This document shows, in pieces, positions 1 through 64,000 of a stretch of 64,000 bases of DNA. The stretch covers positions 1,612,001 to 1,676,000 of the forward strand of contig NZ_JAGJEC010000001.1 of NCBI RefSeq assembly GCF_018100785.1, in the 5' to 3' direction. Under the pieces are notes generated by a model. It had not been told where the DNA came from and made no database searches. It saw only the letters and a list, made by a program, of their open reading frames with translations. A program made the position numbers and the translations under genes. The stretch comes from Maribacter sp. MMG018 (GTDB taxonomy: Bacteria; Bacteroidota; Bacteroidia; Flavobacteriales; Flavobacteriaceae). Within the stretch, counting starts at the first letter, position 1. Each line of letters opens with the position of its first letter.

Positions 1-572
1 TCCGCCTTGCCCTCACCTGTAGCGTATTGTAGTACTTTCTTAAAGTCCTTAAGGTCCAATAAGGGTAGTTTGTTGTCATCGCAATACTTGAAGACCACCG
101 CAACAATGCCTTCTTGGGTTTCGGTTAGGTCAAGTATTCTTGATAATAGGGTGGGACCAAATTCAGAAACGGTAGCACGTAATTTTACGCCATCTTGCTC
201 TGAAAGGGACAAGATTTCGACCGGAAAACTCTTAGGTTCAAATGGAATACCGATTTTAGCATGTCTTTCATCAATTTTGGCATGCCCTGGACTAGGTTGT
301 GCAATACCACTTAAATCTCCTTTTAGGTCCATCAATAATACAGGTATACCTTTGTCCGATAAATTTTCGGCCAATACCTGTAAGGTCTTGGTTTTTCCCG
401 TACCTGTAGCTCCGGCGATCAAACCGTGCCTGTTAAGGGTTTTAAGGGGTATTTTAACTAGGGCATTGGTGACTGCCTCTTCATTGAGCATTGCCGCCCC
501 CATGGTTATAAAATCACCTTTGGTAGTATAACCCTTTTCTATATGTGCAAAGAAATCTTCTTTGGAGCCCAT
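1..572 (-). CDS. HerA-like ATPase, DUF853/YjgR family (partial)
   Basis: The reading frame runs off the left edge, so only about 190 N-terminal residues are present. The start is the ATG at 572-570. The sequence shows a P-loop (GATGTGKT, about residue 50) and a Walker B-like strand ending in LLMDLKGDLSG about 28 residues later. This is the layout of the HerA/FtsK-like bacterial DUF853 proteins (E. coli YjgR). The family is predicted to be a cytoplasmic hexameric ATPase; its physiological role is not established, and DNA translocation is only inferred from HerA. No neighbour on the same strand is visible in the window. The family call is firm, the function is not. Confidence 0.88.
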   Translation of the reverse strand, partial: MGSKEDFFAHIEKGYTTKGDFITMGAAMLNEEAVTNALVKIPLKTLNRHGLIAGATGTGKTKTLQVLAENLSDKGIPVLLMDLKGDLSGIAQPSPGHAKIDERHAKIGIPFEPKSFPVEILSLSEQDGVKLRATVSEFGPTLLSRILDLTETQEGIVAVVFKYCDDNKLPLLDLKDFKKVLQYATGEGKA

Positions 573-731
573 CTTTAAAATTTTTGATAAAAATAGCTGA
601 TTTTTGACCATTAAGAAATAGCCAAGGCCGTAAATAGTCATCTTTTACGTAACATTTTGCTGAACAACAGAACAATACGATAGAATTAAAAGCCATTATA
701 TAATTGCTAGGGTATTGTAATAGGTAAAATG

Positions 732-739
732 TATCTTTG
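732..739 (+). promoter_or_regulatory. Bacteroidetes -7 box before queE
   Basis: TATCTTTG matches TAnnTTTG perfectly. Its last base is five bases before the ATG at 744, so transcription would start at or next to that ATG. It also lies inside the coding stretch that the earlier ATG at 729 would need, which argues against 729 as the start. Confidence 0.6.
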
Positions 740-743
740 CGCC

Positions 744-1376
744 ATGGAAAAAAAGGAGGTTATGACTTTGGTGGATAAAGGCGAAATGTTGCCTTTAATG
801 GAAGAGTTTTACACCATACAGGGAGAGGGCTTTCATAAAGGTACGGCAGCTTATTTTATAAGGGTAGGTGGTTGTGATGTCGGATGCCATTGGTGCGATG
901 TTAAAGAGAGTTGGAATGCCGAAACACACCCTCCGACACCTATTGCCCAAATTGCGGAGAATGCTGCCAAGTACTCCGATACTATCGTTATTACGGGAGG
1001 AGAGCCTTTAACATGGAACATGGGACCTTTGACACGGCTTTTAAAAGAGAAAAACTTGAAGACGCATATTGAAACTTCAGGGGCTTATGAGCTGACGGGA
1101 GATTGGGATTGGATCTGCCTGTCACCAAAGAAAAACAAACTGCCTTTTGGAAAAGTGTATGACGAGGCGGACGAACTTAAGGTAATCGTCTACAACAAAC
1201 ATGACTTAATTTTTGCAGAGGAACAAGCTGCTTTAACAAACGCGAATTGCATTCTTTATTTACAGCCAGAATGGAGCGTGCGTGATAAAGTTACTCCGAT
1301 GATCGTTGATTATGTGATGAAAAACCCGAAATGGAAGGTTTCTTTGCAGACCCATAAATATTTGAACATACCCTAA
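744..1376 (+). CDS. queE: 7-carboxy-7-deazaguanine synthase QueE
   Basis: This radical SAM enzyme converts 6-carboxytetrahydropterin to 7-carboxy-7-deazaguanine in the cytoplasm, a step of queuosine/preQ0 synthesis. The sequence shows the QueE signature FYTIQGEG, then Cys44-x3-Cys48-x2-Cys51 for the 4Fe-4S cluster, followed by TGGEPL, the GGE motif that binds SAM. The length of 210 residues is normal. Three starts are possible: ATG 729 (which overlaps the promoter box), ATG 744 (used here, would give a leaderless mRNA) and ATG 762, which is preceded by AAGGAGG only two bases away. No other queuosine gene is nearby. The function is certain; the start is not. Confidence 0.95.
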   Translation: MEKKEVMTLVDKGEMLPLMEEFYTIQGEGFHKGTAAYFIRVGGCDVGCHWCDVKESWNAETHPPTPIAQIAENAAKYSDTIVITGGEPLTWNMGPLTRLLKEKNLKTHIETSGAYELTGDWDWICLSPKKNKLPFGKVYDEADELKVIVYNKHDLIFAEEQAALTNANCILYLQPEWSVRDKVTPMIVDYVMKNPKWKVSLQTHKYLNIP

Positions 1377-1385
1377 ATATCTATC

Positions 1386-2285
1386 TTATCTTGCCCCGTT
1401 GGCCTGTATGTCATGTACGCATGAAACTCCCAGACCGGGGATTTCAACTCCCCTTGAGGTTTTTGACTGTAAAAGGTTCAGTACACTATTGCCAGACAGT
1501 ACACAACCAGGGGTGAAACCTTTGGTGTAGGTGTTTTTTTCCACCATCCCAAATGTTTTAGCGGATAAAGAGAACGTAAGTTCGGCACGCATTAAACATC
1601 CATCTACGTTACAATGGTTGTCTCCGACCATTTCGCCATCACTGTTTTCTGATTGCGACTCATGGTCTTCGACCATATCCGTGCCCAAATTCACTAATCC
1701 GAACAAATGCCCAAATTCATGGTTTAGGGTGGCGGCCTCTACATCTGAAACATCGATTTGGAAACTTTGTCCTGCCAATTTTCTTACGGTTGCCTCATGT
1801 ATAACCATCGAGGTGTTGCGGTAAACCGCACCCAAGGTTACAAGACCTTCGTCCTCATCATCGTCTTCGGCCGGCGAATCTGTAAAATAAATATAGATGG
1901 CCAAGGTGGATCCTGTATTATAGGCAGTTCTGTTTTCTTTTTCTAAGTCAGAAATCTCCTGTAAGCTCAAACTTTCTTCGTTGGGAGATTCCAATTCTTT
2001 ATAAATTACTTCTATGTCTTCCTTAAAGGTATGTTGTTTTAAAAAATCTGTAAAGTTGGCAATGGCCGTTTCCGTAGGTTGATAACCGGATACATAACCG
2101 ATCTCTATCAATAATTTATCATAAGATTCATTGGATAGAATATCATAGGCAGAATCACCAGTAGCCAACAAATTTGCAGATTTGTCTATGGTAGAATCGT
2201 TATTGCTATTGCCATCATCACTCTTAGAACAAGCAAATACAGATATTAATAGACCCAACAGCCAAAGAAAAGGGAGTTTTTTCAT
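1386..2285 (-). CDS. Zinc metalloprotease-like lipoprotein
   Basis: A predicted lipoprotein of 299 residues. The start ATG at 2285 is chosen because the signal peptide begins there (MKKLPF, hydrophobic core, lipobox VFAC); an in-frame ATG lies 15 bases upstream. After an acidic central part there is HEFGHLFGLVN, a metzincin-like HExxHxxG motif. The usual third ligand (His or Asp at position 11) is Asn here, and a His in DNHCNVDGCLMR further on could replace it. That stretch also has two Cys and a Met like the Met-turn. It resembles the proteins annotated as membrane metalloproteases in Flavobacteria. Its substrate is unknown. It is convergent with queE and lies 34 bases after the methyltransferase stop, probably cotranscribed with it. 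Confidence 0.8.
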   Translation of the reverse strand: MKKLPFLWLLGLLISVFACSKSDDGNSNNDSTIDKSANLLATGDSAYDILSNESYDKLLIEIGYVSGYQPTETAIANFTDFLKQHTFKEDIEVIYKELESPNEESLSLQEISDLEKENRTAYNTGSTLAIYIYFTDSPAEDDDEDEGLVTLGAVYRNTSMVIHEATVRKLAGQSFQIDVSDVEAATLNHEFGHLFGLVNLGTDMVEDHESQSENSDGEMVGDNHCNVDGCLMRAELTFSLSAKTFGMVEKNTYTKGFTPGCVLSGNSVLNLLQSKTSRGVEIPGLGVSCVHDIQANGAR

Positions 2286-2319
2286 ATTATAAGGATACAA
2301 TGAAAATATGGTTTGACCA

Positions 2320-3030
2320 CTATTCCAAAGCTAATTTAGCCAAATAATCGTTGTGCTGACCATTGCTGATAAGTTCACAGCTAAATCCATGATAGTTTGC
2401 GGCTCTTTTTAAAGTGTTAAAATCTAAATAGAGCCAATTAAAGGGAGTGCCTTTTTCATTTCTATATTCCATATTGAATGTTACCTCACCGTAGTAATTT
2501 ACATCGTCCGGAACCCAATACCCTCCATCATCATCATTTTCGAACATATAGAGGATATCACTTGAATCCAACAAAATTTGTCCATTAGGTTTTAAGATAG
2601 ATTTCATTTTGTTCAAATAGAGGTCTATATTGCTGAGTAAGCCAACAATTCCTATGCCGTTCATCATAAGTAATAGGGTGTCGAACTGCATGTCTTCGAT
2701 ATCAAGTAAATCATGACGGATGGTTTGCTTTAAACCGCGTTCTGTACATACCTTGATAGCGCCTTCAGATCGGTCTAGACCGGTAACATCGTAACCTTTT
2801 TCCTGTAGGTACAGACTGTGACTTCCCGCACCACAACCAATATCTAAAACAGAACCTTTACATAACTGTAAAGCTTTTTGTTCTAATGGAGGCATTTGAT
2901 CGTAGCCCCTAAATAAATAGGGTAGTGGAAGGGTATCCTCTTCGTCTAAAGATGAATAGGTCTTTATATCTTCGGTGTAATTTCCTCTTTGGTAATCTAA
3001 TAGGGCCTTGCCCAATATATCTGTTTGCAA
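2320..3030 (-). CDS. Class I SAM-dependent methyltransferase
   Basis: A soluble protein of 236 residues with a Rossmann methyltransferase motif I (VLDIGCGAGSHSLYL) and the acidic end of strand 2 (VTGLDRS), followed by a C-terminal part of the usual size. The substrate cannot be told from sequence; a small molecule is more likely than RNA because no RNA-binding domain is seen. The start is TTG at 3030: the reading frame gives MQTDILGKALLDY and no ATG lies before motif I that would keep the N-terminus. It is divergent from the YkgJ-type gene with 75 bases between. The downstream gene is the metalloprotease-like lipoprotein. Confidence 0.85.
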   Translation of the reverse strand: MQTDILGKALLDYQRGNYTEDIKTYSSLDEEDTLPLPYLFRGYDQMPPLEQKALQLCKGSVLDIGCGAGSHSLYLQEKGYDVTGLDRSEGAIKVCTERGLKQTIRHDLLDIEDMQFDTLLLMMNGIGIVGLLSNIDLYLNKMKSILKPNGQILLDSSDILYMFENDDDGGYWVPDDVNYYGEVTFNMEYRNEKGTPFNWLYLDFNTLKRAANYHGFSCELISNGQHNDYLAKLALE

Positions 3031-3093
3031 TCTATTTGTTTTTGTACTACAAAAATCCCTTTTTTTAGAACCACTTTGCTAGTTTTGATGCAT

Positions 3094-3101
3094 TAATTTT
3101 G
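3094..3101 (+). promoter_or_regulatory. -7 box before the YkgJ-type gene
   Basis: TAATTTTG is a perfect TAnnTTTG box. The ATG begins five bases after its last G, the same spacing as at queE. A TTTG at 3075-3078 could be the -33 element but the spacing is short. Confidence 0.55.
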
Positions 3102-3105
3102 AGTT

Positions 3106-3600
3106 ATGGAAGAAGTTTTGCGACAATTACCGATAAAGGCAAAGGAGAAACATACGGAAAACAAGAAGTTTTTTGCAAAACTAAGAAAGAGACCGCCCAA
3201 GAATTTAGACTATCAAATGCAAGAAATGCATGAGCGGGAATTTGAAAGAACGGATTGCTTAACCTGTGCAAATTGTTGTAAGACTACCGGGCCATTGTTT
3301 ACAAATGCAGATATTGAACGAATATCTAAATTCTTTAAACTAAAGCCTAGCAAGTTTATAGAAACCTATTTAAGAATAGATGAGGACAACGATTATGTGC
3401 TACAACAAGTGCCCTGTACTTTCTTGGGCGTCGATAATTACTGTTCTATATATGAGGTAAGGCCAAAGGCATGCCGTGAATTTCCACATACCGACAGAAA
3501 GAAGTTTCAGCAGATAAGCCACTTTACGCTAAAAAATGTATCCATTTGCCCTGCGGCATTTAATATTGTGGAAGAGATGAAAAGAAGAATAAACATGTAG
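3106..3600 (+). CDS. YkgJ-family cysteine cluster protein
   Basis: A cytoplasmic protein of 164 residues with the cysteine pattern of the YkgJ (CxxCxxCC) family, thought to bind zinc or an Fe-S cluster. Visible are Cys51, Cys54, Cys57 and Cys58, then a Cys before TFLG, a Cys in NYCSIYEVRP, a Cys in ACREFPH and a final CPAA. The basic N-terminus (KKFFAKLRKRPPK) is typical of the flavobacterial members. The biochemical role is unknown. It seems to be a single-gene unit with its own promoter; the next gene starts about 100 bases on. Confidence 0.88.
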   Translation: MEEVLRQLPIKAKEKHTENKKFFAKLRKRPPKNLDYQMQEMHEREFERTDCLTCANCCKTTGPLFTNADIERISKFFKLKPSKFIETYLRIDEDNDYVLQQVPCTFLGVDNYCSIYEVRPKACREFPHTDRKKFQQISHFTLKNVSICPAAFNIVEEMKRRINM

Positions 3601-3684
3601 GGGAAGCTTTGTTCTTAGATATAAACTACTGTTGTACTTATAGTTTCTATAAAACCAAGTATTGTCTATAGAACCGTGATCTTG

Positions 3685-3692
3685 TATATTTA
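3685..3692 (+). promoter_or_regulatory. -7 box before the desaturase-like gene
   Basis: TATATTTA differs from TAnnTTTG only in the last base. The ATG at 3697 starts five bases after the box. A TTG at 3662-3664 leaves 20 bases to the box, a good -33 spacing. Confidence 0.5.
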
Positions 3693-3696
3693 AGAC

Positions 3697-4539
3697 ATGG
3701 AGCAGATTATAGACTATTTTGAAAACATACCTACTTTACACCGCTCTTTAATATTGGTCGGCGGTATTACCTTTTTCTGGATTTTAGAGGGTATGGCCCC
3801 ACTTTTTAATGTTAAGTACAAAAAATGGAAGCATGCCGTGCCAAACCTATTTTTTACATTGACCACGATAATCGTGAATTTTCCACTTGCTTTTCTATTG
3901 CTTAAAACTTCCGATTGGGTCGTTGCCAACGATTTCGGAATAATTAATTGGCTGCCACCAATGCCGTTATGGTTATATGCCCTATTGGGACTAATGTTGT
4001 TGGATCTGATAGGTGCTTACCTTGCCCATTGGGCAGAGCATAGAATAAAACCTTTGTGGATGGTACATTTGGTACATCATTCCGATCATCATGTAGATAC
4101 CACTACGGCCAATAGGCATCATCCCCTAGAGTCGCTTGTAAGGTATGTGTTTACCCTGATCGGAGTATTTGTGGTCGGGGCACCCGTGGGTATTATTATG
4201 TTGTATCAAAGCTTGTCGGTGGTGCTGTCCCAGTTTAACCATGCCAATATTAAACTACCTGTAAAAGTGGATAGGTATTTGAGTTGGTTTTTGGTTTCTC
4301 CAGATATGCATAAAGTACACCATCATTATGTATTGCCTTATACGGACAGTAATTATGGGAACATTTTTTCTATTTGGGACCGTTTGTTCGGTACCTATAG
4401 ATATAAAGAAAGAGACACCATCATTTATGGCGTTGACACCTTCCCCGACGAAAATGAGAATTCAAGTATCAAAGGTCTGCTACGACAACCTTTTCATAAA
4501 TATAGAAGGCCTACTACTGCCGCTTCGAACCAAGATTGA
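3697..4539 (+). CDS. Sterol desaturase / fatty acid hydroxylase family membrane protein
   Basis: An integral membrane protein of 280 residues with about four hydrophobic segments (residues 15-32, 47-70, 88-110, 150-180). The histidine boxes of the fatty acid hydroxylase superfamily are clear: HWAEH at 111-115, HLVHHSDHH at 124-132, HH at 141-142 and HKVHHH at 205-210. They bind a di-iron centre that performs O2-dependent hydroxylation or desaturation of a lipid. The substrate in Bacteroidetes is unclear (sterol-like, carotenoid or fatty acyl). The gene appears solitary and is convergent with the DUF1343 gene. Confidence 0.9.
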   Translation: MEQIIDYFENIPTLHRSLILVGGITFFWILEGMAPLFNVKYKKWKHAVPNLFFTLTTIIVNFPLAFLLLKTSDWVVANDFGIINWLPPMPLWLYALLGLMLLDLIGAYLAHWAEHRIKPLWMVHLVHHSDHHVDTTTANRHHPLESLVRYVFTLIGVFVVGAPVGIIMLYQSLSVVLSQFNHANIKLPVKVDRYLSWFLVSPDMHKVHHHYVLPYTDSNYGNIFSIWDRLFGTYRYKERDTIIYGVDTFPDENENSSIKGLLRQPFHKYRRPTTAASNQD

Positions 4540-4579
4540 TCATTCGTAATACGGCGCGCTGGCCTATCCTCGTAAGAGG

Positions 4580-5821
4580 TTACTCGTACATTAAATATTT
4601 TGCCCTTATTTTTTTGAACTTTGACAAATCGTCCGACCAGGTCCGTTGAATTTCCTTTGCAGAAAGGCCTGCTTCTATTTGTTGTTGAAGTTCTGTGTTT
4701 CCGGCATGTTTTGTGAATCCGGAGGTAATAAAAAAATGACTCTTGTCAGGGGTGTTGTTGTAGGCATCTACGATCCATTGTAAAGAAACCTCGCTCATTC
4801 TTTCATAATCTGATAGGTCTTTACCGTAACATGTTTTTCCTTCTTCCTTCGGGTGTTTGGATCCAAAATTTGGTTTGGGTACATAAGAAAAACTGTAGGC
4901 CGTAGAATCCATAAAAGAAGCTCCATATCTTTGAAATTGAAATTCGGTTCCCCGTCCGGCGTTTACATTGGTGCCTTCAAAAAGCCCCAAACTAGGGTAT
5001 AGGTTAATGGCCGTGTCGTTCGGTAGGTTGGGCGAAGGCCTTATCGGTAAATGGTAAACAGTAGTGTGTGTCCAATTCTCTAATGGAACGACCGTTAAAT
5101 CTACTTTTTGTGAACTTTTTAACCAACCCTCGTTATTGATCATTTGCGCATACTCGCCAATGGTCATCCCATATACCAATGGTATCTCTGTCATCCCTAA
5201 AAATCCGGTGTGCTCTTTTTTCATCGTAGGCCCGTCTACATAATGGGCATTGGGGTTGGGGCGATCAAGTACAATTACAGGAATGTTACTGTCGGCGCAA
5301 GCCTCCATTATTAATTGTAAAGTGGCTATATAGGTGTAAAAACGTACGCCGACATCTTGTATGTCGAACAATACAACGTCTAGTTCGTTTAATTGCTCTG
5401 TAGAGGGTTTTCTGTTTTTGCCATATAGCGATATTAAGGGCAACCCTGTTTTTTTGTCGGTACCATCGCTTACTTTTTCACCTGCATCGGCCTGGCCCCT
5501 AAATCCGTGTTCGGGCGCAAATACCTTTTTTATCGTTATTCCAGCATTTAAAAGTGAATCTACCAAATGGGTGTGCCCCTGTTCATTAAAAATAACCGAT
5601 GTTTGGTTGGCGACTATCCCTACATTTTTGTCTTGTAACATGGGAATGTAGGCCTCGGTTCTGTTCGCTGCTACCCGAACAGGTTTCAGTGTGTCGGCAA
5701 TTATTGTGGTGCTGATATTTTCAGTTTTTTTATCATTTTTATCATTTGTGTTTCCACAAGAGATACATAACAAAAAAGATAAAAAAAGGGTATTTTTGAA
5801 ATGGTATAAAAATAACATCAT
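4580..5821 (-). CDS. DUF1343 / NamZ-like lipoprotein
   Basis: A predicted lipoprotein of 413 residues: signal peptide with core NTLFLSFLL and lipobox CISC. The rest is one DUF1343 domain, with conserved stretches FAPEHGFRG, VVLFDIQDVGVRFYTYI, VLDRPNP and GRGTEFQF. A characterised DUF1343 protein is NamZ, an exo-beta-N-acetylmuramidase acting on peptidoglycan fragments, so muropeptide recycling is the best guess. Two ATG codons in a row (5821 and 5818) can start it. The start directly abuts that of the divergent permease gene at 5822, so each promoter must lie within the other's coding region. Confidence 0.9.
   Translation of the reverse strand: MMLFLYHFKNTLFLSFLLCISCGNTNDKNDKKTENISTTIIADTLKPVRVAANRTEAYIPMLQDKNVGIVANQTSVIFNEQGHTHLVDSLLNAGITIKKVFAPEHGFRGQADAGEKVSDGTDKKTGLPLISLYGKNRKPSTEQLNELDVVLFDIQDVGVRFYTYIATLQLIMEACADSNIPVIVLDRPNPNAHYVDGPTMKKEHTGFLGMTEIPLVYGMTIGEYAQMINNEGWLKSSQKVDLTVVPLENWTHTTVYHLPIRPSPNLPNDTAINLYPSLGLFEGTNVNAGRGTEFQFQRYGASFMDSTAYSFSYVPKPNFGSKHPKEEGKTCYGKDLSDYERMSEVSLQWIVDAYNNTPDKSHFFITSGFTKHAGNTELQQQIEAGLSAKEIQRTWSDDLSKFKKIRAKYLMYE
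5791..5798 (+). promoter_or_regulatory. -7 box for the FtsX-type permease gene
   Basis: TATTTTTG matches TAnnTTTG and lies 24 bases before the TTG start, inside the signal-peptide codons of the opposite-strand DUF1343 gene. No clear -33 TTG is seen. Confidence 0.4.
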
Positions 5822-7063
5822 TTGAACCTAGAATTTTTTATCGCCAAACGGCTTATTACGGGTAAGGAGCATAAAATTAGTATTTCCGCACCAATAATAA
5901 AAATAGCTATTGCAGCCATTGCGATCGGTGTGGTTATGATGTTGATAGCCATTGCTACCGGAGTAGGCCTTAAATATAAGATACGCGAGAAAGTAACAGC
6001 TTTTAATGGGCATGTGCAAATCACGAACTATGATAATAATAGTTCAGAGGTTTCTGTAGTACCCGTTTCTAAAAATCAGGATTTTTATCCAGAGTTTAAA
6101 GATGTAGATGGTATTGTCCACGTACAGGCGGTGGCTACAAAGGCAGGTATTATAAGAACACCAGATACTTTTGAGGGGGTGATTGCCAAAGGAGTTGGGC
6201 AAGACTTTTATTGGACGCCTCTAAAGGAATATTTGGTTAAGGGTTCTTTGCCCGACTATACCGGAGAATTAAATAGCGATGTGCTTATCTCCCAAATAAC
6301 GGCCAACCGTCTAAAGTTGGATGTAGGTGATTCTTTCTTTACTTTTTTTCTGCGCGACGATGATACCGAAAAGATTCCGAATCAGCGTAAGTTTATTGTA
6401 AAGGGAATTTATGATAGTGGTTTTGAAGAGATAGATAGTAGGTATATTTTTATAGATATTCGCCATATTCAGCAAATGAACAAGTGGAAAGAGGATGAGG
6501 TAGGTAATTTTGAGGTCTTTTTGGAGAGTTTTGATGATATAGACGAAAAAAGTGCTGAAATCTACGGAAAAACACTCTCTAATTTGGATACCAAAACCTT
6601 GAAGGATAAGTATTATAAGATTTTTGAATGGATAGGTCTCTTCGATTTCAATATTGGCCTTATCATCGGTATTATGATCATAGTTGGGGGCATAAATATG
6701 ATTACCGCCCTTTTGGTGCTGATTTTAGAGCGTACGCCTATGATCGGTATTTTGAAGGCATTGGGTACCACAAACTGGAGCATTAGAAAGGTCTTTTTGT
6801 ACAATGCCGCCTATTTAATAGGGGTAGGGCTGTTTTGGGGAAACCTGATCGGGTTGGGACTTATCTTTTTACAGAGTAAATATCGAATGTTCAAATTTCC
6901 AAATCCAGAGGAGTATTATATCGAGTATATTCCTGTTCATATTGATGTGGTAACGGTGCTGATACTAAACATAGGGGTGTTGTTCCTGTGCCTTGTAATG
7001 TTACTGATACCTTCTTATATTATTACCAAGATAACCCCTGTTAAAGCGATTAGGTTCGAATAG
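5822..7063 (+). CDS. FtsX-like ABC transporter permease (LolE/MacB type)
   Basis: An inner-membrane permease of 413 residues with the classic layout: one N-terminal transmembrane segment (about 24-48), a large periplasmic domain, and three C-terminal segments (about 270-300, 318-345, 375-405). It resembles the LolC/LolE permeases that help sort lipoproteins to the outer membrane, or MacB-type mechanotransmission permeases. No ATPase gene is adjacent, as is common in Flavobacteria. The start is TTG at 5822: an in-frame stop sits at 5813-5815, and the sequence NLEFFIAKRLITG is the expected N-terminus. The role in lipoprotein release is inferred. Confidence 0.9.
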   Translation: MNLEFFIAKRLITGKEHKISISAPIIKIAIAAIAIGVVMMLIAIATGVGLKYKIREKVTAFNGHVQITNYDNNSSEVSVVPVSKNQDFYPEFKDVDGIVHVQAVATKAGIIRTPDTFEGVIAKGVGQDFYWTPLKEYLVKGSLPDYTGELNSDVLISQITANRLKLDVGDSFFTFFLRDDDTEKIPNQRKFIVKGIYDSGFEEIDSRYIFIDIRHIQQMNKWKEDEVGNFEVFLESFDDIDEKSAEIYGKTLSNLDTKTLKDKYYKIFEWIGLFDFNIGLIIGIMIIVGGINMITALLVLILERTPMIGILKALGTTNWSIRKVFLYNAAYLIGVGLFWGNLIGLGLIFLQSKYRMFKFPNPEEYYIEYIPVHIDVVTVLILNIGVLFLCLVMLLIPSYIITKITPVKAIRFE

Positions 7064-7142
7064 TTGTCCGTAGATACCGGTTTTCTAGGTGTATGCGGTA
7101 TGGAGTTTCCTCTTTTTAATTTCGTATTGCCCTAGTTTTGGG

Positions 7143-7150
7143 TAAATTTG
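7143..7150 (+). promoter_or_regulatory. -7 box before the M20 peptidase gene
   Basis: TAAATTTG matches TAnnTTTG perfectly and lies 17 bases before the ATG at 7167. Confidence 0.5.
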
Positions 7151-7166
7151 GTACAACCAAACAATT

Positions 7167-8462
7167 ATGATGAAAAAGTTATTTGTATGCCTGGTATTTC
7201 TGGTATGGGTGCTACCTGTTTCGGGGCAAAAACTATCTAGAACCGAAAAGAAGATTATTAAAAGTATAGAAGCGAACAACGCTGAGGCCATTCGGTTTTT
7301 AGAGAAGGTGGTTAACATTAATAGTGGTACCCTTAATCTAGAGGGGGTCAAAAAGGTCGGCAGCGAATTCGGTACCGCTTTCGAGTCCATCGGTTTTGAT
7401 ACGAAATGGATACCGATGCCCGAAGAATTGAATAGGGCCGGTCATCTTTTTGTGGAGACCAAGGGGTCTAAAGGAAAGAAAATATTATTGATAGGCCATC
7501 TAGATACAGTTTTTGAAGAAGATAGTCCCTTTCAGACCTTTACCATGATAAACGATAGTATAGCCCATGCTCCGGGAGGTAACGATATGAAAGGCGGAAA
7601 TGTAATTATCCTGTATGCCCTAAAAGCGCTACAGGAGAATAATTTATTGGAAGATGCCCAAATAATCGCGGCATTTACCGGGGATGAGGAAAGTGCGGGA
7701 AAACCTTTGGAAATTAGTAGAAAGGATTTGATAGAAGCTGCGAAAAGAAGTGACATTGCCTTAGGTTTTGAGACTTCTACCGGATTTAATTATGCTACCG
7801 TGGCCAGAAGGGGATCTTCTGGTTGGAAAGTTGAGGTAGAGGGCAAAAGAGCACATTCTTCGGGTATTTTTAATGATGAGGTAGGGGCTGGGGCCATTTT
7901 TGAAATGTCACGAATACTTCATCGGTTCTATACTGATGTAAAAGGGGAAGACCTGTTGACCTTTAATCCAGGAACTTTGCTGGGCGGAACATTTGTCGAG
8001 TTTGATGATATGACCAGTAAAGGAACCGTTTTTGGAAAAACAAATGTTGTTGCCCAAAAGGCCGAAGTTAGAGGTGGTCTTCGGTTTATTTCAGAAGAGC
8101 AGAAAGAAAGAACACGTGAAAGTATGCGGAAAATCGTTTCAGAGAATCTTCCCATGACCTCCGCCAAAATTACCTTTACGGATAGTTACCCTGCCATGGG
8201 CCCTACTGATGGTAACAAAGCCCTGTTGGCAAAATTGAATCAGGTGAGTTTAGATTTGGGCCAAGGAGAGGTAATGGCGTATGATCCAGGAAAAAGAGGT
8301 GCGGCCGATACTTCTTTTGTTGCACAATATGTAGACTGTTTAGATGGTTTGGGCACTATGGGGTCTGGGGCCCATACGCCCGAAGAAACCGTAAACCTGA
8401 ATACAATAGAGGCGCTGACCAAAAGAACGGCCATTTTGATCTATAGATTAATAAACCAATAA
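7167..8462 (+). CDS. Secreted M20-family zinc peptidase
   Basis: A co-catalytic zinc peptidase of the glutamate carboxypeptidase/ArgE type, 431 residues. The signal peptide (hydrophobic core to about residue 18, SGQ cleavage site) sends it to the periplasm. Metal ligands and catalytic residues fit the family: His111 and Asp113 (GHLDT), Asp140 (GGNDMKGG), the Glu pair 174-175 (GDEES) and a C-terminal His in GSGAHTPEE. The dimerisation domain lies between, near AKRG and KRAHSSG. The substrate is unknown. Either of the two first ATGs may be used. The aldose-epimerase-like gene starts one base after its stop, so the two form an operon. Confidence 0.92.
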   Translation: MMKKLFVCLVFLVWVLPVSGQKLSRTEKKIIKSIEANNAEAIRFLEKVVNINSGTLNLEGVKKVGSEFGTAFESIGFDTKWIPMPEELNRAGHLFVETKGSKGKKILLIGHLDTVFEEDSPFQTFTMINDSIAHAPGGNDMKGGNVIILYALKALQENNLLEDAQIIAAFTGDEESAGKPLEISRKDLIEAAKRSDIALGFETSTGFNYATVARRGSSGWKVEVEGKRAHSSGIFNDEVGAGAIFEMSRILHRFYTDVKGEDLLTFNPGTLLGGTFVEFDDMTSKGTVFGKTNVVAQKAEVRGGLRFISEEQKERTRESMRKIVSENLPMTSAKITFTDSYPAMGPTDGNKALLAKLNQVSLDLGQGEVMAYDPGKRGAADTSFVAQYVDCLDGLGTMGSGAHTPEETVNLNTIEALTKRTAILIYRLINQ

Positions 8463-8463
8463 T

Positions 8464-9243
8464 ATGGTCATACTTTCTTTAGGTAACCAAGAAGTTACCA
8501 TAGATAATGGTGAGCTGATCAGTTATAAGGTGAACGGCCACGAATATATACACCAAAAGGGAAGTCCGGGGTGGCGTAGTTCGGATACCGAAATGTTTCC
8601 GATCATAGGTCCTACCAATGAAGCGGATTTTACAGTCGAAACGGAAAAAGGAAAAGCTGTTCAAGATCAGCACGGACTGCTGCGGGAAATGACCTATGAA
8701 AAGCAAGAGCATTCAAAAACCAAAGTGGTGTATAAAAAAAGTTATACAGCTAACGATACCGTAAAAAACTCGAAATTTCCAGAAAAATCTACCAAAGCAG
8801 CGCTTTTTTGGCCTTATGATTTTGTTTTTGAGAAAACTTTTGCCCTAGGCGAAGAGGGTTTGGGGGTCACGTTCCAAATTTCGGGAGAAAAACGAATGCC
8901 CTTTATGTTAGGGTACCATCCTGCATTCAATTTAACTACCGGCGATGTAAAAATAATAGCCGGTGAAAAAGACATTACATTGCCCGAAGTTTTGGCGGTT
9001 GGTAGTAGGGCCATGCCCGTTTTGAGTACCTCTAAAATATCCCTAGTCGATGGCGAACATGGTTTAACGATCACGACTCAAGGTTTTCCTCATTTTATGC
9101 TATGGACAGAAGTGTCAAACATGGTTTGTATAGAACCCATTACTTTTTATCCATATGCGGTAGACCAGAAAGATTTACATTGGGGATTCGACTATTTATC
9201 GGACAATAACGGAACTTTTCATGTGTTTCTGAAACCATCATAA
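8464..9243 (+). CDS. Aldose 1-epimerase family protein
   Basis: A cytoplasmic beta-sandwich protein of 259 residues of the galactose mutarotase-like family (LacX/YeaD type). Visible are the N-terminal strands with HEYIHQ and WRSSDTEMFPIIGPT, the central MPFMLGYHPAF (conserved His) and the C-terminal CIEPITFYPYAVDQ (conserved Glu). The family interconverts sugar anomers; the exact sugar, or a phosphosugar, cannot be told. It lacks a signal peptide, unlike the peptidase just upstream with which it is cotranscribed, so the functional link between the two is unclear. Confidence 0.9.
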   Translation: MVILSLGNQEVTIDNGELISYKVNGHEYIHQKGSPGWRSSDTEMFPIIGPTNEADFTVETEKGKAVQDQHGLLREMTYEKQEHSKTKVVYKKSYTANDTVKNSKFPEKSTKAALFWPYDFVFEKTFALGEEGLGVTFQISGEKRMPFMLGYHPAFNLTTGDVKIIAGEKDITLPEVLAVGSRAMPVLSTSKISLVDGEHGLTITTQGFPHFMLWTEVSNMVCIEPITFYPYAVDQKDLHWGFDYLSDNNGTFHVFLKPS

Positions 9244-9269
9244 TGTCAGTTTTTAAGTGATACCAGCAG

Positions 9270-9611
9270 ATGGCCTATAGCGAATATTTAGTGGATCGGG
9301 TTAGAAATCGTTTAAGGGGAATCGGTTTTCTAGAGGAAAAGAAAATGATGGGAGCCCTTGTGTTTATGCTGAACGGGAAGATGTGTATTGGTGTTGATGT
9401 GGATAAGGCTACAACTAATGATCGTTTGATGGTAAGGGTAGGAAAATTGAATTACGGGAAGCTTTTGGGTGAAAAGGGTAGCAAACAAATGAATTTTACG
9501 GGAAAACCTTCGAAAGGATTTCTTTATATATATCCAGAAGGCTTTGATTCTGAAGAAGACCTGGATTTTTGGGTAGAACAAGCGATTAAATTTAATAAGT
9601 TACTGGTGTAG
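9270..9611 (+). CDS. TfoX/Sxy N-terminal domain protein
   Basis: A small soluble protein of 113 residues consisting of one TfoX-N domain, with the family features KKMMGALVFMLNGKMCIGV and a C-terminal GFLYIYPEGF segment. In gamma-proteobacteria the two-domain TfoX activates competence, but stand-alone TfoX-N proteins in Bacteroidetes have no known role, so a competence function should not be assumed. It starts 26 bases after the aldose-epimerase-like gene and may belong to the same transcript. Confidence 0.88.
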   Translation: MAYSEYLVDRVRNRLRGIGFLEEKKMMGALVFMLNGKMCIGVDVDKATTNDRLMVRVGKLNYGKLLGEKGSKQMNFTGKPSKGFLYIYPEGFDSEEDLDFWVEQAIKFNKLLV

Positions 9612-9635
9612 TTTAGCAAGTGTAATCTAATTGAT

Positions 9636-9643
9636 TAATTTTG
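9636..9643 (+). promoter_or_regulatory. -7 box before the SulP gene
   Basis: TAATTTTG matches TAnnTTTG perfectly; the GTG start at 9648 again begins five bases after the last G. Confidence 0.5.
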
Positions 9644-9647
9644 GGGA

Positions 9648-11375
9648 GTGAGGCGATTTTTACCTTTTTTGGTTTGGATAACCACCTATAAAAAAGAATA
9701 TTTCACGAAAGACTTAATAGCGGGTCTTACTGTCGGAATAGTGTTGGTACCCCAAGGTATGGCGTATGCCATGATTGCAGGGTTGCCACCGGTATATGGT
9801 TTGTATACCTCGTTATTTCCCATTTTAACATACGTGTTTTTAGGAACTTCTAGGAAAGTTGCTGTGGGGCCGGTTGCCATGGATTCGCTTTTGGTGGCGG
9901 CAAGTCTTTCGACCCTCGCTATTTCAGGGGTAGAGAACTATATAGCCATGGTTTTGGTTCTTACACTAATGGTAGGGGCCACCCAATTATTGTTAGGGAT
10001 CTTACGGATGGGGTTTTTGGTCAATTTCTTGTCCAAACCGGTTATAAGTGGGTTTACTTCCGCGGCCGCATTTATAATAATGTTCAGCCAATTAAAACAT
10101 TTGTTGGGGTTAGAAGTGGCCGGAAGTAACAAGTTTCATGAAATCATACAGTTTACTTTTGATAAGATAACGGATACCAATCCTGTAGATTTGGCTATAG
10201 GTCTCATAGGAATCTTAATCATTCTCGCCTTCAAGAAATGGAGAAAGAGTTTTCCGGCCATACTTTTGGTCGTTGTACTGGGGATCGTAGCTGTATTCTA
10301 TTTAGACTTGGGTGAGTACGGTGTAAGATTGGTAGGTGAAGTTCCCAAAGGCTTTCCATCCTTTTCGGTACCCAATGTTAATTTTGTGAATCTAGAACAG
10401 TTATGGCCAATGGCTTTAGCTTTGGCGCTGGTGGGGTATTTAGAGACCGTTTCAATAGGTAAGGCCATGGAAGAAAAGAGCGGGGAGGAAACCATTGACG
10501 CCGATCAAGAGCTTGTGGCATTGGGCAGTTCTAATATCGTTGGTTCTCTTTTTCACGGGTATCCTTCAACGGCAAGTTTCTCTAGGTCTGCCATTAACTA
10601 TGCCGCAGGTGCGCAAACCAATTTGGCAGGTCTGTTCAGCGTTGTGTTGGTAGTGCTTACATTATTGTTCTTTACGCCCATATTTAGGTTTTTGCCCAAT
10701 GCAGCTTTGGCAAGTATCATTATGGTTTCCGTTTTTGGTTTGATCGACCTTAAATACGCTAAAGTACTTTGGGCGGATAGAAAAGATGAGTTTGCGGTAT
10801 TGTTACTGACTTTTCTGATTACTCTTTTTGTTGGCATAACCCAAGGTATTCTGATCGGGGTGCTTTTGTCGTTGTTGCTAATGGTGTATCGTACGTCAAA
10901 ACCCCACTTTGCCGAATTGGGCAATGTAAAAGGGTCCGATTATTATAAGAACATCAAAAGGTTTGATGATGAGGTGATAATACGAAAAGATCTCTTGATC
11001 GTACGGTTCGACTCTCAATTGTATTTTGGTAATTCGGCATATTTCAAAAAAGAGTTGTTGAAACAGATAAAGGGTAAAGGCCCAGACCTAAAAGCGGTTA
11101 TTTTAAACGCGGAGGCCATTAATTATATAGATGCCACTGCAGCGGATACACTTTCAAAGCTAATACACCAAATTCATGAAAATGGACTGCAATTTTATAT
11201 AGCCGGGGCTATTGGTCCTATGCGCGATATTATTTTTAACAGTAAAATTATTCATGAACTACAAAAAGAGTTCTTGTTCGTAAAAACGAAAGAGGCCGTT
11301 GATTTTTATGATAATCCAGATAAGGTTCCAATGATTACCACCAGGGTCGCCCATGAGAACAGTAAGCTCAAATAG
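9648..11375 (+). CDS. SulP-family anion transporter with STAS domain
   Basis: An inner-membrane transporter of 575 residues. The SulP core covers about residues 20-420, with the signatures VGIVLVPQGMAYAMIAGLPP in the first helices and GYPSTASFSRSAIN in the middle, and a C-terminal STAS domain (about 440-550, AINYIDATAADTL). Members carry sulfate, bicarbonate or other anions with H+ or Na+; the substrate is not fixed by sequence. In this window sulfate handling would be useful because of the sulfatase, but the gene is far from that locus. The start is GTG at 9648; the next in-frame ATG would cut off the first helix. Confidence 0.95.
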   Translation: MRRFLPFLVWITTYKKEYFTKDLIAGLTVGIVLVPQGMAYAMIAGLPPVYGLYTSLFPILTYVFLGTSRKVAVGPVAMDSLLVAASLSTLAISGVENYIAMVLVLTLMVGATQLLLGILRMGFLVNFLSKPVISGFTSAAAFIIMFSQLKHLLGLEVAGSNKFHEIIQFTFDKITDTNPVDLAIGLIGILIILAFKKWRKSFPAILLVVVLGIVAVFYLDLGEYGVRLVGEVPKGFPSFSVPNVNFVNLEQLWPMALALALVGYLETVSIGKAMEEKSGEETIDADQELVALGSSNIVGSLFHGYPSTASFSRSAINYAAGAQTNLAGLFSVVLVVLTLLFFTPIFRFLPNAALASIIMVSVFGLIDLKYAKVLWADRKDEFAVLLLTFLITLFVGITQGILIGVLLSLLLMVYRTSKPHFAELGNVKGSDYYKNIKRFDDEVIIRKDLLIVRFDSQLYFGNSAYFKKELLKQIKGKGPDLKAVILNAEAINYIDATAADTLSKLIHQIHENGLQFYIAGAIGPMRDIIFNSKIIHELQKEFLFVKTKEAVDFYDNPDKVPMITTRVAHENSKLK

Positions 11376-11531
11376 TTGCGTACCTGTTGGTGTTGTCCAT
11401 ATCCTACTAACCCTTTAAGGTTCATATTATGACCAATGTCATAAAATGAAAGCATGCAACCGATTATTTTTATCATTGAGAATTTGTATTATAATTCTTT
11501 AATAACCTGCTAATTGAATAATTGAATAGAT

Positions 11532-11660
11532 ATGGAAAATTTGGTACCCTTGGTCAACTGGAGTTACGGAATAGTTATAATCGGTGTTTTTGTGGCGGTA
11601 GTGGTCATTTTAATACTGGTATTGGTCAGTATGATGAACAGTGGAAAGAAAAAAGAGTAA
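11532..11660 (+). CDS. 42-residue single-helix membrane protein
   Basis: A short reading frame starting at ATG 11532. The peptide has a short polar N-terminus (MENLVPLVNWSY), one hydrophobic helix (about residues 13-33) and a basic tail (MNSGKKKE). The composition is that of a real small membrane protein, and similar short ORFs are common in Flavobacteriaceae. Its function is unknown. It begins 156 bases after the SulP gene; two further tiny membrane proteins follow. Confidence 0.6.
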   Translation: MENLVPLVNWSYGIVIIGVFVAVVVILILVLVSMMNSGKKKE

Positions 11661-11825
11661 ATATGTCTTTTTTCGATAAGCAAAAACGTTAGTTTAATTG
11701 ATAATTGATTCGTATTTTATGGCAAGGATTTTATAAATACACCCTAATTGTTAAAAATATCTTAAATTTTTTTAAGATAACGTCTTATATTTTAATACCT
11801 TTAAGTAGGATTTGTATTACACAAG

Positions 11826-12008
11826 ATGATTAAAAATTTTATTCAGCGTATAGGATTGATAAATTTTATAATGCTTTTGGTAGTCTTATCCATTATAATC
11901 GTATCCGAAGTATTGTTTTTAAGGGGAGACCAGCTCGAAGCTATATTTATTGCTCTATGGGCCCCGACAATTCTAGGTTTTATGAATTACTTAAAGTATC
12001 GTAAATAG
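11826..12008 (+). CDS. 60-residue membrane protein
   Basis: A small protein with two hydrophobic segments (about residues 10-32 and 40-53) and a basic C-terminus (YLKYRK). No family is recognised. Its stop codon overlaps the GTG of the next small gene in TAGTG, which suggests translational coupling. A degenerate promoter box (TAGGATTTG, one base too long) lies just upstream near 11806. Function unknown. Confidence 0.6.
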   Translation: MIKNFIQRIGLINFIMLLVVLSIIIVSEVLFLRGDQLEAIFIALWAPTILGFMNYLKYRK

Positions 12009-12100
12009 TGGACTTTGTTTTAATCTATTCGTTGATTGTCGGCTTTATCTTTTTGGTATGGCTTTTTTTCGTGATACGGATGTATAATAAAATGAAATAG
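12008..12100 (+). CDS. 30-residue membrane peptide coupled to the upstream gene
   Basis: Starts with the GTG that overlaps the preceding stop (TAGTG at 12006-12010). The peptide is almost one hydrophobic helix (FVLIYSLIVGFIFLVWLFFVI) with a short basic tail (RMYNKMK). The overlap and the clean helix-plus-basic-tail design are the only evidence that it is real. It ends 12 bases before the stop of the convergent exonuclease gene. Confidence 0.4.
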   Translation: MDFVLIYSLIVGFIFLVWLFFVIRMYNKMK

Positions 12101-12112
12101 CAATACCCGTCT

Positions 12113-13495
12113 TTAGCGGGTGGTTTCCGCTGTGAACTTCAATATTTTAGGCTCTTTTTTTCTTATAAACGATTCTAGTATGCGTTGTGCTTCTAGGGTA
12201 CTTTGCTGCCTTATCAAATAGTTTTCAAAATCGTCCAAATGTGTGAGGCTGGTTTCTTTTGAAACAAAACCATAGCCTACATAGATATTTCTTCTTGTAA
12301 GTACAAATGCTTCTTCATCAATGGTTCTGCCCTTGGTCTTTATAACGTAATCGGTTTTGGTCTCCTCTAGCGATTCTATGGCGGTAACCACCCTTTCATT
12401 ATATTCTTTTGTATATGATAGATCAGAACATATGCCGATGCATTGTTTGATCTTATAGTGGGAGCAGCTTTCAACATTTTCTTGTAAGTGACAATATTTA
12501 GGACACAGCTCAAATGTTTCACAGAGCGATTCTAAAAAAAGCCTACATTCCGTTATGCTATAAAATATATGCAACGGATTGGGGGCCATTTTTAATTTGT
12601 TGAAAGCTAAATGAAGAATACCGTTCCGGTCTTCATAGCTAAATATGGCGTACTGTTGAACCTGTCTTTTTTGGGCCCTGTTAAACTTGGGATAGTGTCT
12701 TTTTATTTCGGCCGATTCCTGTAGAAGGGCGATCAGTTCACTTCCGGTTTCTTCATAGTCCAAGTATGAGGTCTCAGAACAAAGGGTAACCTCTTTTGTT
12801 GATTTGTCGTAAAAATGGCTTAGCACCCTCTTTTTAATATTAATGGCCTTACCTACGTATATAATTTTTCCCTTACTGTCTTTAAAGTAATAGACACCGG
12901 GGGTGGTGGGTAACTTTTCGAACTCTGCCTTTGGCAGTGAAGGTGGTAGTGTAGCTTCTTGCGATTTGGCGTTTAAGAAAGATTTGAAAACCTTATCTGC
13001 ATTGGGTGTTCTTAATAATTTATGAAACAACAACATGGTGGCGTGTGCATCGCCCCTGGCCCTGTGCCTGTCTTTTAAAGGTATACCTATGGCAGAACAT
13101 AGCTTGCCCAAGCTGTACGAGTTATAACCCGGAATCAGTTTTCTGGAGAGCCTTACGGTACATAATTTCTTTCGAACAAAATCCAGCCCTATCTGTTGAA
13201 ATTCGTTCTTTATAACGTTGTAGTCAAAATTTACGCTATGGGCAACAAAAATGGTATCTGCCGTAATTTCTAATATTTTATGGGCTATTTCGTCGAGCTT
13301 TGGGGCATTTCGCACCATATCGTTATCGATGCCGGTAAGGCCGGTTATAAAATAGGGAATCTCACATTCTGGGTTTACCAATGATGTAAATTCGTCTATG
13401 ACCTCATAACCATTGGTTTTAAAGATGGAAATTTCTGTAATACGGTTGCCTTTTATACCGTTGCCGGTGGTCTCTATGTCTACAATGCTATACAA
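12113..13495 (-). CDS. DnaQ-like 3'-5' exonuclease fused to a GIY-YIG (UvrC/Cho-like) domain
   Basis: A cytoplasmic protein of 460 residues. Residues 1-165 are a DEDDh exonuclease: Asp6 and Glu8 in DIETTG, the Asp-containing middle motif, and HRARGD (His144, Asp149). Residues about 192-275 are a GIY-YIG nuclease (GVYYF at 200-204, IIYVG at 211-215, then KKRVLSHF), as in UvrC and Cho. The C-terminal part has a Cys-rich stretch (CPKYCHLQ...CSHYKIKQCIGIC). Such fusions are known in Bacteroidetes and Actinobacteria and are thought to act in DNA repair; this is not proven. The start is TTG at 13495, since no ATG precedes the first catalytic motif. Confidence 0.92.
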   Translation of the reverse strand: MYSIVDIETTGNGIKGNRITEISIFKTNGYEVIDEFTSLVNPECEIPYFITGLTGIDNDMVRNAPKLDEIAHKILEITADTIFVAHSVNFDYNVIKNEFQQIGLDFVRKKLCTVRLSRKLIPGYNSYSLGKLCSAIGIPLKDRHRARGDAHATMLLFHKLLRTPNADKVFKSFLNAKSQEATLPPSLPKAEFEKLPTTPGVYYFKDSKGKIIYVGKAINIKKRVLSHFYDKSTKEVTLCSETSYLDYEETGSELIALLQESAEIKRHYPKFNRAQKRQVQQYAIFSYEDRNGILHLAFNKLKMAPNPLHIFYSITECRLFLESLCETFELCPKYCHLQENVESCSHYKIKQCIGICSDLSYTKEYNERVVTAIESLEETKTDYVIKTKGRTIDEEAFVLTRRNIYVGYGFVSKETSLTHLDDFENYLIRQQSTLEAQRILESFIRKKEPKILKFTAETTR

Positions 13496-13573
13496 AAATC
13501 GGAATTGTTTACTATAAAGTTAGCGCATTTTTACATCTTATAAGCCGATTTTTAAATAACGAATACACAAATG

Positions 13574-15877
13574 CTATATGTTGTAGTTTCTTTCTAAATG
13601 AACAATGATCGATTTGCTAATAGGGGTATTGCTCTTATCCGCAAAATGGTTGTGTGGTACTATGATATTGGTTTCGGGAAAATAGGCGGCCAGGTTGCCT
13701 TTTGGTATGTTATAGGGTATGATCAAAAATTTCTCCGCGCGTCTTTCCTTATTTTCATAATTGCTGATCAAATCGACAACATCAAATTTTTTGTAACCGA
13801 AACGGTTCATGTCCGCAATGTTCATAAAAACCACACGACGCTCGTTTTTAATGCCCCTGTACCGGTCGTTAAGTCCGTAAATAGTGGTGTTGAATTGATC
13901 GTGAGACCGTATCGTCATCAATAAAAACTCGTTGGGTCTTAATCGGTGCTGTGCCAATCGGCAGATACTGAATTGCGCTTTTTTATTAGGCAATTTATTA
14001 AAATCCAGTTCTCTAACATTATTGGGTAGATAGTAACCGGCTCCTTCCGATGCTTTTTGTACTTCTTTAAAACCCTTGATCGTTTGGGATATTTTTTCTC
14101 TTATGAGGTCATAATCGTTTCCTAGTCGTTTCCATTCAACAGGGTGGGTTCCCTTAAAATAGGCATCGGCAATACCAGCAATAATTTCAGGTTCACTTTT
14201 TAACTGTTCTGATTTAGGTGTTAACAAACCTTTGGTTCTATGTACCTTTCCCATGCTGTTCTCAACAGTTAAAAATTGTGATTTCCCATTTTTTGAGTCC
14301 TTTTCCGAACGCCCTAAAGTGGGTAGGATCAATGCTGTTTTTCCTGTTATTAAGTGGCTGCGGTTAAGTTTGGTGCTTATCTGTACCGTTAAATTACATT
14401 GTTGCAGGGCTTCTGCGGCATATACGGTATCGGCCACGGCAGAAATAAAGTTGCCGCCAAGGGCAACAAAGACTTTCGCCTTGTTTTGGTGCATGGCCTC
14501 AAGGGCATGTACCGTGTCTAGCCCCTCTTTGTCGGGTGGGGTAAAACCAAAAATATTTTTTATGGCTGTATTAAGCTCTTCGGATACATGGTGCATAATA
14601 CCCACTGTTCTGTCACCTTGTACATTACTGTGCCCCCTTACCGGACAAGTACCGGCACCGGGTTTGCCCAAACTACCTTTTAAAAGCAATAGGTTTACAC
14701 ATTCCTTAATGTTATCAACACCATTTTTGTGTTGCGTAAGGCCCATGGCCCAACAAATGATCACTTTATTGTTCTTTGCCAAGAGTTCAACAGTCTCGGT
14801 GATTTTTTCATCTGAGACCCCACATGCCTCTAAAAGTTCATCTTCAGAAAAATTGGCGAGATCGGCCAAAAGCACCTCATAACCTTGGGTGTGTTTTTTA
14901 ATAAAATCAAGGTCAAATACTGTATTGTCGGTCGTAGCCAACTTGGCAAGTCTCTTAATGATCAGTTTTAAAAGAGCTACATCTTGGTTTATTTTTACCT
15001 GTAAATGAATGTCGGTGAGTGAAGTGCCCTTTGTTAGTCCCGAAATTGATTGGGGGTCCTTAAAACGAATAAGCCCCGCTTCTGCCAAAGGGTTAATGGT
15101 AATGATCTTACCTCCGTTATTTTTACATTTTTCTAGGGCCGATAACATTCTGGGGTGATTGGTGCCGGGGTTTTGTCCTATGACCATTACAACTTCGGCT
15201 TTGTGGAAATCTTCTAGTTTTACCGAGCCTTTTCCTATTCCCAATGTTTCTGAAAGAGCGACACCACTGCTCTCATGGCACATGTTTGAGCAATCTGGCA
15301 TGTTGTTGGTGCCAAAGGCCCTTATAAAAAGACCGTATAAAAACGCAGCTTCATTACTAGATCTTCCCGAAGTATAAAAAATACCTTCATCGGGAGAATT
15401 TAAAGCCCTTAATTCATGGGCGATAAGCGTATAGGCATCTTCCCAAGATATGGGGCTGTAGTGAATTTCCCCTTCACGCAGTATCATGGGCTGGGTTAAA
15501 CGACCGCTTTTTCCAATTTTAAAATCGGACCAATTGGAGATTTTTTCGACACTATATTTTTTAAAAAATGCTTCATCGACTTTTTTGTAGGTTGCTTCTT
15601 CTGCCAGTGCTTTTGCCCCATTTTCACAATATTCTCCTAGTTTAGAAGGTTTGTCGGGGTCTGGCCATGCGCATCCGGGACAATCGAATCCTTCTTTTTG
15701 GTTCATATGTGATAGGGTAGACAATGCTTCTAAGGCACCCATTTCTTTAAAAGTATGTTGTACGGCTACTTTTACGGCAGGTATGCCAGCTGCGAAATTT
15801 TTGGGTTCTTTAAGGGTGATTCCTGTAAATTCTATATTTCCTGTCAAGGATATGTTTCTTTTGTTGGATGTGGACAT
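13574..15877 (-). CDS. FdhF/YdeP-family molybdopterin oxidoreductase
   Basis: 767 residues from the ATG at 15877, close to the ~760 of E. coli YdeP; an in-frame upstream ATG would add a hydrophobic 23-residue stretch that the family lacks. It is a formate-dehydrogenase-H-like enzyme with a bis-MGD molybdenum site. Visible are the N-terminal DCPGCAWPD, the region FYTSGRSSNEAAF, a Cys in NMCHESSG at the usual substrate loop, VMVIGQNPGTNHP (cofactor binding), GLTQHKNGVDN and a C-terminal molydopterin-dinucleotide domain (about 640-760). No selenocysteine codon is used. YdeP is linked to acid resistance, but the substrate of this family is not settled. FdhD and cofactor genes are not in the window. 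Confidence 0.92.
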   Translation of the reverse strand: MSTSNKRNISLTGNIEFTGITLKEPKNFAAGIPAVKVAVQHTFKEMGALEALSTLSHMNQKEGFDCPGCAWPDPDKPSKLGEYCENGAKALAEEATYKKVDEAFFKKYSVEKISNWSDFKIGKSGRLTQPMILREGEIHYSPISWEDAYTLIAHELRALNSPDEGIFYTSGRSSNEAAFLYGLFIRAFGTNNMPDCSNMCHESSGVALSETLGIGKGSVKLEDFHKAEVVMVIGQNPGTNHPRMLSALEKCKNNGGKIITINPLAEAGLIRFKDPQSISGLTKGTSLTDIHLQVKINQDVALLKLIIKRLAKLATTDNTVFDLDFIKKHTQGYEVLLADLANFSEDELLEACGVSDEKITETVELLAKNNKVIICWAMGLTQHKNGVDNIKECVNLLLLKGSLGKPGAGTCPVRGHSNVQGDRTVGIMHHVSEELNTAIKNIFGFTPPDKEGLDTVHALEAMHQNKAKVFVALGGNFISAVADTVYAAEALQQCNLTVQISTKLNRSHLITGKTALILPTLGRSEKDSKNGKSQFLTVENSMGKVHRTKGLLTPKSEQLKSEPEIIAGIADAYFKGTHPVEWKRLGNDYDLIREKISQTIKGFKEVQKASEGAGYYLPNNVRELDFNKLPNKKAQFSICRLAQHRLRPNEFLLMTIRSHDQFNTTIYGLNDRYRGIKNERRVVFMNIADMNRFGYKKFDVVDLISNYENKERRAEKFLIIPYNIPKGNLAAYFPETNIIVPHNHFADKSNTPISKSIIVHLERNYNI

Positions 15878-16119
15878 TGCGTTCCCCTTTTTTTGTATTT
15901 GATTCCAAGTTATTACAAATAGAATTAAACCCCATAGGAGCTTCACTATTATTTTAACTATTGGAATATAACAATCTGTTTATATTGTGGAGTCTACGAA
16001 AAAATAATGCCAACTGTTATTGGCGAAACGGAAGAAAATAGAATAATGGTCGACGGTGTTGTCTAAGGTAGCCTGCTAATGCAAACAGGCCCGATACGGA
16101 ATACTTTTAAAATAGAGGT

Positions 16120-16308
16120 CTATTCTTGTTCCGTTAGTTCTTTAGAATCGGTAATTTGGTCAGTATTGATCAAGTTGGTAGAGGTAACATCTTCTGAAAT
16201 CACAAATTCGGAAACCAAATCGTGTTGTTTGTTGCAAGAAGTTAAGTTTAAAAGAAAAGAAATAGAAAGTAAAGAAAACATTAGGGACTTTAGGGAGACT
16301 TTTTTCAT
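16120..16308 (-). CDS. Small lipoprotein of unknown function
   Basis: 62 residues: a basic N-terminus (MKKVSLK), hydrophobic core and lipobox LTSC, so the mature part is only about 37 residues, rich in Asp, Glu, Thr and Ser. No family is recognised. A perfect TAnnTTTG box on the same strand upstream (16362-16355) supports expression. It lies upstream of the molybdoenzyme gene on the same strand with a 240-base gap, so cotranscription is possible but unproven. Confidence 0.6.
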   Translation of the reverse strand: MKKVSLKSLMFSLLSISFLLNLTSCNKQHDLVSEFVISEDVTSTNLINTDQITDSKELTEQE

Positions 16309-16354
16309 TTAAGACTTAATGCTAATTGATTGATAATTGGTTGAATGGGTTTCT

Positions 16355-16362
16355 CAAAAATA
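16355..16362 (-). promoter_or_regulatory. -7 box for the small lipoprotein gene
   Basis: On the minus strand the sequence reads TATTTTTG, a perfect TAnnTTTG, about 46 bases before the ATG at 16308. Confidence 0.45.
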
Positions 16363-16551
16363 TCCATATGATTCTTTTAAACGATTAAAAGACCAATTTT
16401 TTCGATGAAATGCACTTAAAAAGTTATTACGATAAATTGTTAATAAAATTATCGATTGAATATTGTTGGTTAATTTTTTATTGATTAATAGATTTTGGGT
16501 GAAAAACTAAATGTTAAACGGGGCTTATACCAACTTAATTATATAGCAAAT

Positions 16552-17637
16552 ATGAATACCAAAATTTTAGTATCGTTATTATTGCTTCTCAGCAGTGTGC
16601 CAGAGGTTTATTCGCAAGAAGATAATACCAAGGTAGTATTGATTACGTTGGACGGTTTTCGTTGGCAAGAAATGTTTTCGGGGGCAGATCCACAACTTAT
16701 AACCAATCGGGAGTATGTACACGATACAACGGCACTTAAGAAAAGATTCTGGAGGGAAACACCGGAAGAACGTAGAAAGGCCTTACTTCCCTTCATATGG
16801 TCAGAGATATATGAAATAGGTCAGATTCATGGAAATCGTGCATTGGGGAGTAAGGTGGATTTAACGAATACCATGTGGTTTTCCTATCCTGGCTATAACG
16901 AAATATTAACGGGAAAAGCAGATGATAAGCGTATTGTTAGTAATGATAAGATACCTAATCCGAATAAAACTATTTTAGAATTGGCCAATAAAAGCGTAAG
17001 GTACAATAACAAGGTCTCGGCCTTTGGTAGTTGGGACGTTTTTCCTTTTATCATTAACGAGGGTCGCTCTGGTGTACCCGTAAATGCTGGTTTTGAAATA
17101 GCTAAAGAGGAAAATTTAACGGAAAGGGAAAAGTTCTTGAACCAATTGCAACCCATAGTACCCAGTCCGTGGAGCACTGTTAGGTTAGATGCTTTCACCC
17201 ACCATTATGCTATCGAGGAAATGAAAAAGAACCATCCGGAATTCATTTATATATCTTATGGGGAAACAGACGATTTTGCCCATGATGGTGATTATGGGGC
17301 CTATTTAAAATCGGCACATACGACAGATGCGTTAATAAGGGAACTTTGGAATTTTACACAATCGGATGGGTTTTATAAGAACAAGACCGTTTTTATGATC
17401 ACCACGGATCATGGTCGTGGAACAAAGCCCCTAGATACATGGAAAAGCCATGGTGGCGATATCGTCGGAGCGGGTAGTGTGTGGTTTATTGCCTTTGGTA
17501 AAGGGGTAAGTCCGAAAGGTGAGATAAAAAATGAAAAGCAACTTTTTAGTAATCAGATAGCGCCAACGATTATGAATGTTCTAGGGTTAAAAATAGATAA
17601 GGATAAAATGCCGGCAGATATTCTTGACTTAAACTAA
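16552..17637 (+). CDS. Alkaline-phosphatase-superfamily hydrolase
   Basis: A periplasmic protein of 361 residues, start ATG 16552 chosen because the signal peptide begins there (MNTKILVSLLLLLSS, cleavage near VYSQ); an upstream in-frame start would add 19 non-signal residues. The superfamily metal motifs are visible: LITLDGFRW (first Asp), FSYPGYNE (the Ser is the probable nucleophile), ETDDFAHDGD (Asp and His), ITTDHGRG (Asp-His) and SHGGD (His). This fits the nucleotide pyrophosphatase/phosphodiesterase branch; phosphatase, phosphodiesterase or sulfatase activity cannot be separated by eye. It ends before a clear terminator and appears to be a single-gene unit. Confidence 0.85.
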   Translation: MNTKILVSLLLLLSSVPEVYSQEDNTKVVLITLDGFRWQEMFSGADPQLITNREYVHDTTALKKRFWRETPEERRKALLPFIWSEIYEIGQIHGNRALGSKVDLTNTMWFSYPGYNEILTGKADDKRIVSNDKIPNPNKTILELANKSVRYNNKVSAFGSWDVFPFIINEGRSGVPVNAGFEIAKEENLTEREKFLNQLQPIVPSPWSTVRLDAFTHHYAIEEMKKNHPEFIYISYGETDDFAHDGDYGAYLKSAHTTDALIRELWNFTQSDGFYKNKTVFMITTDHGRGTKPLDTWKSHGGDIVGAGSVWFIAFGKGVSPKGEIKNEKQLFSNQIAPTIMNVLGLKIDKDKMPADILDLN

Positions 17638-17716
17638 ACTTCACCTTGGGGTAATTGTGTAATAACAATTGCGAGCCATCTTTGCTGTGAGGTTTAGAAT
17701 CAGTTTAAGTTAGTTT

Positions 17717-17755
17717 ATAACCGGTATTTTCTTCGGGATCTACCGGTTATTTTTT
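17717..17755 (+). terminator. Rho-independent terminator after the AP-superfamily gene
   Basis: Ten-base perfect stem ATAACCGGTA / TACCGGTTAT (17717-17726 with 17741-17750), a 14-base loop and a run of T to 17755. Confidence 0.75.
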
Positions 17756-17823
17756 AGATGTTTATTGGGGTTGAAATGTGTGTTGGTCGGTAAAAAAAAC
17801 AGTTGTAAATTAAAGTGTAGACC

Positions 17824-18054
17824 TTAAAAATTTACTTCAATTTCTTTGACTTTCATGGTTTGTTCCCTTAGTAGGTTTTGAAAGATAACCACTGTTCTTT
17901 CCTGGTATTTTTCAGGGATTCTCCCACCGATCATCCAATTTTTGGTTATAGCCTTTTTGTTGTCCAATTTAAACTCGGACATTAGGCACGATAGTGCCGT
18001 ATCTCGGGTGTAATCGTTCATTTTACTGAACATTGTTTTGATGTTTTCGATCAT
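17824..18054 (-). CDS. Small protein, possible HTH
   Basis: A 76-residue basic soluble protein starting at ATG 18054. The segment KKAITKNWMIGGRIPEKYQ followed by a helix resembles the recognition region of small phage-repressor/YdaS-like helix-turn-helix proteins (W...G.IP..Y), but this is only a similarity by eye. A perfect TATATTTG box 22 bases upstream supports that the gene is real. It is divergent from the GHMP kinase gene. The function is unknown. Confidence 0.65.
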   Translation of the reverse strand: MIENIKTMFSKMNDYTRDTALSCLMSEFKLDNKKAITKNWMIGGRIPEKYQERTVVIFQNLLREQTMKVKEIEVNF

Positions 18055-18076
18055 TCTATTGGTAATGGTAGGTATT

Positions 18077-18084
18077 CAAATATA
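18077..18084 (-). promoter_or_regulatory. -7 box for the small HTH-like gene
   Basis: The minus strand reads TATATTTG, a perfect TAnnTTTG, about 22 bases upstream of the ATG at 18054. Confidence 0.5.
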
Positions 18085-18315
18085 AATAAATATTGAAAAA
18101 GTAAAATGAATTTTAATGAACATGTTTTTAACAAATCGCTGTAAAACAATTATTTGTAGTTGATAAATTACAGTTGATCAGGGTTTATACTGTATAGATG
18201 TCACGAATGAACATTCGGTATTGATTTTGTTGTGCTCGTAAATGGGTAAAACTTACTGCATCCGTTATTTTTTTGATTAGATATTAACCTTTATTTTTAT
18301 CGCCATTCATTTTAA

Positions 18316-18323
18316 TAGGTTTG
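18316..18323 (+). promoter_or_regulatory. -7 box at the GHMP kinase gene
   Basis: TAGGTTTG matches TAnnTTTG. It ends two bases before the likely TTG start at 18326, so the transcript would begin at, or just after, that codon. Confidence 0.45.
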
Positions 18324-18325
18324 CA

Positions 18326-19435
18326 TTGAACGAAAGAATATCACCCTCGAAAAAGAAGGAAGAAATTAAAATAATGTCGCCCGGAAGAACTTGTTTGTTT
18401 GGGGATCATCAAGATTATCTGGGGCTGCCCGTTGTTGCTTGTGCCATAGATAGGCAAATATCGTTGACGGCCAGGCCCAACGGTTTAGACTCGTTTGTCA
18501 TAAACATGCAAGATATTGGCAAGAAAAGGGTCATATCAATATCCGATATGTTCACTGAACTAGAACCCCGTGATTACTTTGGTTCTGCACTGCGGGTGTT
18601 AAGAAGAAGGGGTTGTGTTACCGATCAAGGTTATGATGTTCATATAACCGGTAATATACCTATCAATTCCGGCAATTCCAGTTCTTCGGCCGTGCTTTTG
18701 GCCTGGATCTATTTTTTGGTAGAGGCTTTTGGTGTAGATGATACCGTAGATAAGGATTATTTAGCGGAATTGGCGTATTCGGCAGAGGTGTTGGAGCATA
18801 ATGAGCCAGGTGGTATGATGGATCATTTTAGTATCGCGGTAGGGGGTATCGTAAAAATTAAGACTTCAAGGCCGTATAAATGTCAGCCTATAAAATCGAA
18901 CCTTAATGGTATGGTATCGGGAGTTTCTGGTGTGCCAAAAGAAACGGTAGGGCTTTTGTCCCGTGTAAAGGGGAGTGCCTTAAAATCTATTGAGATCGTA
19001 AAAAAAGAGTTTCCTGGGTTCGACTTGGCCAAAGCAGGCCCAGATGATCTAAAGGCCTATAGAAAGGTGTTGCCACAAGAATTTGTTCCTTATTTTGAAG
19101 GTGCGATAGAAAACCATCATATAACCCAACTGGCATTGAAAGAGCTGGAAAAGACAACTCCCGATTTAAAGGTTTTGGGCGATTTGATGAACCAACACCA
19201 TGTGATACTGAAAGACAAACTTCAAATTACCGTTCCTAAGATAGATGCGATGATCAGTGCGGCACTTGATAATGGTGCATATGGTGCCAAAATTGTCGGT
19301 TCTGGTGGAGGTGGAAGTATCGTTGCGATTACCGAACCAGGTACCGAAGATAAAATAATTGAAGCCATGTTAGGGGCAGGGGCCAAAGACGCATACGCTA
19401 TTTCTGTAGATCCGGGCCTTCGAACCTTCGCTTAA
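18326..19435 (+). CDS. GHMP-family sugar kinase (galactokinase-like)
   Basis: A cytoplasmic kinase of 369 residues. Motif 1 is SPGRTCLFGDHQDYLG (galactokinases have GEHTDYxxG here), motif 2 is the Gly/Ser-rich ATP loop PINSGNSSSSAVL (about residue 112), and motif 3 is KIVGSGGGGSIVAI near the C-terminus. The GDHQDY substrate loop suggests a sugar, perhaps galactose or a related hexose, but the substrate is unproven. Its place 60 bases before the carbohydrate locus is suggestive. The TTG start at 18326 is taken because the first beta strand (EIKIMSPGR) must be inside; an ATG at 18374 falls within that strand. Confidence 0.85.
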   Translation: MNERISPSKKKEEIKIMSPGRTCLFGDHQDYLGLPVVACAIDRQISLTARPNGLDSFVINMQDIGKKRVISISDMFTELEPRDYFGSALRVLRRRGCVTDQGYDVHITGNIPINSGNSSSSAVLLAWIYFLVEAFGVDDTVDKDYLAELAYSAEVLEHNEPGGMMDHFSIAVGGIVKIKTSRPYKCQPIKSNLNGMVSGVSGVPKETVGLLSRVKGSALKSIEIVKKEFPGFDLAKAGPDDLKAYRKVLPQEFVPYFEGAIENHHITQLALKELEKTTPDLKVLGDLMNQHHVILKDKLQITVPKIDAMISAALDNGAYGAKIVGSGGGGSIVAITEPGTEDKIIEAMLGAGAKDAYAISVDPGLRTFA

Positions 19436-19497
19436 TCTTGCTTGGGTGACCAGAATAAAATAATCCATAGGGTTTAGATGTATGGAATATGGTGATT

Positions 19498-20892
19498 CTA
19501 GTAAACAATGCTGTCCGTTTTAAGGGGCGGCAAGTTGTAATTTCCGTATTCGATAGTTGTGCTACCTTCGTTGATAAATTCTGTTCCCGATTTATCTAAT
19601 TTGGGATTAAATAGAAAAACACTTTCCAATGCAGGAAACCCTTTTAACTTGTCCAGATTTTCTTTTTTAAAATTGGTGTTCGACAGGTTGATGGATTTAA
19701 GGTGCTCTAAGTTTTGTAACAACTCAATATATTCTCCGGTAATTACGGTGTTGTCCAGTTTTACAATAGTGAGGTTTGGTAGGCTCGCTAAATCTTTGAT
19801 AAGGGCATCCGTAATTTGTGTGCCGCCAAGGTCCAGTATTGCGATCTGGGGGGCAATGGATTTTAATAGTTGAAAATCGGTATCTGCAAAACTAGGCAGG
19901 TTAAGAGCCGATACTTGAAGATAGTTGGTGCTTTCGCTAATGGGGTCTATATGAAGTCCACTGTTCTTTACCTTGCTGATGCTGTCTTGTGGAGCTGCCG
20001 TAATTTCAATATTAGGATAATTCGTTTTTGTCGTTTTTGGGAAGAAGGATTGAAAAAGTGATTTTTCTAAACCTAGCTCTCCAATGGTTTTATCAAAAGA
20101 AAGTCCATTTTCTATCCAAACACCTATGAGTTTAATGGCTTCTTTAGATGGTTGTGTCTTTCCGTCCGGAGGCATATGTTTGTCATCTTCCACAGGAAGT
20201 TCCATTCTGGTAAAGAGCTCACTTTTATTGGGGTGATCGGCCAATATTACAGGTGCGTTTTCTCCACTTTTCAAAATACCTTCTCGGGTATGTAACAGTA
20301 ATTCACCTTTTGCCTTTTTTGGATTATGGCAACTTACACAGTGATTGTTGAGTATAGGTTGAACAACATCGGTGTATAAAACGGCCGTTTCCCAATTTTC
20401 GTCCGTAAGCACAATTTCTTTTTCTTCGAACACTTCATAACCGAGTGCCGATTTTATGGAGTTTGGTAAGGGTTCTGCCAAATAATCTTCGCCATGGGTG
20501 ATATTGCCTCCTTGATGTCCGGTAAATGAAATAAGGGCAAAGAATAACATGGATAAAACTACCAACGGAGTTTTTGAAATTAGCGTTGTTTTAAGGGCAT
20601 CTTTCAATTTGGCCCACATTAAAAAGCAAAACAATGCGGTGGCTATACCGGACCATAAATGTAGTTTAACGGAATCAAAAGAATAACCTTCCCCTAAATA
20701 CTGCAAATACCCGGTAATACAGGCTAAAATGGCAAAATATCCGGCCCATAGGTAAATCAGCGATATTACTTTGTTATGTTCCTTTAGCTTTCTATCGTAC
20801 ACCTGTAAAATCAGGCCGATGATTATAAAGCCAATAGGCAAATGAACGATAAGTGGATGTAGTCTTCCTAAAAGTTGTTTTAAAACATGCAT
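19498..20892 (-). CDS. DUF2231 membrane protein with planctomycete-type cytochrome c and leucine-rich repeats
   Basis: 464 residues in three parts. Residues 1-125 have four hydrophobic helices with RLHPLIVHLPIG, the DUF2231 signature. Residues about 170-270 are a periplasmic cytochrome-like domain with one heme motif, Cys185-Val-Ser-Cys188-His189, and the later MPPDGKTQPS with a Met that may be the axial ligand. Residues about 320-455 hold leucine-rich-repeat-like units (LPNLTIVKLDNT, LEHLKSINLSNT). It is the last gene of a tight four-gene operon (12 bases after the isomerase-like gene). It could pass electrons from the operon's other cytochrome to the membrane, but this is inference. Confidence 0.88.
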   Translation of the reverse strand: MHVLKQLLGRLHPLIVHLPIGFIIIGLILQVYDRKLKEHNKVISLIYLWAGYFAILACITGYLQYLGEGYSFDSVKLHLWSGIATALFCFLMWAKLKDALKTTLISKTPLVVLSMLFFALISFTGHQGGNITHGEDYLAEPLPNSIKSALGYEVFEEKEIVLTDENWETAVLYTDVVQPILNNHCVSCHNPKKAKGELLLHTREGILKSGENAPVILADHPNKSELFTRMELPVEDDKHMPPDGKTQPSKEAIKLIGVWIENGLSFDKTIGELGLEKSLFQSFFPKTTKTNYPNIEITAAPQDSISKVKNSGLHIDPISESTNYLQVSALNLPSFADTDFQLLKSIAPQIAILDLGGTQITDALIKDLASLPNLTIVKLDNTVITGEYIELLQNLEHLKSINLSNTNFKKENLDKLKGFPALESVFLFNPKLDKSGTEFINEGSTTIEYGNYNLPPLKTDSIVY

Positions 20893-20904
20893 GCGGTCAA
20901 CGGT

Positions 20905-21789
20905 TTACTCAATATTCATTCTGTCCTTGATAACTTTCATCATATAGAGATTTGCTTTCCACTGATCTGCTACGGGTACCCTGGTGTAGGGTAGGGTAGG
21001 CATATAGTCCGCAGGTCCAAATTCTGTGGTCAGGGTAAATACCTTGTTGGTTTTCCAGTGGTTCCTAATAACTTTTTCCCAGATATCCATGTGCCTGTTT
21101 ACCGCTTTTTTCCACTCTGGAGCTTCCGGGTCGTTTACTTGTGGACCTTCTGCATAACCAACACGGGCGTGAAGGTGATGTGTACGCTTTAGTATTTCTT
21201 CGAGTTCTTTATCTTGATTTTCCAATAATGATTCGTGTACGACCATCCAATGGCTAATGTCCAGATTTAGTTGAAGTTTCGGTATTTTGTTGATATAGGT
21301 TTTTGTATCTGGAAGGTTAAAGCTAAAACGCCCCCTGTGTGTTTCGTGGTATATGGGTATGTTGCTTTCCTTTGATATTTGGTTGGCTATATCTATAAAG
21401 GCCTTGTTTTGTTCAAATGTAAAAAAATCGCTTCCCGTGTGGCAGTTGATGTAAACGGGAGACCAAGTGGTCAACATCTTTAAATGTTCGCCATAGGTTT
21501 TTAAACTTTCCTGAAAGGGCATTGATTTATTGGTGCCGTTCAAGAAACCTACTTTTAGGTCGTGTTTTTTAAGAGCGGCTTTTAGGTTTTTTTGGTCCTC
21601 CGCATCTTTTGGAAACCATATTTCAATACCGTCATATCCGGCGGCCTTGGTTTTTTCGCAAAAAGTATCCCAAGAAGAGGTACGCCCCCAATCTGTCTGA
21701 AAAAATAGGATTTTGTTTTCTTCTTGTCCTTTTCCCGATAAGACAGTTAGAAATATCATAAAAGAAAGTAAAGGTCGAAGTATGTTCAT
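20905..21789 (-). CDS. Secreted sugar phosphate isomerase/epimerase-like TIM barrel
   Basis: 294 residues from the ATG at 21789; a TTG two codons earlier is the only alternative. A signal peptide is visible (LRPLLSFMIFLTVLSGKGQ). The rest is an AP-endonuclease-2/xylose-isomerase-like TIM barrel: YDGIEIWFP, INCHTGSDFF, YHETHRGRFSF, LNLDISHWM, HLHARVG and TTEFGP, with the His, Glu and Asp residues that bind metal in this family. A periplasmic member is unusual for a cytoplasmic-type fold but common in DUF1501/DUF1553 clusters. The substrate is unknown. It lies 20 bases after the DUF1501 gene. Confidence 0.88.
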   Translation of the reverse strand: MNILRPLLSFMIFLTVLSGKGQEENKILFFQTDWGRTSSWDTFCEKTKAAGYDGIEIWFPKDAEDQKNLKAALKKHDLKVGFLNGTNKSMPFQESLKTYGEHLKMLTTWSPVYINCHTGSDFFTFEQNKAFIDIANQISKESNIPIYHETHRGRFSFNLPDTKTYINKIPKLQLNLDISHWMVVHESLLENQDKELEEILKRTHHLHARVGYAEGPQVNDPEAPEWKKAVNRHMDIWEKVIRNHWKTNKVFTLTTEFGPADYMPTLPYTRVPVADQWKANLYMMKVIKDRMNIE

Positions 21790-21814
21790 GCGCAATGGGT
21801 TTGTTTTTTATGGA

Positions 21815-23332
21815 TTAAGCTAAGATTTCGTGTATTACTTCGCCCTCTACATCCGTTAAACGGAAGGGTCTGCCTTGAAAATCGTACGTAAACTGTTCAT
21901 GGTCAAAACCTAGTAAGTGTAAGATGGTGGCATGAACATCATGAACGGATACCCTTCCATCTACACCAGAAAATCCGATGGCGTCCGTTTGTCCGTGAGA
22001 GGCTCCTTTTTTAATGCCACCACCGGCCATCCACATGGTAAAGGCATCACCGTGATGATCACGGCCCTTAAAGCCCATTGTTTTACCTTCCCTATTTTCT
22101 TGCATGGGGGTTCTGCCAAATTCTCCTCCCCATACAACCAAGGTGTCTTCTAGTAGACCTCTTTGTTTTAGGTCCAATAACAAGGCGCTCATAGGGCGGT
22201 CGATTTCTCTACATTTATTTTTGAGCCCTAAATCTACGGCTGTGCTGGCATCGGTGCCATGTGCATCCCATCCCCAATCGAACAACTGTACAAAGCGAAC
22301 CCCGTCCTCTACCAGTTTTCTGGCTAAAAGGCAATTGTTGGCGAAAGATTCCTTACCAGGTTCTACACCATACATTTCTTTGATGTGATCGGGTTCGTTA
22401 TTGATGTTCATTACCTCCGGAACCGCAATTTGCATTCTATAGGCCATTTCGTACTGGTTGATACGGGCCAATATTTCCGGGTCGGCATATTTTGAATACT
22501 CTTTCTTGTTGATTTCGTTAATTGCCTTGATCGTATTCTTTTTTAGGTCGCGCGAGATGCCATCGGGGTCTTCGATATATAATACGGGGTCGCCTTTAGA
22601 TCTACATTGAACTCCTTGGTATACAGAGGGCAAGAAACCACTTCCCCAAACACTTTTACCGGCACTAGGTGCCTTTCCGCCAGAGGTAAGTACTACAAAG
22701 CCGGGTAGGTTTTGATTTTCAGAACCTAGGCCGTAAGTTACCCAAGAGCCAATACTGGGTCTTCCCAATCTTGGGCTTCCCGTATGCATGAACAATTGGG
22801 CCGGACCATGGTTGAACTGATCGGTATGCACCGCTTTTAAGAAGGCCACTTCGTCTACCACTTTTTTAAAGTGAGGCAAGTTGTCGGATACCCAATTTCC
22901 TGATTCGCCCTCTTGCTTAAATGTTGCCTGTGGACCTAGAAGCTTGGGGGTGCCCCTTATAAATGCAAATTTCTTTCCTTCCAATAACGATTGTGGACAT
23001 TCTTGATTGTTAAGTTTTGCCAATTCTGGCTTATAGTCGAACATCTCTAATTGAGATGGGGCTCCGGCCATGTGTAAATAAATTACATTTTTAACCTTGG
23101 GGGCAAAAGGAGGTGACAGGGTGGCCAAAGGATTAAGGTCTCTCTCGGTAAAACCGGTGTGTAGATTGTTGTTGTTTTTTGATGGGCTTAAAGGGTCGCA
23201 GCCCATAAAGATAGATCCCAAGGCTAGTCCCCCCATACCGGTGGCACATTGTTTTATAAAGTGCCTACGGGTCTGGGTCTCTATTTCTCTTTTCAGTTTT
23301 TCTGCTATGAGATTCTCTATGTTGTTTTTCAT
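21815..23332 (-). CDS. DUF1501 Tat-exported protein
   Basis: 505 residues. The N-terminus has a twin-arginine signal (TRRHFIKQ, Arg22-Arg23) and a hydrophobic stretch ending in FMGC, so it may be a Tat-exported lipoprotein. The rest is DUF1501, a family related to the sulfatase/alkaline phosphatase fold: YLHMAGAPSQLEMFDYKP, FNHGPAQLFMHTGSP, VLTSGG, LFDWGWDAHG, VVWGGEFGRTP and GRDHHGDAFTMW. These proteins are greatly expanded in Planctomycetes and nearly always paired with DUF1553 proteins, as here (25 bases after it). The biochemical activity is not established. Confidence 0.93.
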   Translation of the reverse strand: MKNNIENLIAEKLKREIETQTRRHFIKQCATGMGGLALGSIFMGCDPLSPSKNNNNLHTGFTERDLNPLATLSPPFAPKVKNVIYLHMAGAPSQLEMFDYKPELAKLNNQECPQSLLEGKKFAFIRGTPKLLGPQATFKQEGESGNWVSDNLPHFKKVVDEVAFLKAVHTDQFNHGPAQLFMHTGSPRLGRPSIGSWVTYGLGSENQNLPGFVVLTSGGKAPSAGKSVWGSGFLPSVYQGVQCRSKGDPVLYIEDPDGISRDLKKNTIKAINEINKKEYSKYADPEILARINQYEMAYRMQIAVPEVMNINNEPDHIKEMYGVEPGKESFANNCLLARKLVEDGVRFVQLFDWGWDAHGTDASTAVDLGLKNKCREIDRPMSALLLDLKQRGLLEDTLVVWGGEFGRTPMQENREGKTMGFKGRDHHGDAFTMWMAGGGIKKGASHGQTDAIGFSGVDGRVSVHDVHATILHLLGFDHEQFTYDFQGRPFRLTDVEGEVIHEILA

Positions 23333-23356
23333 AGTAGTTCTTGGTTTGTATAAGGG

Positions 23357-26095
23357 TTAGGCCTTGGTCAAAAATTCATCTAGGTTCATTATGGCATTGG
23401 CTACAATGGTCAATGCGGCTAGTTTTGCACTTGGTTTTTCCTTTAATCCTGCAAAATTTTCCCGGTATTCGTTTGTTGTTTCAAACTCTTCCAATGCCTG
23501 ATCGTACAGGTTTTTTAATACGTCCAGTTTTTCGCTATTGATTTCTGAGAATGTCGCTTTTTTATATCCTATCGAGATTGCCTTTTCAATACTCTCCGCC
23601 TCCATCGATTTTGCTAGCGTGTAAGCAGCTTCCATATAAACGGGGTCGTTTAAGGTAACCAATGCCTGTAGCGGTGTATTGGTCACCGTACGACGAATAG
23701 TGCATACCTCTCTGCTACCGGCATCGAATGTGATAAAGGAAGGGTAGGGGCTGGTACGTTTTAGATAAGTGTATATAGCTCGCCTGTATTTATCCTCTCC
23801 TTTGCTTTCTACCCATGACTCGTTACTGTATACCGATTGCCAAACCCCGTCTGGTTGGGGAGGCATAACCCCTGGGCCGTACATTTTTTTACTTAACAAT
23901 CCGGAAATCGCCAATGCTTGGTCCCTGATCTGCTCAGCGCTTAAACGTAGTCTTGGGCCGCGGGCATAAAGTTCGTTATTGGGGTCTTTTTGGTACAGTT
24001 CTGGCGTAGCTACGGAACTTTGCCTGTAGGTGCCGGACATAACAATGTTTTTTATAAGTGCTTTCATACCCCAGGCATGCTCGTTCATGAACCGTAAAGA
24101 AAGCCAGTCCAATAATCTAGGGTGGCTTGGAGGGTCTGATTGTGTTCCCATGTCTTCCAAAGACGAAACAATACCTCTTCCGAATATTTGATGCCATACA
24201 CGATTTACCAACGTACGGGCGGTTAACGGGTTCTCTTTGCTTACCAGCCATTTAGACAGTCCAAGACGATTGGCAGGCCATTCTTCGTTGTAGTCGTTAA
24301 GAATTTTTGGTGTACCTGGTTGCACCGTGTCGCCTTTTGCCAGCCAATTGCCTCGTTCAAAAATTTGAGTGGACCTCGCCATATATCCAGGATTTTCTAC
24401 CATGATCGGAAGTTCTTGGGTATGTGTGTTCAATAGTTCTAAAAAAGATTTGTTTATCTGGGGGTATCCGGCTTCCGTATCTCCCGGAATGTCCTTTAAA
24501 AAAGCAAACCAAGTGATAAAGCTCGTAGAGACCTGCTTTCCGATTCGATCGTTGTCCGATTCAAAATAAAGGTCGGTTGGTTCGTTGATTTTTTTGAAAG
24601 GTATTTTTCTTATGATATTTCCTTTTGTTTTATTGATCTTGAACTGGGCCAAAATTTCACCTTTGCTATTGTTTTTTCTAATAGTCATGGTGGTGCCGTC
24701 CATAAAAGCTTTGTAGTTCATGTACATGGCCGAGGCGCCTTGGGTGTTTACGTTCTTTAATACACAAGAACCATCGTCCCAAAGTGCCAAATATTTGGTG
24801 TCGGCAAGTTCTCCGTTTACAAAATCGGTTGCGTCGTGGGCCAAATATTTTGGCTCCATATAGGATAAAAATTCTTCATACAGTTTTGCTTCTTTTTTTG
24901 AACCGTATTTTTCTACCCAAGAGATAATCTTGTTTTTCTTGTCGTTTTGTTCATCGGTATAAAAACGTATGTTCGGACTTTCATCCGGAGTATCCTCATC
25001 GGCCGTATTGTTGAAATAGGCAAAGCTTTTATAGTATTCTTCAAACTTAAAAGGGTCGTATGGGTGGCTGTGGCATTGAACACATTCCATAGTGGTGCTT
25101 TGCCATACAGAAAAAGTTGTATTTACCCTATCCATCACCGAGGCTACCCTGAACTCTTCATCATCGGTACCGCCTTCATCATTGTTCATGGTGTTTCTGT
25201 GAAAGGCCGTGGCGATCAGTTGATCTACCGAAGGGTCTGGTAGTAGGTCTCCGGCCAATTGTTCGGTCGTGAACTGATCATAGGGCATGTCTTCGTTAAA
25301 GGATTTTATGACCCAATCCCTATAGCGCCACATACTTCTGCCGTTGTCTTTTTCGTACCCTTTGGTATCTGCATAACGGGCCAGATCCAACCACCAACTT
25401 GCCCATTTCTCACCGAACGTATCTTGTGCCAAAAGGTTATCGACTGCCTCTTCGTAGGTGATTTCACCTTTTGTAAATGCTTCGTATAGGTTATTGGTAG
25501 GCGGTAGTCCGGTAATATCAAAAGATAATCTTCGGATCAATGTACTTTTATCTGCAGGGTGGTTTGGGGGAAGGTCGTTGTCTTCTAAACGATTGATTAT
25601 GAATTTATCGATATCGTTCTGTAAAAAATCATTTTTCTCCTTTATGATTAAACTGGCTTCTTCCGTTATTGCGGGTACCGTAACTTCTTTGGGTAAAGAA
25701 TAGGCCCAGTGCTGCCCCCATTTGGCACCTTGGTCTATCCATTTGGTCAGTAAATCTATCTCTTCTTTGGAAAGCTTCGGTTTTTCATAGGGCATTCTTA
25801 ACTCGGGATCCTCCTCGTGAAGTCTCTTTATAAATTCACTTTCGCTTGCATTGCCCGGTATTATTGCGGGTTTGCCCGATTCGGTTGCCGCAAAAGCCTC
25901 TTCTTTAAAAAGTAAACTGAATCCACCGCTTTTTTTTACCCCTCCATGGCAGCTAATACATTTATTGTTTAAGATGGGTTTTATCTGAGTGCTAAAATCT
26001 ATTTGTTCCGATGAGGTATTGCAAGAATAAATTAAACTGATAGCTATCAGGGATATCCAGATTTTAGCATATGATAAGAGTTTCTGTCTATTCAT
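23357..26095 (-). CDS. DUF1549/DUF1553 planctomycete-type cytochrome c lipoprotein
   Basis: 912 residues from the ATG at 26095; a TTG 27 bases upstream would put nine extra residues before the signal peptide. The lipobox is IYSC. Domains in order: planctomycete cytochrome c (Cys46-Ile-Ser-Cys49-His50, then MPYEKPKLS), DUF1549 (about 155-370, including a second heme-like CxxCH in ECVQCHSHPYDPF), a beta-rich insertion, and DUF1553 (about 600-880, TARTLVNRVWHQIFGRG, RLSAEQIRDQALA, TNTPLQALVTLND). The substrate is unknown. It heads the operon with DUF1501, the isomerase-like protein and DUF2231-cytochrome. A pair of 13-bp direct repeats lies upstream. Confidence 0.93.
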   Translation of the reverse strand: MNRQKLLSYAKIWISLIAISLIYSCNTSSEQIDFSTQIKPILNNKCISCHGGVKKSGGFSLLFKEEAFAATESGKPAIIPGNASESEFIKRLHEEDPELRMPYEKPKLSKEEIDLLTKWIDQGAKWGQHWAYSLPKEVTVPAITEEASLIIKEKNDFLQNDIDKFIINRLEDNDLPPNHPADKSTLIRRLSFDITGLPPTNNLYEAFTKGEITYEEAVDNLLAQDTFGEKWASWWLDLARYADTKGYEKDNGRSMWRYRDWVIKSFNEDMPYDQFTTEQLAGDLLPDPSVDQLIATAFHRNTMNNDEGGTDDEEFRVASVMDRVNTTFSVWQSTTMECVQCHSHPYDPFKFEEYYKSFAYFNNTADEDTPDESPNIRFYTDEQNDKKNKIISWVEKYGSKKEAKLYEEFLSYMEPKYLAHDATDFVNGELADTKYLALWDDGSCVLKNVNTQGASAMYMNYKAFMDGTTMTIRKNNSKGEILAQFKINKTKGNIIRKIPFKKINEPTDLYFESDNDRIGKQVSTSFITWFAFLKDIPGDTEAGYPQINKSFLELLNTHTQELPIMVENPGYMARSTQIFERGNWLAKGDTVQPGTPKILNDYNEEWPANRLGLSKWLVSKENPLTARTLVNRVWHQIFGRGIVSSLEDMGTQSDPPSHPRLLDWLSLRFMNEHAWGMKALIKNIVMSGTYRQSSVATPELYQKDPNNELYARGPRLRLSAEQIRDQALAISGLLSKKMYGPGVMPPQPDGVWQSVYSNESWVESKGEDKYRRAIYTYLKRTSPYPSFITFDAGSREVCTIRRTVTNTPLQALVTLNDPVYMEAAYTLAKSMEAESIEKAISIGYKKATFSEINSEKLDVLKNLYDQALEEFETTNEYRENFAGLKEKPSAKLAALTIVANAIMNLDEFLTKA

Positions 26096-26197
26096 TTTTA
26101 TCAGAACTTTTTCAGTTGCCAATAGCGATTATGGTCTATTTAAGTTTGGTTTACGGACTCATTTTTGAGTAACATAATATTAAGGATTAATCTGAAA

Positions 26198-26231
26198 ATA
26201 GATATGGATTAATAAACTATAGATATGGATT
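26198..26231. promoter_or_regulatory. 13-bp direct repeat, 21-bp period: candidate AraC-type operator of the DUF1553 operon
   Basis: ATAGATATGGATT occurs at 26198-26210 and again at 26219-26231. The ATGGAT cores are 21 bp apart, two helical turns, as expected for two HTH units of an AraC-type dimer. The site is about 103-136 bases upstream of the DUF1553 gene. The same ATGGA core with the same 21-bp period recurs upstream of SusC and of the sulfatase operon. Confidence 0.6.
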
Positions 26232-26318
26232 TTATTACACAATGCTATTTTTTAACACCTGTATTTGTTAATCTAATAGAAAAACTTTGTAAATATTCTT
26301 ATTTATGTAATAAGGGCT

Positions 26319-29300
26319 TTAGTTTTTGCTATAAAGAATGGTTTCCGTTCCGTTGGCATCAAGAACCGTTATCTTTTCTTCTTTTCCCGAAAGTCGGATG
26401 TTTTGTGTGGATTGGGACAAGTAACCAGATCCATGATAAAATTCATGGGCACGTGTTTTTCCATTATCAAGAAGCACTTTGCCAAAAACACTTGTTCTGG
26501 GTACTTCCAGTATTTTGCCCATAACATTGTCGTTATTGACTGTATATGATTTTAGGTCGGTATTATTGAATCCGAAAATATGGCTCAAGGCACCATTTGT
26601 AACGATAGAGACGGCTCCTCTGGCATTGCCTTCGGTGAGTAGTCCGCTCTGTATTGGTGGTACCGGTAAAAAATCACCTGTTCCTGTACCTTTTAAATAG
26701 AGTCCTTTTGAGGCATCGTACCTACCTATACCTACTTCGGTCCCATAATCGTTTCCGGATACCACTACGTCTAGATTGCCATCGTTATCAAAATCGGAAA
26801 TTAATATTCCGTAGATAGGAGAAAATTGGGCCCGTGTGGGTAATGGCCTAATTTCAAATGTACCGTTCCCTTGATTTATGAGAATGGAAGAGGCCAGTTG
26901 AAATACTTTGGCGCTATATGCACTGCTTTTTTCTTGTGGTGTTAAAATATCGGAAATGGTGGCACGGGCATAGCTCGCATAGTCCGGAAATTTTTTCTTT
27001 AAAGAAGGAATTTGCTTGATAAGGTCGTCCCTAGAATGAACGGGATATTCTTTACCTTCGTTATAGGTGGTTATGATAGGGTCTATGGTACCATTTTTAT
27101 CATAGTCCAATGCATAGATAGATAGTGGCTCTTTTGAAGTTGCCCTGTATTTGGAGTTTAGTCCGAGATTGCCCACTATATAATCTATGTCGCCATCATT
27201 GTCGAAATCTCCACCATTTATACTGTTCCACCACCCAGAGGTATGGCTGAGCCCGGTGTTTTGCGAGCTACTTACCAATGAGCCATTTTTGTTTTCATAA
27301 AATTCGATGGACATAAACTCACCGACTACGATCAAATCTACATCGCCGTCGTTGTCATAATCTGTCCAAAGGGCATCTGTAACCATACCGGGTTTTCTAA
27401 GCGAGGGAGCCAATTTGTTAGTGACGTCGATAAATTTGCCTCCTTCGTTGATCAATAAGTAGCTTGTGGATGGTAACGGGTATTTTAAAGGGGTTAGCCT
27501 ACCGCCTACAAATAGATCCAAGTCCCCATCTTTATCAAAGTCGGCGGCACGTACACAAGAACTGCTGGTCAACATAGAAGGTAATATGTCTTTTGCCAAT
27601 TTAAAATTACCTTTTCCGTCATTGGTGTAGATACGATCTTGGTAATACTCCGATTTTTCGTAAAATTCATTGCTGCCACTGGCAATATATAAATCTAGGT
27701 CTTGGTCGTTATCGTAATCAAAAAACAGTACCCCCGTGTCTTCTTCATATTTTTCATTTTCATTGGGTGTTAAAGGTCTTCTTTTAAAGGAGCCTAAGTT
27801 TGAGCCAAAAAATAACTGACCACTATGGTTGTAACCACCTCCCATAAAAAAATCTTCATAACCATCACCGTTTATATCGCCGACGGCCAATCCGGGTCCT
27901 TGTTCAGATAGCTTGTGCGGTAACAGATACTCTCTGTTAAAATCATAATAAATGGTTTCTCCGTGAGGTGTTTTTAAGTTTAAAGAAACGGTAACATCTT
28001 TAAAATAGGTCTCTTTTTTATGATGTACCGGTCTGGTAGAACTAATGCCCTCATCTTTTGTGACCACTAAATTTTGGTCCGCCTTAGGGTTAAGTATTTT
28101 TTTGACGTCGCCATCTGGCCATATGATCAATAGACTGTCTATTTTATCGCTAGTTCCCAAGCCAAAATGTAGGGTGTTGTCTACGGCCGATTGGTATCCT
28201 CTTGTAACGGCGAGTCTTGTTAATTGTGTTTTGCCGTCTTGAAACAACTTTATTTGGGTTCCGGTACCAAACCGATTTAGGCTATCACCGACCAAACGGA
28301 TGTTCAGGTAGTGGTTGTCGTCTATACTATCGGATAGATTTTTGTAAATAGAGGCGGGCTGGTTAATATTGTTGATTACCAGATCCAAGTCTCCGTCATT
28401 ATCTAGATCTGCATAGGCGGCACCGTTGGACAGCGATGGGTCGGCTAACCCCCATTCTTTGGTGTTGTCGGTAAACGTTAGGTCTCCGGTGTTCTTGAAA
28501 ATATAATTGGATATTTTAATAGATGGCATTTCTTTAGACTTTTGCTTCAATACATAGTCTAAACTGTCGTGTGTAACCGCGCCATACAAGGTGCTGGTGT
28601 AGTTTATAAAATCAAGGTCGGTTATATCTCTTAAATACCCATTGGTAACAAAAAGGTCTTTTAGGCCATCGTTATCAAAATCTGCAAGTAAAGGGGCCCA
28701 GCTCCAGTCGGTGGCATCTATTTTGGCAAGCTGTCCAATTTCCGAAAACTTGGGTTCGCCGTTACTACTGGGGCCTGTGTTCAGTTGTAGCGTATTTCTC
28801 ATGTACTGTGGCATGTATCCTATTTGAAGAGATCTTTCGAAAAGGTCAAAATTGAGGGGGCCGGACATTTTCTTTTCATGAAAATTATCTTTTGGCCTCA
28901 TATCCATGGTCACAAGGTCGTATAATCCGTCATTGTTAAAATCGGCAATATCGTTTCCCATACTAAAATGACTTACATGGTTTAAGTACGATTTGGCCAT
29001 TTCTTTAAAGGTGCCGTCTTGTTGGTTAATATAAACGTAATCGTTGGCAACAAAATCGTTGGTGACAAAAATATCGTCCCAACCGTCGTTGTTAAGGTCT
29101 GCGATACTTAGGCCGAGTCCAAGGCCGTCATAATGAATGCCGGCCGAATCTGTAACATCGGTAAATTTTATGCCCATGCCCTTGTCTTCATCATTTCTGT
29201 AAAGCCGGTCATTGGCGGGGCCACTACCATCGGAAATTAGGGGCCTGATGTTATTGGGGTCCCTAATGGCATTCGTATGGTTCAATAAGTACATGTCAAG

Positions 29301-29879
29301 GTCACCGTCTTTATCGTAATCAAAGAAAGCGGCTTGGGTAGAATAGCTGTCATCGGCGAGGCCATATTCTTCGGCCTCTTCTTTAAAAGTTAGGTCACCC
29401 TGGTTTATATATAAGAGGTTTTTACGTTTTTCTTTTTTAAAATTGCCAGATCTACAAACATAGATGTCAAGTAAACCATCGTGATTAATGTCTACCATGG
29501 TCACACCTGTAGACCAACCGTTGTGTTTGTTGTTTAGGTTGGCGCTTATATCCTTGAATTTTAGGTCTCCAAGGTTTACGTAAAGGGCGTCGTGTACCAT
29601 GTTGCCCGTAAAAAAAATATCGGGTAGGCCATCGTTGTTTAAATCACCCGTGGCTACTCCAGCGCCGTTGTATACGTAAAAATAATCTACCATGTTAAAC
29701 TGTTCGTTTTCAGTGATCTCGTTGTTGAAAACGACATTGCTAGTGTCTGGATGCACTAGGCTAAATCGTGATTTGATTACTTCTGTGCTCTTAAGTGAGG
29801 AGTTGTTGGTATTACAGGCACTTAAAAGAATTAGCAGGGTGTAAAAGGTAATTTGCTTTAAGGCACTTATTTTCTTCAT
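26319..29879 (-). CDS. FG-GAP/VCBS-repeat lipoprotein with ASPIC/UnbV domain
   Basis: 1186 residues, signal peptide with lipobox LLSAC. It is a large beta-propeller-type surface or periplasmic protein: many calcium-binding FG-GAP loops of the form DxNNDGxxD or DYDxDGDxD are spread over both halves (for example DLNNDGLPDIFF, DINHDGLLDIYV, DYDKDGDLDMYL, DFDKDGDLDLFV). In the middle, about 550-630, is an ASPIC/UnbV domain (TRGYQSAVDNTLHFGLG, LLIIWPDGD). Such proteins resemble vertebrate CRTAC1 and are often encoded beside SusC/SusD pairs in Bacteroidetes. Glycan or protein binding is inferred. It follows SusD after a strong terminator, so it is probably transcribed separately or by readthrough. 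Confidence 0.93.
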   Translation of the reverse strand: MKKISALKQITFYTLLILLSACNTNNSSLKSTEVIKSRFSLVHPDTSNVVFNNEITENEQFNMVDYFYVYNGAGVATGDLNNDGLPDIFFTGNMVHDALYVNLGDLKFKDISANLNNKHNGWSTGVTMVDINHDGLLDIYVCRSGNFKKEKRKNLLYINQGDLTFKEEAEEYGLADDSYSTQAAFFDYDKDGDLDMYLLNHTNAIRDPNNIRPLISDGSGPANDRLYRNDEDKGMGIKFTDVTDSAGIHYDGLGLGLSIADLNNDGWDDIFVTNDFVANDYVYINQQDGTFKEMAKSYLNHVSHFSMGNDIADFNNDGLYDLVTMDMRPKDNFHEKKMSGPLNFDLFERSLQIGYMPQYMRNTLQLNTGPSSNGEPKFSEIGQLAKIDATDWSWAPLLADFDNDGLKDLFVTNGYLRDITDLDFINYTSTLYGAVTHDSLDYVLKQKSKEMPSIKISNYIFKNTGDLTFTDNTKEWGLADPSLSNGAAYADLDNDGDLDLVINNINQPASIYKNLSDSIDDNHYLNIRLVGDSLNRFGTGTQIKLFQDGKTQLTRLAVTRGYQSAVDNTLHFGLGTSDKIDSLLIIWPDGDVKKILNPKADQNLVVTKDEGISSTRPVHHKKETYFKDVTVSLNLKTPHGETIYYDFNREYLLPHKLSEQGPGLAVGDINGDGYEDFFMGGGYNHSGQLFFGSNLGSFKRRPLTPNENEKYEEDTGVLFFDYDNDQDLDLYIASGSNEFYEKSEYYQDRIYTNDGKGNFKLAKDILPSMLTSSSCVRAADFDKDGDLDLFVGGRLTPLKYPLPSTSYLLINEGGKFIDVTNKLAPSLRKPGMVTDALWTDYDNDGDVDLIVVGEFMSIEFYENKNGSLVSSSQNTGLSHTSGWWNSINGGDFDNDGDIDYIVGNLGLNSKYRATSKEPLSIYALDYDKNGTIDPIITTYNEGKEYPVHSRDDLIKQIPSLKKKFPDYASYARATISDILTPQEKSSAYSAKVFQLASSILINQGNGTFEIRPLPTRAQFSPIYGILISDFDNDGNLDVVVSGNDYGTEVGIGRYDASKGLYLKGTGTGDFLPVPPIQSGLLTEGNARGAVSIVTNGALSHIFGFNNTDLKSYTVNNDNVMGKILEVPRTSVFGKVLLDNGKTRAHEFYHGSGYLSQSTQNIRLSGKEEKITVLDANGTETILYSKN

Positions 29880-29924
29880 GGTCTATAGCCTTTTTTGGAT
29901 ATGGTCGGTAATTTAAGGAAAAAT

Positions 29925-29952
29925 AAAAACCTGTCTGAGAAGACAGGTTTTT
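29925..29952 (-). terminator. Terminator of the SusC-SusD transcript
   Basis: Perfect 12-base stem AAAAACCTGTCT / AGACAGGTTTTT with a 4-base loop, followed on the minus strand by T-rich sequence. It lies between the SusD stop and the FG-GAP gene. By its A/T flanks it could also work on the plus strand. Confidence 0.85.
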
Positions 29953-29982
29953 AAATTAAAATTAATAAACTAACTCAACACA

Positions 29983-31572
29983 TTACTCATACTCTGGATT
30001 TTGGGTAACGTTCGGATTTCCTAAAACCTCGTTCAATGGAAGTGGTAATACGTAGTCTTTTGGAGACAATGTTCTGTCAACACCATAAGTGTCTATGAAA
30101 TCTTGGATATATTCACCAAGGTAGTCAGGAGAACCACCAAACGTACTTTTTCTTTTTAATTCGGGATAAACCTCGCATTCCATCGCAAATTCCATTACTC
30201 TTTCGTTTACAATGGCATCTCTTAACTGCTCTTTGTTCAATCCGGAAAGAGGGTCAAGACCAGCTCTTCTTCTTACTTCGTTGATACCGTAATAAGGATC
30301 GCCGGTGCCACTTTCGTTAGCTGCCTCTGAATGTCCCAGAAGTACATCTGCCAAGCGAAGGTAGACTATGTTCTTTTCGGTCAAATTCGAATTTGATATA
30401 CCCATTTCGGTGTATTTAGCCGACCATCCGTTCGAGAATATCAACTCATCTGGGTTGTTAGGGTCAGCATCAGCAGCAACCATTCCACCAAAACGACTAA
30501 GGTTATAAGGTGCTTCGGCGCTCCACTTAACGACGGGTCTCTCTCCTTCAGAATTCGGGCCTACCCTGGTAGTTGGATATTCTTCGATAAAGGTACCTGC
30601 GATTCTTTTGTCGGTTGGGTCATATTTTTCGCGGAATGCCTGAGTAGAGTTCAGCCAGTGCCAGCCCACACCTCCTAGATCGTTAGGTAAATCACCAGGA
30701 ATAAAATGCTGGTGGTAATTTTGGTTTTCTCCAGAATTTGCGGAAGCGGATACTTGTGCTTCAAAAATTCTAGGTCCGGAATTCTCGTTCTCTACAGAAA
30801 AAGTATCGGCGAAATCCTCGAACAATACCATACCGCTTTCACTAATGAACGTTTGTGCGGTAGTATAGGCCTCGTCCCATTTTTCGTCTTGTAGGTACGC
30901 TTTTACCAATAACGCTTCAGCTGCCCATTTTGTGGCTCTTCCTACATCTCCAGAATCATAGGATTCCGGTAAAATGTCTGCGGCAATGGATAGGTCCGAC
31001 TGTATCAGGTCAAGAGCCAGTCTTTTTCCGTTTTCATTTGAAGGAAGGTCTTGGTCACTTGCTGTTTTTGTTGTTGTTACCGGTATATTATCAAAATAGC
31101 GAACAAGGTTGTAGTAGTAAAATGCCCTTAAAAATTGAGCTTCTGCCTTTACCCTGTCTATTAATGCGCTGTTAGGAACCCCCTCTGCCTTAAGGTCATC
31201 GGCTTTTTGGATAATAGCGTTGGCCCTGTTTATGTTCTCGTACGAGATTCTCCAATAGGTGGAAATATACTCGTCATCTGGAGAAACATTACCGTTTTGG
31301 TAGTTAAGAGGACCTTTTTCCCATCCTACTTGGTATCCTGCCAAGCATTCGAATACAAATCTATTGTAATAATGGTTAAACCAATCTTGACCATATCCAA
31401 TACCATCATAGATAGCATTTACGCCTAGTTCTAACTGCTCGGCGGTGCCAAAGAAATTATCCTCGGTCGTAAAATCCGGATTTTCATCCAAGTCGGTACA
31501 GCCTACTATACTTATCGCAATAAATAGGAGGGGGATGATCCTCCATGAAATTGCTTTTGTGTACTTCTTCAT
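29983..31572 (-). CDS. SusD/RagB-family glycan-binding lipoprotein
   Basis: 529 residues, lipobox IVGC (Cys25), outer-membrane lipoprotein facing outward. The sequence has the SusD features: TEDNFFGTAEQLELGVNAIYDG after the anchor, the TPR-like helical part (VKAEAQFLRAFYYYNLVRYFDNIPV), and the C-terminal EVRRRAGLDPL, AIVNERVMEFAMECEVYPELKR and YVLPLPLNEVLGNP. It caps the SusC barrel and binds the polymer or oligosaccharide imported. Loop residues that would tell the ligand are not recognisable. It lies 17 bases after susC in one operon. Confidence 0.97.
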   Translation of the reverse strand: MKKYTKAISWRIIPLLFIAISIVGCTDLDENPDFTTEDNFFGTAEQLELGVNAIYDGIGYGQDWFNHYYNRFVFECLAGYQVGWEKGPLNYQNGNVSPDDEYISTYWRISYENINRANAIIQKADDLKAEGVPNSALIDRVKAEAQFLRAFYYYNLVRYFDNIPVTTTKTASDQDLPSNENGKRLALDLIQSDLSIAADILPESYDSGDVGRATKWAAEALLVKAYLQDEKWDEAYTTAQTFISESGMVLFEDFADTFSVENENSGPRIFEAQVSASANSGENQNYHQHFIPGDLPNDLGGVGWHWLNSTQAFREKYDPTDKRIAGTFIEEYPTTRVGPNSEGERPVVKWSAEAPYNLSRFGGMVAADADPNNPDELIFSNGWSAKYTEMGISNSNLTEKNIVYLRLADVLLGHSEAANESGTGDPYYGINEVRRRAGLDPLSGLNKEQLRDAIVNERVMEFAMECEVYPELKRKSTFGGSPDYLGEYIQDFIDTYGVDRTLSPKDYVLPLPLNEVLGNPNVTQNPEYE

Positions 31573-31589
31573 AATTTTATTTTTTTTAA

Positions 31590-34500
31590 TTAAAATTCTA
31601 AGTTAATTCCGATGGTCAAAGTTCTTGATCTTGGGTATGCATCGTAGTCATCGCCCCTGTTCAAGTTGTCTTGGCCTCTATTGTTTACTTCTGGATCAAA
31701 ACCAGAGTAATCTGTAATAGTGAGCAAGTTTTGGCCACTTACGTAGATTCTCGCTTTTGTAATCAAATCGTTGAAGTGGGGAAGGGTGTATCCTAAGGAT
31801 ACATTTTGCAACCTGATGAAAGAACCGTCTTCTATAAAGTAGTCAGAATCTCTGTAAGAGTTTGCAAAATCACGATTACCATCTATAACAGGTCTCGAGG
31901 CGCTGGTATTGGTAGGTGTCCAAGAATCGGTAAGAATAGTACTGATCTGATTTATCTTCTGAACACCGTCACCTAATTCAGATGCCTGTAGGTTTCTAAC
32001 ATCAAATCCTTGAGAACCTCTGAAAAATAATCCCAGATCAAAATTCTTGTAGGTGAAGGTAGAATTTAACCCCCATGTAAAATCTGGGTTCGGATCACCG
32101 ATAATGACATAATCGTCGGGCGTAATTTCGCCGTCACCGTTGACATCTCTATATTGAGGATAGCCCGGTTTGTCTCCCGATCTTGATGGATTGTTCGCTA
32201 TTTCTTCTTCGGACTGAAAAATGCCGATGTAATCATAACCTCTCCATACACCGATAGGGTTTCCTGCTTCTACCCAGCTACCTTCTACACCAAGGTGGCC
32301 ACTGGTAGTTTCTGAGAAAAATGGCGTGCTATCGCCCAAATCGGTAAGTTCGTTTCTTAAGATGGATATGTTACCGGCAACATTCCATTTAAAATCTTCG
32401 TTGTCTATTACATAACCGTCCAGGCCAACCTCGAATCCTTTATTTTCCAATGATCCGGAATTTTTAAGAATGGATTCAAAACCAAGACTGCTAGGTATGG
32501 ATACAAAGAGCAATAGGTCTTCGGTTTTGTTGCTGAAATAATCCAACGTTAAGTTTAGTCGACTGTTAAAGAAAGAGGCATCTAGCCCAATGTTCCTCAT
32601 TGTAGTCGATTCCCATTTTAGATCAGGGTTGCTAAGTCTGGCATCCGCAAGACCCAGTACCAAACCTCCGTTAAGTACGTAGTTGAACTCGCTCAGGTTA
32701 GCCAAAGAATTGTAGACCGGAATTTCGGAGTTACCCGTTAATCCCCAGCTACCTCTTAATTTAAGATTGTTGATCACGTCAGATACACCGCCTTCAAAGA
32801 AACTTTCGTTAGATATGTTCCAACCAAGGGCAACAGATGGGAAGTTGGCCCATTTGTTCTTGCTTCCAAATCTGGAAGAACCATCACGTCTAAAGGTTAC
32901 GGTAGCCAAATATCTACTGTCATAATTGTAATTTACCCTTCCTAGTAAAGATTCCAATAACCATTCTCTTCTTTCTGAATAGGGGGTTAATATGTCTGGA
33001 CCTCCTTGTAGTGTGGCTTGATCCACAGAGGCAGCGGTAATACCACGGGTAGTACTGCTAAAATACTTATTTACCTCTTTTTGGTACGTGTAACCTACTA
33101 CGGCATCTACAAAGTGTTTGTCGTTAAATGTTTTTGTGTAGGTTAATAGATTTTCGTTCAGAATGTTGGCCGAATTTCTGTTTGCCAAAGTCAGTTCTCC
33201 TGCATTGTCTCTTCCTATTCTTGTGTTTACGGATGGGAAAAAACTAGTTCTGTTAATATTAAGGATATCTGCACCTATACTGGTTTTAGCCTTTAGGTTT
33301 TCGGTTAGGGCAAATGTAAACGTAGTATTTCCGAGTACCCTGTTGGTAATATCCTGGTCGGTGGCATATTTTAATTCCTGTAAGGGGTTTATATTGAATC
33401 TACCATCGTAGGAAGCTAGGGCGTATGTACCGTCTTCGTTATAAACGGGTACGGTAGGATCTAAACCTAAAGCGGTGATGATGATACCTCCAGGACCTCC
33501 TTGATCCGTTGGTGCATTGTTAGAAACCGTTCTGTTGTACGACCAGCTAGAACTTACATTTAAAAAGTTGTCAAATGCCGAATTATCTACATTTAAACGG
33601 ATACCATATCTTTGAAAGTCGGTCATTTTAATGATACCTGCGTTATCGTGATAGTTTCCGGTAACGGCATATTTATGGTCTTCGTTTCCACCAGAAAATG
33701 TTAGTTGGTGGTTTTGAATAGAACCGACCCTTGTTACTTCATCTAACCAGTTTGTTCCTTTTCCAAATGCATCTATTTGTGCTTGAGTGTAAATTGGAGC
33801 ACCTCCTTGACTTGTTTCCAAAGTGTTAAGGTAAGTGGCAAACTCAGAACCGTTCAATACATCTATTGGGTTAGAAATTGTTTGTGTGGAATAAGAGCCT
33901 TCGTAACTGATCTTGGCTTTTCCGGCCTTTCCTCTTTTGGTGGTGATCAAAACAACACCGTTAGAACCCCTTGACCCATAAATGGAAGTCGCGGAAGCGT
34001 CTTTTAATACTTCTATAGATTGAATGTCGTTAGGGTTGATGGATGCTAGAATGTTAGTGGCCTGTCTTGAGCCACCTGCACCATAGGCACTATTGTCCGG
34101 ATAAATAGGAAAACCATCTATAACATATAAAGGTTCACTACCACTGTTAATGGAATTGGAACCTCGAATACGTACAGACACTCCACCACCTGGAGCGGCA
34201 GAGGTTTGGGTTACTTGTACACCGGGAGCCCTGGCTTGGATCGCTTGATCTACCGATGTTACCGGTAACTCTTTAAAAGCATCTCCGTCTATTGAAGATA
34301 CAGAACCTGTGAGGTCGCTCTTTTTAACGGTTCCGTACCCAACAATGACAACCTCGTCCAAGGCTTCACTTTGTGGGTCCAGTGTTACGTTAATGGTTGT
34401 ACGGCCATCAATGCTTACTTGTTTAGGGGCAAAGCCCAGAGATGAAAATTCAATGACCTTAACATCGGCTGGGACGGTAAGTTCGTATTTTCCATCAAAA

Positions 34501-34679
34501 TCGGTGATGACACCTGTGGTTCCGGCAATTACGTTTGCGCCTGGTAAGGGTGTTCCGGTTTCCCCGTCCGTTACCGTACCACTAATGGTTGTTTGGGCAT
34601 TTAATGCTAGGCCGCTCCATAATAATGAAACTCCCCACAATAAAAGTTTGAGTTGACTTGTGAATAGAGATAACTTCAT
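31590..34679 (-). CDS. SusC/RagA-type TonB-dependent transporter
   Basis: 1029 residues, outer-membrane importer. After a signal peptide comes the carboxypeptidase-regulatory-like domain (ISGTVTDGETGTPLPGANV, about 32-105), then the plug (EVVIVGYGTVKKSDLTGSV, the SusC signature, to about residue 240) and a 22-strand barrel ending in the aromatic residue of NLEF. With SusD it imports glycan fragments using TonB energy. No extra N-terminal signalling domain is seen, so regulation is by the AraC-type protein encoded upstream rather than by an anti-sigma system. A pair of ATGGAC sites 21 bp apart lies 100-126 bases before the start. Confidence 0.97.
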   Translation of the reverse strand: MKLSLFTSQLKLLLWGVSLLWSGLALNAQTTISGTVTDGETGTPLPGANVIAGTTGVITDFDGKYELTVPADVKVIEFSSLGFAPKQVSIDGRTTINVTLDPQSEALDEVVIVGYGTVKKSDLTGSVSSIDGDAFKELPVTSVDQAIQARAPGVQVTQTSAAPGGGVSVRIRGSNSINSGSEPLYVIDGFPIYPDNSAYGAGGSRQATNILASINPNDIQSIEVLKDASATSIYGSRGSNGVVLITTKRGKAGKAKISYEGSYSTQTISNPIDVLNGSEFATYLNTLETSQGGAPIYTQAQIDAFGKGTNWLDEVTRVGSIQNHQLTFSGGNEDHKYAVTGNYHDNAGIIKMTDFQRYGIRLNVDNSAFDNFLNVSSSWSYNRTVSNNAPTDQGGPGGIIITALGLDPTVPVYNEDGTYALASYDGRFNINPLQELKYATDQDITNRVLGNTTFTFALTENLKAKTSIGADILNINRTSFFPSVNTRIGRDNAGELTLANRNSANILNENLLTYTKTFNDKHFVDAVVGYTYQKEVNKYFSSTTRGITAASVDQATLQGGPDILTPYSERREWLLESLLGRVNYNYDSRYLATVTFRRDGSSRFGSKNKWANFPSVALGWNISNESFFEGGVSDVINNLKLRGSWGLTGNSEIPVYNSLANLSEFNYVLNGGLVLGLADARLSNPDLKWESTTMRNIGLDASFFNSRLNLTLDYFSNKTEDLLLFVSIPSSLGFESILKNSGSLENKGFEVGLDGYVIDNEDFKWNVAGNISILRNELTDLGDSTPFFSETTSGHLGVEGSWVEAGNPIGVWRGYDYIGIFQSEEEIANNPSRSGDKPGYPQYRDVNGDGEITPDDYVIIGDPNPDFTWGLNSTFTYKNFDLGLFFRGSQGFDVRNLQASELGDGVQKINQISTILTDSWTPTNTSASRPVIDGNRDFANSYRDSDYFIEDGSFIRLQNVSLGYTLPHFNDLITKARIYVSGQNLLTITDYSGFDPEVNNRGQDNLNRGDDYDAYPRSRTLTIGINLEF

Positions 34680-34734
34680 ACGTTTAAAATTGGTTTTATT
34701 TTATTTAGGTAAGAATTGTCTTGTTATAGGAAGA

Positions 34735-34744
34735 CAAAATCCTA
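34735..34744 (-). promoter_or_regulatory. Degenerate -7 box for susC-susD
   Basis: The minus strand reads TAGGATTTTG, like TAnnTTTG but with a longer spacer. It lies about 35 bases downstream of the proximal ATGGAC site; the sulfatase operon shows a similar degenerate box (TAGTGTTTG, 36035-36043) at the same distance from its own site. Confidence 0.3.
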
Positions 34745-34778
34745 CCAAACAATATTAAGAAGATATTAAGATTTAAAA

Positions 34779-34805
34779 ATGGACGATTATTGCAAAAACA
34801 TGGAC
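34779..34805. promoter_or_regulatory. ATGGAC direct repeat, 21-bp period: candidate AraC-type operator of susC-susD
   Basis: ATGGAC at 34779-34784 and 34800-34805, 21 bp apart on the strand opposite to susC. This matches the pairs found before the DUF1553 operon and the sulfatase operon. The position relative to the putative -7 box (about -50 to -80) suits an activator. Confidence 0.6.
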
Positions 34806-34817
34806 TTTTTGCAATAA
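34787..34817. repeat. Perfect 12-bp inverted repeat overlapping the operator
   Basis: TTATTGCAAAAA (34787-34798) and TTTTTGCAATAA (34806-34817) are perfect inverted arms around a 7-base centre that includes the second ATGGAC. No T-run follows in the direction of susC, so it is not its terminator; an operator for a symmetric dimer is more likely. Confidence 0.7.
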
Positions 34818-34950
34818 AAAAAATAATTTGTCATAATAATGGGTGTTTTTGAGGGTTAAATTAAATTTTAAGTCCTTAAAAATATTAAATCGATAATGGT
34901 GGTGTAGGAAGTAGTTTGTTAAAAAAATGTTAAATAAATATGAATAACTT

Positions 34951-35835
34951 TTATTCTTGTTGTTCTTTTCTGTAATCTTTTGGTGAAATTCCGAAGTATT
35001 TTTTAAAGGTTCTAGAAAAGTATAAAGGATCTTGAATACCTACTTTGTAGCTTATTTCCTTTATGCTTAAATCTGTATATTTAAGATATTCACAGGCTTT
35101 TTGAATCTTTTTTAGATTGAAAAAATGAATCAATGAGTAACCTGTTCTTTTCTTGAACAAATTAAATAGATAAGAAGGTGAGCAGTTAAATTGTTTGGCT
35201 ATTTCATCGGATTTATAGGTCTTGTCCAAATTGGCCGTTAAAAAATCGATGACCGAATTTATCATATTTGTATGCGAGGTGGTTTCCGAAGCAAATTCTT
35301 TGGTGGTATATATAAAGGAGCTGATGAACTGTAATCCTAAAATATTGGCGAACTCCAATTTTGGAACGGTGTATTCACTTTTGTACATCAAAAATATTTC
35401 ATTGAACATTTTAATTCGATTGTTCTCAAAAGCGATATTGCCATCCGTACTTCTAAATTCTAGATAACGCTTGTAAAGGGCATCTGAAGAGTGTCCTGAA
35501 AAATGCAACCAGTAAATGCTCCACGGTTCGTTTTCATCCGATTTATATTCGTGGGGGGTGTTTTTGGGTATAATATGAAAAGAATTCGGAAGTACTTCTA
35601 TGTTGGTGTCGTCGATCTTCATTTTTCCCTTGCCCTCTACACAGTACATAAAAATATACTCCTTTGATCCCTTTTTTCTGGTTCTATAATGGTGGCGTGC
35701 ATTCGGGTAAAAACCAATATCGGTAATATAGAAGGGTTTGCATATGCTGTTTTCTTTGAGCTCCTTTTTTATGGAGTCTGGTAAGACAGTCATTTTTTGA
35801 CCTAAAAATCCCTCTTTTAGTTTGGAAGTGTCCAC
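34951..35835 (-). CDS. AraC-family transcriptional regulator
   Basis: 294 residues. The N-terminal part (about 20-150) is a cupin-like sugar-sensing domain (EYIFMYCVEGKGKMKI, PNSFHIIPKNTPHEY, WLHFSGH). The C-terminal part has the two AraC helix-turn-helix units: SDEIAKQFNCSPSYLFNLFKKRTGYS and SIKEISYKVGIQDPLYFSRTFKKYFGISPKDYR. It probably binds a sugar released from the polymer and activates the locus. The start is GTG at 35835, because the residues before the first ATG (LKEGFLGQKMTVLP) match the usual N-terminus of such regulators. It lies between the minus-strand susC-susD and the plus-strand sulfatase operon. Confidence 0.94.
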   Translation of the reverse strand: MDTSKLKEGFLGQKMTVLPDSIKKELKENSICKPFYITDIGFYPNARHHYRTRKKGSKEYIFMYCVEGKGKMKIDDTNIEVLPNSFHIIPKNTPHEYKSDENEPWSIYWLHFSGHSSDALYKRYLEFRSTDGNIAFENNRIKMFNEIFLMYKSEYTVPKLEFANILGLQFISSFIYTTKEFASETTSHTNMINSVIDFLTANLDKTYKSDEIAKQFNCSPSYLFNLFKKRTGYSLIHFFNLKKIQKACEYLKYTDLSIKEISYKVGIQDPLYFSRTFKKYFGISPKDYRKEQQE

Positions 35836-36269
35836 TTGTCGGTACTGGTTTTATGGTTAAGTAATAGAATTGGTCAACATGGGTGTTATTGGTGTTTTTT
35901 TTCTTTCCCAAAAAATGAAAATAGAATGATAATTCCCTTTGGGGTCTAAAATATTAAATAAAAATAGGAATGTCCATATTTATCTATATAAATTCCATAT
36001 TGTAAACTGTTATATTGAATAAATTCGCAAATAGTAGTGTTTGATATTAATATTATTGTTGAAATGATGGTGTGTTTTTAAGGCTATGTTAAGGCGTGGT
36101 GTTTTTGAGTTTTGTTCCGATAAATTAAAAAATCCATGTTTGATTAAGTTTGTCTTGTTTCATTACAAGCGAAATGGCGGTTCTTAAAACATAATGATGG
36201 TATGAATTTAAGTTGTAGAAAATTAAAATATGCAACGCGGTATAGTTGCTTAAAAATAAATAGGTAAAG
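35836..36269. other. Divergent intergenic region between regulator and sulfatase operon
   Basis: 434 AT-rich bases with no credible gene. It contains the TCCAT pair at 35972-35998, a degenerate -7 box TAGTGTTTG at 36035-36043 on the plus strand, and one more ATCCAT at 36132-36137 within AATCCATGTTTGA; its complement shares AAACATGGA and TTTTT with the susC operator. Confidence 0.6.
35972..35998. promoter_or_regulatory. TCCAT direct repeat, 21-bp period: candidate AraC-type operator of the sulfatase operon
   Basis: GTCCATATT at 35972 and TTCCATATT at 35993; the cores are 21 bp apart. Read on the minus strand they are ATGGAC and ATGGAA, so the orientation relative to the sulfatase operon is the same as at susC and at the DUF1553 gene. 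It could also serve autoregulation of the divergent AraC-type gene. Confidence 0.55.
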
Positions 36270-37859
36270 ATGGTCAATAGAAAATTATTTGGTGTTTTTT
36301 TGGTGTGCTTCCTTATTAATTTTACAAGTTGTAAGGATGAGGTATCACCTGTCGAAAACAAAAAACCGAATATTGTTTTTATACTGGCGGATGACCTAGG
36401 GGCGCATGACCTAAGTTATGCCGGTAGTACCTATTATGAAACCCCTAATATAGATGCCATTGCAAAAGAAGGGGTGAGTTTTGTACAAGGGTACGCCGCA
36501 GCACAAGTTTGTAGCCCGTCGCGGGCAAGTATTATGCTCGGGCAGTCTACGGCCCGTCATGGAATTACAGATTGGATAGGGGCCTCTACGGGTAAAAAAT
36601 GGGGAGACGAACGTAATACAAAAGTACTGCCTCCCGAATATGAAAGGGCCTTAAAAGAAGAAGATATTACCATTGCCGAGGCTTTAAAAGCAGAAGGGTA
36701 TAAAACCTTTTTTGCCGGAAAATGGCATTTGGGCGATGAGCCATACTCACCTGAAAACAATGGTTTTGACATTAATAAAGGAGGCTGGGAAGTCGGTAGC
36801 CCTAAAGGAGGGTATTATGCTCCGTGGGACAATCCGAAGTTGGATTATAAGCACGAGGGCGAAAGCTTAACAAAGCGGTTGGGGCAAGAAACTGCCGATT
36901 TTATTTCGAACAACAAAGACCGGCCCTTTTTTGCTTTCTTATCGTTCTATGCCGTACATGGGCCTATAGAAACTACTGAGGACAAATGGAGAAAATATCG
37001 CAATAAGGCCGAGGAGATGGGCATTAAAAACACTGGGTATGAAATGGAGCGTATTTTGCCTATTCGTACCGTTCAGGACAACCCTATATATGCCGGATTA
37101 ATAGAAACTATGGACGAAGCCGTAGGCATTGTGATGCAGCGACTAAAAGAGCTGGGGTTAGATGATAATACCATTGTTGTTTTTACTTCTGATAATGGTG
37201 GTGTGGCAAGTGGCGATGCTTTTTCTACAACTAATTACCCTTTAAGGGGCGGAAAAGGCTATCAATGGGAAGGTGGCATCAGGGAGCCGTATCTGATCAA
37301 GGCGCCCATGTTCAAAAACACGCCCAAGGTGGTGGATTATCCCGTATCGGGAATAGACTTTTATCCGACTCTTTTAGAATTTGCAGGGGTTGATATACCT
37401 AAAAACCATCTCTTGGAAGGGGTGAGTCTAGTGCCTTTGTTAAAAGGGGAGACCCTTACCGAAAGACCTTTGTTTTGGCATTACCCACATTATGGCAATC
37501 AAGGAGGGGAACCTGTTAGTATTATCAGAAAAGGTGATTGGAAACTCATTCATTATTATGAAGATGGCCGTGATGAGCTATATAATTTAAAACAAGATTT
37601 AGACGAAAAAGAAAATGTGTTGGGCAAGCATCCTCAGTTGGCACAAGAACTTAAAAAGGAACTCACCGATTATTTGACGCAAACGGGGGCTAAAAGACCT
37701 GAAGTCAATGTAGATTATGATGGTATAAAGGCTGCCGAGCTTCAGAAGAAAAGAAAAACTGAAATGCTTCAGAATTTAGAAAAGCAACGAAAAGAATTTC
37801 TAAAAAGTGATTTTGAACCAAATAAGAACTGGTTCGATAGCAAAACAACCAAAGATTAA
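36270..37859 (+). CDS. Type I sulfatase lipoprotein
   Basis: 529 residues; signal peptide with lipobox FTSC, so probably membrane-anchored in the periplasm or on the surface. It has the sulfatase signature with the formylglycine site Cys81-Ser-Pro-Ser-Arg, metal-binding Asp pair in FILADDLGAHDLSY, GKWHLGD, and VVFTSDNGG with the later Asp-Asn metal ligands. It removes sulfate esters from a glycan; whether from polymer or oligosaccharide, and from which position, cannot be told. A charged C-terminal helix (AAELQKKRKTEML) follows the domain. A maturation enzyme (FGE or anSME) is not in the window. It is the first gene of a six-gene operon. Confidence 0.96.
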   Translation: MVNRKLFGVFLVCFLINFTSCKDEVSPVENKKPNIVFILADDLGAHDLSYAGSTYYETPNIDAIAKEGVSFVQGYAAAQVCSPSRASIMLGQSTARHGITDWIGASTGKKWGDERNTKVLPPEYERALKEEDITIAEALKAEGYKTFFAGKWHLGDEPYSPENNGFDINKGGWEVGSPKGGYYAPWDNPKLDYKHEGESLTKRLGQETADFISNNKDRPFFAFLSFYAVHGPIETTEDKWRKYRNKAEEMGIKNTGYEMERILPIRTVQDNPIYAGLIETMDEAVGIVMQRLKELGLDDNTIVVFTSDNGGVASGDAFSTTNYPLRGGKGYQWEGGIREPYLIKAPMFKNTPKVVDYPVSGIDFYPTLLEFAGVDIPKNHLLEGVSLVPLLKGETLTERPLFWHYPHYGNQGGEPVSIIRKGDWKLIHYYEDGRDELYNLKQDLDEKENVLGKHPQLAQELKKELTDYLTQTGAKRPEVNVDYDGIKAAELQKKRKTEMLQNLEKQRKEFLKSDFEPNKNWFDSKTTKD

Positions 37860-37882
37860 GGAACAAAGTTGATTTATATACT

Positions 37883-39283
37883 ATGAAAAACCCACAATAC
37901 AATTTTGCTTACTTACTTTTTCTGGCGTTGGTCTCTGCCATGGGTGGATTTCTGTTCGGTTATGACTGGGTGGTAATAGGAGGGGTAAAACCTTTTTATG
38001 AGCTCTATTTTAATATAGCCGATATACCCACGTTACAAGGTTGGGCCATGAGCAGTGCCTTGGTGGGGTGTATTTTTGGAGCGATACTTTCAGGACTCTT
38101 GACCGATAAATGGGGGCGAAAAAACAGTCTTATATTGGCGGCGGCACTGTTTTCCTTATCTGCTTTTGGAACAGGATATGCCGATGATTTCACCCTTTTT
38201 GTTGTGTATAGGGTCTTAGGCGGTCTGGGTATAGGGTTGGCTTCTACATTATCGCCTATGTACATTGCAGAAGTGGCACCCGCAGAGTATAGGGGGCGAT
38301 TTGTAGCTATAAATCAATTAACGATCGTGTTGGGTATTTTGGTGGCGCAAATTGCCAACTGGGGTATTGCCGAGGCCATACCTGCCAATTTTAACGATAC
38401 GGATATACTGAACTCTTGGAACGGTCAAACCGGTTGGCGGTATATGTTCTGGGTAGAACTTATACCTGCATTACTTTTCTTTTTTCTAATGTTCGTGGTG
38501 CCCAAAAGTCCAAGATTTCTTGCCAAGGCCGGTAAAGAAGAGGATGCCAAACAGGTGTTGTTTAAGATCGGTGGTATGGGGTATGCCGAACAAGAGTTCG
38601 ATAACATGAGGTCGACCCTTAACGATGATGAGGGCAAAAAGATTTCCATTGCTGAATTAAAGGGAAAAAAGGTGTTTCCTATTCTTGTTATAGGTGTTGT
38701 GTTGGCGGTATTTCAACAATGGTGCGGTATCAATATCATTTTTAATTATGCGGAAGAAATATTTTCCGCTGCCGGTTATAGTGTTGGTGATATGCTCTTT
38801 AATATAGTGATCACGGGCAGTGTTAATCTTATTTTCACTTTCATGGCCATGCGAACGGTAGATAGTTGGGGCCGTAGAAAATTAATGCTCTTTGGGGCGG
38901 CAGGGCTCGCCATTATTTATGCATTGTTAGGGGGGGCTTATTTCTTTGAGTTCAGTGGTTGGCCGGTTCTAGTTTTAGTAATTACGGCAATTGCGATTTA
39001 TGCCATGTCTTTGGCGCCGATAACCTGGGTGGTGCTCTCCGAGATTTTTCCGAATAGATTAAGGGGATTGGCTATGTCTATAGCAACATTTTCATTGTGG
39101 ATAGCCTCATTTATCTTGGTATTTACTTTCCCTATCATGAACAGTGAATTGGGGTCGTACGGTACCTTTTGGGCGTATAGTATTATTTGTGTGGCCGGTT
39201 TTGTTTTCGTTAAAAAAAGATTGCCGGAAACAAAGGGCAAGAGTTTGGAGGAAATTGAAATAGAGCTTACGAAAGAAAAATGA
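37883..39283 (+). CDS. MFS sugar:H+ symporter (sugar porter family)
   Basis: An inner-membrane transporter of 466 residues with 12 hydrophobic segments. The sugar-porter marks are GGFLFGYDWVVIGG near the N-terminus, LTDKWGRKNS between helices 2 and 3, VDSWGRRKLML in the second half and PETKGKSLEEIE at the end. The family (XylE, GalP) imports monosaccharides with protons. It should bring the monosaccharide released by the two GH2 enzymes into the cytoplasm; the sugar is unknown. It starts 23 bases after the sulfatase gene and its stop overlaps the next start (ATGA). Confidence 0.95.
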   Translation: MKNPQYNFAYLLFLALVSAMGGFLFGYDWVVIGGVKPFYELYFNIADIPTLQGWAMSSALVGCIFGAILSGLLTDKWGRKNSLILAAALFSLSAFGTGYADDFTLFVVYRVLGGLGIGLASTLSPMYIAEVAPAEYRGRFVAINQLTIVLGILVAQIANWGIAEAIPANFNDTDILNSWNGQTGWRYMFWVELIPALLFFFLMFVVPKSPRFLAKAGKEEDAKQVLFKIGGMGYAEQEFDNMRSTLNDDEGKKISIAELKGKKVFPILVIGVVLAVFQQWCGINIIFNYAEEIFSAAGYSVGDMLFNIVITGSVNLIFTFMAMRTVDSWGRRKLMLFGAAGLAIIYALLGGAYFFEFSGWPVLVLVITAIAIYAMSLAPITWVVLSEIFPNRLRGLAMSIATFSLWIASFILVFTFPIMNSELGSYGTFWAYSIICVAGFVFVKKRLPETKGKSLEEIEIELTKEK

Positions 39284-39999
39284 AAATAAGCCTTAAGGTC
39301 ATAGTATTCATTGCTTTTACCATACAAAGTACCTATGCTCAAACCGATATGGGGAAGATGGATTATTTACGTGATGTGACATCGGAATTGCGTAAAGAGT
39401 GGCCGAACAATAAAACCATCAATCTGGTTTTTCACGGGCATTCCGTGCCTTCGGGATATTTTAAAACCCCCAACGTAAACACATTGGAGGCGTATCCGTA
39501 CGTAACATTAAAAAATATAAAGCGGGTATACACCTCTGCTGTGGTAAATGTTATTACGACCTCTATTGGTGGGGAGCAGTCGGAGCAAGGCGAAAAAAGG
39601 TTCACGGAAGAAGTATTGGTGCACCGGCCCGATGTACTGTTCATAGACTATGCCTTAAACGATCGCAGCATTGGGCTCGAAAGGGCAAAAATAGCATGGG
39701 AAAAAATGATCCTTCAAGCAAAGGCATACGGTACAAAGGTGATTCTAATGACGCCCACACCCGATGTAAAGGAAGATATTCTGTCCCCCAAATCGGAACT
39801 GTCCAGGCACAGTCGACAAATAAGGGACTTGGCAAAAAAATATGAAATAGGTCTGGTGGATAGTTATCGGCTGTTTCAGAAAATAGCCGAAAAAGAGGAT
39901 ATAAAAATCTACATGGCCCAAAGTAACCATATAAATGAAAAAGGGCATAGGGTTGTTGCAGATGCCATATTCGATTTTTTCAGCGAAGATTATAAATAA
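39280..39999 (+). CDS. Secreted SGNH/GDSL-type hydrolase
   Basis: 239 residues with a signal peptide (KISLKVIVFIAFTIQSTYAQ). The SGNH blocks can be recognised, with changes: block I reads FHGHSVPSGY (GHS instead of GDS, Ser retained), block II has the Gly in IGGEQSEQG, block III is DYALNDR (Asn), and the catalytic His is in SNHINEKGH. The family removes acetyl or other acyl groups; here deacetylation of the glycan is the natural guess. Translation is probably coupled to the transporter gene through the 4-base overlap. Confidence 0.87.
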   Translation: MKISLKVIVFIAFTIQSTYAQTDMGKMDYLRDVTSELRKEWPNNKTINLVFHGHSVPSGYFKTPNVNTLEAYPYVTLKNIKRVYTSAVVNVITTSIGGEQSEQGEKRFTEEVLVHRPDVLFIDYALNDRSIGLERAKIAWEKMILQAKAYGTKVILMTPTPDVKEDILSPKSELSRHSRQIRDLAKKYEIGLVDSYRLFQKIAEKEDIKIYMAQSNHINEKGHRVVADAIFDFFSEDYK

Positions 40000-40014
40000 T
40001 AATAATACGGTTTT

Positions 40015-42843
40015 ATGAAAAGTAAGGTCTTGATACTGCTAATGGTATTGTTTGCTTTGTGTTCTTGCCAAAAAGAGGATCCAAAGGAAATGGACCTGTC
40101 CGGCGAGTGGCAATTTAAGATAGATTCGTTGGATCAAGGGGTTAAGGAAAAGTGGTTTTTGAAAACTTTGGACGACACAGTTCAATTACCGGGTTCAATG
40201 GCGGAAAATGGTAAGGGAGATGATATAACCGTTAATACACATTGGACCGGAAGTATGTGGAACGATAGTCTTTGGTACAAAGATCCAAAGTATGCTAAAT
40301 ACCGTCAGCCTGGCAATGTTAAGGTTTCCTTTTGGTTGAGCCCAAAAAAGGTATATAACGGTGCGGCATGGTACCAGAAAAAAGTAGTTATACCGCAATC
40401 ATGGCAAAACCAACATATAAACTTAGGGTTGGAAAGACCGCATTGGGAAACAACGGTTTGGGTAGATGACCAAGAGGTTGGTATGCAAAATAGCTTAGGC
40501 ACTCCGCATGATTATAATTTAGCTAAATATCTTACTCCCGGTGAGCATACGATTACCATAAGAATAGATAATAGGGTGAAGGATATAAACCCGGGCGTAG
40601 ATGCGCATAGTATTTCTGATAATACCCAGACCAATTGGAACGGCATTGTAGGTGATATTAAATTAACGGCGACACCACCTGTTGTTTTTCAAAATGTAAA
40701 ACTATTTCCCGATGTAAAGGATAAGAAGGTTACGGTAAAAGGTAAGGTGGTCAACTCTTCGGGAAAGCCACAGAAGGGTAAAATTATATTGCAGGCAATA
40801 GAATCTATCGGCACTAATAGTTTGCCACCGTTAGAGAAAGAAATGGAAATAGAGGTGGAAGGTGATTTTGAAATCGATTACCCCATGGGGGACGATCCTT
40901 TGCTCTGGGATGAGTTCGACCCTAATTTATATACCATGAAATTGCAATTGGAGTCCGATTTGGGCACAAGTGAAAAAGAGGTGGTTTTTGGTATGCGCAG
41001 TTTTGAAGTAAACGGCAAACACTTTACCGTTAATGGAAGACCTGTGTATTTACGGGGAACATTGGAGTGTTCCATCTTTCCCTTAACAGGGTATCCCGCT
41101 ACCGATGTAGATGAATGGAAACGAATTTTTAAAATTATTAGATCGTATGGTCTTAACCACATGCGTTTTCATTCGTATTGTCCACCGGAAGCGGCTTTTA
41201 GGGCTGCGGATGAAATGGGGGTTTATGTTCAGGTAGAAGCTTCCTCTTGGGCAAATATAGGAGACGGTGAACCTGTTGATGAATGGATCTATAAGGAGGC
41301 CGAGGATATATTGAATACCTACGGTAATCATCCTTCTTTTGTAATGATGGCCTACGGTAATGAACCGTCGGGTAAGAACCACGAAGAATATCTGTACAAG
41401 TTCGTAGATCATTTTAAAAAGTTAGATAATAGAAGGTTGTATACCAGTGGTGCCGGATGGCCCTTGTTGGATAATTTGGATTATTACAATCATAAAGGGC
41501 CGCGTATACAGGGTTGGGCCCAAGAATTGAACAGTATTATCAATGCCGAACCACCACAAACAGAGTTCGATTATAACAAGTTGATACAAAAAACTCCCAT
41601 GCCTTATGTTAGTCATGAAATGGGGCAATGGTGCGTGTATCCCAATTTTAAGGAAATGTCAAAATATACCGGTGTTTTAGAGCCGAAAAATTTTGAAATA
41701 TTTAAAGAAACCTTAGAGGATAATCATCTTGGTCATCTTGCGGATAGTTTGTTGATGGCATCGGGTAAGTTACAGGTACTCTGTTATAAGGCCGATATCG
41801 AGGCTGCGTTGAGGACCAAGGATATGGCAGGATTTCAGTTGTTGGACCTACATGATTTTCCTGGTCAGGGTACCGCATTGGTCGGTGTTTTAGATGCTTT
41901 TTGGGAAGAAAAGGGGTATGTGACTGCAGACGAATTCAGAGAATTCAACTCAGAAACAGTTCCTCTTGCAAGAATGGCAAAACGTGTGTTCTTGAACGAC
42001 GAAGACTTTACGGCAAAGGTAGAAGTTGCCCATTATGGCGAAAAGCCACTCAATGCCGTGACTCCTACTTGGGACCTTGTTGGTAAAGAAGAAAATACGT
42101 TCGCCAAAGGTGAATTTGCCAAGACCGATATACCTATTGGAAATGGATTTGGCCTAGGTGAGATTTCGGTTGATTTGAACGCCATCGATACGCCCCAAAA
42201 ATTAACGCTTACCGTTTATGTCGGTGGTCATAAGAATAGTTGGGATGTATGGGTCTATCCTTCTAAAAACACCCCTATCGATACAGAAGATGATATTAGG
42301 GTGGTTCAAAAATTTGATGCTGCCACGATCGATTATCTAAAAAATGGAGGCAAGGTATTGCTTACTATCAACAAAGGGGATATTGCAGCTGACAAAGGGG
42401 GGGATATTGGTGTAGGCTTTTCCAGTATATTCTGGAACACCTCATGGACCAAAGGCCAAAAACCGCACACCTTGGGGATTCTTACGGATCCTCAACATCC
42501 TGCCTTGACCGAATTTCCAACAGAATATCATAGTAATTGGCAATGGTGGGATGCTATGAGCCATTCAAATGCCATTGTTCTTGATGATTTTACTCCCGAT
42601 CTAAACCCCATTGTTCGCGTAATCGACGATTGGTTCGAGAACCGTAGAACGGCCTTGATTTTTGAAGTAAAAGTGGGCAAGGGAAAACTATTAGTTTCCG
42701 GTATAGATCTGCATTCCAATCTAGAAAATAGACCCGAAGCGCGTCAATTACTATACAGCTTAAAAAAATACATCGCCAGCAACAGGTTCGATCCTAAGGT
42801 AGAGCTACAACCAGAGGATATCAAGAATTTGATGAAATACTAA
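40015..42843 (+). CDS. Glycoside hydrolase family 2-like lipoprotein (first copy)
   Basis: 942 residues, lipobox CSC (Cys18). Domains: N-terminal sugar-binding jelly roll (about 25-220), immunoglobulin-like domain (225-330), TIM barrel (335-620) and C-terminal beta domains. The GH2 catalytic pair is visible: acid/base Glu450 in YGNEPSG and a nucleophile candidate Glu535 in SHEMGQW. GH2 includes beta-galactosidases, beta-glucuronidases and beta-mannosidases; the motifs here (GQWCVYPNF after the nucleophile) do not match the classic LacZ pattern closely. It is paralogous to the gene at 46219 (shared WNGIVGD, RPVYLRG, NHMRFHSYCPP, DFPGQGTALVG). Confidence 0.92.
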   Translation: MKSKVLILLMVLFALCSCQKEDPKEMDLSGEWQFKIDSLDQGVKEKWFLKTLDDTVQLPGSMAENGKGDDITVNTHWTGSMWNDSLWYKDPKYAKYRQPGNVKVSFWLSPKKVYNGAAWYQKKVVIPQSWQNQHINLGLERPHWETTVWVDDQEVGMQNSLGTPHDYNLAKYLTPGEHTITIRIDNRVKDINPGVDAHSISDNTQTNWNGIVGDIKLTATPPVVFQNVKLFPDVKDKKVTVKGKVVNSSGKPQKGKIILQAIESIGTNSLPPLEKEMEIEVEGDFEIDYPMGDDPLLWDEFDPNLYTMKLQLESDLGTSEKEVVFGMRSFEVNGKHFTVNGRPVYLRGTLECSIFPLTGYPATDVDEWKRIFKIIRSYGLNHMRFHSYCPPEAAFRAADEMGVYVQVEASSWANIGDGEPVDEWIYKEAEDILNTYGNHPSFVMMAYGNEPSGKNHEEYLYKFVDHFKKLDNRRLYTSGAGWPLLDNLDYYNHKGPRIQGWAQELNSIINAEPPQTEFDYNKLIQKTPMPYVSHEMGQWCVYPNFKEMSKYTGVLEPKNFEIFKETLEDNHLGHLADSLLMASGKLQVLCYKADIEAALRTKDMAGFQLLDLHDFPGQGTALVGVLDAFWEEKGYVTADEFREFNSETVPLARMAKRVFLNDEDFTAKVEVAHYGEKPLNAVTPTWDLVGKEENTFAKGEFAKTDIPIGNGFGLGEISVDLNAIDTPQKLTLTVYVGGHKNSWDVWVYPSKNTPIDTEDDIRVVQKFDAATIDYLKNGGKVLLTINKGDIAADKGGDIGVGFSSIFWNTSWTKGQKPHTLGILTDPQHPALTEFPTEYHSNWQWWDAMSHSNAIVLDDFTPDLNPIVRVIDDWFENRRTALIFEVKVGKGKLLVSGIDLHSNLENRPEARQLLYSLKKYIASNRFDPKVELQPEDIKNLMKY

Positions 42844-42883
42844 GGAATATGTTTAAATGATTCGATGCATGGCATCGGACTAA

Positions 42884-45800
42884 ATGAAATTTGAAATGAG
42901 TACAGTAAAGGCTTGGAAAGATAAAGTAGTAATACCTACCTACGAAGTTGGTGAACCGGAAAAATATCCTGTTTTTTTGGACAAAAGGGTTTATCAGGCA
43001 AGTAGTGGTGTGGTGTACCCCCATCCTGTAATCGAAAAAATAAGTGACGAAAAGATAGATAAGGAATGGGATGCTATTTATATCGAAAACGATTATATAA
43101 AAATAATGGTTTTACCTGCCTTGGGGGGCAGGGTGCAAATGGCGTACGACAAGATCAGGGAGCGTCATTTTGTCTATTATAATAACGTTATCAAACCTGC
43201 CTTGGTCGGACTTACAGGACCATGGATTTCAGGAGGAATAGAATTTAATTGGCCACAACATCATAGGCCCAGTACCTACGACCCTACCGATTTTTATATT
43301 GAAGAAAATGAGGACGGTAGTGTAACGGTGTGGGTAAGTGAGGTAGAAAGAATGTTCAGGACCAAGGGGATGGCCGGTTTTACGCTGTATCCAGACAAGG
43401 CATATCTAGAAATTAAAGGGCAACTCTATAATAGAACCCCGGTGCCACAGACTTTTTTATGGTGGGCAAACCCGGCTGTGGCGGTTAATGATCATTACCA
43501 ATCTGTTTTTCCGCCAGATGTAAATGCGGTCTTTGATCATGGTAAAAGAGATGTTTCCGAGTTTCCTATTGCCAAAGGTGAATATTACAAGGTAGACTAT
43601 TCGCCAGGTACCGATATATCAAGATATAAGAATATTCCCGTACCCACTTCATATATGGCCATAACTTCAGAGTACGATTTTGTGGGCGGCTACGAGAATG
43701 ATACCAAAGGCGGATTGTTGCACATTGCCGACCACCATATTTCTCCGGGTAAAAAGCAATGGACATGGGGCAATGGTGATTTTGGAAAGGCGTGGGATAG
43801 AAACCTTACCGATAGTGATGGTCCTTACATAGAATTAATGTGCGGCGTGTATACGGATAACCAACCGGATTTCTCTTGGATGCACCCCTATGAAGAAAAA
43901 AGCTTTAAACAGTATTTTATGCCGTACTACAATGTGGGAGTGGTAAAAAATGCCACCAAAGAAGCATTGTTGAATTTAGAGAAGGAAGGTGATGAGGTTC
44001 GGTTAAAGGTGTACGTAACATCACATTATCCAAATTCGAAGATAAGTCTTGGTTCTAACGAAAAGGTGTTGTTCGAATCGGTAAAAGACCTAGACCCTGC
44101 AAACGGATTTGAGGAGCTCGTATCTACGGGCAATGTCGATTATAATTCTCTTACGGCCACGGTAACCGATGCGGATGGTACGGTGTTGGTGTCATGGTCG
44201 CCCAGTAGTCTCAAAGAAAACGAAGTACCCGAAGCGGCCAAAGCTGCAAAAGAACCAAAAGAGATTACAAGTGTAGAACAGCTGTACCTGCGCGGCTTGC
44301 ATCTAGAACAGTACCGCCATGCTACCTATGATCCGACCGCTTATTATCTAGAAGGGTTGTCGCGCGATCCCAAAGATGTACGTTGTAACAACGCTATGGG
44401 CCTTTGGTACTTAAAACGGGCGAAATATGAAAAAGCGTTGGAGTACTTTAACCAGGCCATAGATACGTTGACAGAACGTAACCCTAACCCTTACGACGGG
44501 GAGCCTTTTTTTAACAAAGGGCTGGCTTTGTCGTATTTAGACAGAAAAAATGAGGCGTACGATGCCTTTTTTAAATCTTGTTGGAATGCCGCTTGGCAAG
44601 ATGCCGGTTATTTTAACTGTGCCCAAATAGATTGTGCGAACGGTAATTTGGAAAAATCATTGGAGCTTGTAGATAAATCACTTGTTAAAAACTGGCATAA
44701 CCACAAAGCACGTCATCTTAAAATTGTGCTTTTGAGAAAGCTGGGCCGTATAGGGGAAGCAGTTCAACTAATAGATGATTCTTTGGCGATAGATGCCTTT
44801 AATTTTGGGGCGGTCTACGAGAAATATCTGATTTCGGGCGCATCCAGTGATCTCGATTTCTTGATGGAAATTACACGGGGTAACCAACATAATTTTATAG
44901 AGTTTTCTATAGATTATGCACAAGCGGGCCAGTTTAACGAAGCAATATCACTATTGAACGTTCTGGTGGAAAGCCAGTTGGCGAACTACCCAATGGTCTA
45001 TTACTTTTTAGGGGATTATTATCTGAAAAATGGTGAAGTGAACAAGGCAAAAGACCATTTTAAAATGGGGAGTGAGATGCCTATGGACTATTGTTTTCCC
45101 AATAGGTTGGAAGAGATAGCCGCACTGAAAGCGGCTGTTGCACAGAACCCGAAAGATGCAAGGGCCTATTACTATCTGGGTAATTTTTGGTATGCATCCA
45201 AACAGTATGAAGATGCATTGGAATGTTGGGAGAAATCCGTAAAATGGGAAGACACAAATGCCATTTGCCATAGAAATTTGGCCCTGCTGTATTATAATAA
45301 ACAGCATAAGGTTGAATTGGCAAAAACCCATTTGGAAAAAGCTTTTGAATTGGACCATACCGATGCACGGTTGTTGATGGAATTGGACCAATTGTATAAA
45401 AAGCTCAATGTAGATGTAGATACCCGTTTAAATATATTGGAAAAATACATGGAGCTTACGATGTCTCGTGATGATATTTATCTAGAAAGGGTAAGCCTAT
45501 ATAGTTTTAAAGGAGACTTTGAAAAAGCTTTGGATCTTATAGATAAAAGACAGTTTCATCCGTGGGAAGGGGGCGAAGGTAAAGTGCCCTTTCAATATGT
45601 TACCGCGAAGGTAGAGTTGGCAAAAAAGTATATAAAGAAGGGTGAATATACATCGGCGATCTGCCTGTTGAATGAGGCGCAGACCTATCCTGCCAATCTG
45701 GGTGAAGGTAAACTTTACGGCACTCAAGAGAACGATATATTTTATTGGTTGGGCTGTGCCCATGAAGGATTGGGGGAAATGGAGAAGGCCGTTGAAAACT

Positions 45801-46216
45801 GGAGGATCGCTTCAAAAGGGCTCTCTGATCCTAGTCCGGCGATGTTCTATAACGATCAACAACCGGATAAAATTTTCTACCAAGGCTTGGCATTGCTTAA
45901 ATTAAAAAGACAAGACGAGGCAAACGAACGTTTTAATAAATTGATCGCATATGGCGAAGAGCATATGAACGATAAGGTTAAGATGGACTATTTTGCCATT
46001 TCATTACCAGATCTGTTGATTTGGGAAGAGGATTTGAATGTTCGTAATAATATCCATTGCAGGTATTTAATAGGATTGGGTAAGTTAGGGTTGAGAAAAA
46101 TAGAGGAAAGTATAGAAATGTTGGACACCGTAATTCAAGATAATTTTTATCATTTACCGGCCTTTATTCATTTTAATATGGCAAAGGATATTGCCGACGA
46201 CATTGTAAAAAAATAG
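42884..46216 (+). CDS. DUF5107 and TPR-repeat protein
   Basis: 1110 residues with no signal peptide, so likely cytoplasmic. Residues about 20-330 are DUF5107, a beta-sandwich rather like galactose mutarotase (LPALGGRVQMAYDK, GPWISGGIEFNWPQHH, VSEVERMFRTKGMAGFTLYP). From about 460 to 1080 there are many tetratricopeptide repeats (YYLEGLSRDPKDVRCNNAMGLWYLKRAKYEKAL, ARAYYYLGNFWYASKQYEDALECW). Its function is unknown; a carbohydrate-active or sugar-binding role is inferred from its place between two GH2 genes. An ATG four codons later (42896, MSTVKAW) is an equally good start. It lies 40 bases after the first GH2 gene. Confidence 0.9.
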   Translation: MKFEMSTVKAWKDKVVIPTYEVGEPEKYPVFLDKRVYQASSGVVYPHPVIEKISDEKIDKEWDAIYIENDYIKIMVLPALGGRVQMAYDKIRERHFVYYNNVIKPALVGLTGPWISGGIEFNWPQHHRPSTYDPTDFYIEENEDGSVTVWVSEVERMFRTKGMAGFTLYPDKAYLEIKGQLYNRTPVPQTFLWWANPAVAVNDHYQSVFPPDVNAVFDHGKRDVSEFPIAKGEYYKVDYSPGTDISRYKNIPVPTSYMAITSEYDFVGGYENDTKGGLLHIADHHISPGKKQWTWGNGDFGKAWDRNLTDSDGPYIELMCGVYTDNQPDFSWMHPYEEKSFKQYFMPYYNVGVVKNATKEALLNLEKEGDEVRLKVYVTSHYPNSKISLGSNEKVLFESVKDLDPANGFEELVSTGNVDYNSLTATVTDADGTVLVSWSPSSLKENEVPEAAKAAKEPKEITSVEQLYLRGLHLEQYRHATYDPTAYYLEGLSRDPKDVRCNNAMGLWYLKRAKYEKALEYFNQAIDTLTERNPNPYDGEPFFNKGLALSYLDRKNEAYDAFFKSCWNAAWQDAGYFNCAQIDCANGNLEKSLELVDKSLVKNWHNHKARHLKIVLLRKLGRIGEAVQLIDDSLAIDAFNFGAVYEKYLISGASSDLDFLMEITRGNQHNFIEFSIDYAQAGQFNEAISLLNVLVESQLANYPMVYYFLGDYYLKNGEVNKAKDHFKMGSEMPMDYCFPNRLEEIAALKAAVAQNPKDARAYYYLGNFWYASKQYEDALECWEKSVKWEDTNAICHRNLALLYYNKQHKVELAKTHLEKAFELDHTDARLLMELDQLYKKLNVDVDTRLNILEKYMELTMSRDDIYLERVSLYSFKGDFEKALDLIDKRQFHPWEGGEGKVPFQYVTAKVELAKKYIKKGEYTSAICLLNEAQTYPANLGEGKLYGTQENDIFYWLGCAHEGLGEMEKAVENWRIASKGLSDPSPAMFYNDQQPDKIFYQGLALLKLKRQDEANERFNKLIAYGEEHMNDKVKMDYFAISLPDLLIWEEDLNVRNNIHCRYLIGLGKLGLRKIEESIEMLDTVIQDNFYHLPAFIHFNMAKDIADDIVKK

Positions 46217-46218
46217 CT

Positions 46219-49017
46219 ATGAGAATATTCTTTACCCGATTTTTGATAGTGCTTTTAAGCGTTGTTCTATGTCAATGTGGAACAAAAACAGACAATCGGA
46301 TTTCTTTGGCAGGTACTTGGCACGTTGCCTTGGATTCGCTGAATGTCGGGGAAGCCGAAAACTGGCCCAACACCCTGATCGAAGGCACTGAAGTAGAGCT
46401 TCCTGGTACCTTGGACGATGCGGGCATCGGGGAGGCCAATACCATGCAACCGGCCATTAACAACTATGTAATGTCCAACTTGGCCAGAAAGCATTATTAT
46501 ACCGGAAAAGCGTGGTATCAAAAGAAAGTAACGGTTCCCACGTCTTGGAAAGGGAAAGAGATTGCATTAATCCTCGAACGTATTATTTGGGAATCAAATG
46601 TATTTGTAGACGGTAAAAAAGTAGGTGCGGCCAATAGCTTAATAGGTAGTCATGAGTATAACCTGACCGATTTTATGTCTCCAGGAGAACATATTTTGAC
46701 CATAAGCATCGATAATTCCAATAAATTTCCTTTGGTGAATGTCGCGGGATCGATGTATCCGGATGAAAGAAATAGGGATATGGCCCATGCCTATACCAAT
46801 CATACCCAGATAAAGTGGAACGGTATTTTGGGCGATATGGTGTTAAAAGCTTCCGATAAGAGCACTCCGAGTAATCTACAGGTATATCCGAAGGTAGAAG
46901 AAAATGCTTTGCAGATAGCTTTTGATAGTGACGGGGCCGATGTTCCAAAGCAATTGGAATATGAAATATATGATCTACAAAGAAATATCATTTCAAAAGG
47001 AAGTGTAGATGAACCGCAGGTAAAGAACGGTACCGTAAGTTTTAGGCTTGAAAGACCGGAGCAGTTGGAGTTTTGGGACGAGTTTAATCCCGCTCTCTAC
47101 TATGTGAAACTAAACATTGGCTACCATAGCCTAGAGACACGATTTGGTTATAAGAGCATTGGTAACAACAACGGAAATCTAACCTTGAACGGAAAACGGA
47201 TTTTTCTGAGAGGAAATCTAGAATGCGTTATATTCCCGCTAACGGGGCATCCCCCAATGCAAAAAGAGGAATGGGCAAAATTAATTGGACAGGCCAAAAA
47301 TTATGGGTTAAACCATTTGCGCTTTCATTCGTGGTGTCCACCAAAAGCTGCTTTTGAAGCGGCCGATGAAGCCGGGTTTTACTATCAGGTAGAACTGCCC
47401 CATTGGAGTTTAAGGGTGGGGGAAGATGAAAAAACAACGGAATTCTTAAAACAAGAGGCGGATAAAATTATCAGGGATTACGGCAACCATCCCTCTTTTG
47501 TTTTTATGGCAATGGGGAATGAGCTGCAGGGCGATATAGGTGTTCTTAATGAAATGACCGCGGACCTAAAAAAGAAAGATGATCGTCATCTGTACGCCAC
47601 AACTTCTTTTTCCTTTCAAAAACCTACCGGTACAAGACCAGAGGTAGAAGATGAGTTTTTTATAGCGCAATGGACGGACAAGGGCTGGATAAGGGGACAG
47701 GGAATCTTTAATGACAAGGCACCGCACTTTAATGCCGATTATTCAGAAAACAGCGATCACATCAAAATACCGTTAGTTTCCCATGAGATAGGCCAATATT
47801 CAGTATATCCCGATTTAAGCGAGATTCCTAAATATACCGGAGTTCTGAAGCCATTGAATTTTATGGCCGTTAAAAATGATCTTGAGAACAAGAAATTGAT
47901 CGATCTGGCGGAAGACTTTACACAGGCATCGGGGAAATTGGCGGCCATATTGTATAAGGAAGAAATAGAAAGGGCCCTGAAGACTCCAAGTTTTGATGGG
48001 TTTCAATTATTGCAGCTACAAGATTTTCCGGGACAGGGAACCGCCCTGGTGGGTCTTCTGAATGCCTTTTGGGAATCTAAAGGGATTATTTCGGCAGAAG
48101 AGTTTAGGCAGTTTAATAGTGAAGTGGTGCCTTTGATCCGTTTTGAAAAAGCAGTGTACGAAGACGGAGAGGTATTTACGGCCTCTATTGAAGTAGCTAA
48201 TTTTTATAAGCGTTTACAGGGGCGATCATTGGATTGGAGTATTGCCGATGAAGAAGGGAATATCTTAAAAGAAGGAGCCCTCTCCAACATTGATTTGAAT
48301 ATAGGAAATAACCTGGATTTAGGGGTGATCGAGTATCCTATTAATGTGGGGGCGGCAAAAAAAATGACGGTGAACGTTTCTTTAAGAGATTCAAAATACA
48401 AGAATAGCTGGTCCTTTTGGGGGTATCCAAAAAATATAGCAATAAATTCAGATAAAGTAGTGTTCGCAAAAACCATAGAGGTAGCGCAAACGGCTTTAAA
48501 AGAGGGTAAGAAGGTGTTGTTCAATCCAGATTATAAAACCTTACAGGGGATAGAGGGGCGTTTTGTACCCGTATTTTGGAGCCCGGTGCATTTTCCGAAT
48601 CAACCTGCCACAATGGGCTTGTTGCTAGATGAAAATCATGTTGCCTTCGATAACTTTCCTACAAGCTCACATACCGATTGGCAGTGGTGGGATCTATGTA
48701 TCAATTCTAAGTCGATCGTTGCCGATTCTTTGAATGTGACACCTTTGGTGAGGGTTATAGATAATTTTGTGACCAATCACCATTTGACCAATGTTTTTGA
48801 AGCAAAAGTAGGGGAGGGTAGCTTGCTGTTTTCTGCCATTGATATTACAAATGATTTGGAAAACAGACCGGTTGCAAGGCAATTAAGGCATAGTTTAATA
48901 CAATATATGGAAAGTGGTTCTTTTGATCCTGTCGGCACTATTCAAATAGATGATCTGTATAAACTAAAATTACAAAAAGAGGATAAGGGGTTTTCTTCAA
49001 AAGATATTTACAAATAA
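46219..49017 (+). CDS. Glycoside hydrolase family 2-like lipoprotein (second copy)
   Basis: 932 residues, lipobox LCQC (Cys20). The layout is the same as in the gene at 40015: jelly roll (about 25-210), Ig-like domain (215-315), TIM barrel (318-610), C-terminal domains. The catalytic candidates are Glu435 in MGNELQG and Glu523 in SHEIGQY. Conserved blocks shared with its paralog include WNGILGD, NHLRFHSWCPP and DFPGQGTALVG, but overall the two are clearly diverged, which suggests different linkages or chain positions in the same glycan. It starts two bases after the DUF5107 gene and ends the operon. Confidence 0.92.
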   Translation: MRIFFTRFLIVLLSVVLCQCGTKTDNRISLAGTWHVALDSLNVGEAENWPNTLIEGTEVELPGTLDDAGIGEANTMQPAINNYVMSNLARKHYYTGKAWYQKKVTVPTSWKGKEIALILERIIWESNVFVDGKKVGAANSLIGSHEYNLTDFMSPGEHILTISIDNSNKFPLVNVAGSMYPDERNRDMAHAYTNHTQIKWNGILGDMVLKASDKSTPSNLQVYPKVEENALQIAFDSDGADVPKQLEYEIYDLQRNIISKGSVDEPQVKNGTVSFRLERPEQLEFWDEFNPALYYVKLNIGYHSLETRFGYKSIGNNNGNLTLNGKRIFLRGNLECVIFPLTGHPPMQKEEWAKLIGQAKNYGLNHLRFHSWCPPKAAFEAADEAGFYYQVELPHWSLRVGEDEKTTEFLKQEADKIIRDYGNHPSFVFMAMGNELQGDIGVLNEMTADLKKKDDRHLYATTSFSFQKPTGTRPEVEDEFFIAQWTDKGWIRGQGIFNDKAPHFNADYSENSDHIKIPLVSHEIGQYSVYPDLSEIPKYTGVLKPLNFMAVKNDLENKKLIDLAEDFTQASGKLAAILYKEEIERALKTPSFDGFQLLQLQDFPGQGTALVGLLNAFWESKGIISAEEFRQFNSEVVPLIRFEKAVYEDGEVFTASIEVANFYKRLQGRSLDWSIADEEGNILKEGALSNIDLNIGNNLDLGVIEYPINVGAAKKMTVNVSLRDSKYKNSWSFWGYPKNIAINSDKVVFAKTIEVAQTALKEGKKVLFNPDYKTLQGIEGRFVPVFWSPVHFPNQPATMGLLLDENHVAFDNFPTSSHTDWQWWDLCINSKSIVADSLNVTPLVRVIDNFVTNHHLTNVFEAKVGEGSLLFSAIDITNDLENRPVARQLRHSLIQYMESGSFDPVGTIQIDDLYKLKLQKEDKGFSSKDIYK

Positions 49018-49390
49018 TACGGAATGCCCATCTATAAAAACCAATGTCTAGGTTTTTCTGTCCGATTATTTGTCAAAACTTCATATCATCTTTTCTAAAC
49101 CTTGAAAAATAGGGTTGCAAAATGTTAAAAATCAAATAAACATAAATGTTAATATTTTGTGAAATTGCTAATCGGTGTGTCAATTTTGATTTTTTAATTA
49201 AAATAAATGAAGGTGAGGGCTATTTTTCTGATTTATAGGTAGTTTTGGTCTTTAAATCAACATTTTACCACTTCCTAGTTTTATACGAAATTTCTTTTTT
49301 ATGTAGTGAATATTGGTTTTCTTTACAAGAAAAGTAGGAAAAATATTATATTATTTTTTAATAAGCTTTTAGAAGGTCAATAATTATTAA
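49018..49390. other. AT-rich gap between the GH2 operon and the response regulator
   Basis: 373 bases without a credible gene or a strong terminator. A perfect TAGTTTTG box (49240-49247) could be the promoter of the response regulator with a leader of about 140 bases. Confidence 0.5.
49240..49247 (+). promoter_or_regulatory. Candidate -7 box for the response regulator
   Basis: TAGTTTTG matches TAnnTTTG. It is about 145 bases before the start and no clear -33 element is seen. Confidence 0.3.
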
Positions 49391-49822
49391 ATGCTAACCG
49401 CTATGAAAATTGATACTATTTGCATCATTGATGATGACCCCATATGTGTATATGGAACCAAAATCTTACTGAACCGAAATAGTTTTTTCGGTTCCGATAT
49501 TCTAGTTTATGAAGATGGCTATGAAGCTTTGGTAAATCTTACCTCGCTCAGTAAAACCGAAGAAGGGTTTCCCGATGTGATCTTTTTAGATTTGAATATG
49601 CCAGTAATGGATGGTTGGGGTTTTTTGGATGAATTTGTAAAATTACCGCTAAAGAAGAAGCCACATATTTTTGTGGTAAGTTCTCTTTTTGGTCCGAAAG
49701 AGGTTAAGAAGGGCAAAAGTTATGGTATTATAGATGACTTTATTTCCAAGCCTTTGGTAGAGAGTAAACTTGCCAGTATATTCGAAAGGGTCATGGGAAA
49801 AAGTGAAAATATAATTGATTGA
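49391..49822 (+). CDS. Stand-alone response regulator receiver protein
   Basis: 143 residues with only a CheY-like receiver domain: acidic pocket IIDDDP, phospho-acceptor Asp in IFLDLNMPVMDGW, a conserved Ser in VVSSL and Lys in FISKPL. No output domain is present, so it must act by binding a partner, or pass phosphate on. No histidine kinase is nearby. The ATG at 49403 (MKIDTI) is an equally likely start. It may act on genes elsewhere; a link to the glycan locus is not supported. Confidence 0.93.
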   Translation: MLTAMKIDTICIIDDDPICVYGTKILLNRNSFFGSDILVYEDGYEALVNLTSLSKTEEGFPDVIFLDLNMPVMDGWGFLDEFVKLPLKKKPHIFVVSSLFGPKEVKKGKSYGIIDDFISKPLVESKLASIFERVMGKSENIID

Positions 49823-49932
49823 ACAGTTGTTTGAGCACTGGTAGCCCCATTACTTTGGTGTGTTTTTTTGCTAGCCTTGTTTATAGGTTAGCTTATAGGG
49901 TGTGTAGACCTTTTGAAGCAGTTTTATAAGAT

Positions 49933-51126
49933 TTATTGTACTTGCCTTTTTGTGGATCGTGAAGATTTCCTGAATTTCTGAAATATTGCCGCCAACAAGA
50001 AATAAAACAGAGCCAAGCCCCATAGTTTGGCCCATTCTTGATATACTTCGTTAAAGTTGGCCCCTAGTTGTGTAAGCTTGATCATACCTCTGGCCCCTGC
50101 GGTCGAGGGAATTAATTCACCGGCATATTGTGCCAAAGGGTTTAACCCTTCGGTAGGGTACGAGAGACCGCTCATCATTAGTGCAGGTAACACTAGAATG
50201 GATAAAAACAAAATCGCATCTTCCCTTTTTTGAAAGAAGTAACTTATAAATATTCCCATAAATACGAGTGCCAAAATATAGGGTAATGAAAACAGATAAA
50301 TAGCGGCCAATGTTGTACGTAATGGGAAGGAAAAGAAATAAAAGACAAGCCCAAACTGAATGGGGATCACTACAATAAAAATAGAAAGGTACAAACTTGC
50401 CCTTCCCAGTAAACGGGGCATTAATTTTCTGGCACCTACGATTGCTTCTTTTTCATCATGCGCACGTAATTCGTTACCGGTTCCTCCCAAAATACCGATG
50501 GATAATAAGATGACCAATTGCAATATTAATACGGCAACGGTCGGAATAAGGTAGGTACCGTATCCTCCAGATGGATTGAATAGGTTTGTGGTATTAATGT
50601 TTAATGGTGAAATAGCGGTTAATCCGGTACCTGAGGCAATGGCCTTTTTAACTTTAATTCCACCATTATAATACGCTTGGGCAGTGATTGCAGAACCATA
50701 GACCGCCCTGTACAACAACATGTTTGCCGCATCTGCATAAATAGAAACGGTCGGTTGTCTATTGGTTCTTATGTCTTTTCCAAATCGGCTCGGTACTATA
50801 AAAATGCCCTCTATATCACCGGCGTACAAGGCCTTTTTCGCCGAGGCCAGATCTGCATATTTTGTAATGGTTTTAACTTGGGGGCTTGCATCTACCATGT
50901 TGATGAAGTCTCTACTAGATTTTGAAAAATCTTGGTCAATGGCGGCCACCGGTACTTCATATACCACTTCTTTGTTGTATATCATTGAATAGATCACCAA
51001 TATGAGAAGTGACATGGAAATGAATGTGGATACTACCGCCTTATCGGTTGTTATAGATAACCATTCATCCCTATAAGCCTTTTTAAAGCTTTTACTCCAA
51101 CTTATATTATCATTGTCTTGCTTCAT
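49933..51126 (-). CDS. ABC-2 type permease (second of the efflux operon)
   Basis: 397 residues: one transmembrane segment near residues 33-50, a periplasmic domain to about 175, then five or six helices (about 190-390). This is the ABC2_membrane_3 layout of the YhhJ/YbhR/YbhS group, which exports drugs or other small compounds. It starts two bases after the stop of the other permease, so the two are translated together and probably form a heterodimer. No nucleotide-binding subunit is encoded in the operon. Confidence 0.93.
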   Translation of the reverse strand: MKQDNDNISWSKSFKKAYRDEWLSITTDKAVVSTFISMSLLILVIYSMIYNKEVVYEVPVAAIDQDFSKSSRDFINMVDASPQVKTITKYADLASAKKALYAGDIEGIFIVPSRFGKDIRTNRQPTVSIYADAANMLLYRAVYGSAITAQAYYNGGIKVKKAIASGTGLTAISPLNINTTNLFNPSGGYGTYLIPTVAVLILQLVILLSIGILGGTGNELRAHDEKEAIVGARKLMPRLLGRASLYLSIFIVVIPIQFGLVFYFFSFPLRTTLAAIYLFSLPYILALVFMGIFISYFFQKREDAILFLSILVLPALMMSGLSYPTEGLNPLAQYAGELIPSTAGARGMIKLTQLGANFNEVYQEWAKLWGLALFYFLLAAIFQKFRKSSRSTKRQVQ

Positions 51127-51128
51127 TG

Positions 51129-52298
51129 TTATACAATTGACGGGTACTGGCCTTTTAGTAACATTTGTTTGTATTTGATTCCCCCGTATAGCAGCAGAAC
51201 AAAAGTCATTATGGCCAATATGAACAGTCCGGGAATCACATAATAGACAGGAAAATTACGTTGTGTCTGTGCCAAAAACACCTTAAAAAAGTGGGTAAAG
51301 GGAAATAACTGCGCATACCATTTAAAGAATACGGGCATGCCCATAAGGGGAAAAGTAAACCCCGACATACCCAGCGATAAGGCGGCAATGGCATTTCCTT
51401 TGGTCATGGCTTCCCGCAAGCTTTTACTGGTGCTTACAAATAAGATGGCAAAACCTTGCGTGGCTACGATCAATAGAAACAGAGCCAATAAAAGAACCAT
51501 TCGGTTGCCATGTTGTGGAAAATCCTGTAGTACGAAAAGACCATTATAGAGAACCAGTCCTAAAAGAAAGAACCAAAGGGTGTATGGCAACATCTTTCCC
51601 ATTAGAATACTTAATAGATTGTTGTCGCCTATTTCTATAAGTTTATGTGTTTTTCCGTATTTCAGATCTACGCCTAGGCTATATACCGATGAAAGCATTA
51701 CGAAGATTTGCAGAAATGCAAAAAGCAGGGCCGGAACCAGGTAGTACCTGTAATTCGTAAACGGATTTGATAAGGTGTGTGCCTGCAGGCGAACCGGTTG
51801 TAGGTTGGCTATGGCCTGGTCTATGGTATTGCCATGTGCCAGTTGTGCCTTTAGGGCTATTTGTGCCGACATTTCACCCACCACGGCACGCGCCGCCTTG
51901 CTTTCCAATCCTGCGGGAATTAAAAGACTGTTGTTAAATTCTGCCGTTACCGAAGGTTGTTTTGATAAAAAGATGTCTTTTTCAAAATTCTTGGGTATTA
52001 TCACAAGACCGTAAGCATCGGTAGTCTCAATCAATTTTTCCCCTTCATTTTTTGAGGCCACGTTAAAGGCTACTTTTAGGGTAGGGGTAGCTTCTAAATT
52101 GGCGATCAGTTTTCTAGATGTAGTGGTATTGTCGTTGTCTACAATGGCAATAGGAAGATCTCTGACCACGCCAACCTTCATAAACCCATCAAAAAACCAA
52201 AACACCACAAAGGGTAATATGAGTACGAACACAAGTAGGGCCTTGTGTTTGAATAGGGCATTTATCTCATGTATGGCGACGTTTAAGATCGTTTTCAT
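51129..52298 (-). CDS. ABC-2 type permease (first of the efflux operon)
   Basis: 389 residues with the same layout as its partner: a helix at about 20-38, a periplasmic domain (VGVVRDLPIAIVDNDNTTTSRKLI) to about 180, then a C-terminal bundle of helices. It belongs to the ABC2_membrane_3 family. It lies three bases after the HlyD gene. With the membrane fusion protein and TolC it should make a trans-envelope exporter, but the ATPase must come from elsewhere. Confidence 0.93.
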   Translation of the reverse strand: MKTILNVAIHEINALFKHKALLVFVLILPFVVFWFFDGFMKVGVVRDLPIAIVDNDNTTTSRKLIANLEATPTLKVAFNVASKNEGEKLIETTDAYGLVIIPKNFEKDIFLSKQPSVTAEFNNSLLIPAGLESKAARAVVGEMSAQIALKAQLAHGNTIDQAIANLQPVRLQAHTLSNPFTNYRYYLVPALLFAFLQIFVMLSSVYSLGVDLKYGKTHKLIEIGDNNLLSILMGKMLPYTLWFFLLGLVLYNGLFVLQDFPQHGNRMVLLLALFLLIVATQGFAILFVSTSKSLREAMTKGNAIAALSLGMSGFTFPLMGMPVFFKWYAQLFPFTHFFKVFLAQTQRNFPVYYVIPGLFILAIMTFVLLLYGGIKYKQMLLKGQYPSIV

Positions 52299-52301
52299 GA
52301 C

Positions 52302-53294
52302 TTACTTGTCAAATTGAGAGCCATCTACCAAAATACTCATTCCGGGACGTAGGTTTTCATTTTGTTCTACCGGGCGTGCCTTTATTTCAAAGGTTCTAAC
52401 ATCGAACTCCCCTTTGGTCTTGGTGGCGTTCCAGGTTGCATAATCCCCGAGGGCGGAAATGTAGTATACCTTGAACCTTATCTCCTTGTTGCCCAATGCG
52501 GGTACGGTAGCGGTAAATTCAGAATCTTTATTAAAATAGATCAGATTGGTCTCTTTAACGTTCAGGACCACATGCGAATCTTTAAGGTCTACCAAATGCG
52601 CTACGGGCATACCGGCACCTATAAGTTCGCCCATTTCAGGTAGGTACTCCATGACCTCACCGTCTATGTTAGAAATGATATTACGTTCACCTTTCATGAT
52701 CTCTAATTCCTGTAAGGCACCGGAGGCTTGACTTTCATTGGCCTTGGCGGCGGCAATATCTTCTCTTCTAACGGCTTTGGTAGCGATGAGATATTGGTTG
52801 TATGCCGCATTTTCATCTTGCAGGGCGGCTTGCATTTTTGCATAGGCCTCATCTCTATCTTGTGCGGGCAAAAGACCGTCGTTGTAAAGGTTTTCGATTC
52901 GTTTATAGGTTTTTTGCATGACCTCGGATGCGGCCTTGGCTTTTTCATAAACACTTTTTGCCGCTGCTATTTCCTCGGGCCGAGCACCTCTTATTGCCTT
53001 CTGCTTCATGGCTTCGGCAGCACTTTTTATGGCAAGGGCCTGTGACTCTTTGGCGTCTATTTCAGGACTCTCTAAAACAGCTAAAAGTTGTCCTTTGGTG
53101 ACCGAACTGCCTTCCTCTACTTCTATGGATTTTAAACGAGATGTTATTTTGGCCGATAGGTAGACCTCCCGGGCCTCGATCCTACCCTGAAAAACCAGTT
53201 CCTCGGGTTTTAGAAATACCCATAACACGCCTAAAACAATAATAAGGACAACGATTACGCCCAATAGTGTTTTTATAAAACCTTTATCTTTCAT
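52302..53294 (-). CDS. HlyD-family membrane fusion protein
   Basis: 330 residues: an N-terminal inner-membrane anchor (about 8-27), a lipoyl/barrel-sandwich part (EAREVYLSAKITSRLKSIEVEEGSSVTKGQLL), a long alpha-helical hairpin rich in Ala, Glu and Lys (about 75-195), the returning lipoyl half (NIISNIDGEVMEYLPEMGELIGAG) and a beta-barrel domain to the end. It bridges the inner-membrane permeases and TolC in the periplasm. It is 16 bases after the TolC gene. Confidence 0.95.
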   Translation of the reverse strand: MKDKGFIKTLLGVIVVLIIVLGVLWVFLKPEELVFQGRIEAREVYLSAKITSRLKSIEVEEGSSVTKGQLLAVLESPEIDAKESQALAIKSAAEAMKQKAIRGARPEEIAAAKSVYEKAKAASEVMQKTYKRIENLYNDGLLPAQDRDEAYAKMQAALQDENAAYNQYLIATKAVRREDIAAAKANESQASGALQELEIMKGERNIISNIDGEVMEYLPEMGELIGAGMPVAHLVDLKDSHVVLNVKETNLIYFNKDSEFTATVPALGNKEIRFKVYYISALGDYATWNATKTKGEFDVRTFEIKARPVEQNENLRPGMSILVDGSQFDK

Positions 53295-53310
53295 AGTGAG
53301 TGTTTTTGAT

Positions 53311-54738
53311 CTATTTGGTTAAAAATTCTTCGGTTTCGCCGATCTGTACCATTAATTCGCCTTTGGTCTTACTGAACTCATAGAGTGTCTGTAGTTTTAA
53401 AAACTGGATCTGCGACAATTTTACCGTGGCGTCCAATACCTCTAAAGAAGTGCCCAGGCCTTGCTCGAACGCACGGTCTCTCATATATTTTAATTTTTCG
53501 GCCAATTTTTCCTCTTTTTCCAAACTTTGATAGGCCTTAAACTGTTTTTCCATAGAACCGTAAAGCTTCTGTGTATAGGTCAATAGGTCCATTTTTACCT
53601 GTGACTTCATCGCACTTACTTGCGATTGGTTCAATTTGGCGGCATTTATCTTATGTTCTCTCTGAAAACCATCGAATAGGTTCCATTCCAGTCCGAGGCC
53701 TACATACCAGTCGAGTTGCCCAAGAACAAAGTTTTCATTAAAAAACTGGTAATTACCAATGGCGGCAAGACTGGGTAGATAGGCGCTTTTTTCAGCTTTT
53801 AACCCTGTCTCGGCCAATTCTGCGGTTTTGTCCAGTAAGGCCATCTGCACATTGTCGTTGATCATTTTCTCTTCATAGACGTTCAAAGGCGTCAACACTT
53901 CCGGTATTTTAAACGGTGTGGTAAGGTGATCGAAGTTTTCAAAATTTAGGATGTTCTTTAAAGCGGTCTCGGCTAGGTTTTTATCTTTTTCGGCCATCGA
54001 GAGATCACGTTCTGCTTGTGATAGGGCCACCTCTGCATTAAGGGTCTCCACTTCGGCAATAATGCCGTTCTCAAAAAACTTGTCGGCCCTGTTCTTGTGC
54101 AGTTTTACCAAGTCTAGTACCTCTTGTCTCAGTTTTACCAACTCATGGGTCAGCTTTACGCCATAATAGGCATTGATGAGTTGTATGGTAAGCTCGTTTT
54201 CTTGTTTGTATTTTTGGTCCTCAGCCATATCTAACTGTATACCTGCGGCTTTGTTGGCGGCATTGATCCGGCCACCGGTAAATAGGGGCCAGGTAATATT
54301 GGCGCTGGCAAAGGCAAAGTCCTGCATTTGTAGCACCCCGGACCAATCTCCTAGCGCATTGGGATCCTCTACCTCTAAAAGCCCCGCAGCCATATCGCGT
54401 TGGGCATTTAGGTCTATTGATATATCGTCTTGCAGATGCAGGTATGTTCCAGAGATGTCAAGGCTAGGGTAGTGCAATCCCTTTTTTTCCTTTTTTTGTT
54501 CAGAGGCCTTTTCTGTGTTCAACCGTGCCGACTCGTACCTACCGTTGTTTTCCAACAGTAATTTTTTGGCCTCTAAAAGAGAAAGGTCTTGGCCAAGGCC
54601 CTTTTGTATGGGCAGGTATAAAAACGCGAGTAAAAAACAATATCTTAAGAAAGCACTGGATCCATAATGCCTTTCTGTAGAGAAAACCCCGAAATGAGGT
54701 TTTTTGTATATTCTCTGTTGATCGATTTTCATTATCAT
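53311..54738 (-). CDS. TolC-family outer membrane efflux protein
   Basis: 475 residues, first gene of the efflux operon. A signal sequence is preceded by an unusually long polar N-terminus (signal core about residues 30-45, cleavage near GLGQ); the ATG at 54732 is an alternative start, and a start closer to the signal core is not available as ATG. The mature part has the two repeats of the OEP family with long coiled-coil helices (ITWPLFTGGRINAANKAAG and LEWNLFDGFQREHKINAAK mark the barrel entries). It forms the outer-membrane exit duct. Confidence 0.93.
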   Translation of the reverse strand: MIMKIDQQRIYKKPHFGVFSTERHYGSSAFLRYCFLLAFLYLPIQKGLGQDLSLLEAKKLLLENNGRYESARLNTEKASEQKKEKKGLHYPSLDISGTYLHLQDDISIDLNAQRDMAAGLLEVEDPNALGDWSGVLQMQDFAFASANITWPLFTGGRINAANKAAGIQLDMAEDQKYKQENELTIQLINAYYGVKLTHELVKLRQEVLDLVKLHKNRADKFFENGIIAEVETLNAEVALSQAERDLSMAEKDKNLAETALKNILNFENFDHLTTPFKIPEVLTPLNVYEEKMINDNVQMALLDKTAELAETGLKAEKSAYLPSLAAIGNYQFFNENFVLGQLDWYVGLGLEWNLFDGFQREHKINAAKLNQSQVSAMKSQVKMDLLTYTQKLYGSMEKQFKAYQSLEKEEKLAEKLKYMRDRAFEQGLGTSLEVLDATVKLSQIQFLKLQTLYEFSKTKGELMVQIGETEEFLTK

Positions 54739-55095
54739 TTAACTTTTATAAGGTCTGTTTTATATGTTTCTACGACCAAAAATTAATCTAAACACAAGGT
54801 TTTTTATCTGGGGCCATTTATCTTAAATAACAGACTGCCATACAAGGCTATCGTTCGTATGATCTTTATATGATGGACGTATCGATTATCTTATAACCTA
54901 CCAAGATCGTCTCGGTACATTATATGGGGCAAGTTGCTGTATCTAATTAAGGTACGCAATGATTTAAATCAGATAAGCCGCTTGTTGAACGTCGATTCGC
55001 CCACTTTTAATTTATATGCGTCTTTCGCAAAAGACAAACGGCAAAGTTATGGTGGTAATAAGTGTGAAAAATTAACCTATGGTAAAAAATGAATG
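54739..55095. other. Regulatory gap between the Crp/Fnr gene and the efflux operon
   Basis: 357 bases with no credible gene. The main feature is the perfect palindrome at 54960-54971. A degenerate -7 box (TAATTTTTG on the minus strand, one base long) lies near 54783. Confidence 0.5.
54960..54971. promoter_or_regulatory. FNR/Crp-like palindrome upstream of the efflux operon
   Basis: TGATTTAAATCA is a perfect 12-bp palindrome of the form TGAT-N4-ATCA, close to the FNR consensus TTGAT-N4-ATCAA. A Crp/Fnr-family gene sits just upstream, which makes it a good operator candidate. It is about 220 bases before the TolC start. Confidence 0.5.
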
Positions 55096-55656
55096 CTAGA
55101 TGTTTTTTCTGATCCTGCTCAAGCTTTGTGGGGTAATGCCCAGATACGATGCAATATGTGTAAGTTTTGTTTTTTGAAACAGATAAGGGTGTTCGGCGAT
55201 TAGGTTCAGATATCTTTCTTCGGCGGTTTGGGTATGAAGGTTCATGATGCTCCTGCTCCAGAACATGGCAATATCCAGGTATAGGCTTCTAAAGGCCTCT
55301 TCCAATTGTTTTGATCGGCCGATAAGGGAGTTGAACTGTTCTAAGGTGATCAAGATCAGTTCTGTGTCTTCCAAGGCCTCAAAATATAAAATGTTCTCTT
55401 CAGATTTAAAGAAGCTCAGAGGGGAAGTGATCATAGAATTTTCTGGAGCGAACCAATGTGTAATTTCCTTGCCGTTCAAGTCTAGGTAATAGATCCTCAT
55501 AAAACCTTTGAGAACAAAAAAGGAATAATCGCACGGTTGGCCTTCCTTTAGAACCAATTCCCCTTTTTTTACCGAGCGTTTGGTGAGTCCGAGGTTGTAT
55601 TCGTCATCCCATTCGGCAAGGTCTTTTGCGGTAATGTATTTATCGGTTCTGACCAT
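55096..55656 (-). CDS. Crp/Fnr-family transcriptional regulator
   Basis: 186 residues: an N-terminal cyclic-nucleotide-binding-type beta barrel (about 25-120, KKGELVLKEGQPCDYSFFVLKGFMRIYYLDLNGKEITHWF), the long dimer helix and a short C-terminal HTH (KLTHIASYLGITPQSLSRIRK). The cAMP-binding Arg of true Crp is not evident and the Cys cluster of Fnr is absent, as usual for this Bacteroidetes branch, so the signal is unknown. It is on the same strand and directly upstream of the TolC-HlyD-ABC operon and likely controls it. Confidence 0.93.
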   Translation of the reverse strand: MVRTDKYITAKDLAEWDDEYNLGLTKRSVKKGELVLKEGQPCDYSFFVLKGFMRIYYLDLNGKEITHWFAPENSMITSPLSFFKSEENILYFEALEDTELILITLEQFNSLIGRSKQLEEAFRSLYLDIAMFWSRSIMNLHTQTAEERYLNLIAEHPYLFQKTKLTHIASYLGITPQSLSRIRKNI

Positions 55657-55682
55657 CTGTTTAATTTATATCTGAAACATGC

Positions 55683-55690
55683 CAAATTTA
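55683..55690 (-). promoter_or_regulatory. -7 box for the Crp/Fnr gene
   Basis: The minus strand reads TAAATTTG, a perfect TAnnTTTG, 26 bases upstream of the ATG at 55656. Confidence 0.5.
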
Positions 55691-56071
55691 GCAAAGTGAA
55701 GTTAAAAATAGGTATAGGTGATAGAAATACGTTTCGTAAAAATAATAGGCGGGTGGGGTAGGGCATGTGCCGAAATGATAAGGCTTTGTCAAAAGAGGTT
55801 GGTCTGGTAAATTCCCCATTATGGGTGGTCTATGGGTCGTATATAGGAAATGGGCGTACAAAAACAAAACTGGAGATAGGGTGTTTTTTTACCTAAAGAA
55901 AGAAGAAGGTACTGTAAAAGTATCTTGTGACACCGATACTTGTTTCGGTGCTATTTAGATAGAAGAAATGTATGGCTGGTATCGGTTTTAGAAAAAAGGA
56001 AAAGATAATGAAAGGGAAATTTGATGCCATTGCCCTGAAATAATTAATTTTAGGGTTTAAGTCAAAAAGTA

Positions 56072-56094
56072 CCCTGATTTTGTCAAAATCGGGG
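56072..56094. repeat. 23-base dyad before the S9 peptidase gene
   Basis: CCCTGATTTTG (56072-56082) and CAAAATCGGGG (56084-56094) are inverted around one base, with a single T-G wobble. It may be an operator for the peptidase gene about 150 bases on, or a hairpin; no T-run supports a terminator. Confidence 0.55.
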
Positions 56095-56240
56095 TTCCGA
56101 AGACGAAATTCACAAAAGGGCATTTTAAAACGGACACAAGTCTTTTGTGAATGACAATCATTTAAACCAAAAACATAAAAAACAGCTTTTTCGGTCATAT
56201 TTCTCAAGACCGAATGAGTGATACAAACAACCTTTCTACT

Positions 56241-59033
56241 ATGAGAACACTATTTTCAACATTACTGATCGCGCTTACGGTTACCTCTATATGGGGCCAA
56301 AAAAAGGTACTGGACCATCCAGATTTTGATATATGGAACACCATTGAGGGAAAAACAGTGTCCGCGAACGGAAAATATATTATGTATTCTCTTGAAAAGG
56401 GCGAGAAGGATAACTTTTTAAAAATAAAAGATGCCAAGGCACGGACCGTTTTTGAATACGAACGCTCTGAAAATGGTGTGTTTACCTACAATGATAACTA
56501 TGCGTTGTTCGCTATAAAGCCATGGAAAGATAGTGTGGTGGAACTGAAGAGGGCAAAGGTAAAAAAAGACGATTTGCCTAGTGATACCCTTGGTATTTAT
56601 AATATAAAGACAAAGATGCTTACCAAGATACCCAATGTTAAATCGTATAAGATACCAGAAAAATGGGAGGGTTTTGTAGCGTGTTTGGTAGGTGAGGAAA
56701 AGTCGGGTAAAAAGAAGGACAAAACCGAATCAAAAAAGGATTCTGTCCAAAAAAAATCTAAGAAAAAGAAGGTCGGAAAAGAAAACGGATATCACTTGGT
56801 AATCCATAATCTGTCCACATCAAAAAACGATACGGTAAAATTTGTGACCGATTATACCTTTGCGAAAGAAGGCAAGACCTTGGCCTATGCAACAACCGGG
56901 CAAGATGCTACGGATAAAGCCGGGGTTTTTGTGCTTGATCTTGAAAACAATGAGAAAAGGCAGGTTTACGAAAATGAAAAAGCGAAATTTTTTGAGTTAA
57001 GCTTAAGTGATTCGGGAGAAAAATTGGCCTTTGTGGTCGATACCGATACTACTAAGGTGCAAATTAGACCCAATGAATTGTACTTATGGAAAGAGGGCGC
57101 CGAAAAGGCGGAAAAGAAATTGGATACCGAAAAGGCCCCAAAAGGATATCTGGTTTCGTCGGACGAAAAGGTCTATTTCTCCAAAGACGAATCAAAGTTG
57201 TATTTCGGCCTAAGAAAGCCACCCGTTGTAAAGGATACCACTTTAATAGACGAGGAAATTGTGAATGTTGAGGTGTGGACATATAACGAGCCCGAATTAT
57301 ATACGGTACAGGAAGTAGCGCTGAAGAAAGAGCAAAAACGATCTTATACCACCATTTTAAACCTGGCAACCAATAAGCTGGTGCAAGTGGGCACCGAAGC
57401 TTTTCCCGATGCCAAGATAGGTAATGAGGGGAACGCCAAATTTGCATTGGCAGGTACCAAGCTACCTTATAAATTGGAAAGACAATGGAAAGGGTATAGT
57501 TCTTCAGATTATGTGTTGGTGGATACGGGAACGGGGGAAACCAGTGACATTTTAAAAAATGTGGCTGGTAATGTCCGTTTTAGTCCAGAGGCCAAGTATG
57601 TATACGGGTATCATTCGGTAGATAGCACTTGGTTTACTTATTCGGTGGCCTCAAAGAAACTTGTAAAACTGACCGAAGGAAAGGTTTTTTACGATGAATT
57701 GAACGATAGCCCCAAACACCCCAGAAGTTATGGTGCTGCCGGTTGGACCAAAAATGATGAGGCTTTGTTGCTTTATGACAGGTTTGATATTTGGAGTTTT
57801 GACCCCGAAACGGGAAAAGCTGAAAAATTGACCAATGGTAGAGATACCCGTACCGTGTACCGGTATGTGAAATTGGACGACGAAGAACGCTTTGTAGATG
57901 CCGATAGATGGCTGTTAAGTACTTTTAACGAGGTAAATAAAGAAGCGGGTTTTGTGCAGTACGATCCCAAAAAGAAATCGTTTAAAAAATTAGTTTCGGG
58001 CCCCTATAGGTATACAACACCTATAAAGGCTAGGGAAAGTGATGCCTTGATTTATACGAGGGAATCGTTTACCGAGTTTCCCGATATTCGCCTTGCCGAT
58101 CATAATTTCAAAAAAGCTACGGTGATCAGTAACGCGAACCCACAACAAAGCGAATACAATTGGGGTACCGCCGAATTGGTCGAATGGACCTCTTTAGACG
58201 GTATAGAATTGAAGGGGATTCTTATTAAACCCGAGAATTTTGATCCTTCTAAAAAATACCCGATGATCGTTAATTTCTATGAAAGAAGTTCCGACAATTT
58301 GTACAGGCATAGGGCACCAAGCCCCGGGCGATCTACCATTAATTACAGTTTTTATACGAGTAGGGGCTATCTGATCTTTAATCCAGATATACAATATCGT
58401 GTTGGGTATCCCGGTGAAAGTGCCTTCAACTGTGTAATTCCGGGAATTACCTCGTTGATAGAAAAAGGTTTTGTAGATAAAGATAACATAGGTGTTCAAG
58501 GGCACAGTTGGGGAGGTTATCAAATAGCATATTTGGTAACGAAGACCAATATATTTAAGGCTGCGGAATCGGGGGCGCCCGTAGTGAACATGATCAGTGC
58601 TTATGGGGGTATTCGTTGGGGCACCGGTTTAAGTAGAGAGTTCCAATACGAACATACACAAAGTAGAATAGGGGGTACCCCTTGGGAATATCCTTTGAGA
58701 TACATCGAGAATTCCCCCATATTCAACATAGATAAAATAGAAACGCCCCTGTTGATCATGCATAACGATTCGGACGGACATGTGCCTTGGTACCAGGGTA
58801 TCGAATTTTTTATGGCCTTAAGAAGATTGCAAAAACCGGCATGGATGTTAAATTACAACGGAGAACCGCATTGGCCACTTAAATTGCAGAACAAGAAAGA
58901 TTTTAATGTACGCATGCAACAGTTTTTCGATTATTATTTAAAAGGGGCGCCAAAACCTGTGTGGATGGACAGGGGCGTACCCGCTATTGAAAAAGGGATT
59001 CATCAAGGGTATGAACCTGTGAGCGATAAATAG
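56241..59033 (+). CDS. S9-family serine peptidase (prolyl oligopeptidase type)
   Basis: 930 residues from ATG 56241, where the signal peptide begins (MRTLFSTLLIALTVTSIWGQ); an in-frame ATG at 56214 would add nine polar residues. The N-terminal two thirds form a beta propeller with a Lys-rich insertion near residues 155-190 (KSGKKKDKTESKKDS). The C-terminal alpha/beta-hydrolase domain has the catalytic Ser in QGHSWGGYQ, Asp in HNDSDGHVP and His in GEPHWPL. It is a periplasmic peptidase acting on oligopeptides; specificity (dipeptidyl, acylaminoacyl or prolyl) is not determined. It ends just before a strong terminator and stands alone. Confidence 0.94.
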   Translation: MRTLFSTLLIALTVTSIWGQKKVLDHPDFDIWNTIEGKTVSANGKYIMYSLEKGEKDNFLKIKDAKARTVFEYERSENGVFTYNDNYALFAIKPWKDSVVELKRAKVKKDDLPSDTLGIYNIKTKMLTKIPNVKSYKIPEKWEGFVACLVGEEKSGKKKDKTESKKDSVQKKSKKKKVGKENGYHLVIHNLSTSKNDTVKFVTDYTFAKEGKTLAYATTGQDATDKAGVFVLDLENNEKRQVYENEKAKFFELSLSDSGEKLAFVVDTDTTKVQIRPNELYLWKEGAEKAEKKLDTEKAPKGYLVSSDEKVYFSKDESKLYFGLRKPPVVKDTTLIDEEIVNVEVWTYNEPELYTVQEVALKKEQKRSYTTILNLATNKLVQVGTEAFPDAKIGNEGNAKFALAGTKLPYKLERQWKGYSSSDYVLVDTGTGETSDILKNVAGNVRFSPEAKYVYGYHSVDSTWFTYSVASKKLVKLTEGKVFYDELNDSPKHPRSYGAAGWTKNDEALLLYDRFDIWSFDPETGKAEKLTNGRDTRTVYRYVKLDDEERFVDADRWLLSTFNEVNKEAGFVQYDPKKKSFKKLVSGPYRYTTPIKARESDALIYTRESFTEFPDIRLADHNFKKATVISNANPQQSEYNWGTAELVEWTSLDGIELKGILIKPENFDPSKKYPMIVNFYERSSDNLYRHRAPSPGRSTINYSFYTSRGYLIFNPDIQYRVGYPGESAFNCVIPGITSLIEKGFVDKDNIGVQGHSWGGYQIAYLVTKTNIFKAAESGAPVVNMISAYGGIRWGTGLSREFQYEHTQSRIGGTPWEYPLRYIENSPIFNIDKIETPLLIMHNDSDGHVPWYQGIEFFMALRRLQKPAWMLNYNGEPHWPLKLQNKKDFNVRMQQFFDYYLKGAPKPVWMDRGVPAIEKGIHQGYEPVSDK

Positions 59034-59070
59034 CATGGTGATGGCTGTAATGGCGTAACCAAAAATAGTT

Positions 59071-59105
59071 AAACCTCAGGTCAATTATTGACCTGAGGTT
59101 TTTTG
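59071..59105 (+). terminator. Strong terminator after the S9 peptidase gene
   Basis: Perfect 14-base stem AAACCTCAGGTCAA / TTGACCTGAGGTTT (59071-59084 with 59088-59101), a 3-base loop, then T's. A 15-base copy of the right arm recurs at 60920-60934. Confidence 0.9.
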
Positions 59106-59194
59106 TTAAATCATGCCGCCTATATCATCGTTCTATTACTATGACTAGTTGTTCGGTATAACGGTCACTTATAGTTGGACCGTGTGTAGGTATT

Positions 59195-60421
59195 TTAGAA
59201 TATAGAATATCCTAAGATTATTGATATTGATTTATATTTCGAACTCCAATTGTAATAATTAAAATTATCTAAAATTTTTCTGGGTGATTGATACCTGAGT
59301 TCTATACTGTATTTTTTATAATTATAACCTACTCCATAAGCCGTATTGTTTCTTGTTTCAATGTTTAGCGAATAAAGACTTGAACCATCTTTTCTGGTAA
59401 ATTCAATGGGGGATTTTGAATAAAAGTCAAAAACGTAAGAAGCATTTACAAAAATTTTGGAATTGTTATTTAAAAAGAAGTAATGTCTAACACCTACAGG
59501 CACTTCAATAGATTGATAATCAATATTTGCTATTGTTACTCCGCCAGAGATGTTTTCTGTTTCAGTTGTTTTTTCTGATTTATAATTTTGATAAGATGGC
59601 TCAATTATAAAAGACCATTTGTTTTTGTTGAACGGAAGAATATATTCTGCTTCTATACCAAGACTAACACCCATTTCATTATCAAAATCGGTGTTTCTAG
59701 AACTAGAAACGGAGTTCTCAATTGTTAATGAAGAGCTGTTTAAGCGAGGTCTGATTGTCAAATTAAATAAATCTCTTTTTTGCTTTGCTTCAAAATTCAC
59801 ATATTCTTGATCATTACAATTGTTATATTCTACAAAGAAATTGACTAGGTCTTTTTTTGCATAATTCAATCTTTCAATTTTACTCATTGTGAATTTTGGG
59901 CATTTAAACTCCATCCATAATTGTTGCTTATATCTATTGTTCTCGTAAATTTTGTTTACATTTTTTTTGTAAAGTTTGAAAATTAACTGTTCAATATTGG
60001 AGTCGTTTTTCTCATAAAAATATCGGGTCAAATTACCGTCAATATATTGGTATAGAGTAGTCTTACCTTCTACTAGTACTTTTAGAAATAGCTCCTCGTC
60101 TTTAAATTCTGGGTTTTTATAAATGCTTATGTGATTTATTTTATCGCTTGACCTATCAATTTTTACAGATCTTTTGACATATTTTGAAACGTTATTAATT
60201 CCAAATTCTTTAACTGAGCTTAATGTTTGCGTAATTGGTTCACTGTTTGCCGATAGTTTGTATTGAAATTCGGTCGGATTATTCGCCCAGTCGATATTTT
60301 TAATTAAACAGTTGATTTTTTGATTGGTGTTGTCAATGTAATACCCTTCTTCAAACGTGATTTGGGAATAGCTATTAAAACTTAAAATTGTTGTTAATAG
60401 TACTAATAATTGTCTTTTCAT
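59195..60421 (-). CDS. Outer-membrane beta-barrel-like protein of unknown function
   Basis: 408 residues with a signal peptide (MKRQLLVLLTTILSFNSYSQ). The first half (about 20-215) is a polar domain starting with FEEGYYIDNTNQKINCLIKN, a pattern often seen at the N-terminus of flavobacterial surface proteins of unknown role. The second half has alternating strands (GVSLGIEAEYILPF, WSFIIEPSYQNY, EVPVGVRHYFFL, KIFVNASYVFDF, YSIELRYQSP) and ends in a Phe, as in outer-membrane barrels. No specific family is recognised. The gene is much richer in A/T than most of the window and is flanked by long gaps, so it may be acquired. Confidence 0.8.
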   Translation of the reverse strand: MKRQLLVLLTTILSFNSYSQITFEEGYYIDNTNQKINCLIKNIDWANNPTEFQYKLSANSEPITQTLSSVKEFGINNVSKYVKRSVKIDRSSDKINHISIYKNPEFKDEELFLKVLVEGKTTLYQYIDGNLTRYFYEKNDSNIEQLIFKLYKKNVNKIYENNRYKQQLWMEFKCPKFTMSKIERLNYAKKDLVNFFVEYNNCNDQEYVNFEAKQKRDLFNLTIRPRLNSSSLTIENSVSSSRNTDFDNEMGVSLGIEAEYILPFNKNKWSFIIEPSYQNYKSEKTTETENISGGVTIANIDYQSIEVPVGVRHYFFLNNNSKIFVNASYVFDFYSKSPIEFTRKDGSSLYSLNIETRNNTAYGVGYNYKKYSIELRYQSPRKILDNFNYYNWSSKYKSISIILGYSIF

Positions 60422-60570
60422 TATTTATTGGTATTTAAATGATTGTGCTTTAATAACACATAATGGTTTGTGTAAAAATAGTACGTTTTTGTGTGAAATT
60501 TTTTCTGTATAAAAATGTAAGAAGACAAAATAGCACTAGCCTTTGATGATGTGCAAAATAGTAATTTTTT

Positions 60571-60586
60571 TGTTAAAATTTTAACA
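60571..60586. repeat. 16-bp perfect palindrome
   Basis: TGTTAAAATTTTAACA lies 150 bases upstream of the barrel-protein gene on the minus strand. It may be an operator; in AT-rich DNA such palindromes also arise by chance. Confidence 0.5.
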
Positions 60587-61060
60587 TGTATTTAGTTTTA
60601 TATATATTTAAGAATATTATATTTTATAGTGTTTGAGCGCGTTTATTGGTCCTATTTTTTATTTTTGACCCGGTAACAATAGCTTCTGTTTACTTTAATC
60701 TAGTTTTCCTACAATTATCTATTTTTATTTTATTTTGTTCAGAATCAGAATGTTGTGTTAGGCTTTTCAATTCTGTTTATTCCGAATAAATTCTTTGATG
60801 ATAATGGTTGGCTTTAGTTCAATAAGAAGGTCTGTTTTTTATAGTGTTAAACTATTACGATGCATCACAATGCTATTTAATTCTGCTGTCAATTTTAGAT
60901 TTATCTTTTTAGGGTAAAATGACCTGAGGTTTTTCTTTTCGAATAGACGCAATAATCATGGCATGGTGAGAACATAGACTTGTTTAGGAGTTAAAAGTAA
61001 ATAGCGGCATTTTTATAGGGTTTGTTGATCAATATCATATTTCCTTTTTACCGTACTGAC

Positions 61061-61068
61061 TAGTTTTG
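61061..61068 (+). promoter_or_regulatory. -7 box before the 37-residue peptide gene
   Basis: TAGTTTTG matches TAnnTTTG and lies 28 bases before the ATG at 61096. Confidence 0.4.
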
Positions 61069-61095
61069 GCAATACTATTTTAAGATAGGTGTAAA

Positions 61096-61209
61096 ATGAG
61101 AGACAGTTCAAATACCATAATTTATGTAATAGCCGGCATTATTATACTTCATTTTGTTGTCGGTATAATTTGGCTCGCTATTAAAATGAACAAGAAAAAG
61201 GAAGATTAA
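61096..61209 (+). CDS. 37-residue single-helix membrane peptide
   Basis: A short reading frame with a polar N-terminus (MRDSSNT), one hydrophobic helix (about residues 8-29) and a strongly basic tail (KMNKKKED). The design is the same as in the 42-residue protein at 11532, and a promoter box precedes it. Function unknown. Confidence 0.5.
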   Translation: MRDSSNTIIYVIAGIIILHFVVGIIWLAIKMNKKKED

Positions 61210-61229
61210 ATTCTCTCTATGCCGTTATT

Positions 61230-61763
61230 TTAAAGGTTTTTTTCCAGCGTTAGCAATTCGGTATATGGGTCGCCTTTCAATCCCAATAATTTTGCAAAGG
61301 CCGGTTCTGTTTTTATCCCGTCCGCCTTTAATTTTTGTATTCGTTGTTTAAAGTCCGTTCCTTTTTGGTTTAAAATGTGGTTTTCGATAACCATATGTCG
61401 ATAGGCGTTTTGCTTTTCGGTCGGAATGTTTTGGCCAAAAATCTCAAATACAAAATTATCGGTCTTAAACTCGGCAACAGTTGATTCTATTCCGTTTTGC
61501 TTTTTAGAGTATACCTTAAAGTCCTTTTTTTCGAAAAACTGTTTTGTTAGGTACCGTGTAAATTCGAAATGATCCTTACACTCACATATAATATCTAGAT
61601 CGCTTTCGGGGGTGTCTATACCGATAGGGATCGTTCCGGTTAGGATCGGATCATATTTTTCGAGTATTTCAAAAATTTTATGTTTTTTAATTTCAGAAAA
61701 AGCGAGTTTCTGTCTTTCGTTCCCGCGTTTTAAATATTCGATATTTCTAAAATTTTTGATCAA
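61230..61763 (-). CDS. DUF4269 protein (nucleotidyltransferase-like)
   Basis: 177 residues, soluble. It matches DUF4269: NIEYLKRGNERQKLAF at the start, GTIPIGIDTPESDLDIICEC (a G...SDLDI pattern like the metal site of the polymerase-beta/MNT nucleotidyltransferase fold), and the end KAEPAF-like PAFAKLLGLKGDPYTELL. The activity is unproven. The start is TTG at 61763; no Met occurs before the conserved core. Confidence 0.85.
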   Translation of the reverse strand: MIKNFRNIEYLKRGNERQKLAFSEIKKHKIFEILEKYDPILTGTIPIGIDTPESDLDIICECKDHFEFTRYLTKQFFEKKDFKVYSKKQNGIESTVAEFKTDNFVFEIFGQNIPTEKQNAYRHMVIENHILNQKGTDFKQRIQKLKADGIKTEPAFAKLLGLKGDPYTELLTLEKNL

Positions 61764-61984
61764 ACTTCAATGTTCTTTTACGTTATGTTTAACGGTTTTG
61801 TGCATAAAGCATGGTGTATAAAAACCCTTTTTTTCTAATTCGCACGGGGCCGAACATTTCTGTTGGCGTAGCTGTTTTTTCTTAAAAAGCCCATTTCAAA
61901 AACTTGAAGAGTCTCGCCGATATAACAAAAAAGTTGGTTTGCTACCCATGGGCCCAGTGCTGTGTACCTTGTGGTACATGGCCT

Positions 61985-62563
61985 TTATTTGTTTTCTTTG
62001 TGATACTTTTTAAGTATTTTTCTTAGTCGATTGCCAGACTCTTGGTCAAAAGACCCGTTGCACTTCAAATTATTATGGTTGCAATAATCCATAAATTTTG
62101 CATAGCTCTCCGAGTTATGTCTTATAATTTTAGCATAGCCGGGTATAGTGTCCATTTTCTGATGGTGTATTTTGTTATCGCGAAAAGTATAGACGATTTT
62201 AAATGCTCTTACTTTTCTTTTTAGGGCAACATCAAGATAATTGCTGTTTTCTTCAATTGTGGTAACAGTTGTTCCGTCAGATGTAATATCCAATAGCTTA
62301 ATATGCGAATCAAGTTCTTTTCCCCATAAAATGGCATCCATCAATTTCTCTTTGTTTTCTATCTCCTTATTGCCGTCGATAAACATTTCAAAATAATCTT
62401 TGTCGGTTAGGGCATCTACCTTTTTAAGGTCATACGTATTTCTGGCCTTTATATACGATGTAACAATGTCCTCGTTCTTCAATGATTGAAAACCGGTGGT
62501 AGCGCACGAAACAAATACTAAGGTAGCTATCGAAAAAAGTGATTTAAAAAATCTAGTTGTCAT
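61985..62563 (-). CDS. Lipoprotein with NTF2-like fold (putative)
   Basis: 192 residues, signal peptide with lipobox VSCA. The mature part begins EDIVTSYIKARNTYDLKKVDALTDKDYFEMF, which is typical of SnoaL/NTF2-like domains (helix, then loss-of-function-prone pocket strands), followed by strands TVTTIEENSNYLDV and FKIVYTFRDNKIHHQKM. No catalytic residues can be assigned. The C-terminal basic tail (RLRKILKKYHKENK) is extra. It is on the same strand as its neighbours but separated by gaps of about 150-220 bases. Confidence 0.75.
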   Translation of the reverse strand: MTTRFFKSLFSIATLVFVSCATTGFQSLKNEDIVTSYIKARNTYDLKKVDALTDKDYFEMFIDGNKEIENKEKLMDAILWGKELDSHIKLLDITSDGTTVTTIEENSNYLDVALKRKVRAFKIVYTFRDNKIHHQKMDTIPGYAKIIRHNSESYAKFMDYCNHNNLKCNGSFDQESGNRLRKILKKYHKENK

Positions 62564-62710
62564 ATTTTAAGAATTAAAAACAGTGGCACCACTATGCGTA
62601 GTTGCGCAATTTGTAATTGACCTGGCTGGTATGTACCTCCGTGAACATTTAAAGATGTTTTCGGAAGCGGGTGATAACAAGCGTTTTTTTACTGCTATTG
62701 TCAGCGGTTT

Positions 62711-63574
62711 TTATTTTAAATATTGCAATGTGTTCACCATTTCAAACTTCGGACTTCTTTTTATAAACTCTCGCAAAAAAGCAGTGTGGGCCGTTCCCAT
62801 AATAATAAAGACCCTGTCGTTTTTTGTCATAGGAATCCGGTTCAGGTTAGAATATATTTTCATATTCCTATGGTAAAATAGCGCTGCGTTATCGGCACCT
62901 TCAAACCCATCGTCTATTCCCACGTACAGCAATTTGTCGGCATTGGTGTTTATGGAATAATCTAGGTGTACGGGCTCATTGATTAGTTTTAATTTTTCTA
63001 ATAAAGACAGTTGGTCGTAGTTCTTCTCGCGTTTCGCAATTTCCGGATACTCTTTAAAAGGCTCGTTCGTGAGCTGCAAATATGTTTTTGGGTCAATAGA
63101 GTTTTCTAGATCCGGACTGTTTTCTATAAAATCGCCCACACTGTAATTGTACCCCATATGGTTGTCTATACCATATATTTTTTTCACATGGCTCAACCTG
63201 CCTACGTCAAATCCTATCATGCTACTTTCACCATAATTGGTGTTAAGTATGGCCGGGTCGCTTAAAAACTCTTGATAGGCCTTGTTTATTTCGTCATTAT
63301 ATTTTGGTAGGTTTTCAATACATATTATTGTGGGCTTAAACTCGGCCAGCATTTTAGAAATTTCCCTGATCTCTTTCTGTGCTTCCTCACTTTGCTCGTC
63401 AAACTCCGTTTTGTTGGCATCGGGCGTATATCCAAAGTGAAATGTTCCAAAATTTAGAACTTTTATCTTGTCGTTCTCTTGGGCCAGTGGTATTGGATCT
63501 TCTATATCTTGTGTTTTGTTTTCTGTGTTACAGCTAAAAAATAAGACGCATAAAAGTAAAATAGTTTGTTTCAT
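62711..63574 (-). CDS. DUF5694 lipoprotein
   Basis: 287 residues, signal peptide with lipobox FSCN. The body matches DUF5694: VLNFGTFHFGYTPDANKTEFD, FKPTIICIENLPKYNDEINKAYQEFL, GFDVGRLSHVKKIYGID, and the C-terminal DRVFIIMGTAHTAFLREFI. The pattern of G.FHF near the start and GTAH.A.L near the end recalls TraB/Tiki-type putative metalloproteases, where such His and Glu residues bind metal; this is inference only. Function unknown. Confidence 0.88.
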   Translation of the reverse strand: MKQTILLLCVLFFSCNTENKTQDIEDPIPLAQENDKIKVLNFGTFHFGYTPDANKTEFDEQSEEAQKEIREISKMLAEFKPTIICIENLPKYNDEINKAYQEFLSDPAILNTNYGESSMIGFDVGRLSHVKKIYGIDNHMGYNYSVGDFIENSPDLENSIDPKTYLQLTNEPFKEYPEIAKREKNYDQLSLLEKLKLINEPVHLDYSINTNADKLLYVGIDDGFEGADNAALFYHRNMKIYSNLNRIPMTKNDRVFIIMGTAHTAFLREFIKRSPKFEMVNTLQYLK

Positions 63575-64000
63575 TATCTTTTTTGATTGTTATGGTTTTG
63601 CTGGGTTTGGTGCGAAGGCACTCCGTCTGAGAAGGCGACCACGGGCAGCGGTATTGGCCTGTTTTCTTATAACGATCGGGCCAATGCTTGGTTTGTTATA
63701 TTTTTTGGTTTTACGACTGTATAAATATACACAGACCTTTTTATTTTGCCCAAAGTAAGGCATTGTGTTCCGGCTTTGTGGTGGGTGGTTGTGTTGTACA
63801 CTTGCGTGTTTTATTTTTTACATAGCTATGTAGTGCCCCAAAATACAATCGACAACATTATAATGTTCTAGAAATTAGAATTAAGAACCTTTGGGCCTAA
63901 AATACCAATGTTTCGGGTGAAGAAAGCATTTGTTGGTTTTTTCACCTCGATTCTTTGTTATCTGGTGGCTTATCTTACCACTTGTTTAAATTCTGAACAA
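63575..64000. other. Right-edge gap with two palindromes
   Basis: 426 bases without a credible gene. Two perfect 14-bp palindromes, TACATAGCTATGTA (63819-63832) and AACATTATAATGTT (63854-63867), have centres 35 bp apart. A short GC-richer stretch at 63610-63660 and a small imperfect inverted repeat near 63677-63702 are also present. Confidence 0.55.

Follow-up and report, generated by a model that had tools for sequence, protein, structure and literature searches.

A predicted AraC-type regulon joining glycan import, desulfation and a PSCyt/PSD1 module in Maribacter sp. MMG018

Results

Gene content of the locus

The window, a 64,000-nucleotide stretch of the Maribacter sp. MMG018 genome in whose numbering all positions are given, contains a Sus-type polysaccharide utilization locus (PUL): a susC-susD pair accompanied by glycan enzymes. 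The genes considered here are as follows, with (Pfam) marking domain assignments from that database.

19498..20892, minus strand: DUF2231-PSCyt1-LRR protein (Pfam)
20905..21795, minus strand: xylose-isomerase-like TIM barrel protein (Pfam)
21815..23332, minus strand: DUF1501 protein (Pfam)
23357..26122, minus strand: PSCyt1-PSCyt2-PSD1 (DUF1549/DUF1553) protein, gene 1 of the cytochrome module (Pfam)
26319..29879, minus strand: FG-GAP/ASPIC-UnbV repeat protein, third gene after susCD (Pfam)
29983..31572, minus strand: susD (Pfam)
31590..34679, minus strand: susC, SusC/RagA TonB-dependent transporter
34951..35835, minus strand: regulator, 294 aa, AraC_binding/cupin N-terminal domain and two-HTH C-terminal domain (Pfam)
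36270..37859, plus strand: sulfatase
37883..39283, plus strand: MFS sugar porter
39280..39999, plus strand: GDSL esterase/lipase family protein
40015..42843, plus strand: GH2; best curated relative BT4151 exo-beta-1,4-galactosidase, below the cut-off
42884..46216, plus strand: DUF5107-TPR protein
46219..49017, plus strand: second GH2-type protein

The start of the PSCyt1-PSCyt2-PSD1 gene is a TTG at 26122, with an in-frame ATG at 26095. The regulator frame has an internal ATG at codon 15. A lone receiver protein is encoded at 49391-49822.

The regulator scored 76.1 bits against PF12833 (cut-off 33.6) and 63.3 bits against PF00165 (26.6). Its score of 48.8 bits against PF02311 (cut-off 21.1) identifies an N-terminal ligand-binding cupin domain, as in the sugar-responsive members of the AraC/XylS family. 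The C-terminal part aligned with the DNA-binding domains of MarA and AraC, and the best NCBIfam relative was AraC, PRK10572, at 124.1 bits, below the equivalog cut-off of 208. Within the 294 residues, Pfam detected HTH and cupin domains only, and no histidine kinase or receiver domain.

Three sequence pairs at a 21-bp period

The original prediction placed paired ATGGA sites exactly 21 bp apart before three operons, with the regulator gene in the middle of the locus. The coordinates were confirmed, and the regulator gene indeed lies between the pairs.

26198..26231, minus strand: putative operator pair 1, ATAGATATGGATT at 26198 and 26219, upstream of the PSD1 (DUF1553) operon
34779..34805, minus strand: putative operator pair 2, ATGGAC at 34779 and 34800, upstream of susC
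35972..35998, plus strand: putative operator pair 3, GTCCAT at 35972 and TTCCAT at 35993, upstream of the sulfatase operon

As had also been claimed, ATGGA lies on the strand opposite to the gene; TCCAT is the gene-sense reading at all three pairs. The cores are at 26204-26208 and 26225-26229 for pair 1, 34779-34783 and 34800-34804 for pair 2, and 35973-35977 and 35994-35998 for pair 3, which occupies the divergent regulator/sulfatase intergenic region, 272 bp from the sulfatase ATG. When direct ATGGA pairs 8-44 bp apart were counted on both strands of the window, a spacing of 21 occurred three times and every other spacing at most twice.

ATGGA has only five bases, so pairs might arise by chance in AT-rich DNA. 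In the whole 4.13-Mb genome, 34 strict pairs at 21 bp were found versus 18 for a reversed-pattern control. Placement relative to mechanically called ORFs of at least 100 aa, without annotation, put 31 of these strict pairs inside ORFs; the remaining three are exactly pairs 1 to 3. Strict 21-bp pairs are thus not a common feature of unrelated intergenic regions in this genome. The genome has 38 HTH_18 matches, yet all three intergenic strict pairs surround one of them. Extending the pattern to TCCAT-N16-TCCAT-N20-22-TANNNTT left two exact matches in the genome, the PSD1 and susC sites (reversed control, 1), with the sulfatase site one base off. In a family-wide scan, 199 of 397 genomes matched this longer pattern. 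The matches listed mostly resembled coding DNA, as judged from their letters and, for 12 of them, from a check of the regions in which they lie, and the scan was kept out of the evidence for the regulon.

Conservation beside regulator homologues

Intergenic regions near regulator homologues were evaluated for the same arrangement. In 39 loci, the 21-bp spacing accounted for 20 strict pairs and no other spacing for more than 2. For pairs of TCCAT with TC[C/T]AT (38 loci, L087 being left out), it accounted for 41 and no other spacing for more than 4. We then scored the loci with a leave-one-out matrix trained on 16 of the 20 strict sites from the same locus set, L032 and L087 having been dropped from training. 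At a threshold of 14 bits, chosen after the site ranking had been seen, 43 sites were found in 31 of the 39 loci; 50 shuffles gave a mean of 0.48 and a maximum of 3. Conservation beside the regulator, as called for by the original prediction, is therefore apparent in both the spacing peak and the matrix sites. L086 (the window) and L087, whose regulator is 99% identical, are not independent among the 43 sites, and L031, from the same genome as L087, was excluded from all counts.

The conserved sites precede susC, PSD1 and MFS/TPR/GH2-type operons. Pair 1 scored 25.3 bits and has counterparts upstream of PSD1 in L074, L091 and L092, and an imperfect one in L095. Pair 2 scored 24.5 bits, with counterparts upstream of susC in L088, L091 and L100. 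Pair 3 was the weakest at 14.1 bits (own locus and sibling excluded from the matrix), and its L087 counterpart scored below 14 bits. Eight of the 39 loci (L033, L036, L079, L081, L082, L084, L093 and L099) lacked any site reaching 14 bits: three of them carry near-sites at 20 or 22 bp, and the others show nothing convincing. L099 belongs to this group despite a 51% identical regulator adjoining sus genes.

Sites follow the regulator from genus to genus: 31 of 43 are no more than 400 bp from its gene and 12 are at least 1.5 kb away. Co-occurrence was evaluated at PSD1, for which 49 matches were present in 47 genomes; scoring covered the 30 matches with an available locus. An upstream site was present in 6 of 9 cases in genomes with the regulator versus 0 of 21 in those without (Fisher p = 1.4e-4), the regulator being counted as present when a homologue had E <= 1e-55, with at most six candidates scored per genome. 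The three genomes having both genes and no PSD1 site were G468, G036 and G323. In G361, the PSD1 site and the regulator are on different contigs.

Half-site and promoter geometry

The proposed ATGGA half-site proved to be only the core of a longer element. The half-site extends over approximately 17 bp and resembles araI1, and the pair is fixed relative to a -7 box. The distal consensus is TAGTAATATTGTCCATA, which agrees with E. coli araI1 in 13 of 17 bases. The proximal copy is looser and ends in TC[C/T]ATTTTT. Single distal half-sites matched araI1 at 11 of 17 positions on average, and proximal ones at 9.3.

In 33 of 40 sites, the proximal repeat was followed at 21-22 bp by a sigma-A -7 box, although this box was no part of the matrix; its consensus, TAnnTTTG, is that given in PMC9723704. 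The offset was 21 in 23 sites and 22 in 10, with no other offset exceeding 4; this 40-site set omits L087 and one out-of-register L088 hit. The predicted elements of the window are:

26175..26182, minus strand: predicted -7 element TAATATTA of the PSD1 promoter, 21 bp past the proximal core, 4/6 TAnnTTTG positions
34750..34757, minus strand: predicted -7 element TAATATTG of the susC promoter, 5/6 positions
36020..36027, plus strand: predicted -7 element TAAATTCG of the sulfatase promoter, offset 21, 5/6 positions

Transcription is predicted to start approximately 34 bp past the proximal core, near 26170, 34745 and 36032. For the sulfatase operon, the position of the -7 element implies a leader of approximately 240 nt ahead of the start codon (ATG, 36270). 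Chance pairing was rejected on the basis of the window spacing counts, the spacing peaks at homologue loci and the shuffles; the promoter offset and the confinement of the genome's intergenic strict pairs to one locus also argue against it, leaving it a negligible probability.

The fixed distance of 21-22 bp to the -7 box suggests the geometry of a class II activator. The same architecture might serve repression, with a dimer at the -33 region keeping RNA polymerase out unless a sugar removes it; the proximal half-site abuts the -33 region, and a repressor could work from there too. This is very unlikely: a position just upstream of the -33 region, with a same-strand -7 box at a fixed distance in most sites, corresponds to the araI1-I2 activator arrangement, and most AraC-family proteins activate. 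Moreover, according to portions of PMC5698469, deleting CgrA, an AraC-family regulator of a Zobellia PUL, reduced growth on the substrate.

Discussion

Assignment of the regulator

The sites, their spacing, their conservation, the -7 distance and the co-occurrence with the regulator together support the predicted single AraC-type regulon, insofar as sequence can. The AraC-type activator encoded between the pairs very probably controls all three promoters. As the same paired signal is conserved in relatives beside the same regulator gene, the three operons are, with high probability, switched on together.

A different possibility is that the operators are real but serve a hybrid two-component system, with an AraC-type output domain, whose gene lies elsewhere, the adjacent AraC protein having another role. 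Pairs of the TCCATGTTTTTGAA type with the same 21-bp period precede other PULs in other genomes, the 20-kb region examined around such pairs contains a hybrid two-component gene in 2 of 10 cases (L145 and L152), and the susC site (TCCATGTTTTTGCAATAATCGTCCAT) resembles these pairs; thus, the box alone cannot name its regulator. HTH_18 proteins of hybrid-system size are also encoded elsewhere in the genome, in open frames of 1381, 1415 and 1510 aa. Nevertheless, we consider such a binder unlikely, since the sites track the regulator across genera and mostly lie close to its gene, PSD1 sites are missing where the regulator is missing, and the genome has no further intergenic strict pair. In addition, a Pfam scan of 27 of the 56 ORFs in the window detected no hybrid system.

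Comparison with known systems

The adjacent AraC-type protein and its predicted operator share several features with E. coli AraC at araI1-I2 of the araBAD promoter: a direct repeat with a 21-bp period, similar 17-bp half-sites, a cupin and two-HTH regulator for which AraC is the best NCBIfam match, and a proximal half-site adjoining the upstream promoter element, as it does in E. coli. The 21-bp period also applies to the I1-I1 construct of AraC described in passages of PMC2893085. Unlike AraC, the regulator falls short of the equivalog cut-off, acts at promoters of the Bacteroidota sigma-A type (TAnnTTTG), as predicted here, and is encoded in a PUL rather than among arabinose genes.

In the Bacteroides hybrid two-component system (HTCS) regulons of Ravcheev et al. 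2013, passages of the paper (PMC3878776) describe predicted direct repeats at an average distance of 21 bp. These regulons share the AraC-type output domain and the control of SusCD and glycan enzymes, with the boxes being likened by spacing. Their regulators are membrane hybrid histidine kinases, whereas the regulator here is a soluble 294-aa cupin-HTH protein. Another related case is CgrA (ZGAL_3159) of Zobellia galactanivorans, an AraC-family protein that regulates the carrageenan PUL. This, too, is a PUL of a flavobacterium and includes sulfatases, and carrageenan also induces a susCD pair located at a different place in the Zobellia genome (PMC5698469). No operator is mentioned in the passages of that article considered here, those on AraC, motifs, promoters and direct repeats. 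Among the matches listed from open-access PMC, no description of the present motif was found, which is not proof of absence.

Proposed mechanism and significance

A regulator dimer would bind the two half-sites head to tail. Such a repeat at 21 bp would place both monomers on one face of the DNA. With the proximal half-site ending beside the -33 region and the -7 box 21-22 bp past its core, the bound dimer would contact sigma/RNA polymerase directly. This would correspond to class II activation, as occurs through direct sigma/RNA polymerase contact by E. coli AraC at araI1-I2. The cupin domain would sense an intracellular sugar, and this signal would jointly turn on susCD import, the desulfation/hydrolysis genes (sulfatase, MFS, GDSL, GH2 and DUF5107) and the PSCyt/PSD1/DUF1501 module. 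We infer binding by the regulator, activation, a sugar as inducer and one transcript per operon.

More speculatively, Flavobacteriia may have a promoter code common to AraC-type activators, whether these are soluble cupin proteins or hybrid two-component systems: TCCAT half-sites at 21 bp up to the -33 region, followed after 21-22 bp by TAnnTTTG. An araI-like half-site would then have been kept across phyla, and the PSCyt/PSD1/DUF1501 module tied to glycan import via reuse of an old operator. We put this forward tentatively, as less likely than not.

What began as a guess from the DNA letters is now a specific predicted regulon that can be tested, since the operators, start sites and orientations of all three operons are predicted. 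For the PSCyt/PSD1/DUF1501 module, it predicts regulation in common with the uptake and desulfation of a single glycan. The Pfam families of this module are described as of unknown function or by name only. The matrix could be used to map soluble AraC-type regulons of marine flavobacteria.

Regulator and locus

The regulator contains an AraC_binding/cupin domain and a two-HTH domain (Pfam). Its best curated family, the AraC regulator of the arabinose operon, matched at 124 bits, short of the equivalog cut-off (208). A 99% identical protein occurs in Maribacter thermophilus HT7-2, the closest named genome found. The features of the locus are as follows:

Left of the regulator, near: susC, susD, FG-GAP/ASPIC protein
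Left, beyond the FG-GAP/ASPIC gene: PSCyt-PSD1, DUF1501, TIM-barrel and DUF2231-PSCyt1-LRR genes (cytochrome module)
34951-35835, minus strand: regulator, 294 aa
Right of the regulator: sulfatase, MFS sugar porter, GDSL protein, GH2, DUF5107-TPR, another GH2-type gene
26198-26231: pair upstream of the PSD1 (DUF1553) operon
34779-34805: pair upstream of susC
35972-35998: pair upstream of the sulfatase operon

Repeat pairs in the genome

The original prediction joined these three operons into one AraC-type regulon through paired ATGGA sites, and the positions it gave were correct. Among spacings of 8-44 bp, the window contained three direct ATGGA pairs at 21 bp (26204 and 34779 on the plus strand; 35973 as TCCAT) and at most two at any other spacing. 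The genome as a whole (4.13 Mb, 17 contigs) contained 34 occurrences of the 21-bp pattern versus 18 of the reversed control. Inspection of all 34 placed 31 within ORFs of at least 100 aa; the other three were precisely the PSD1, susC and sulfatase pairs. Thus, strict pairs were indeed uncommon at unrelated promoters. The genome contains 38 HTH_18 matches, and the signal is specific in that it is confined to the surroundings of one of them. Combining the pair with a -7 box yielded two exact genomic matches, the PSD1 and susC sites, versus one for the reversed control.

Conservation beside regulator homologs

Regulator homologs (E <= 1e-55) were present in 34 of 397 Flavobacteriaceae genomes. 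We compared 39 loci: the surroundings (approximately 20 kb) of 36 regulator genes, those of the window and of genome G002 among them, plus L032, L033 and L036. Gene order differed greatly. The regulator adjoins susCD-FG-GAP in L088, L091 and L100, immediately adjoins the PSD1 module in L074, L092 and L095, and adjoins MFS/TPR/GH2/sulfatase operons in further loci. The 1186-aa FG-GAP/ASPIC-UnbV protein (window 26319-29879) is encoded by the third gene after susCD, a position kept in L088, L091 and L100.

The intergenic DNA of these loci (103 kb) contained 20 strict pairs at 21 bp, 6 of them from the window's locus and L087, which is nearly identical to it, versus at most 2 at each other spacing of 8-59 bp. 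Coding DNA lacked such a peak (4 pairs at 21 bp, 0-9 elsewhere). The promoter-proximal copy was frequently TCTAT; with L087 left out, intergenic TCCAT to TC[C/T]AT pairs numbered 41 at 21 bp versus at most 4 elsewhere. The predicted conservation of the pairs beside the regulator's homologs was therefore borne out.

We used 16 strict sites to build a matrix covering columns -8 to +29, leaving out each locus and its near-identical sibling in turn. At 14 bits, a threshold chosen after the matrix ranking of sites was known, it gave 43 matches in 31 of the 39 loci, compared with an average of 0.48 (maximum 3) when the intergenic DNA of these loci was dinucleotide-shuffled 50 times. No match reached 14 bits in L033, L036, L079, L081, L082, L084, L093 or L099; near-sites occurred in L082, L084 and L093 at 22, 20 and 22 bp, respectively. 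Those in L093 (near 10750) and L084 (near 9490) lie upstream of MFS operons. The window's sites scored 25.3 (PSD1), 24.5 (susC) and 14.1 bits (sulfatase), the last being thus the least certain. Box position within the operon differs in L100 (12518-15949): the site at 14269 separates the sulfatase gene from MFS and precedes the latter, and ahead of the sulfatase no site reached 14 bits.

We scored 30 PSD1 orthologs, out of 49 matches in 47 genomes. Upstream sites of at least 14 bits occurred in 6 of 9 genomes with the regulator versus 0 of 21 without a detected regulator (Fisher p = 1.4e-4), a test that overlaps the training set in that PSD1 sites of G000, G245, G237 and G300, four of these six positives, had gone into the matrix. 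With their own loci left out, scores were 25.3 for G000, 25.9 for G245, 33.0 for G237, 19.0 for G300 and 17.6 for G419. In G361, PSD1 lies on contig C11 and the regulator on C17, and the PSD1 site is still present at 15.3 bits, a score from a matrix to which this genome supplied its susC and MFS sites. The best score among the 21 genomes without a detected regulator was 9.7; G027, one without the regulator from the same genus and with a 73% identical PSD1, had no PSD1 site (best 5.3). Three genomes with a regulator homolog, G468, G036 and G323, had no PSD1 site of at least 14 bits. Overall, the predicted three-operon regulon under a probable AraC-type regulator is well supported by comparative evidence, and the original interpretation holds on that basis.

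Promoter geometry

In 23 of 40 sites, a TAnnTTTG-like box (at least 5/6 positions; outside the matrix columns) started 21 bp past the proximal core, and in 10 more the distance was 22 bp; each other offset from 0 to 59 accounted for at most 4. According to PMC9723704, flavobacterial sigma-A has the -7 consensus TAnnTTTG at -12 to -5. Relative to this box, the proximal TC[C/T]AT would occupy approximately -38 to -34, followed by the conserved T run at -33 to -31; this is the placement predicted for a class II activator.

Predicted -7 boxes in the window (promoter, sequence, positions matched, offset)
susC, TAATATTG, 5/6, 21
sulfatase, TAAATTCG, 5/6, 21
PSD1, TAATATTA, 4/6, 21

The predicted sulfatase leader, approximately 240 nt (36028-36270), exceeds those of susC (~66) and PSD1 (~50-75).

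Similarity to E. coli AraC

The half-site consensus (-11 to +5), TAGTAATATTGTCCATA, is identical at 13 of 17 ungapped positions to E. coli araI1, TAGCATTTTTATCCATA, whose copies repeat at 21 bp in an I1-I1 construct (PMC2893085, primer table). Single half-sites averaged 11 (distal) and 9.3 (proximal) identities of 17. At least 13 identities were found in 8 of 40 distal half-sites versus 28 of 2105 TCCAT-bearing 17-mers in the same loci, sites included. The second HTH is also similar: in the alignment, vgiqdplyfsrtfkk in the regulator corresponds to vgfddqlyfsrvfkk in AraC. Because shared AT richness may account for part of the araI1 likeness, common descent of the two operators is a suggestion only.

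A second class of 21-bp sites

A second site class, near TCCATGTTTTTGAATnAAATGTCCAT, had the same period in ten loci (L143-L152). It was found with a pattern demanding TANNNTT 20-22 bp downstream, so its -7 distance arises partly by selection. Pfam analysis of selected genes identified hybrid two-component genes in both L145 and L152 and a sensor fragment at the edge of L149; these sites are possibly HTCS operators. Ravcheev et al. (PMC3878776) describe direct repeats averaging 21 bp for hybrid two-component systems in Bacteroides. The 21-bp geometry of AraC-type domains was thus already known in the phylum; this work adds the regulon itself, a soluble protein as its probable regulator, and a half-site anchored to the promoter.

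The same Pfam analysis identified GH92 in L146, L150 and L151, GH115 and MIOX in L146, and glucuronate isomerase in L148. The TCCATGTTTTTGAATnAAATGTCCAT pairs are often divergent (e.g., L146:10002 and 10154; L147:9875 and 10088), lying between a ~1020-aa gene, putatively susC by size, and a second operon, which in L146 encodes MIOX and a sodium:solute symporter.

Potential substrate

A galactokinase-like GHMP kinase (window 18326-19435) adjoins the end of the cytochrome module. Similarity to the exo-beta-1,4-galactosidase BT4151, at a score below the cut-off, was seen for the GH2 at 40015-42843. Together, these genes hint at a galactose-containing substrate.
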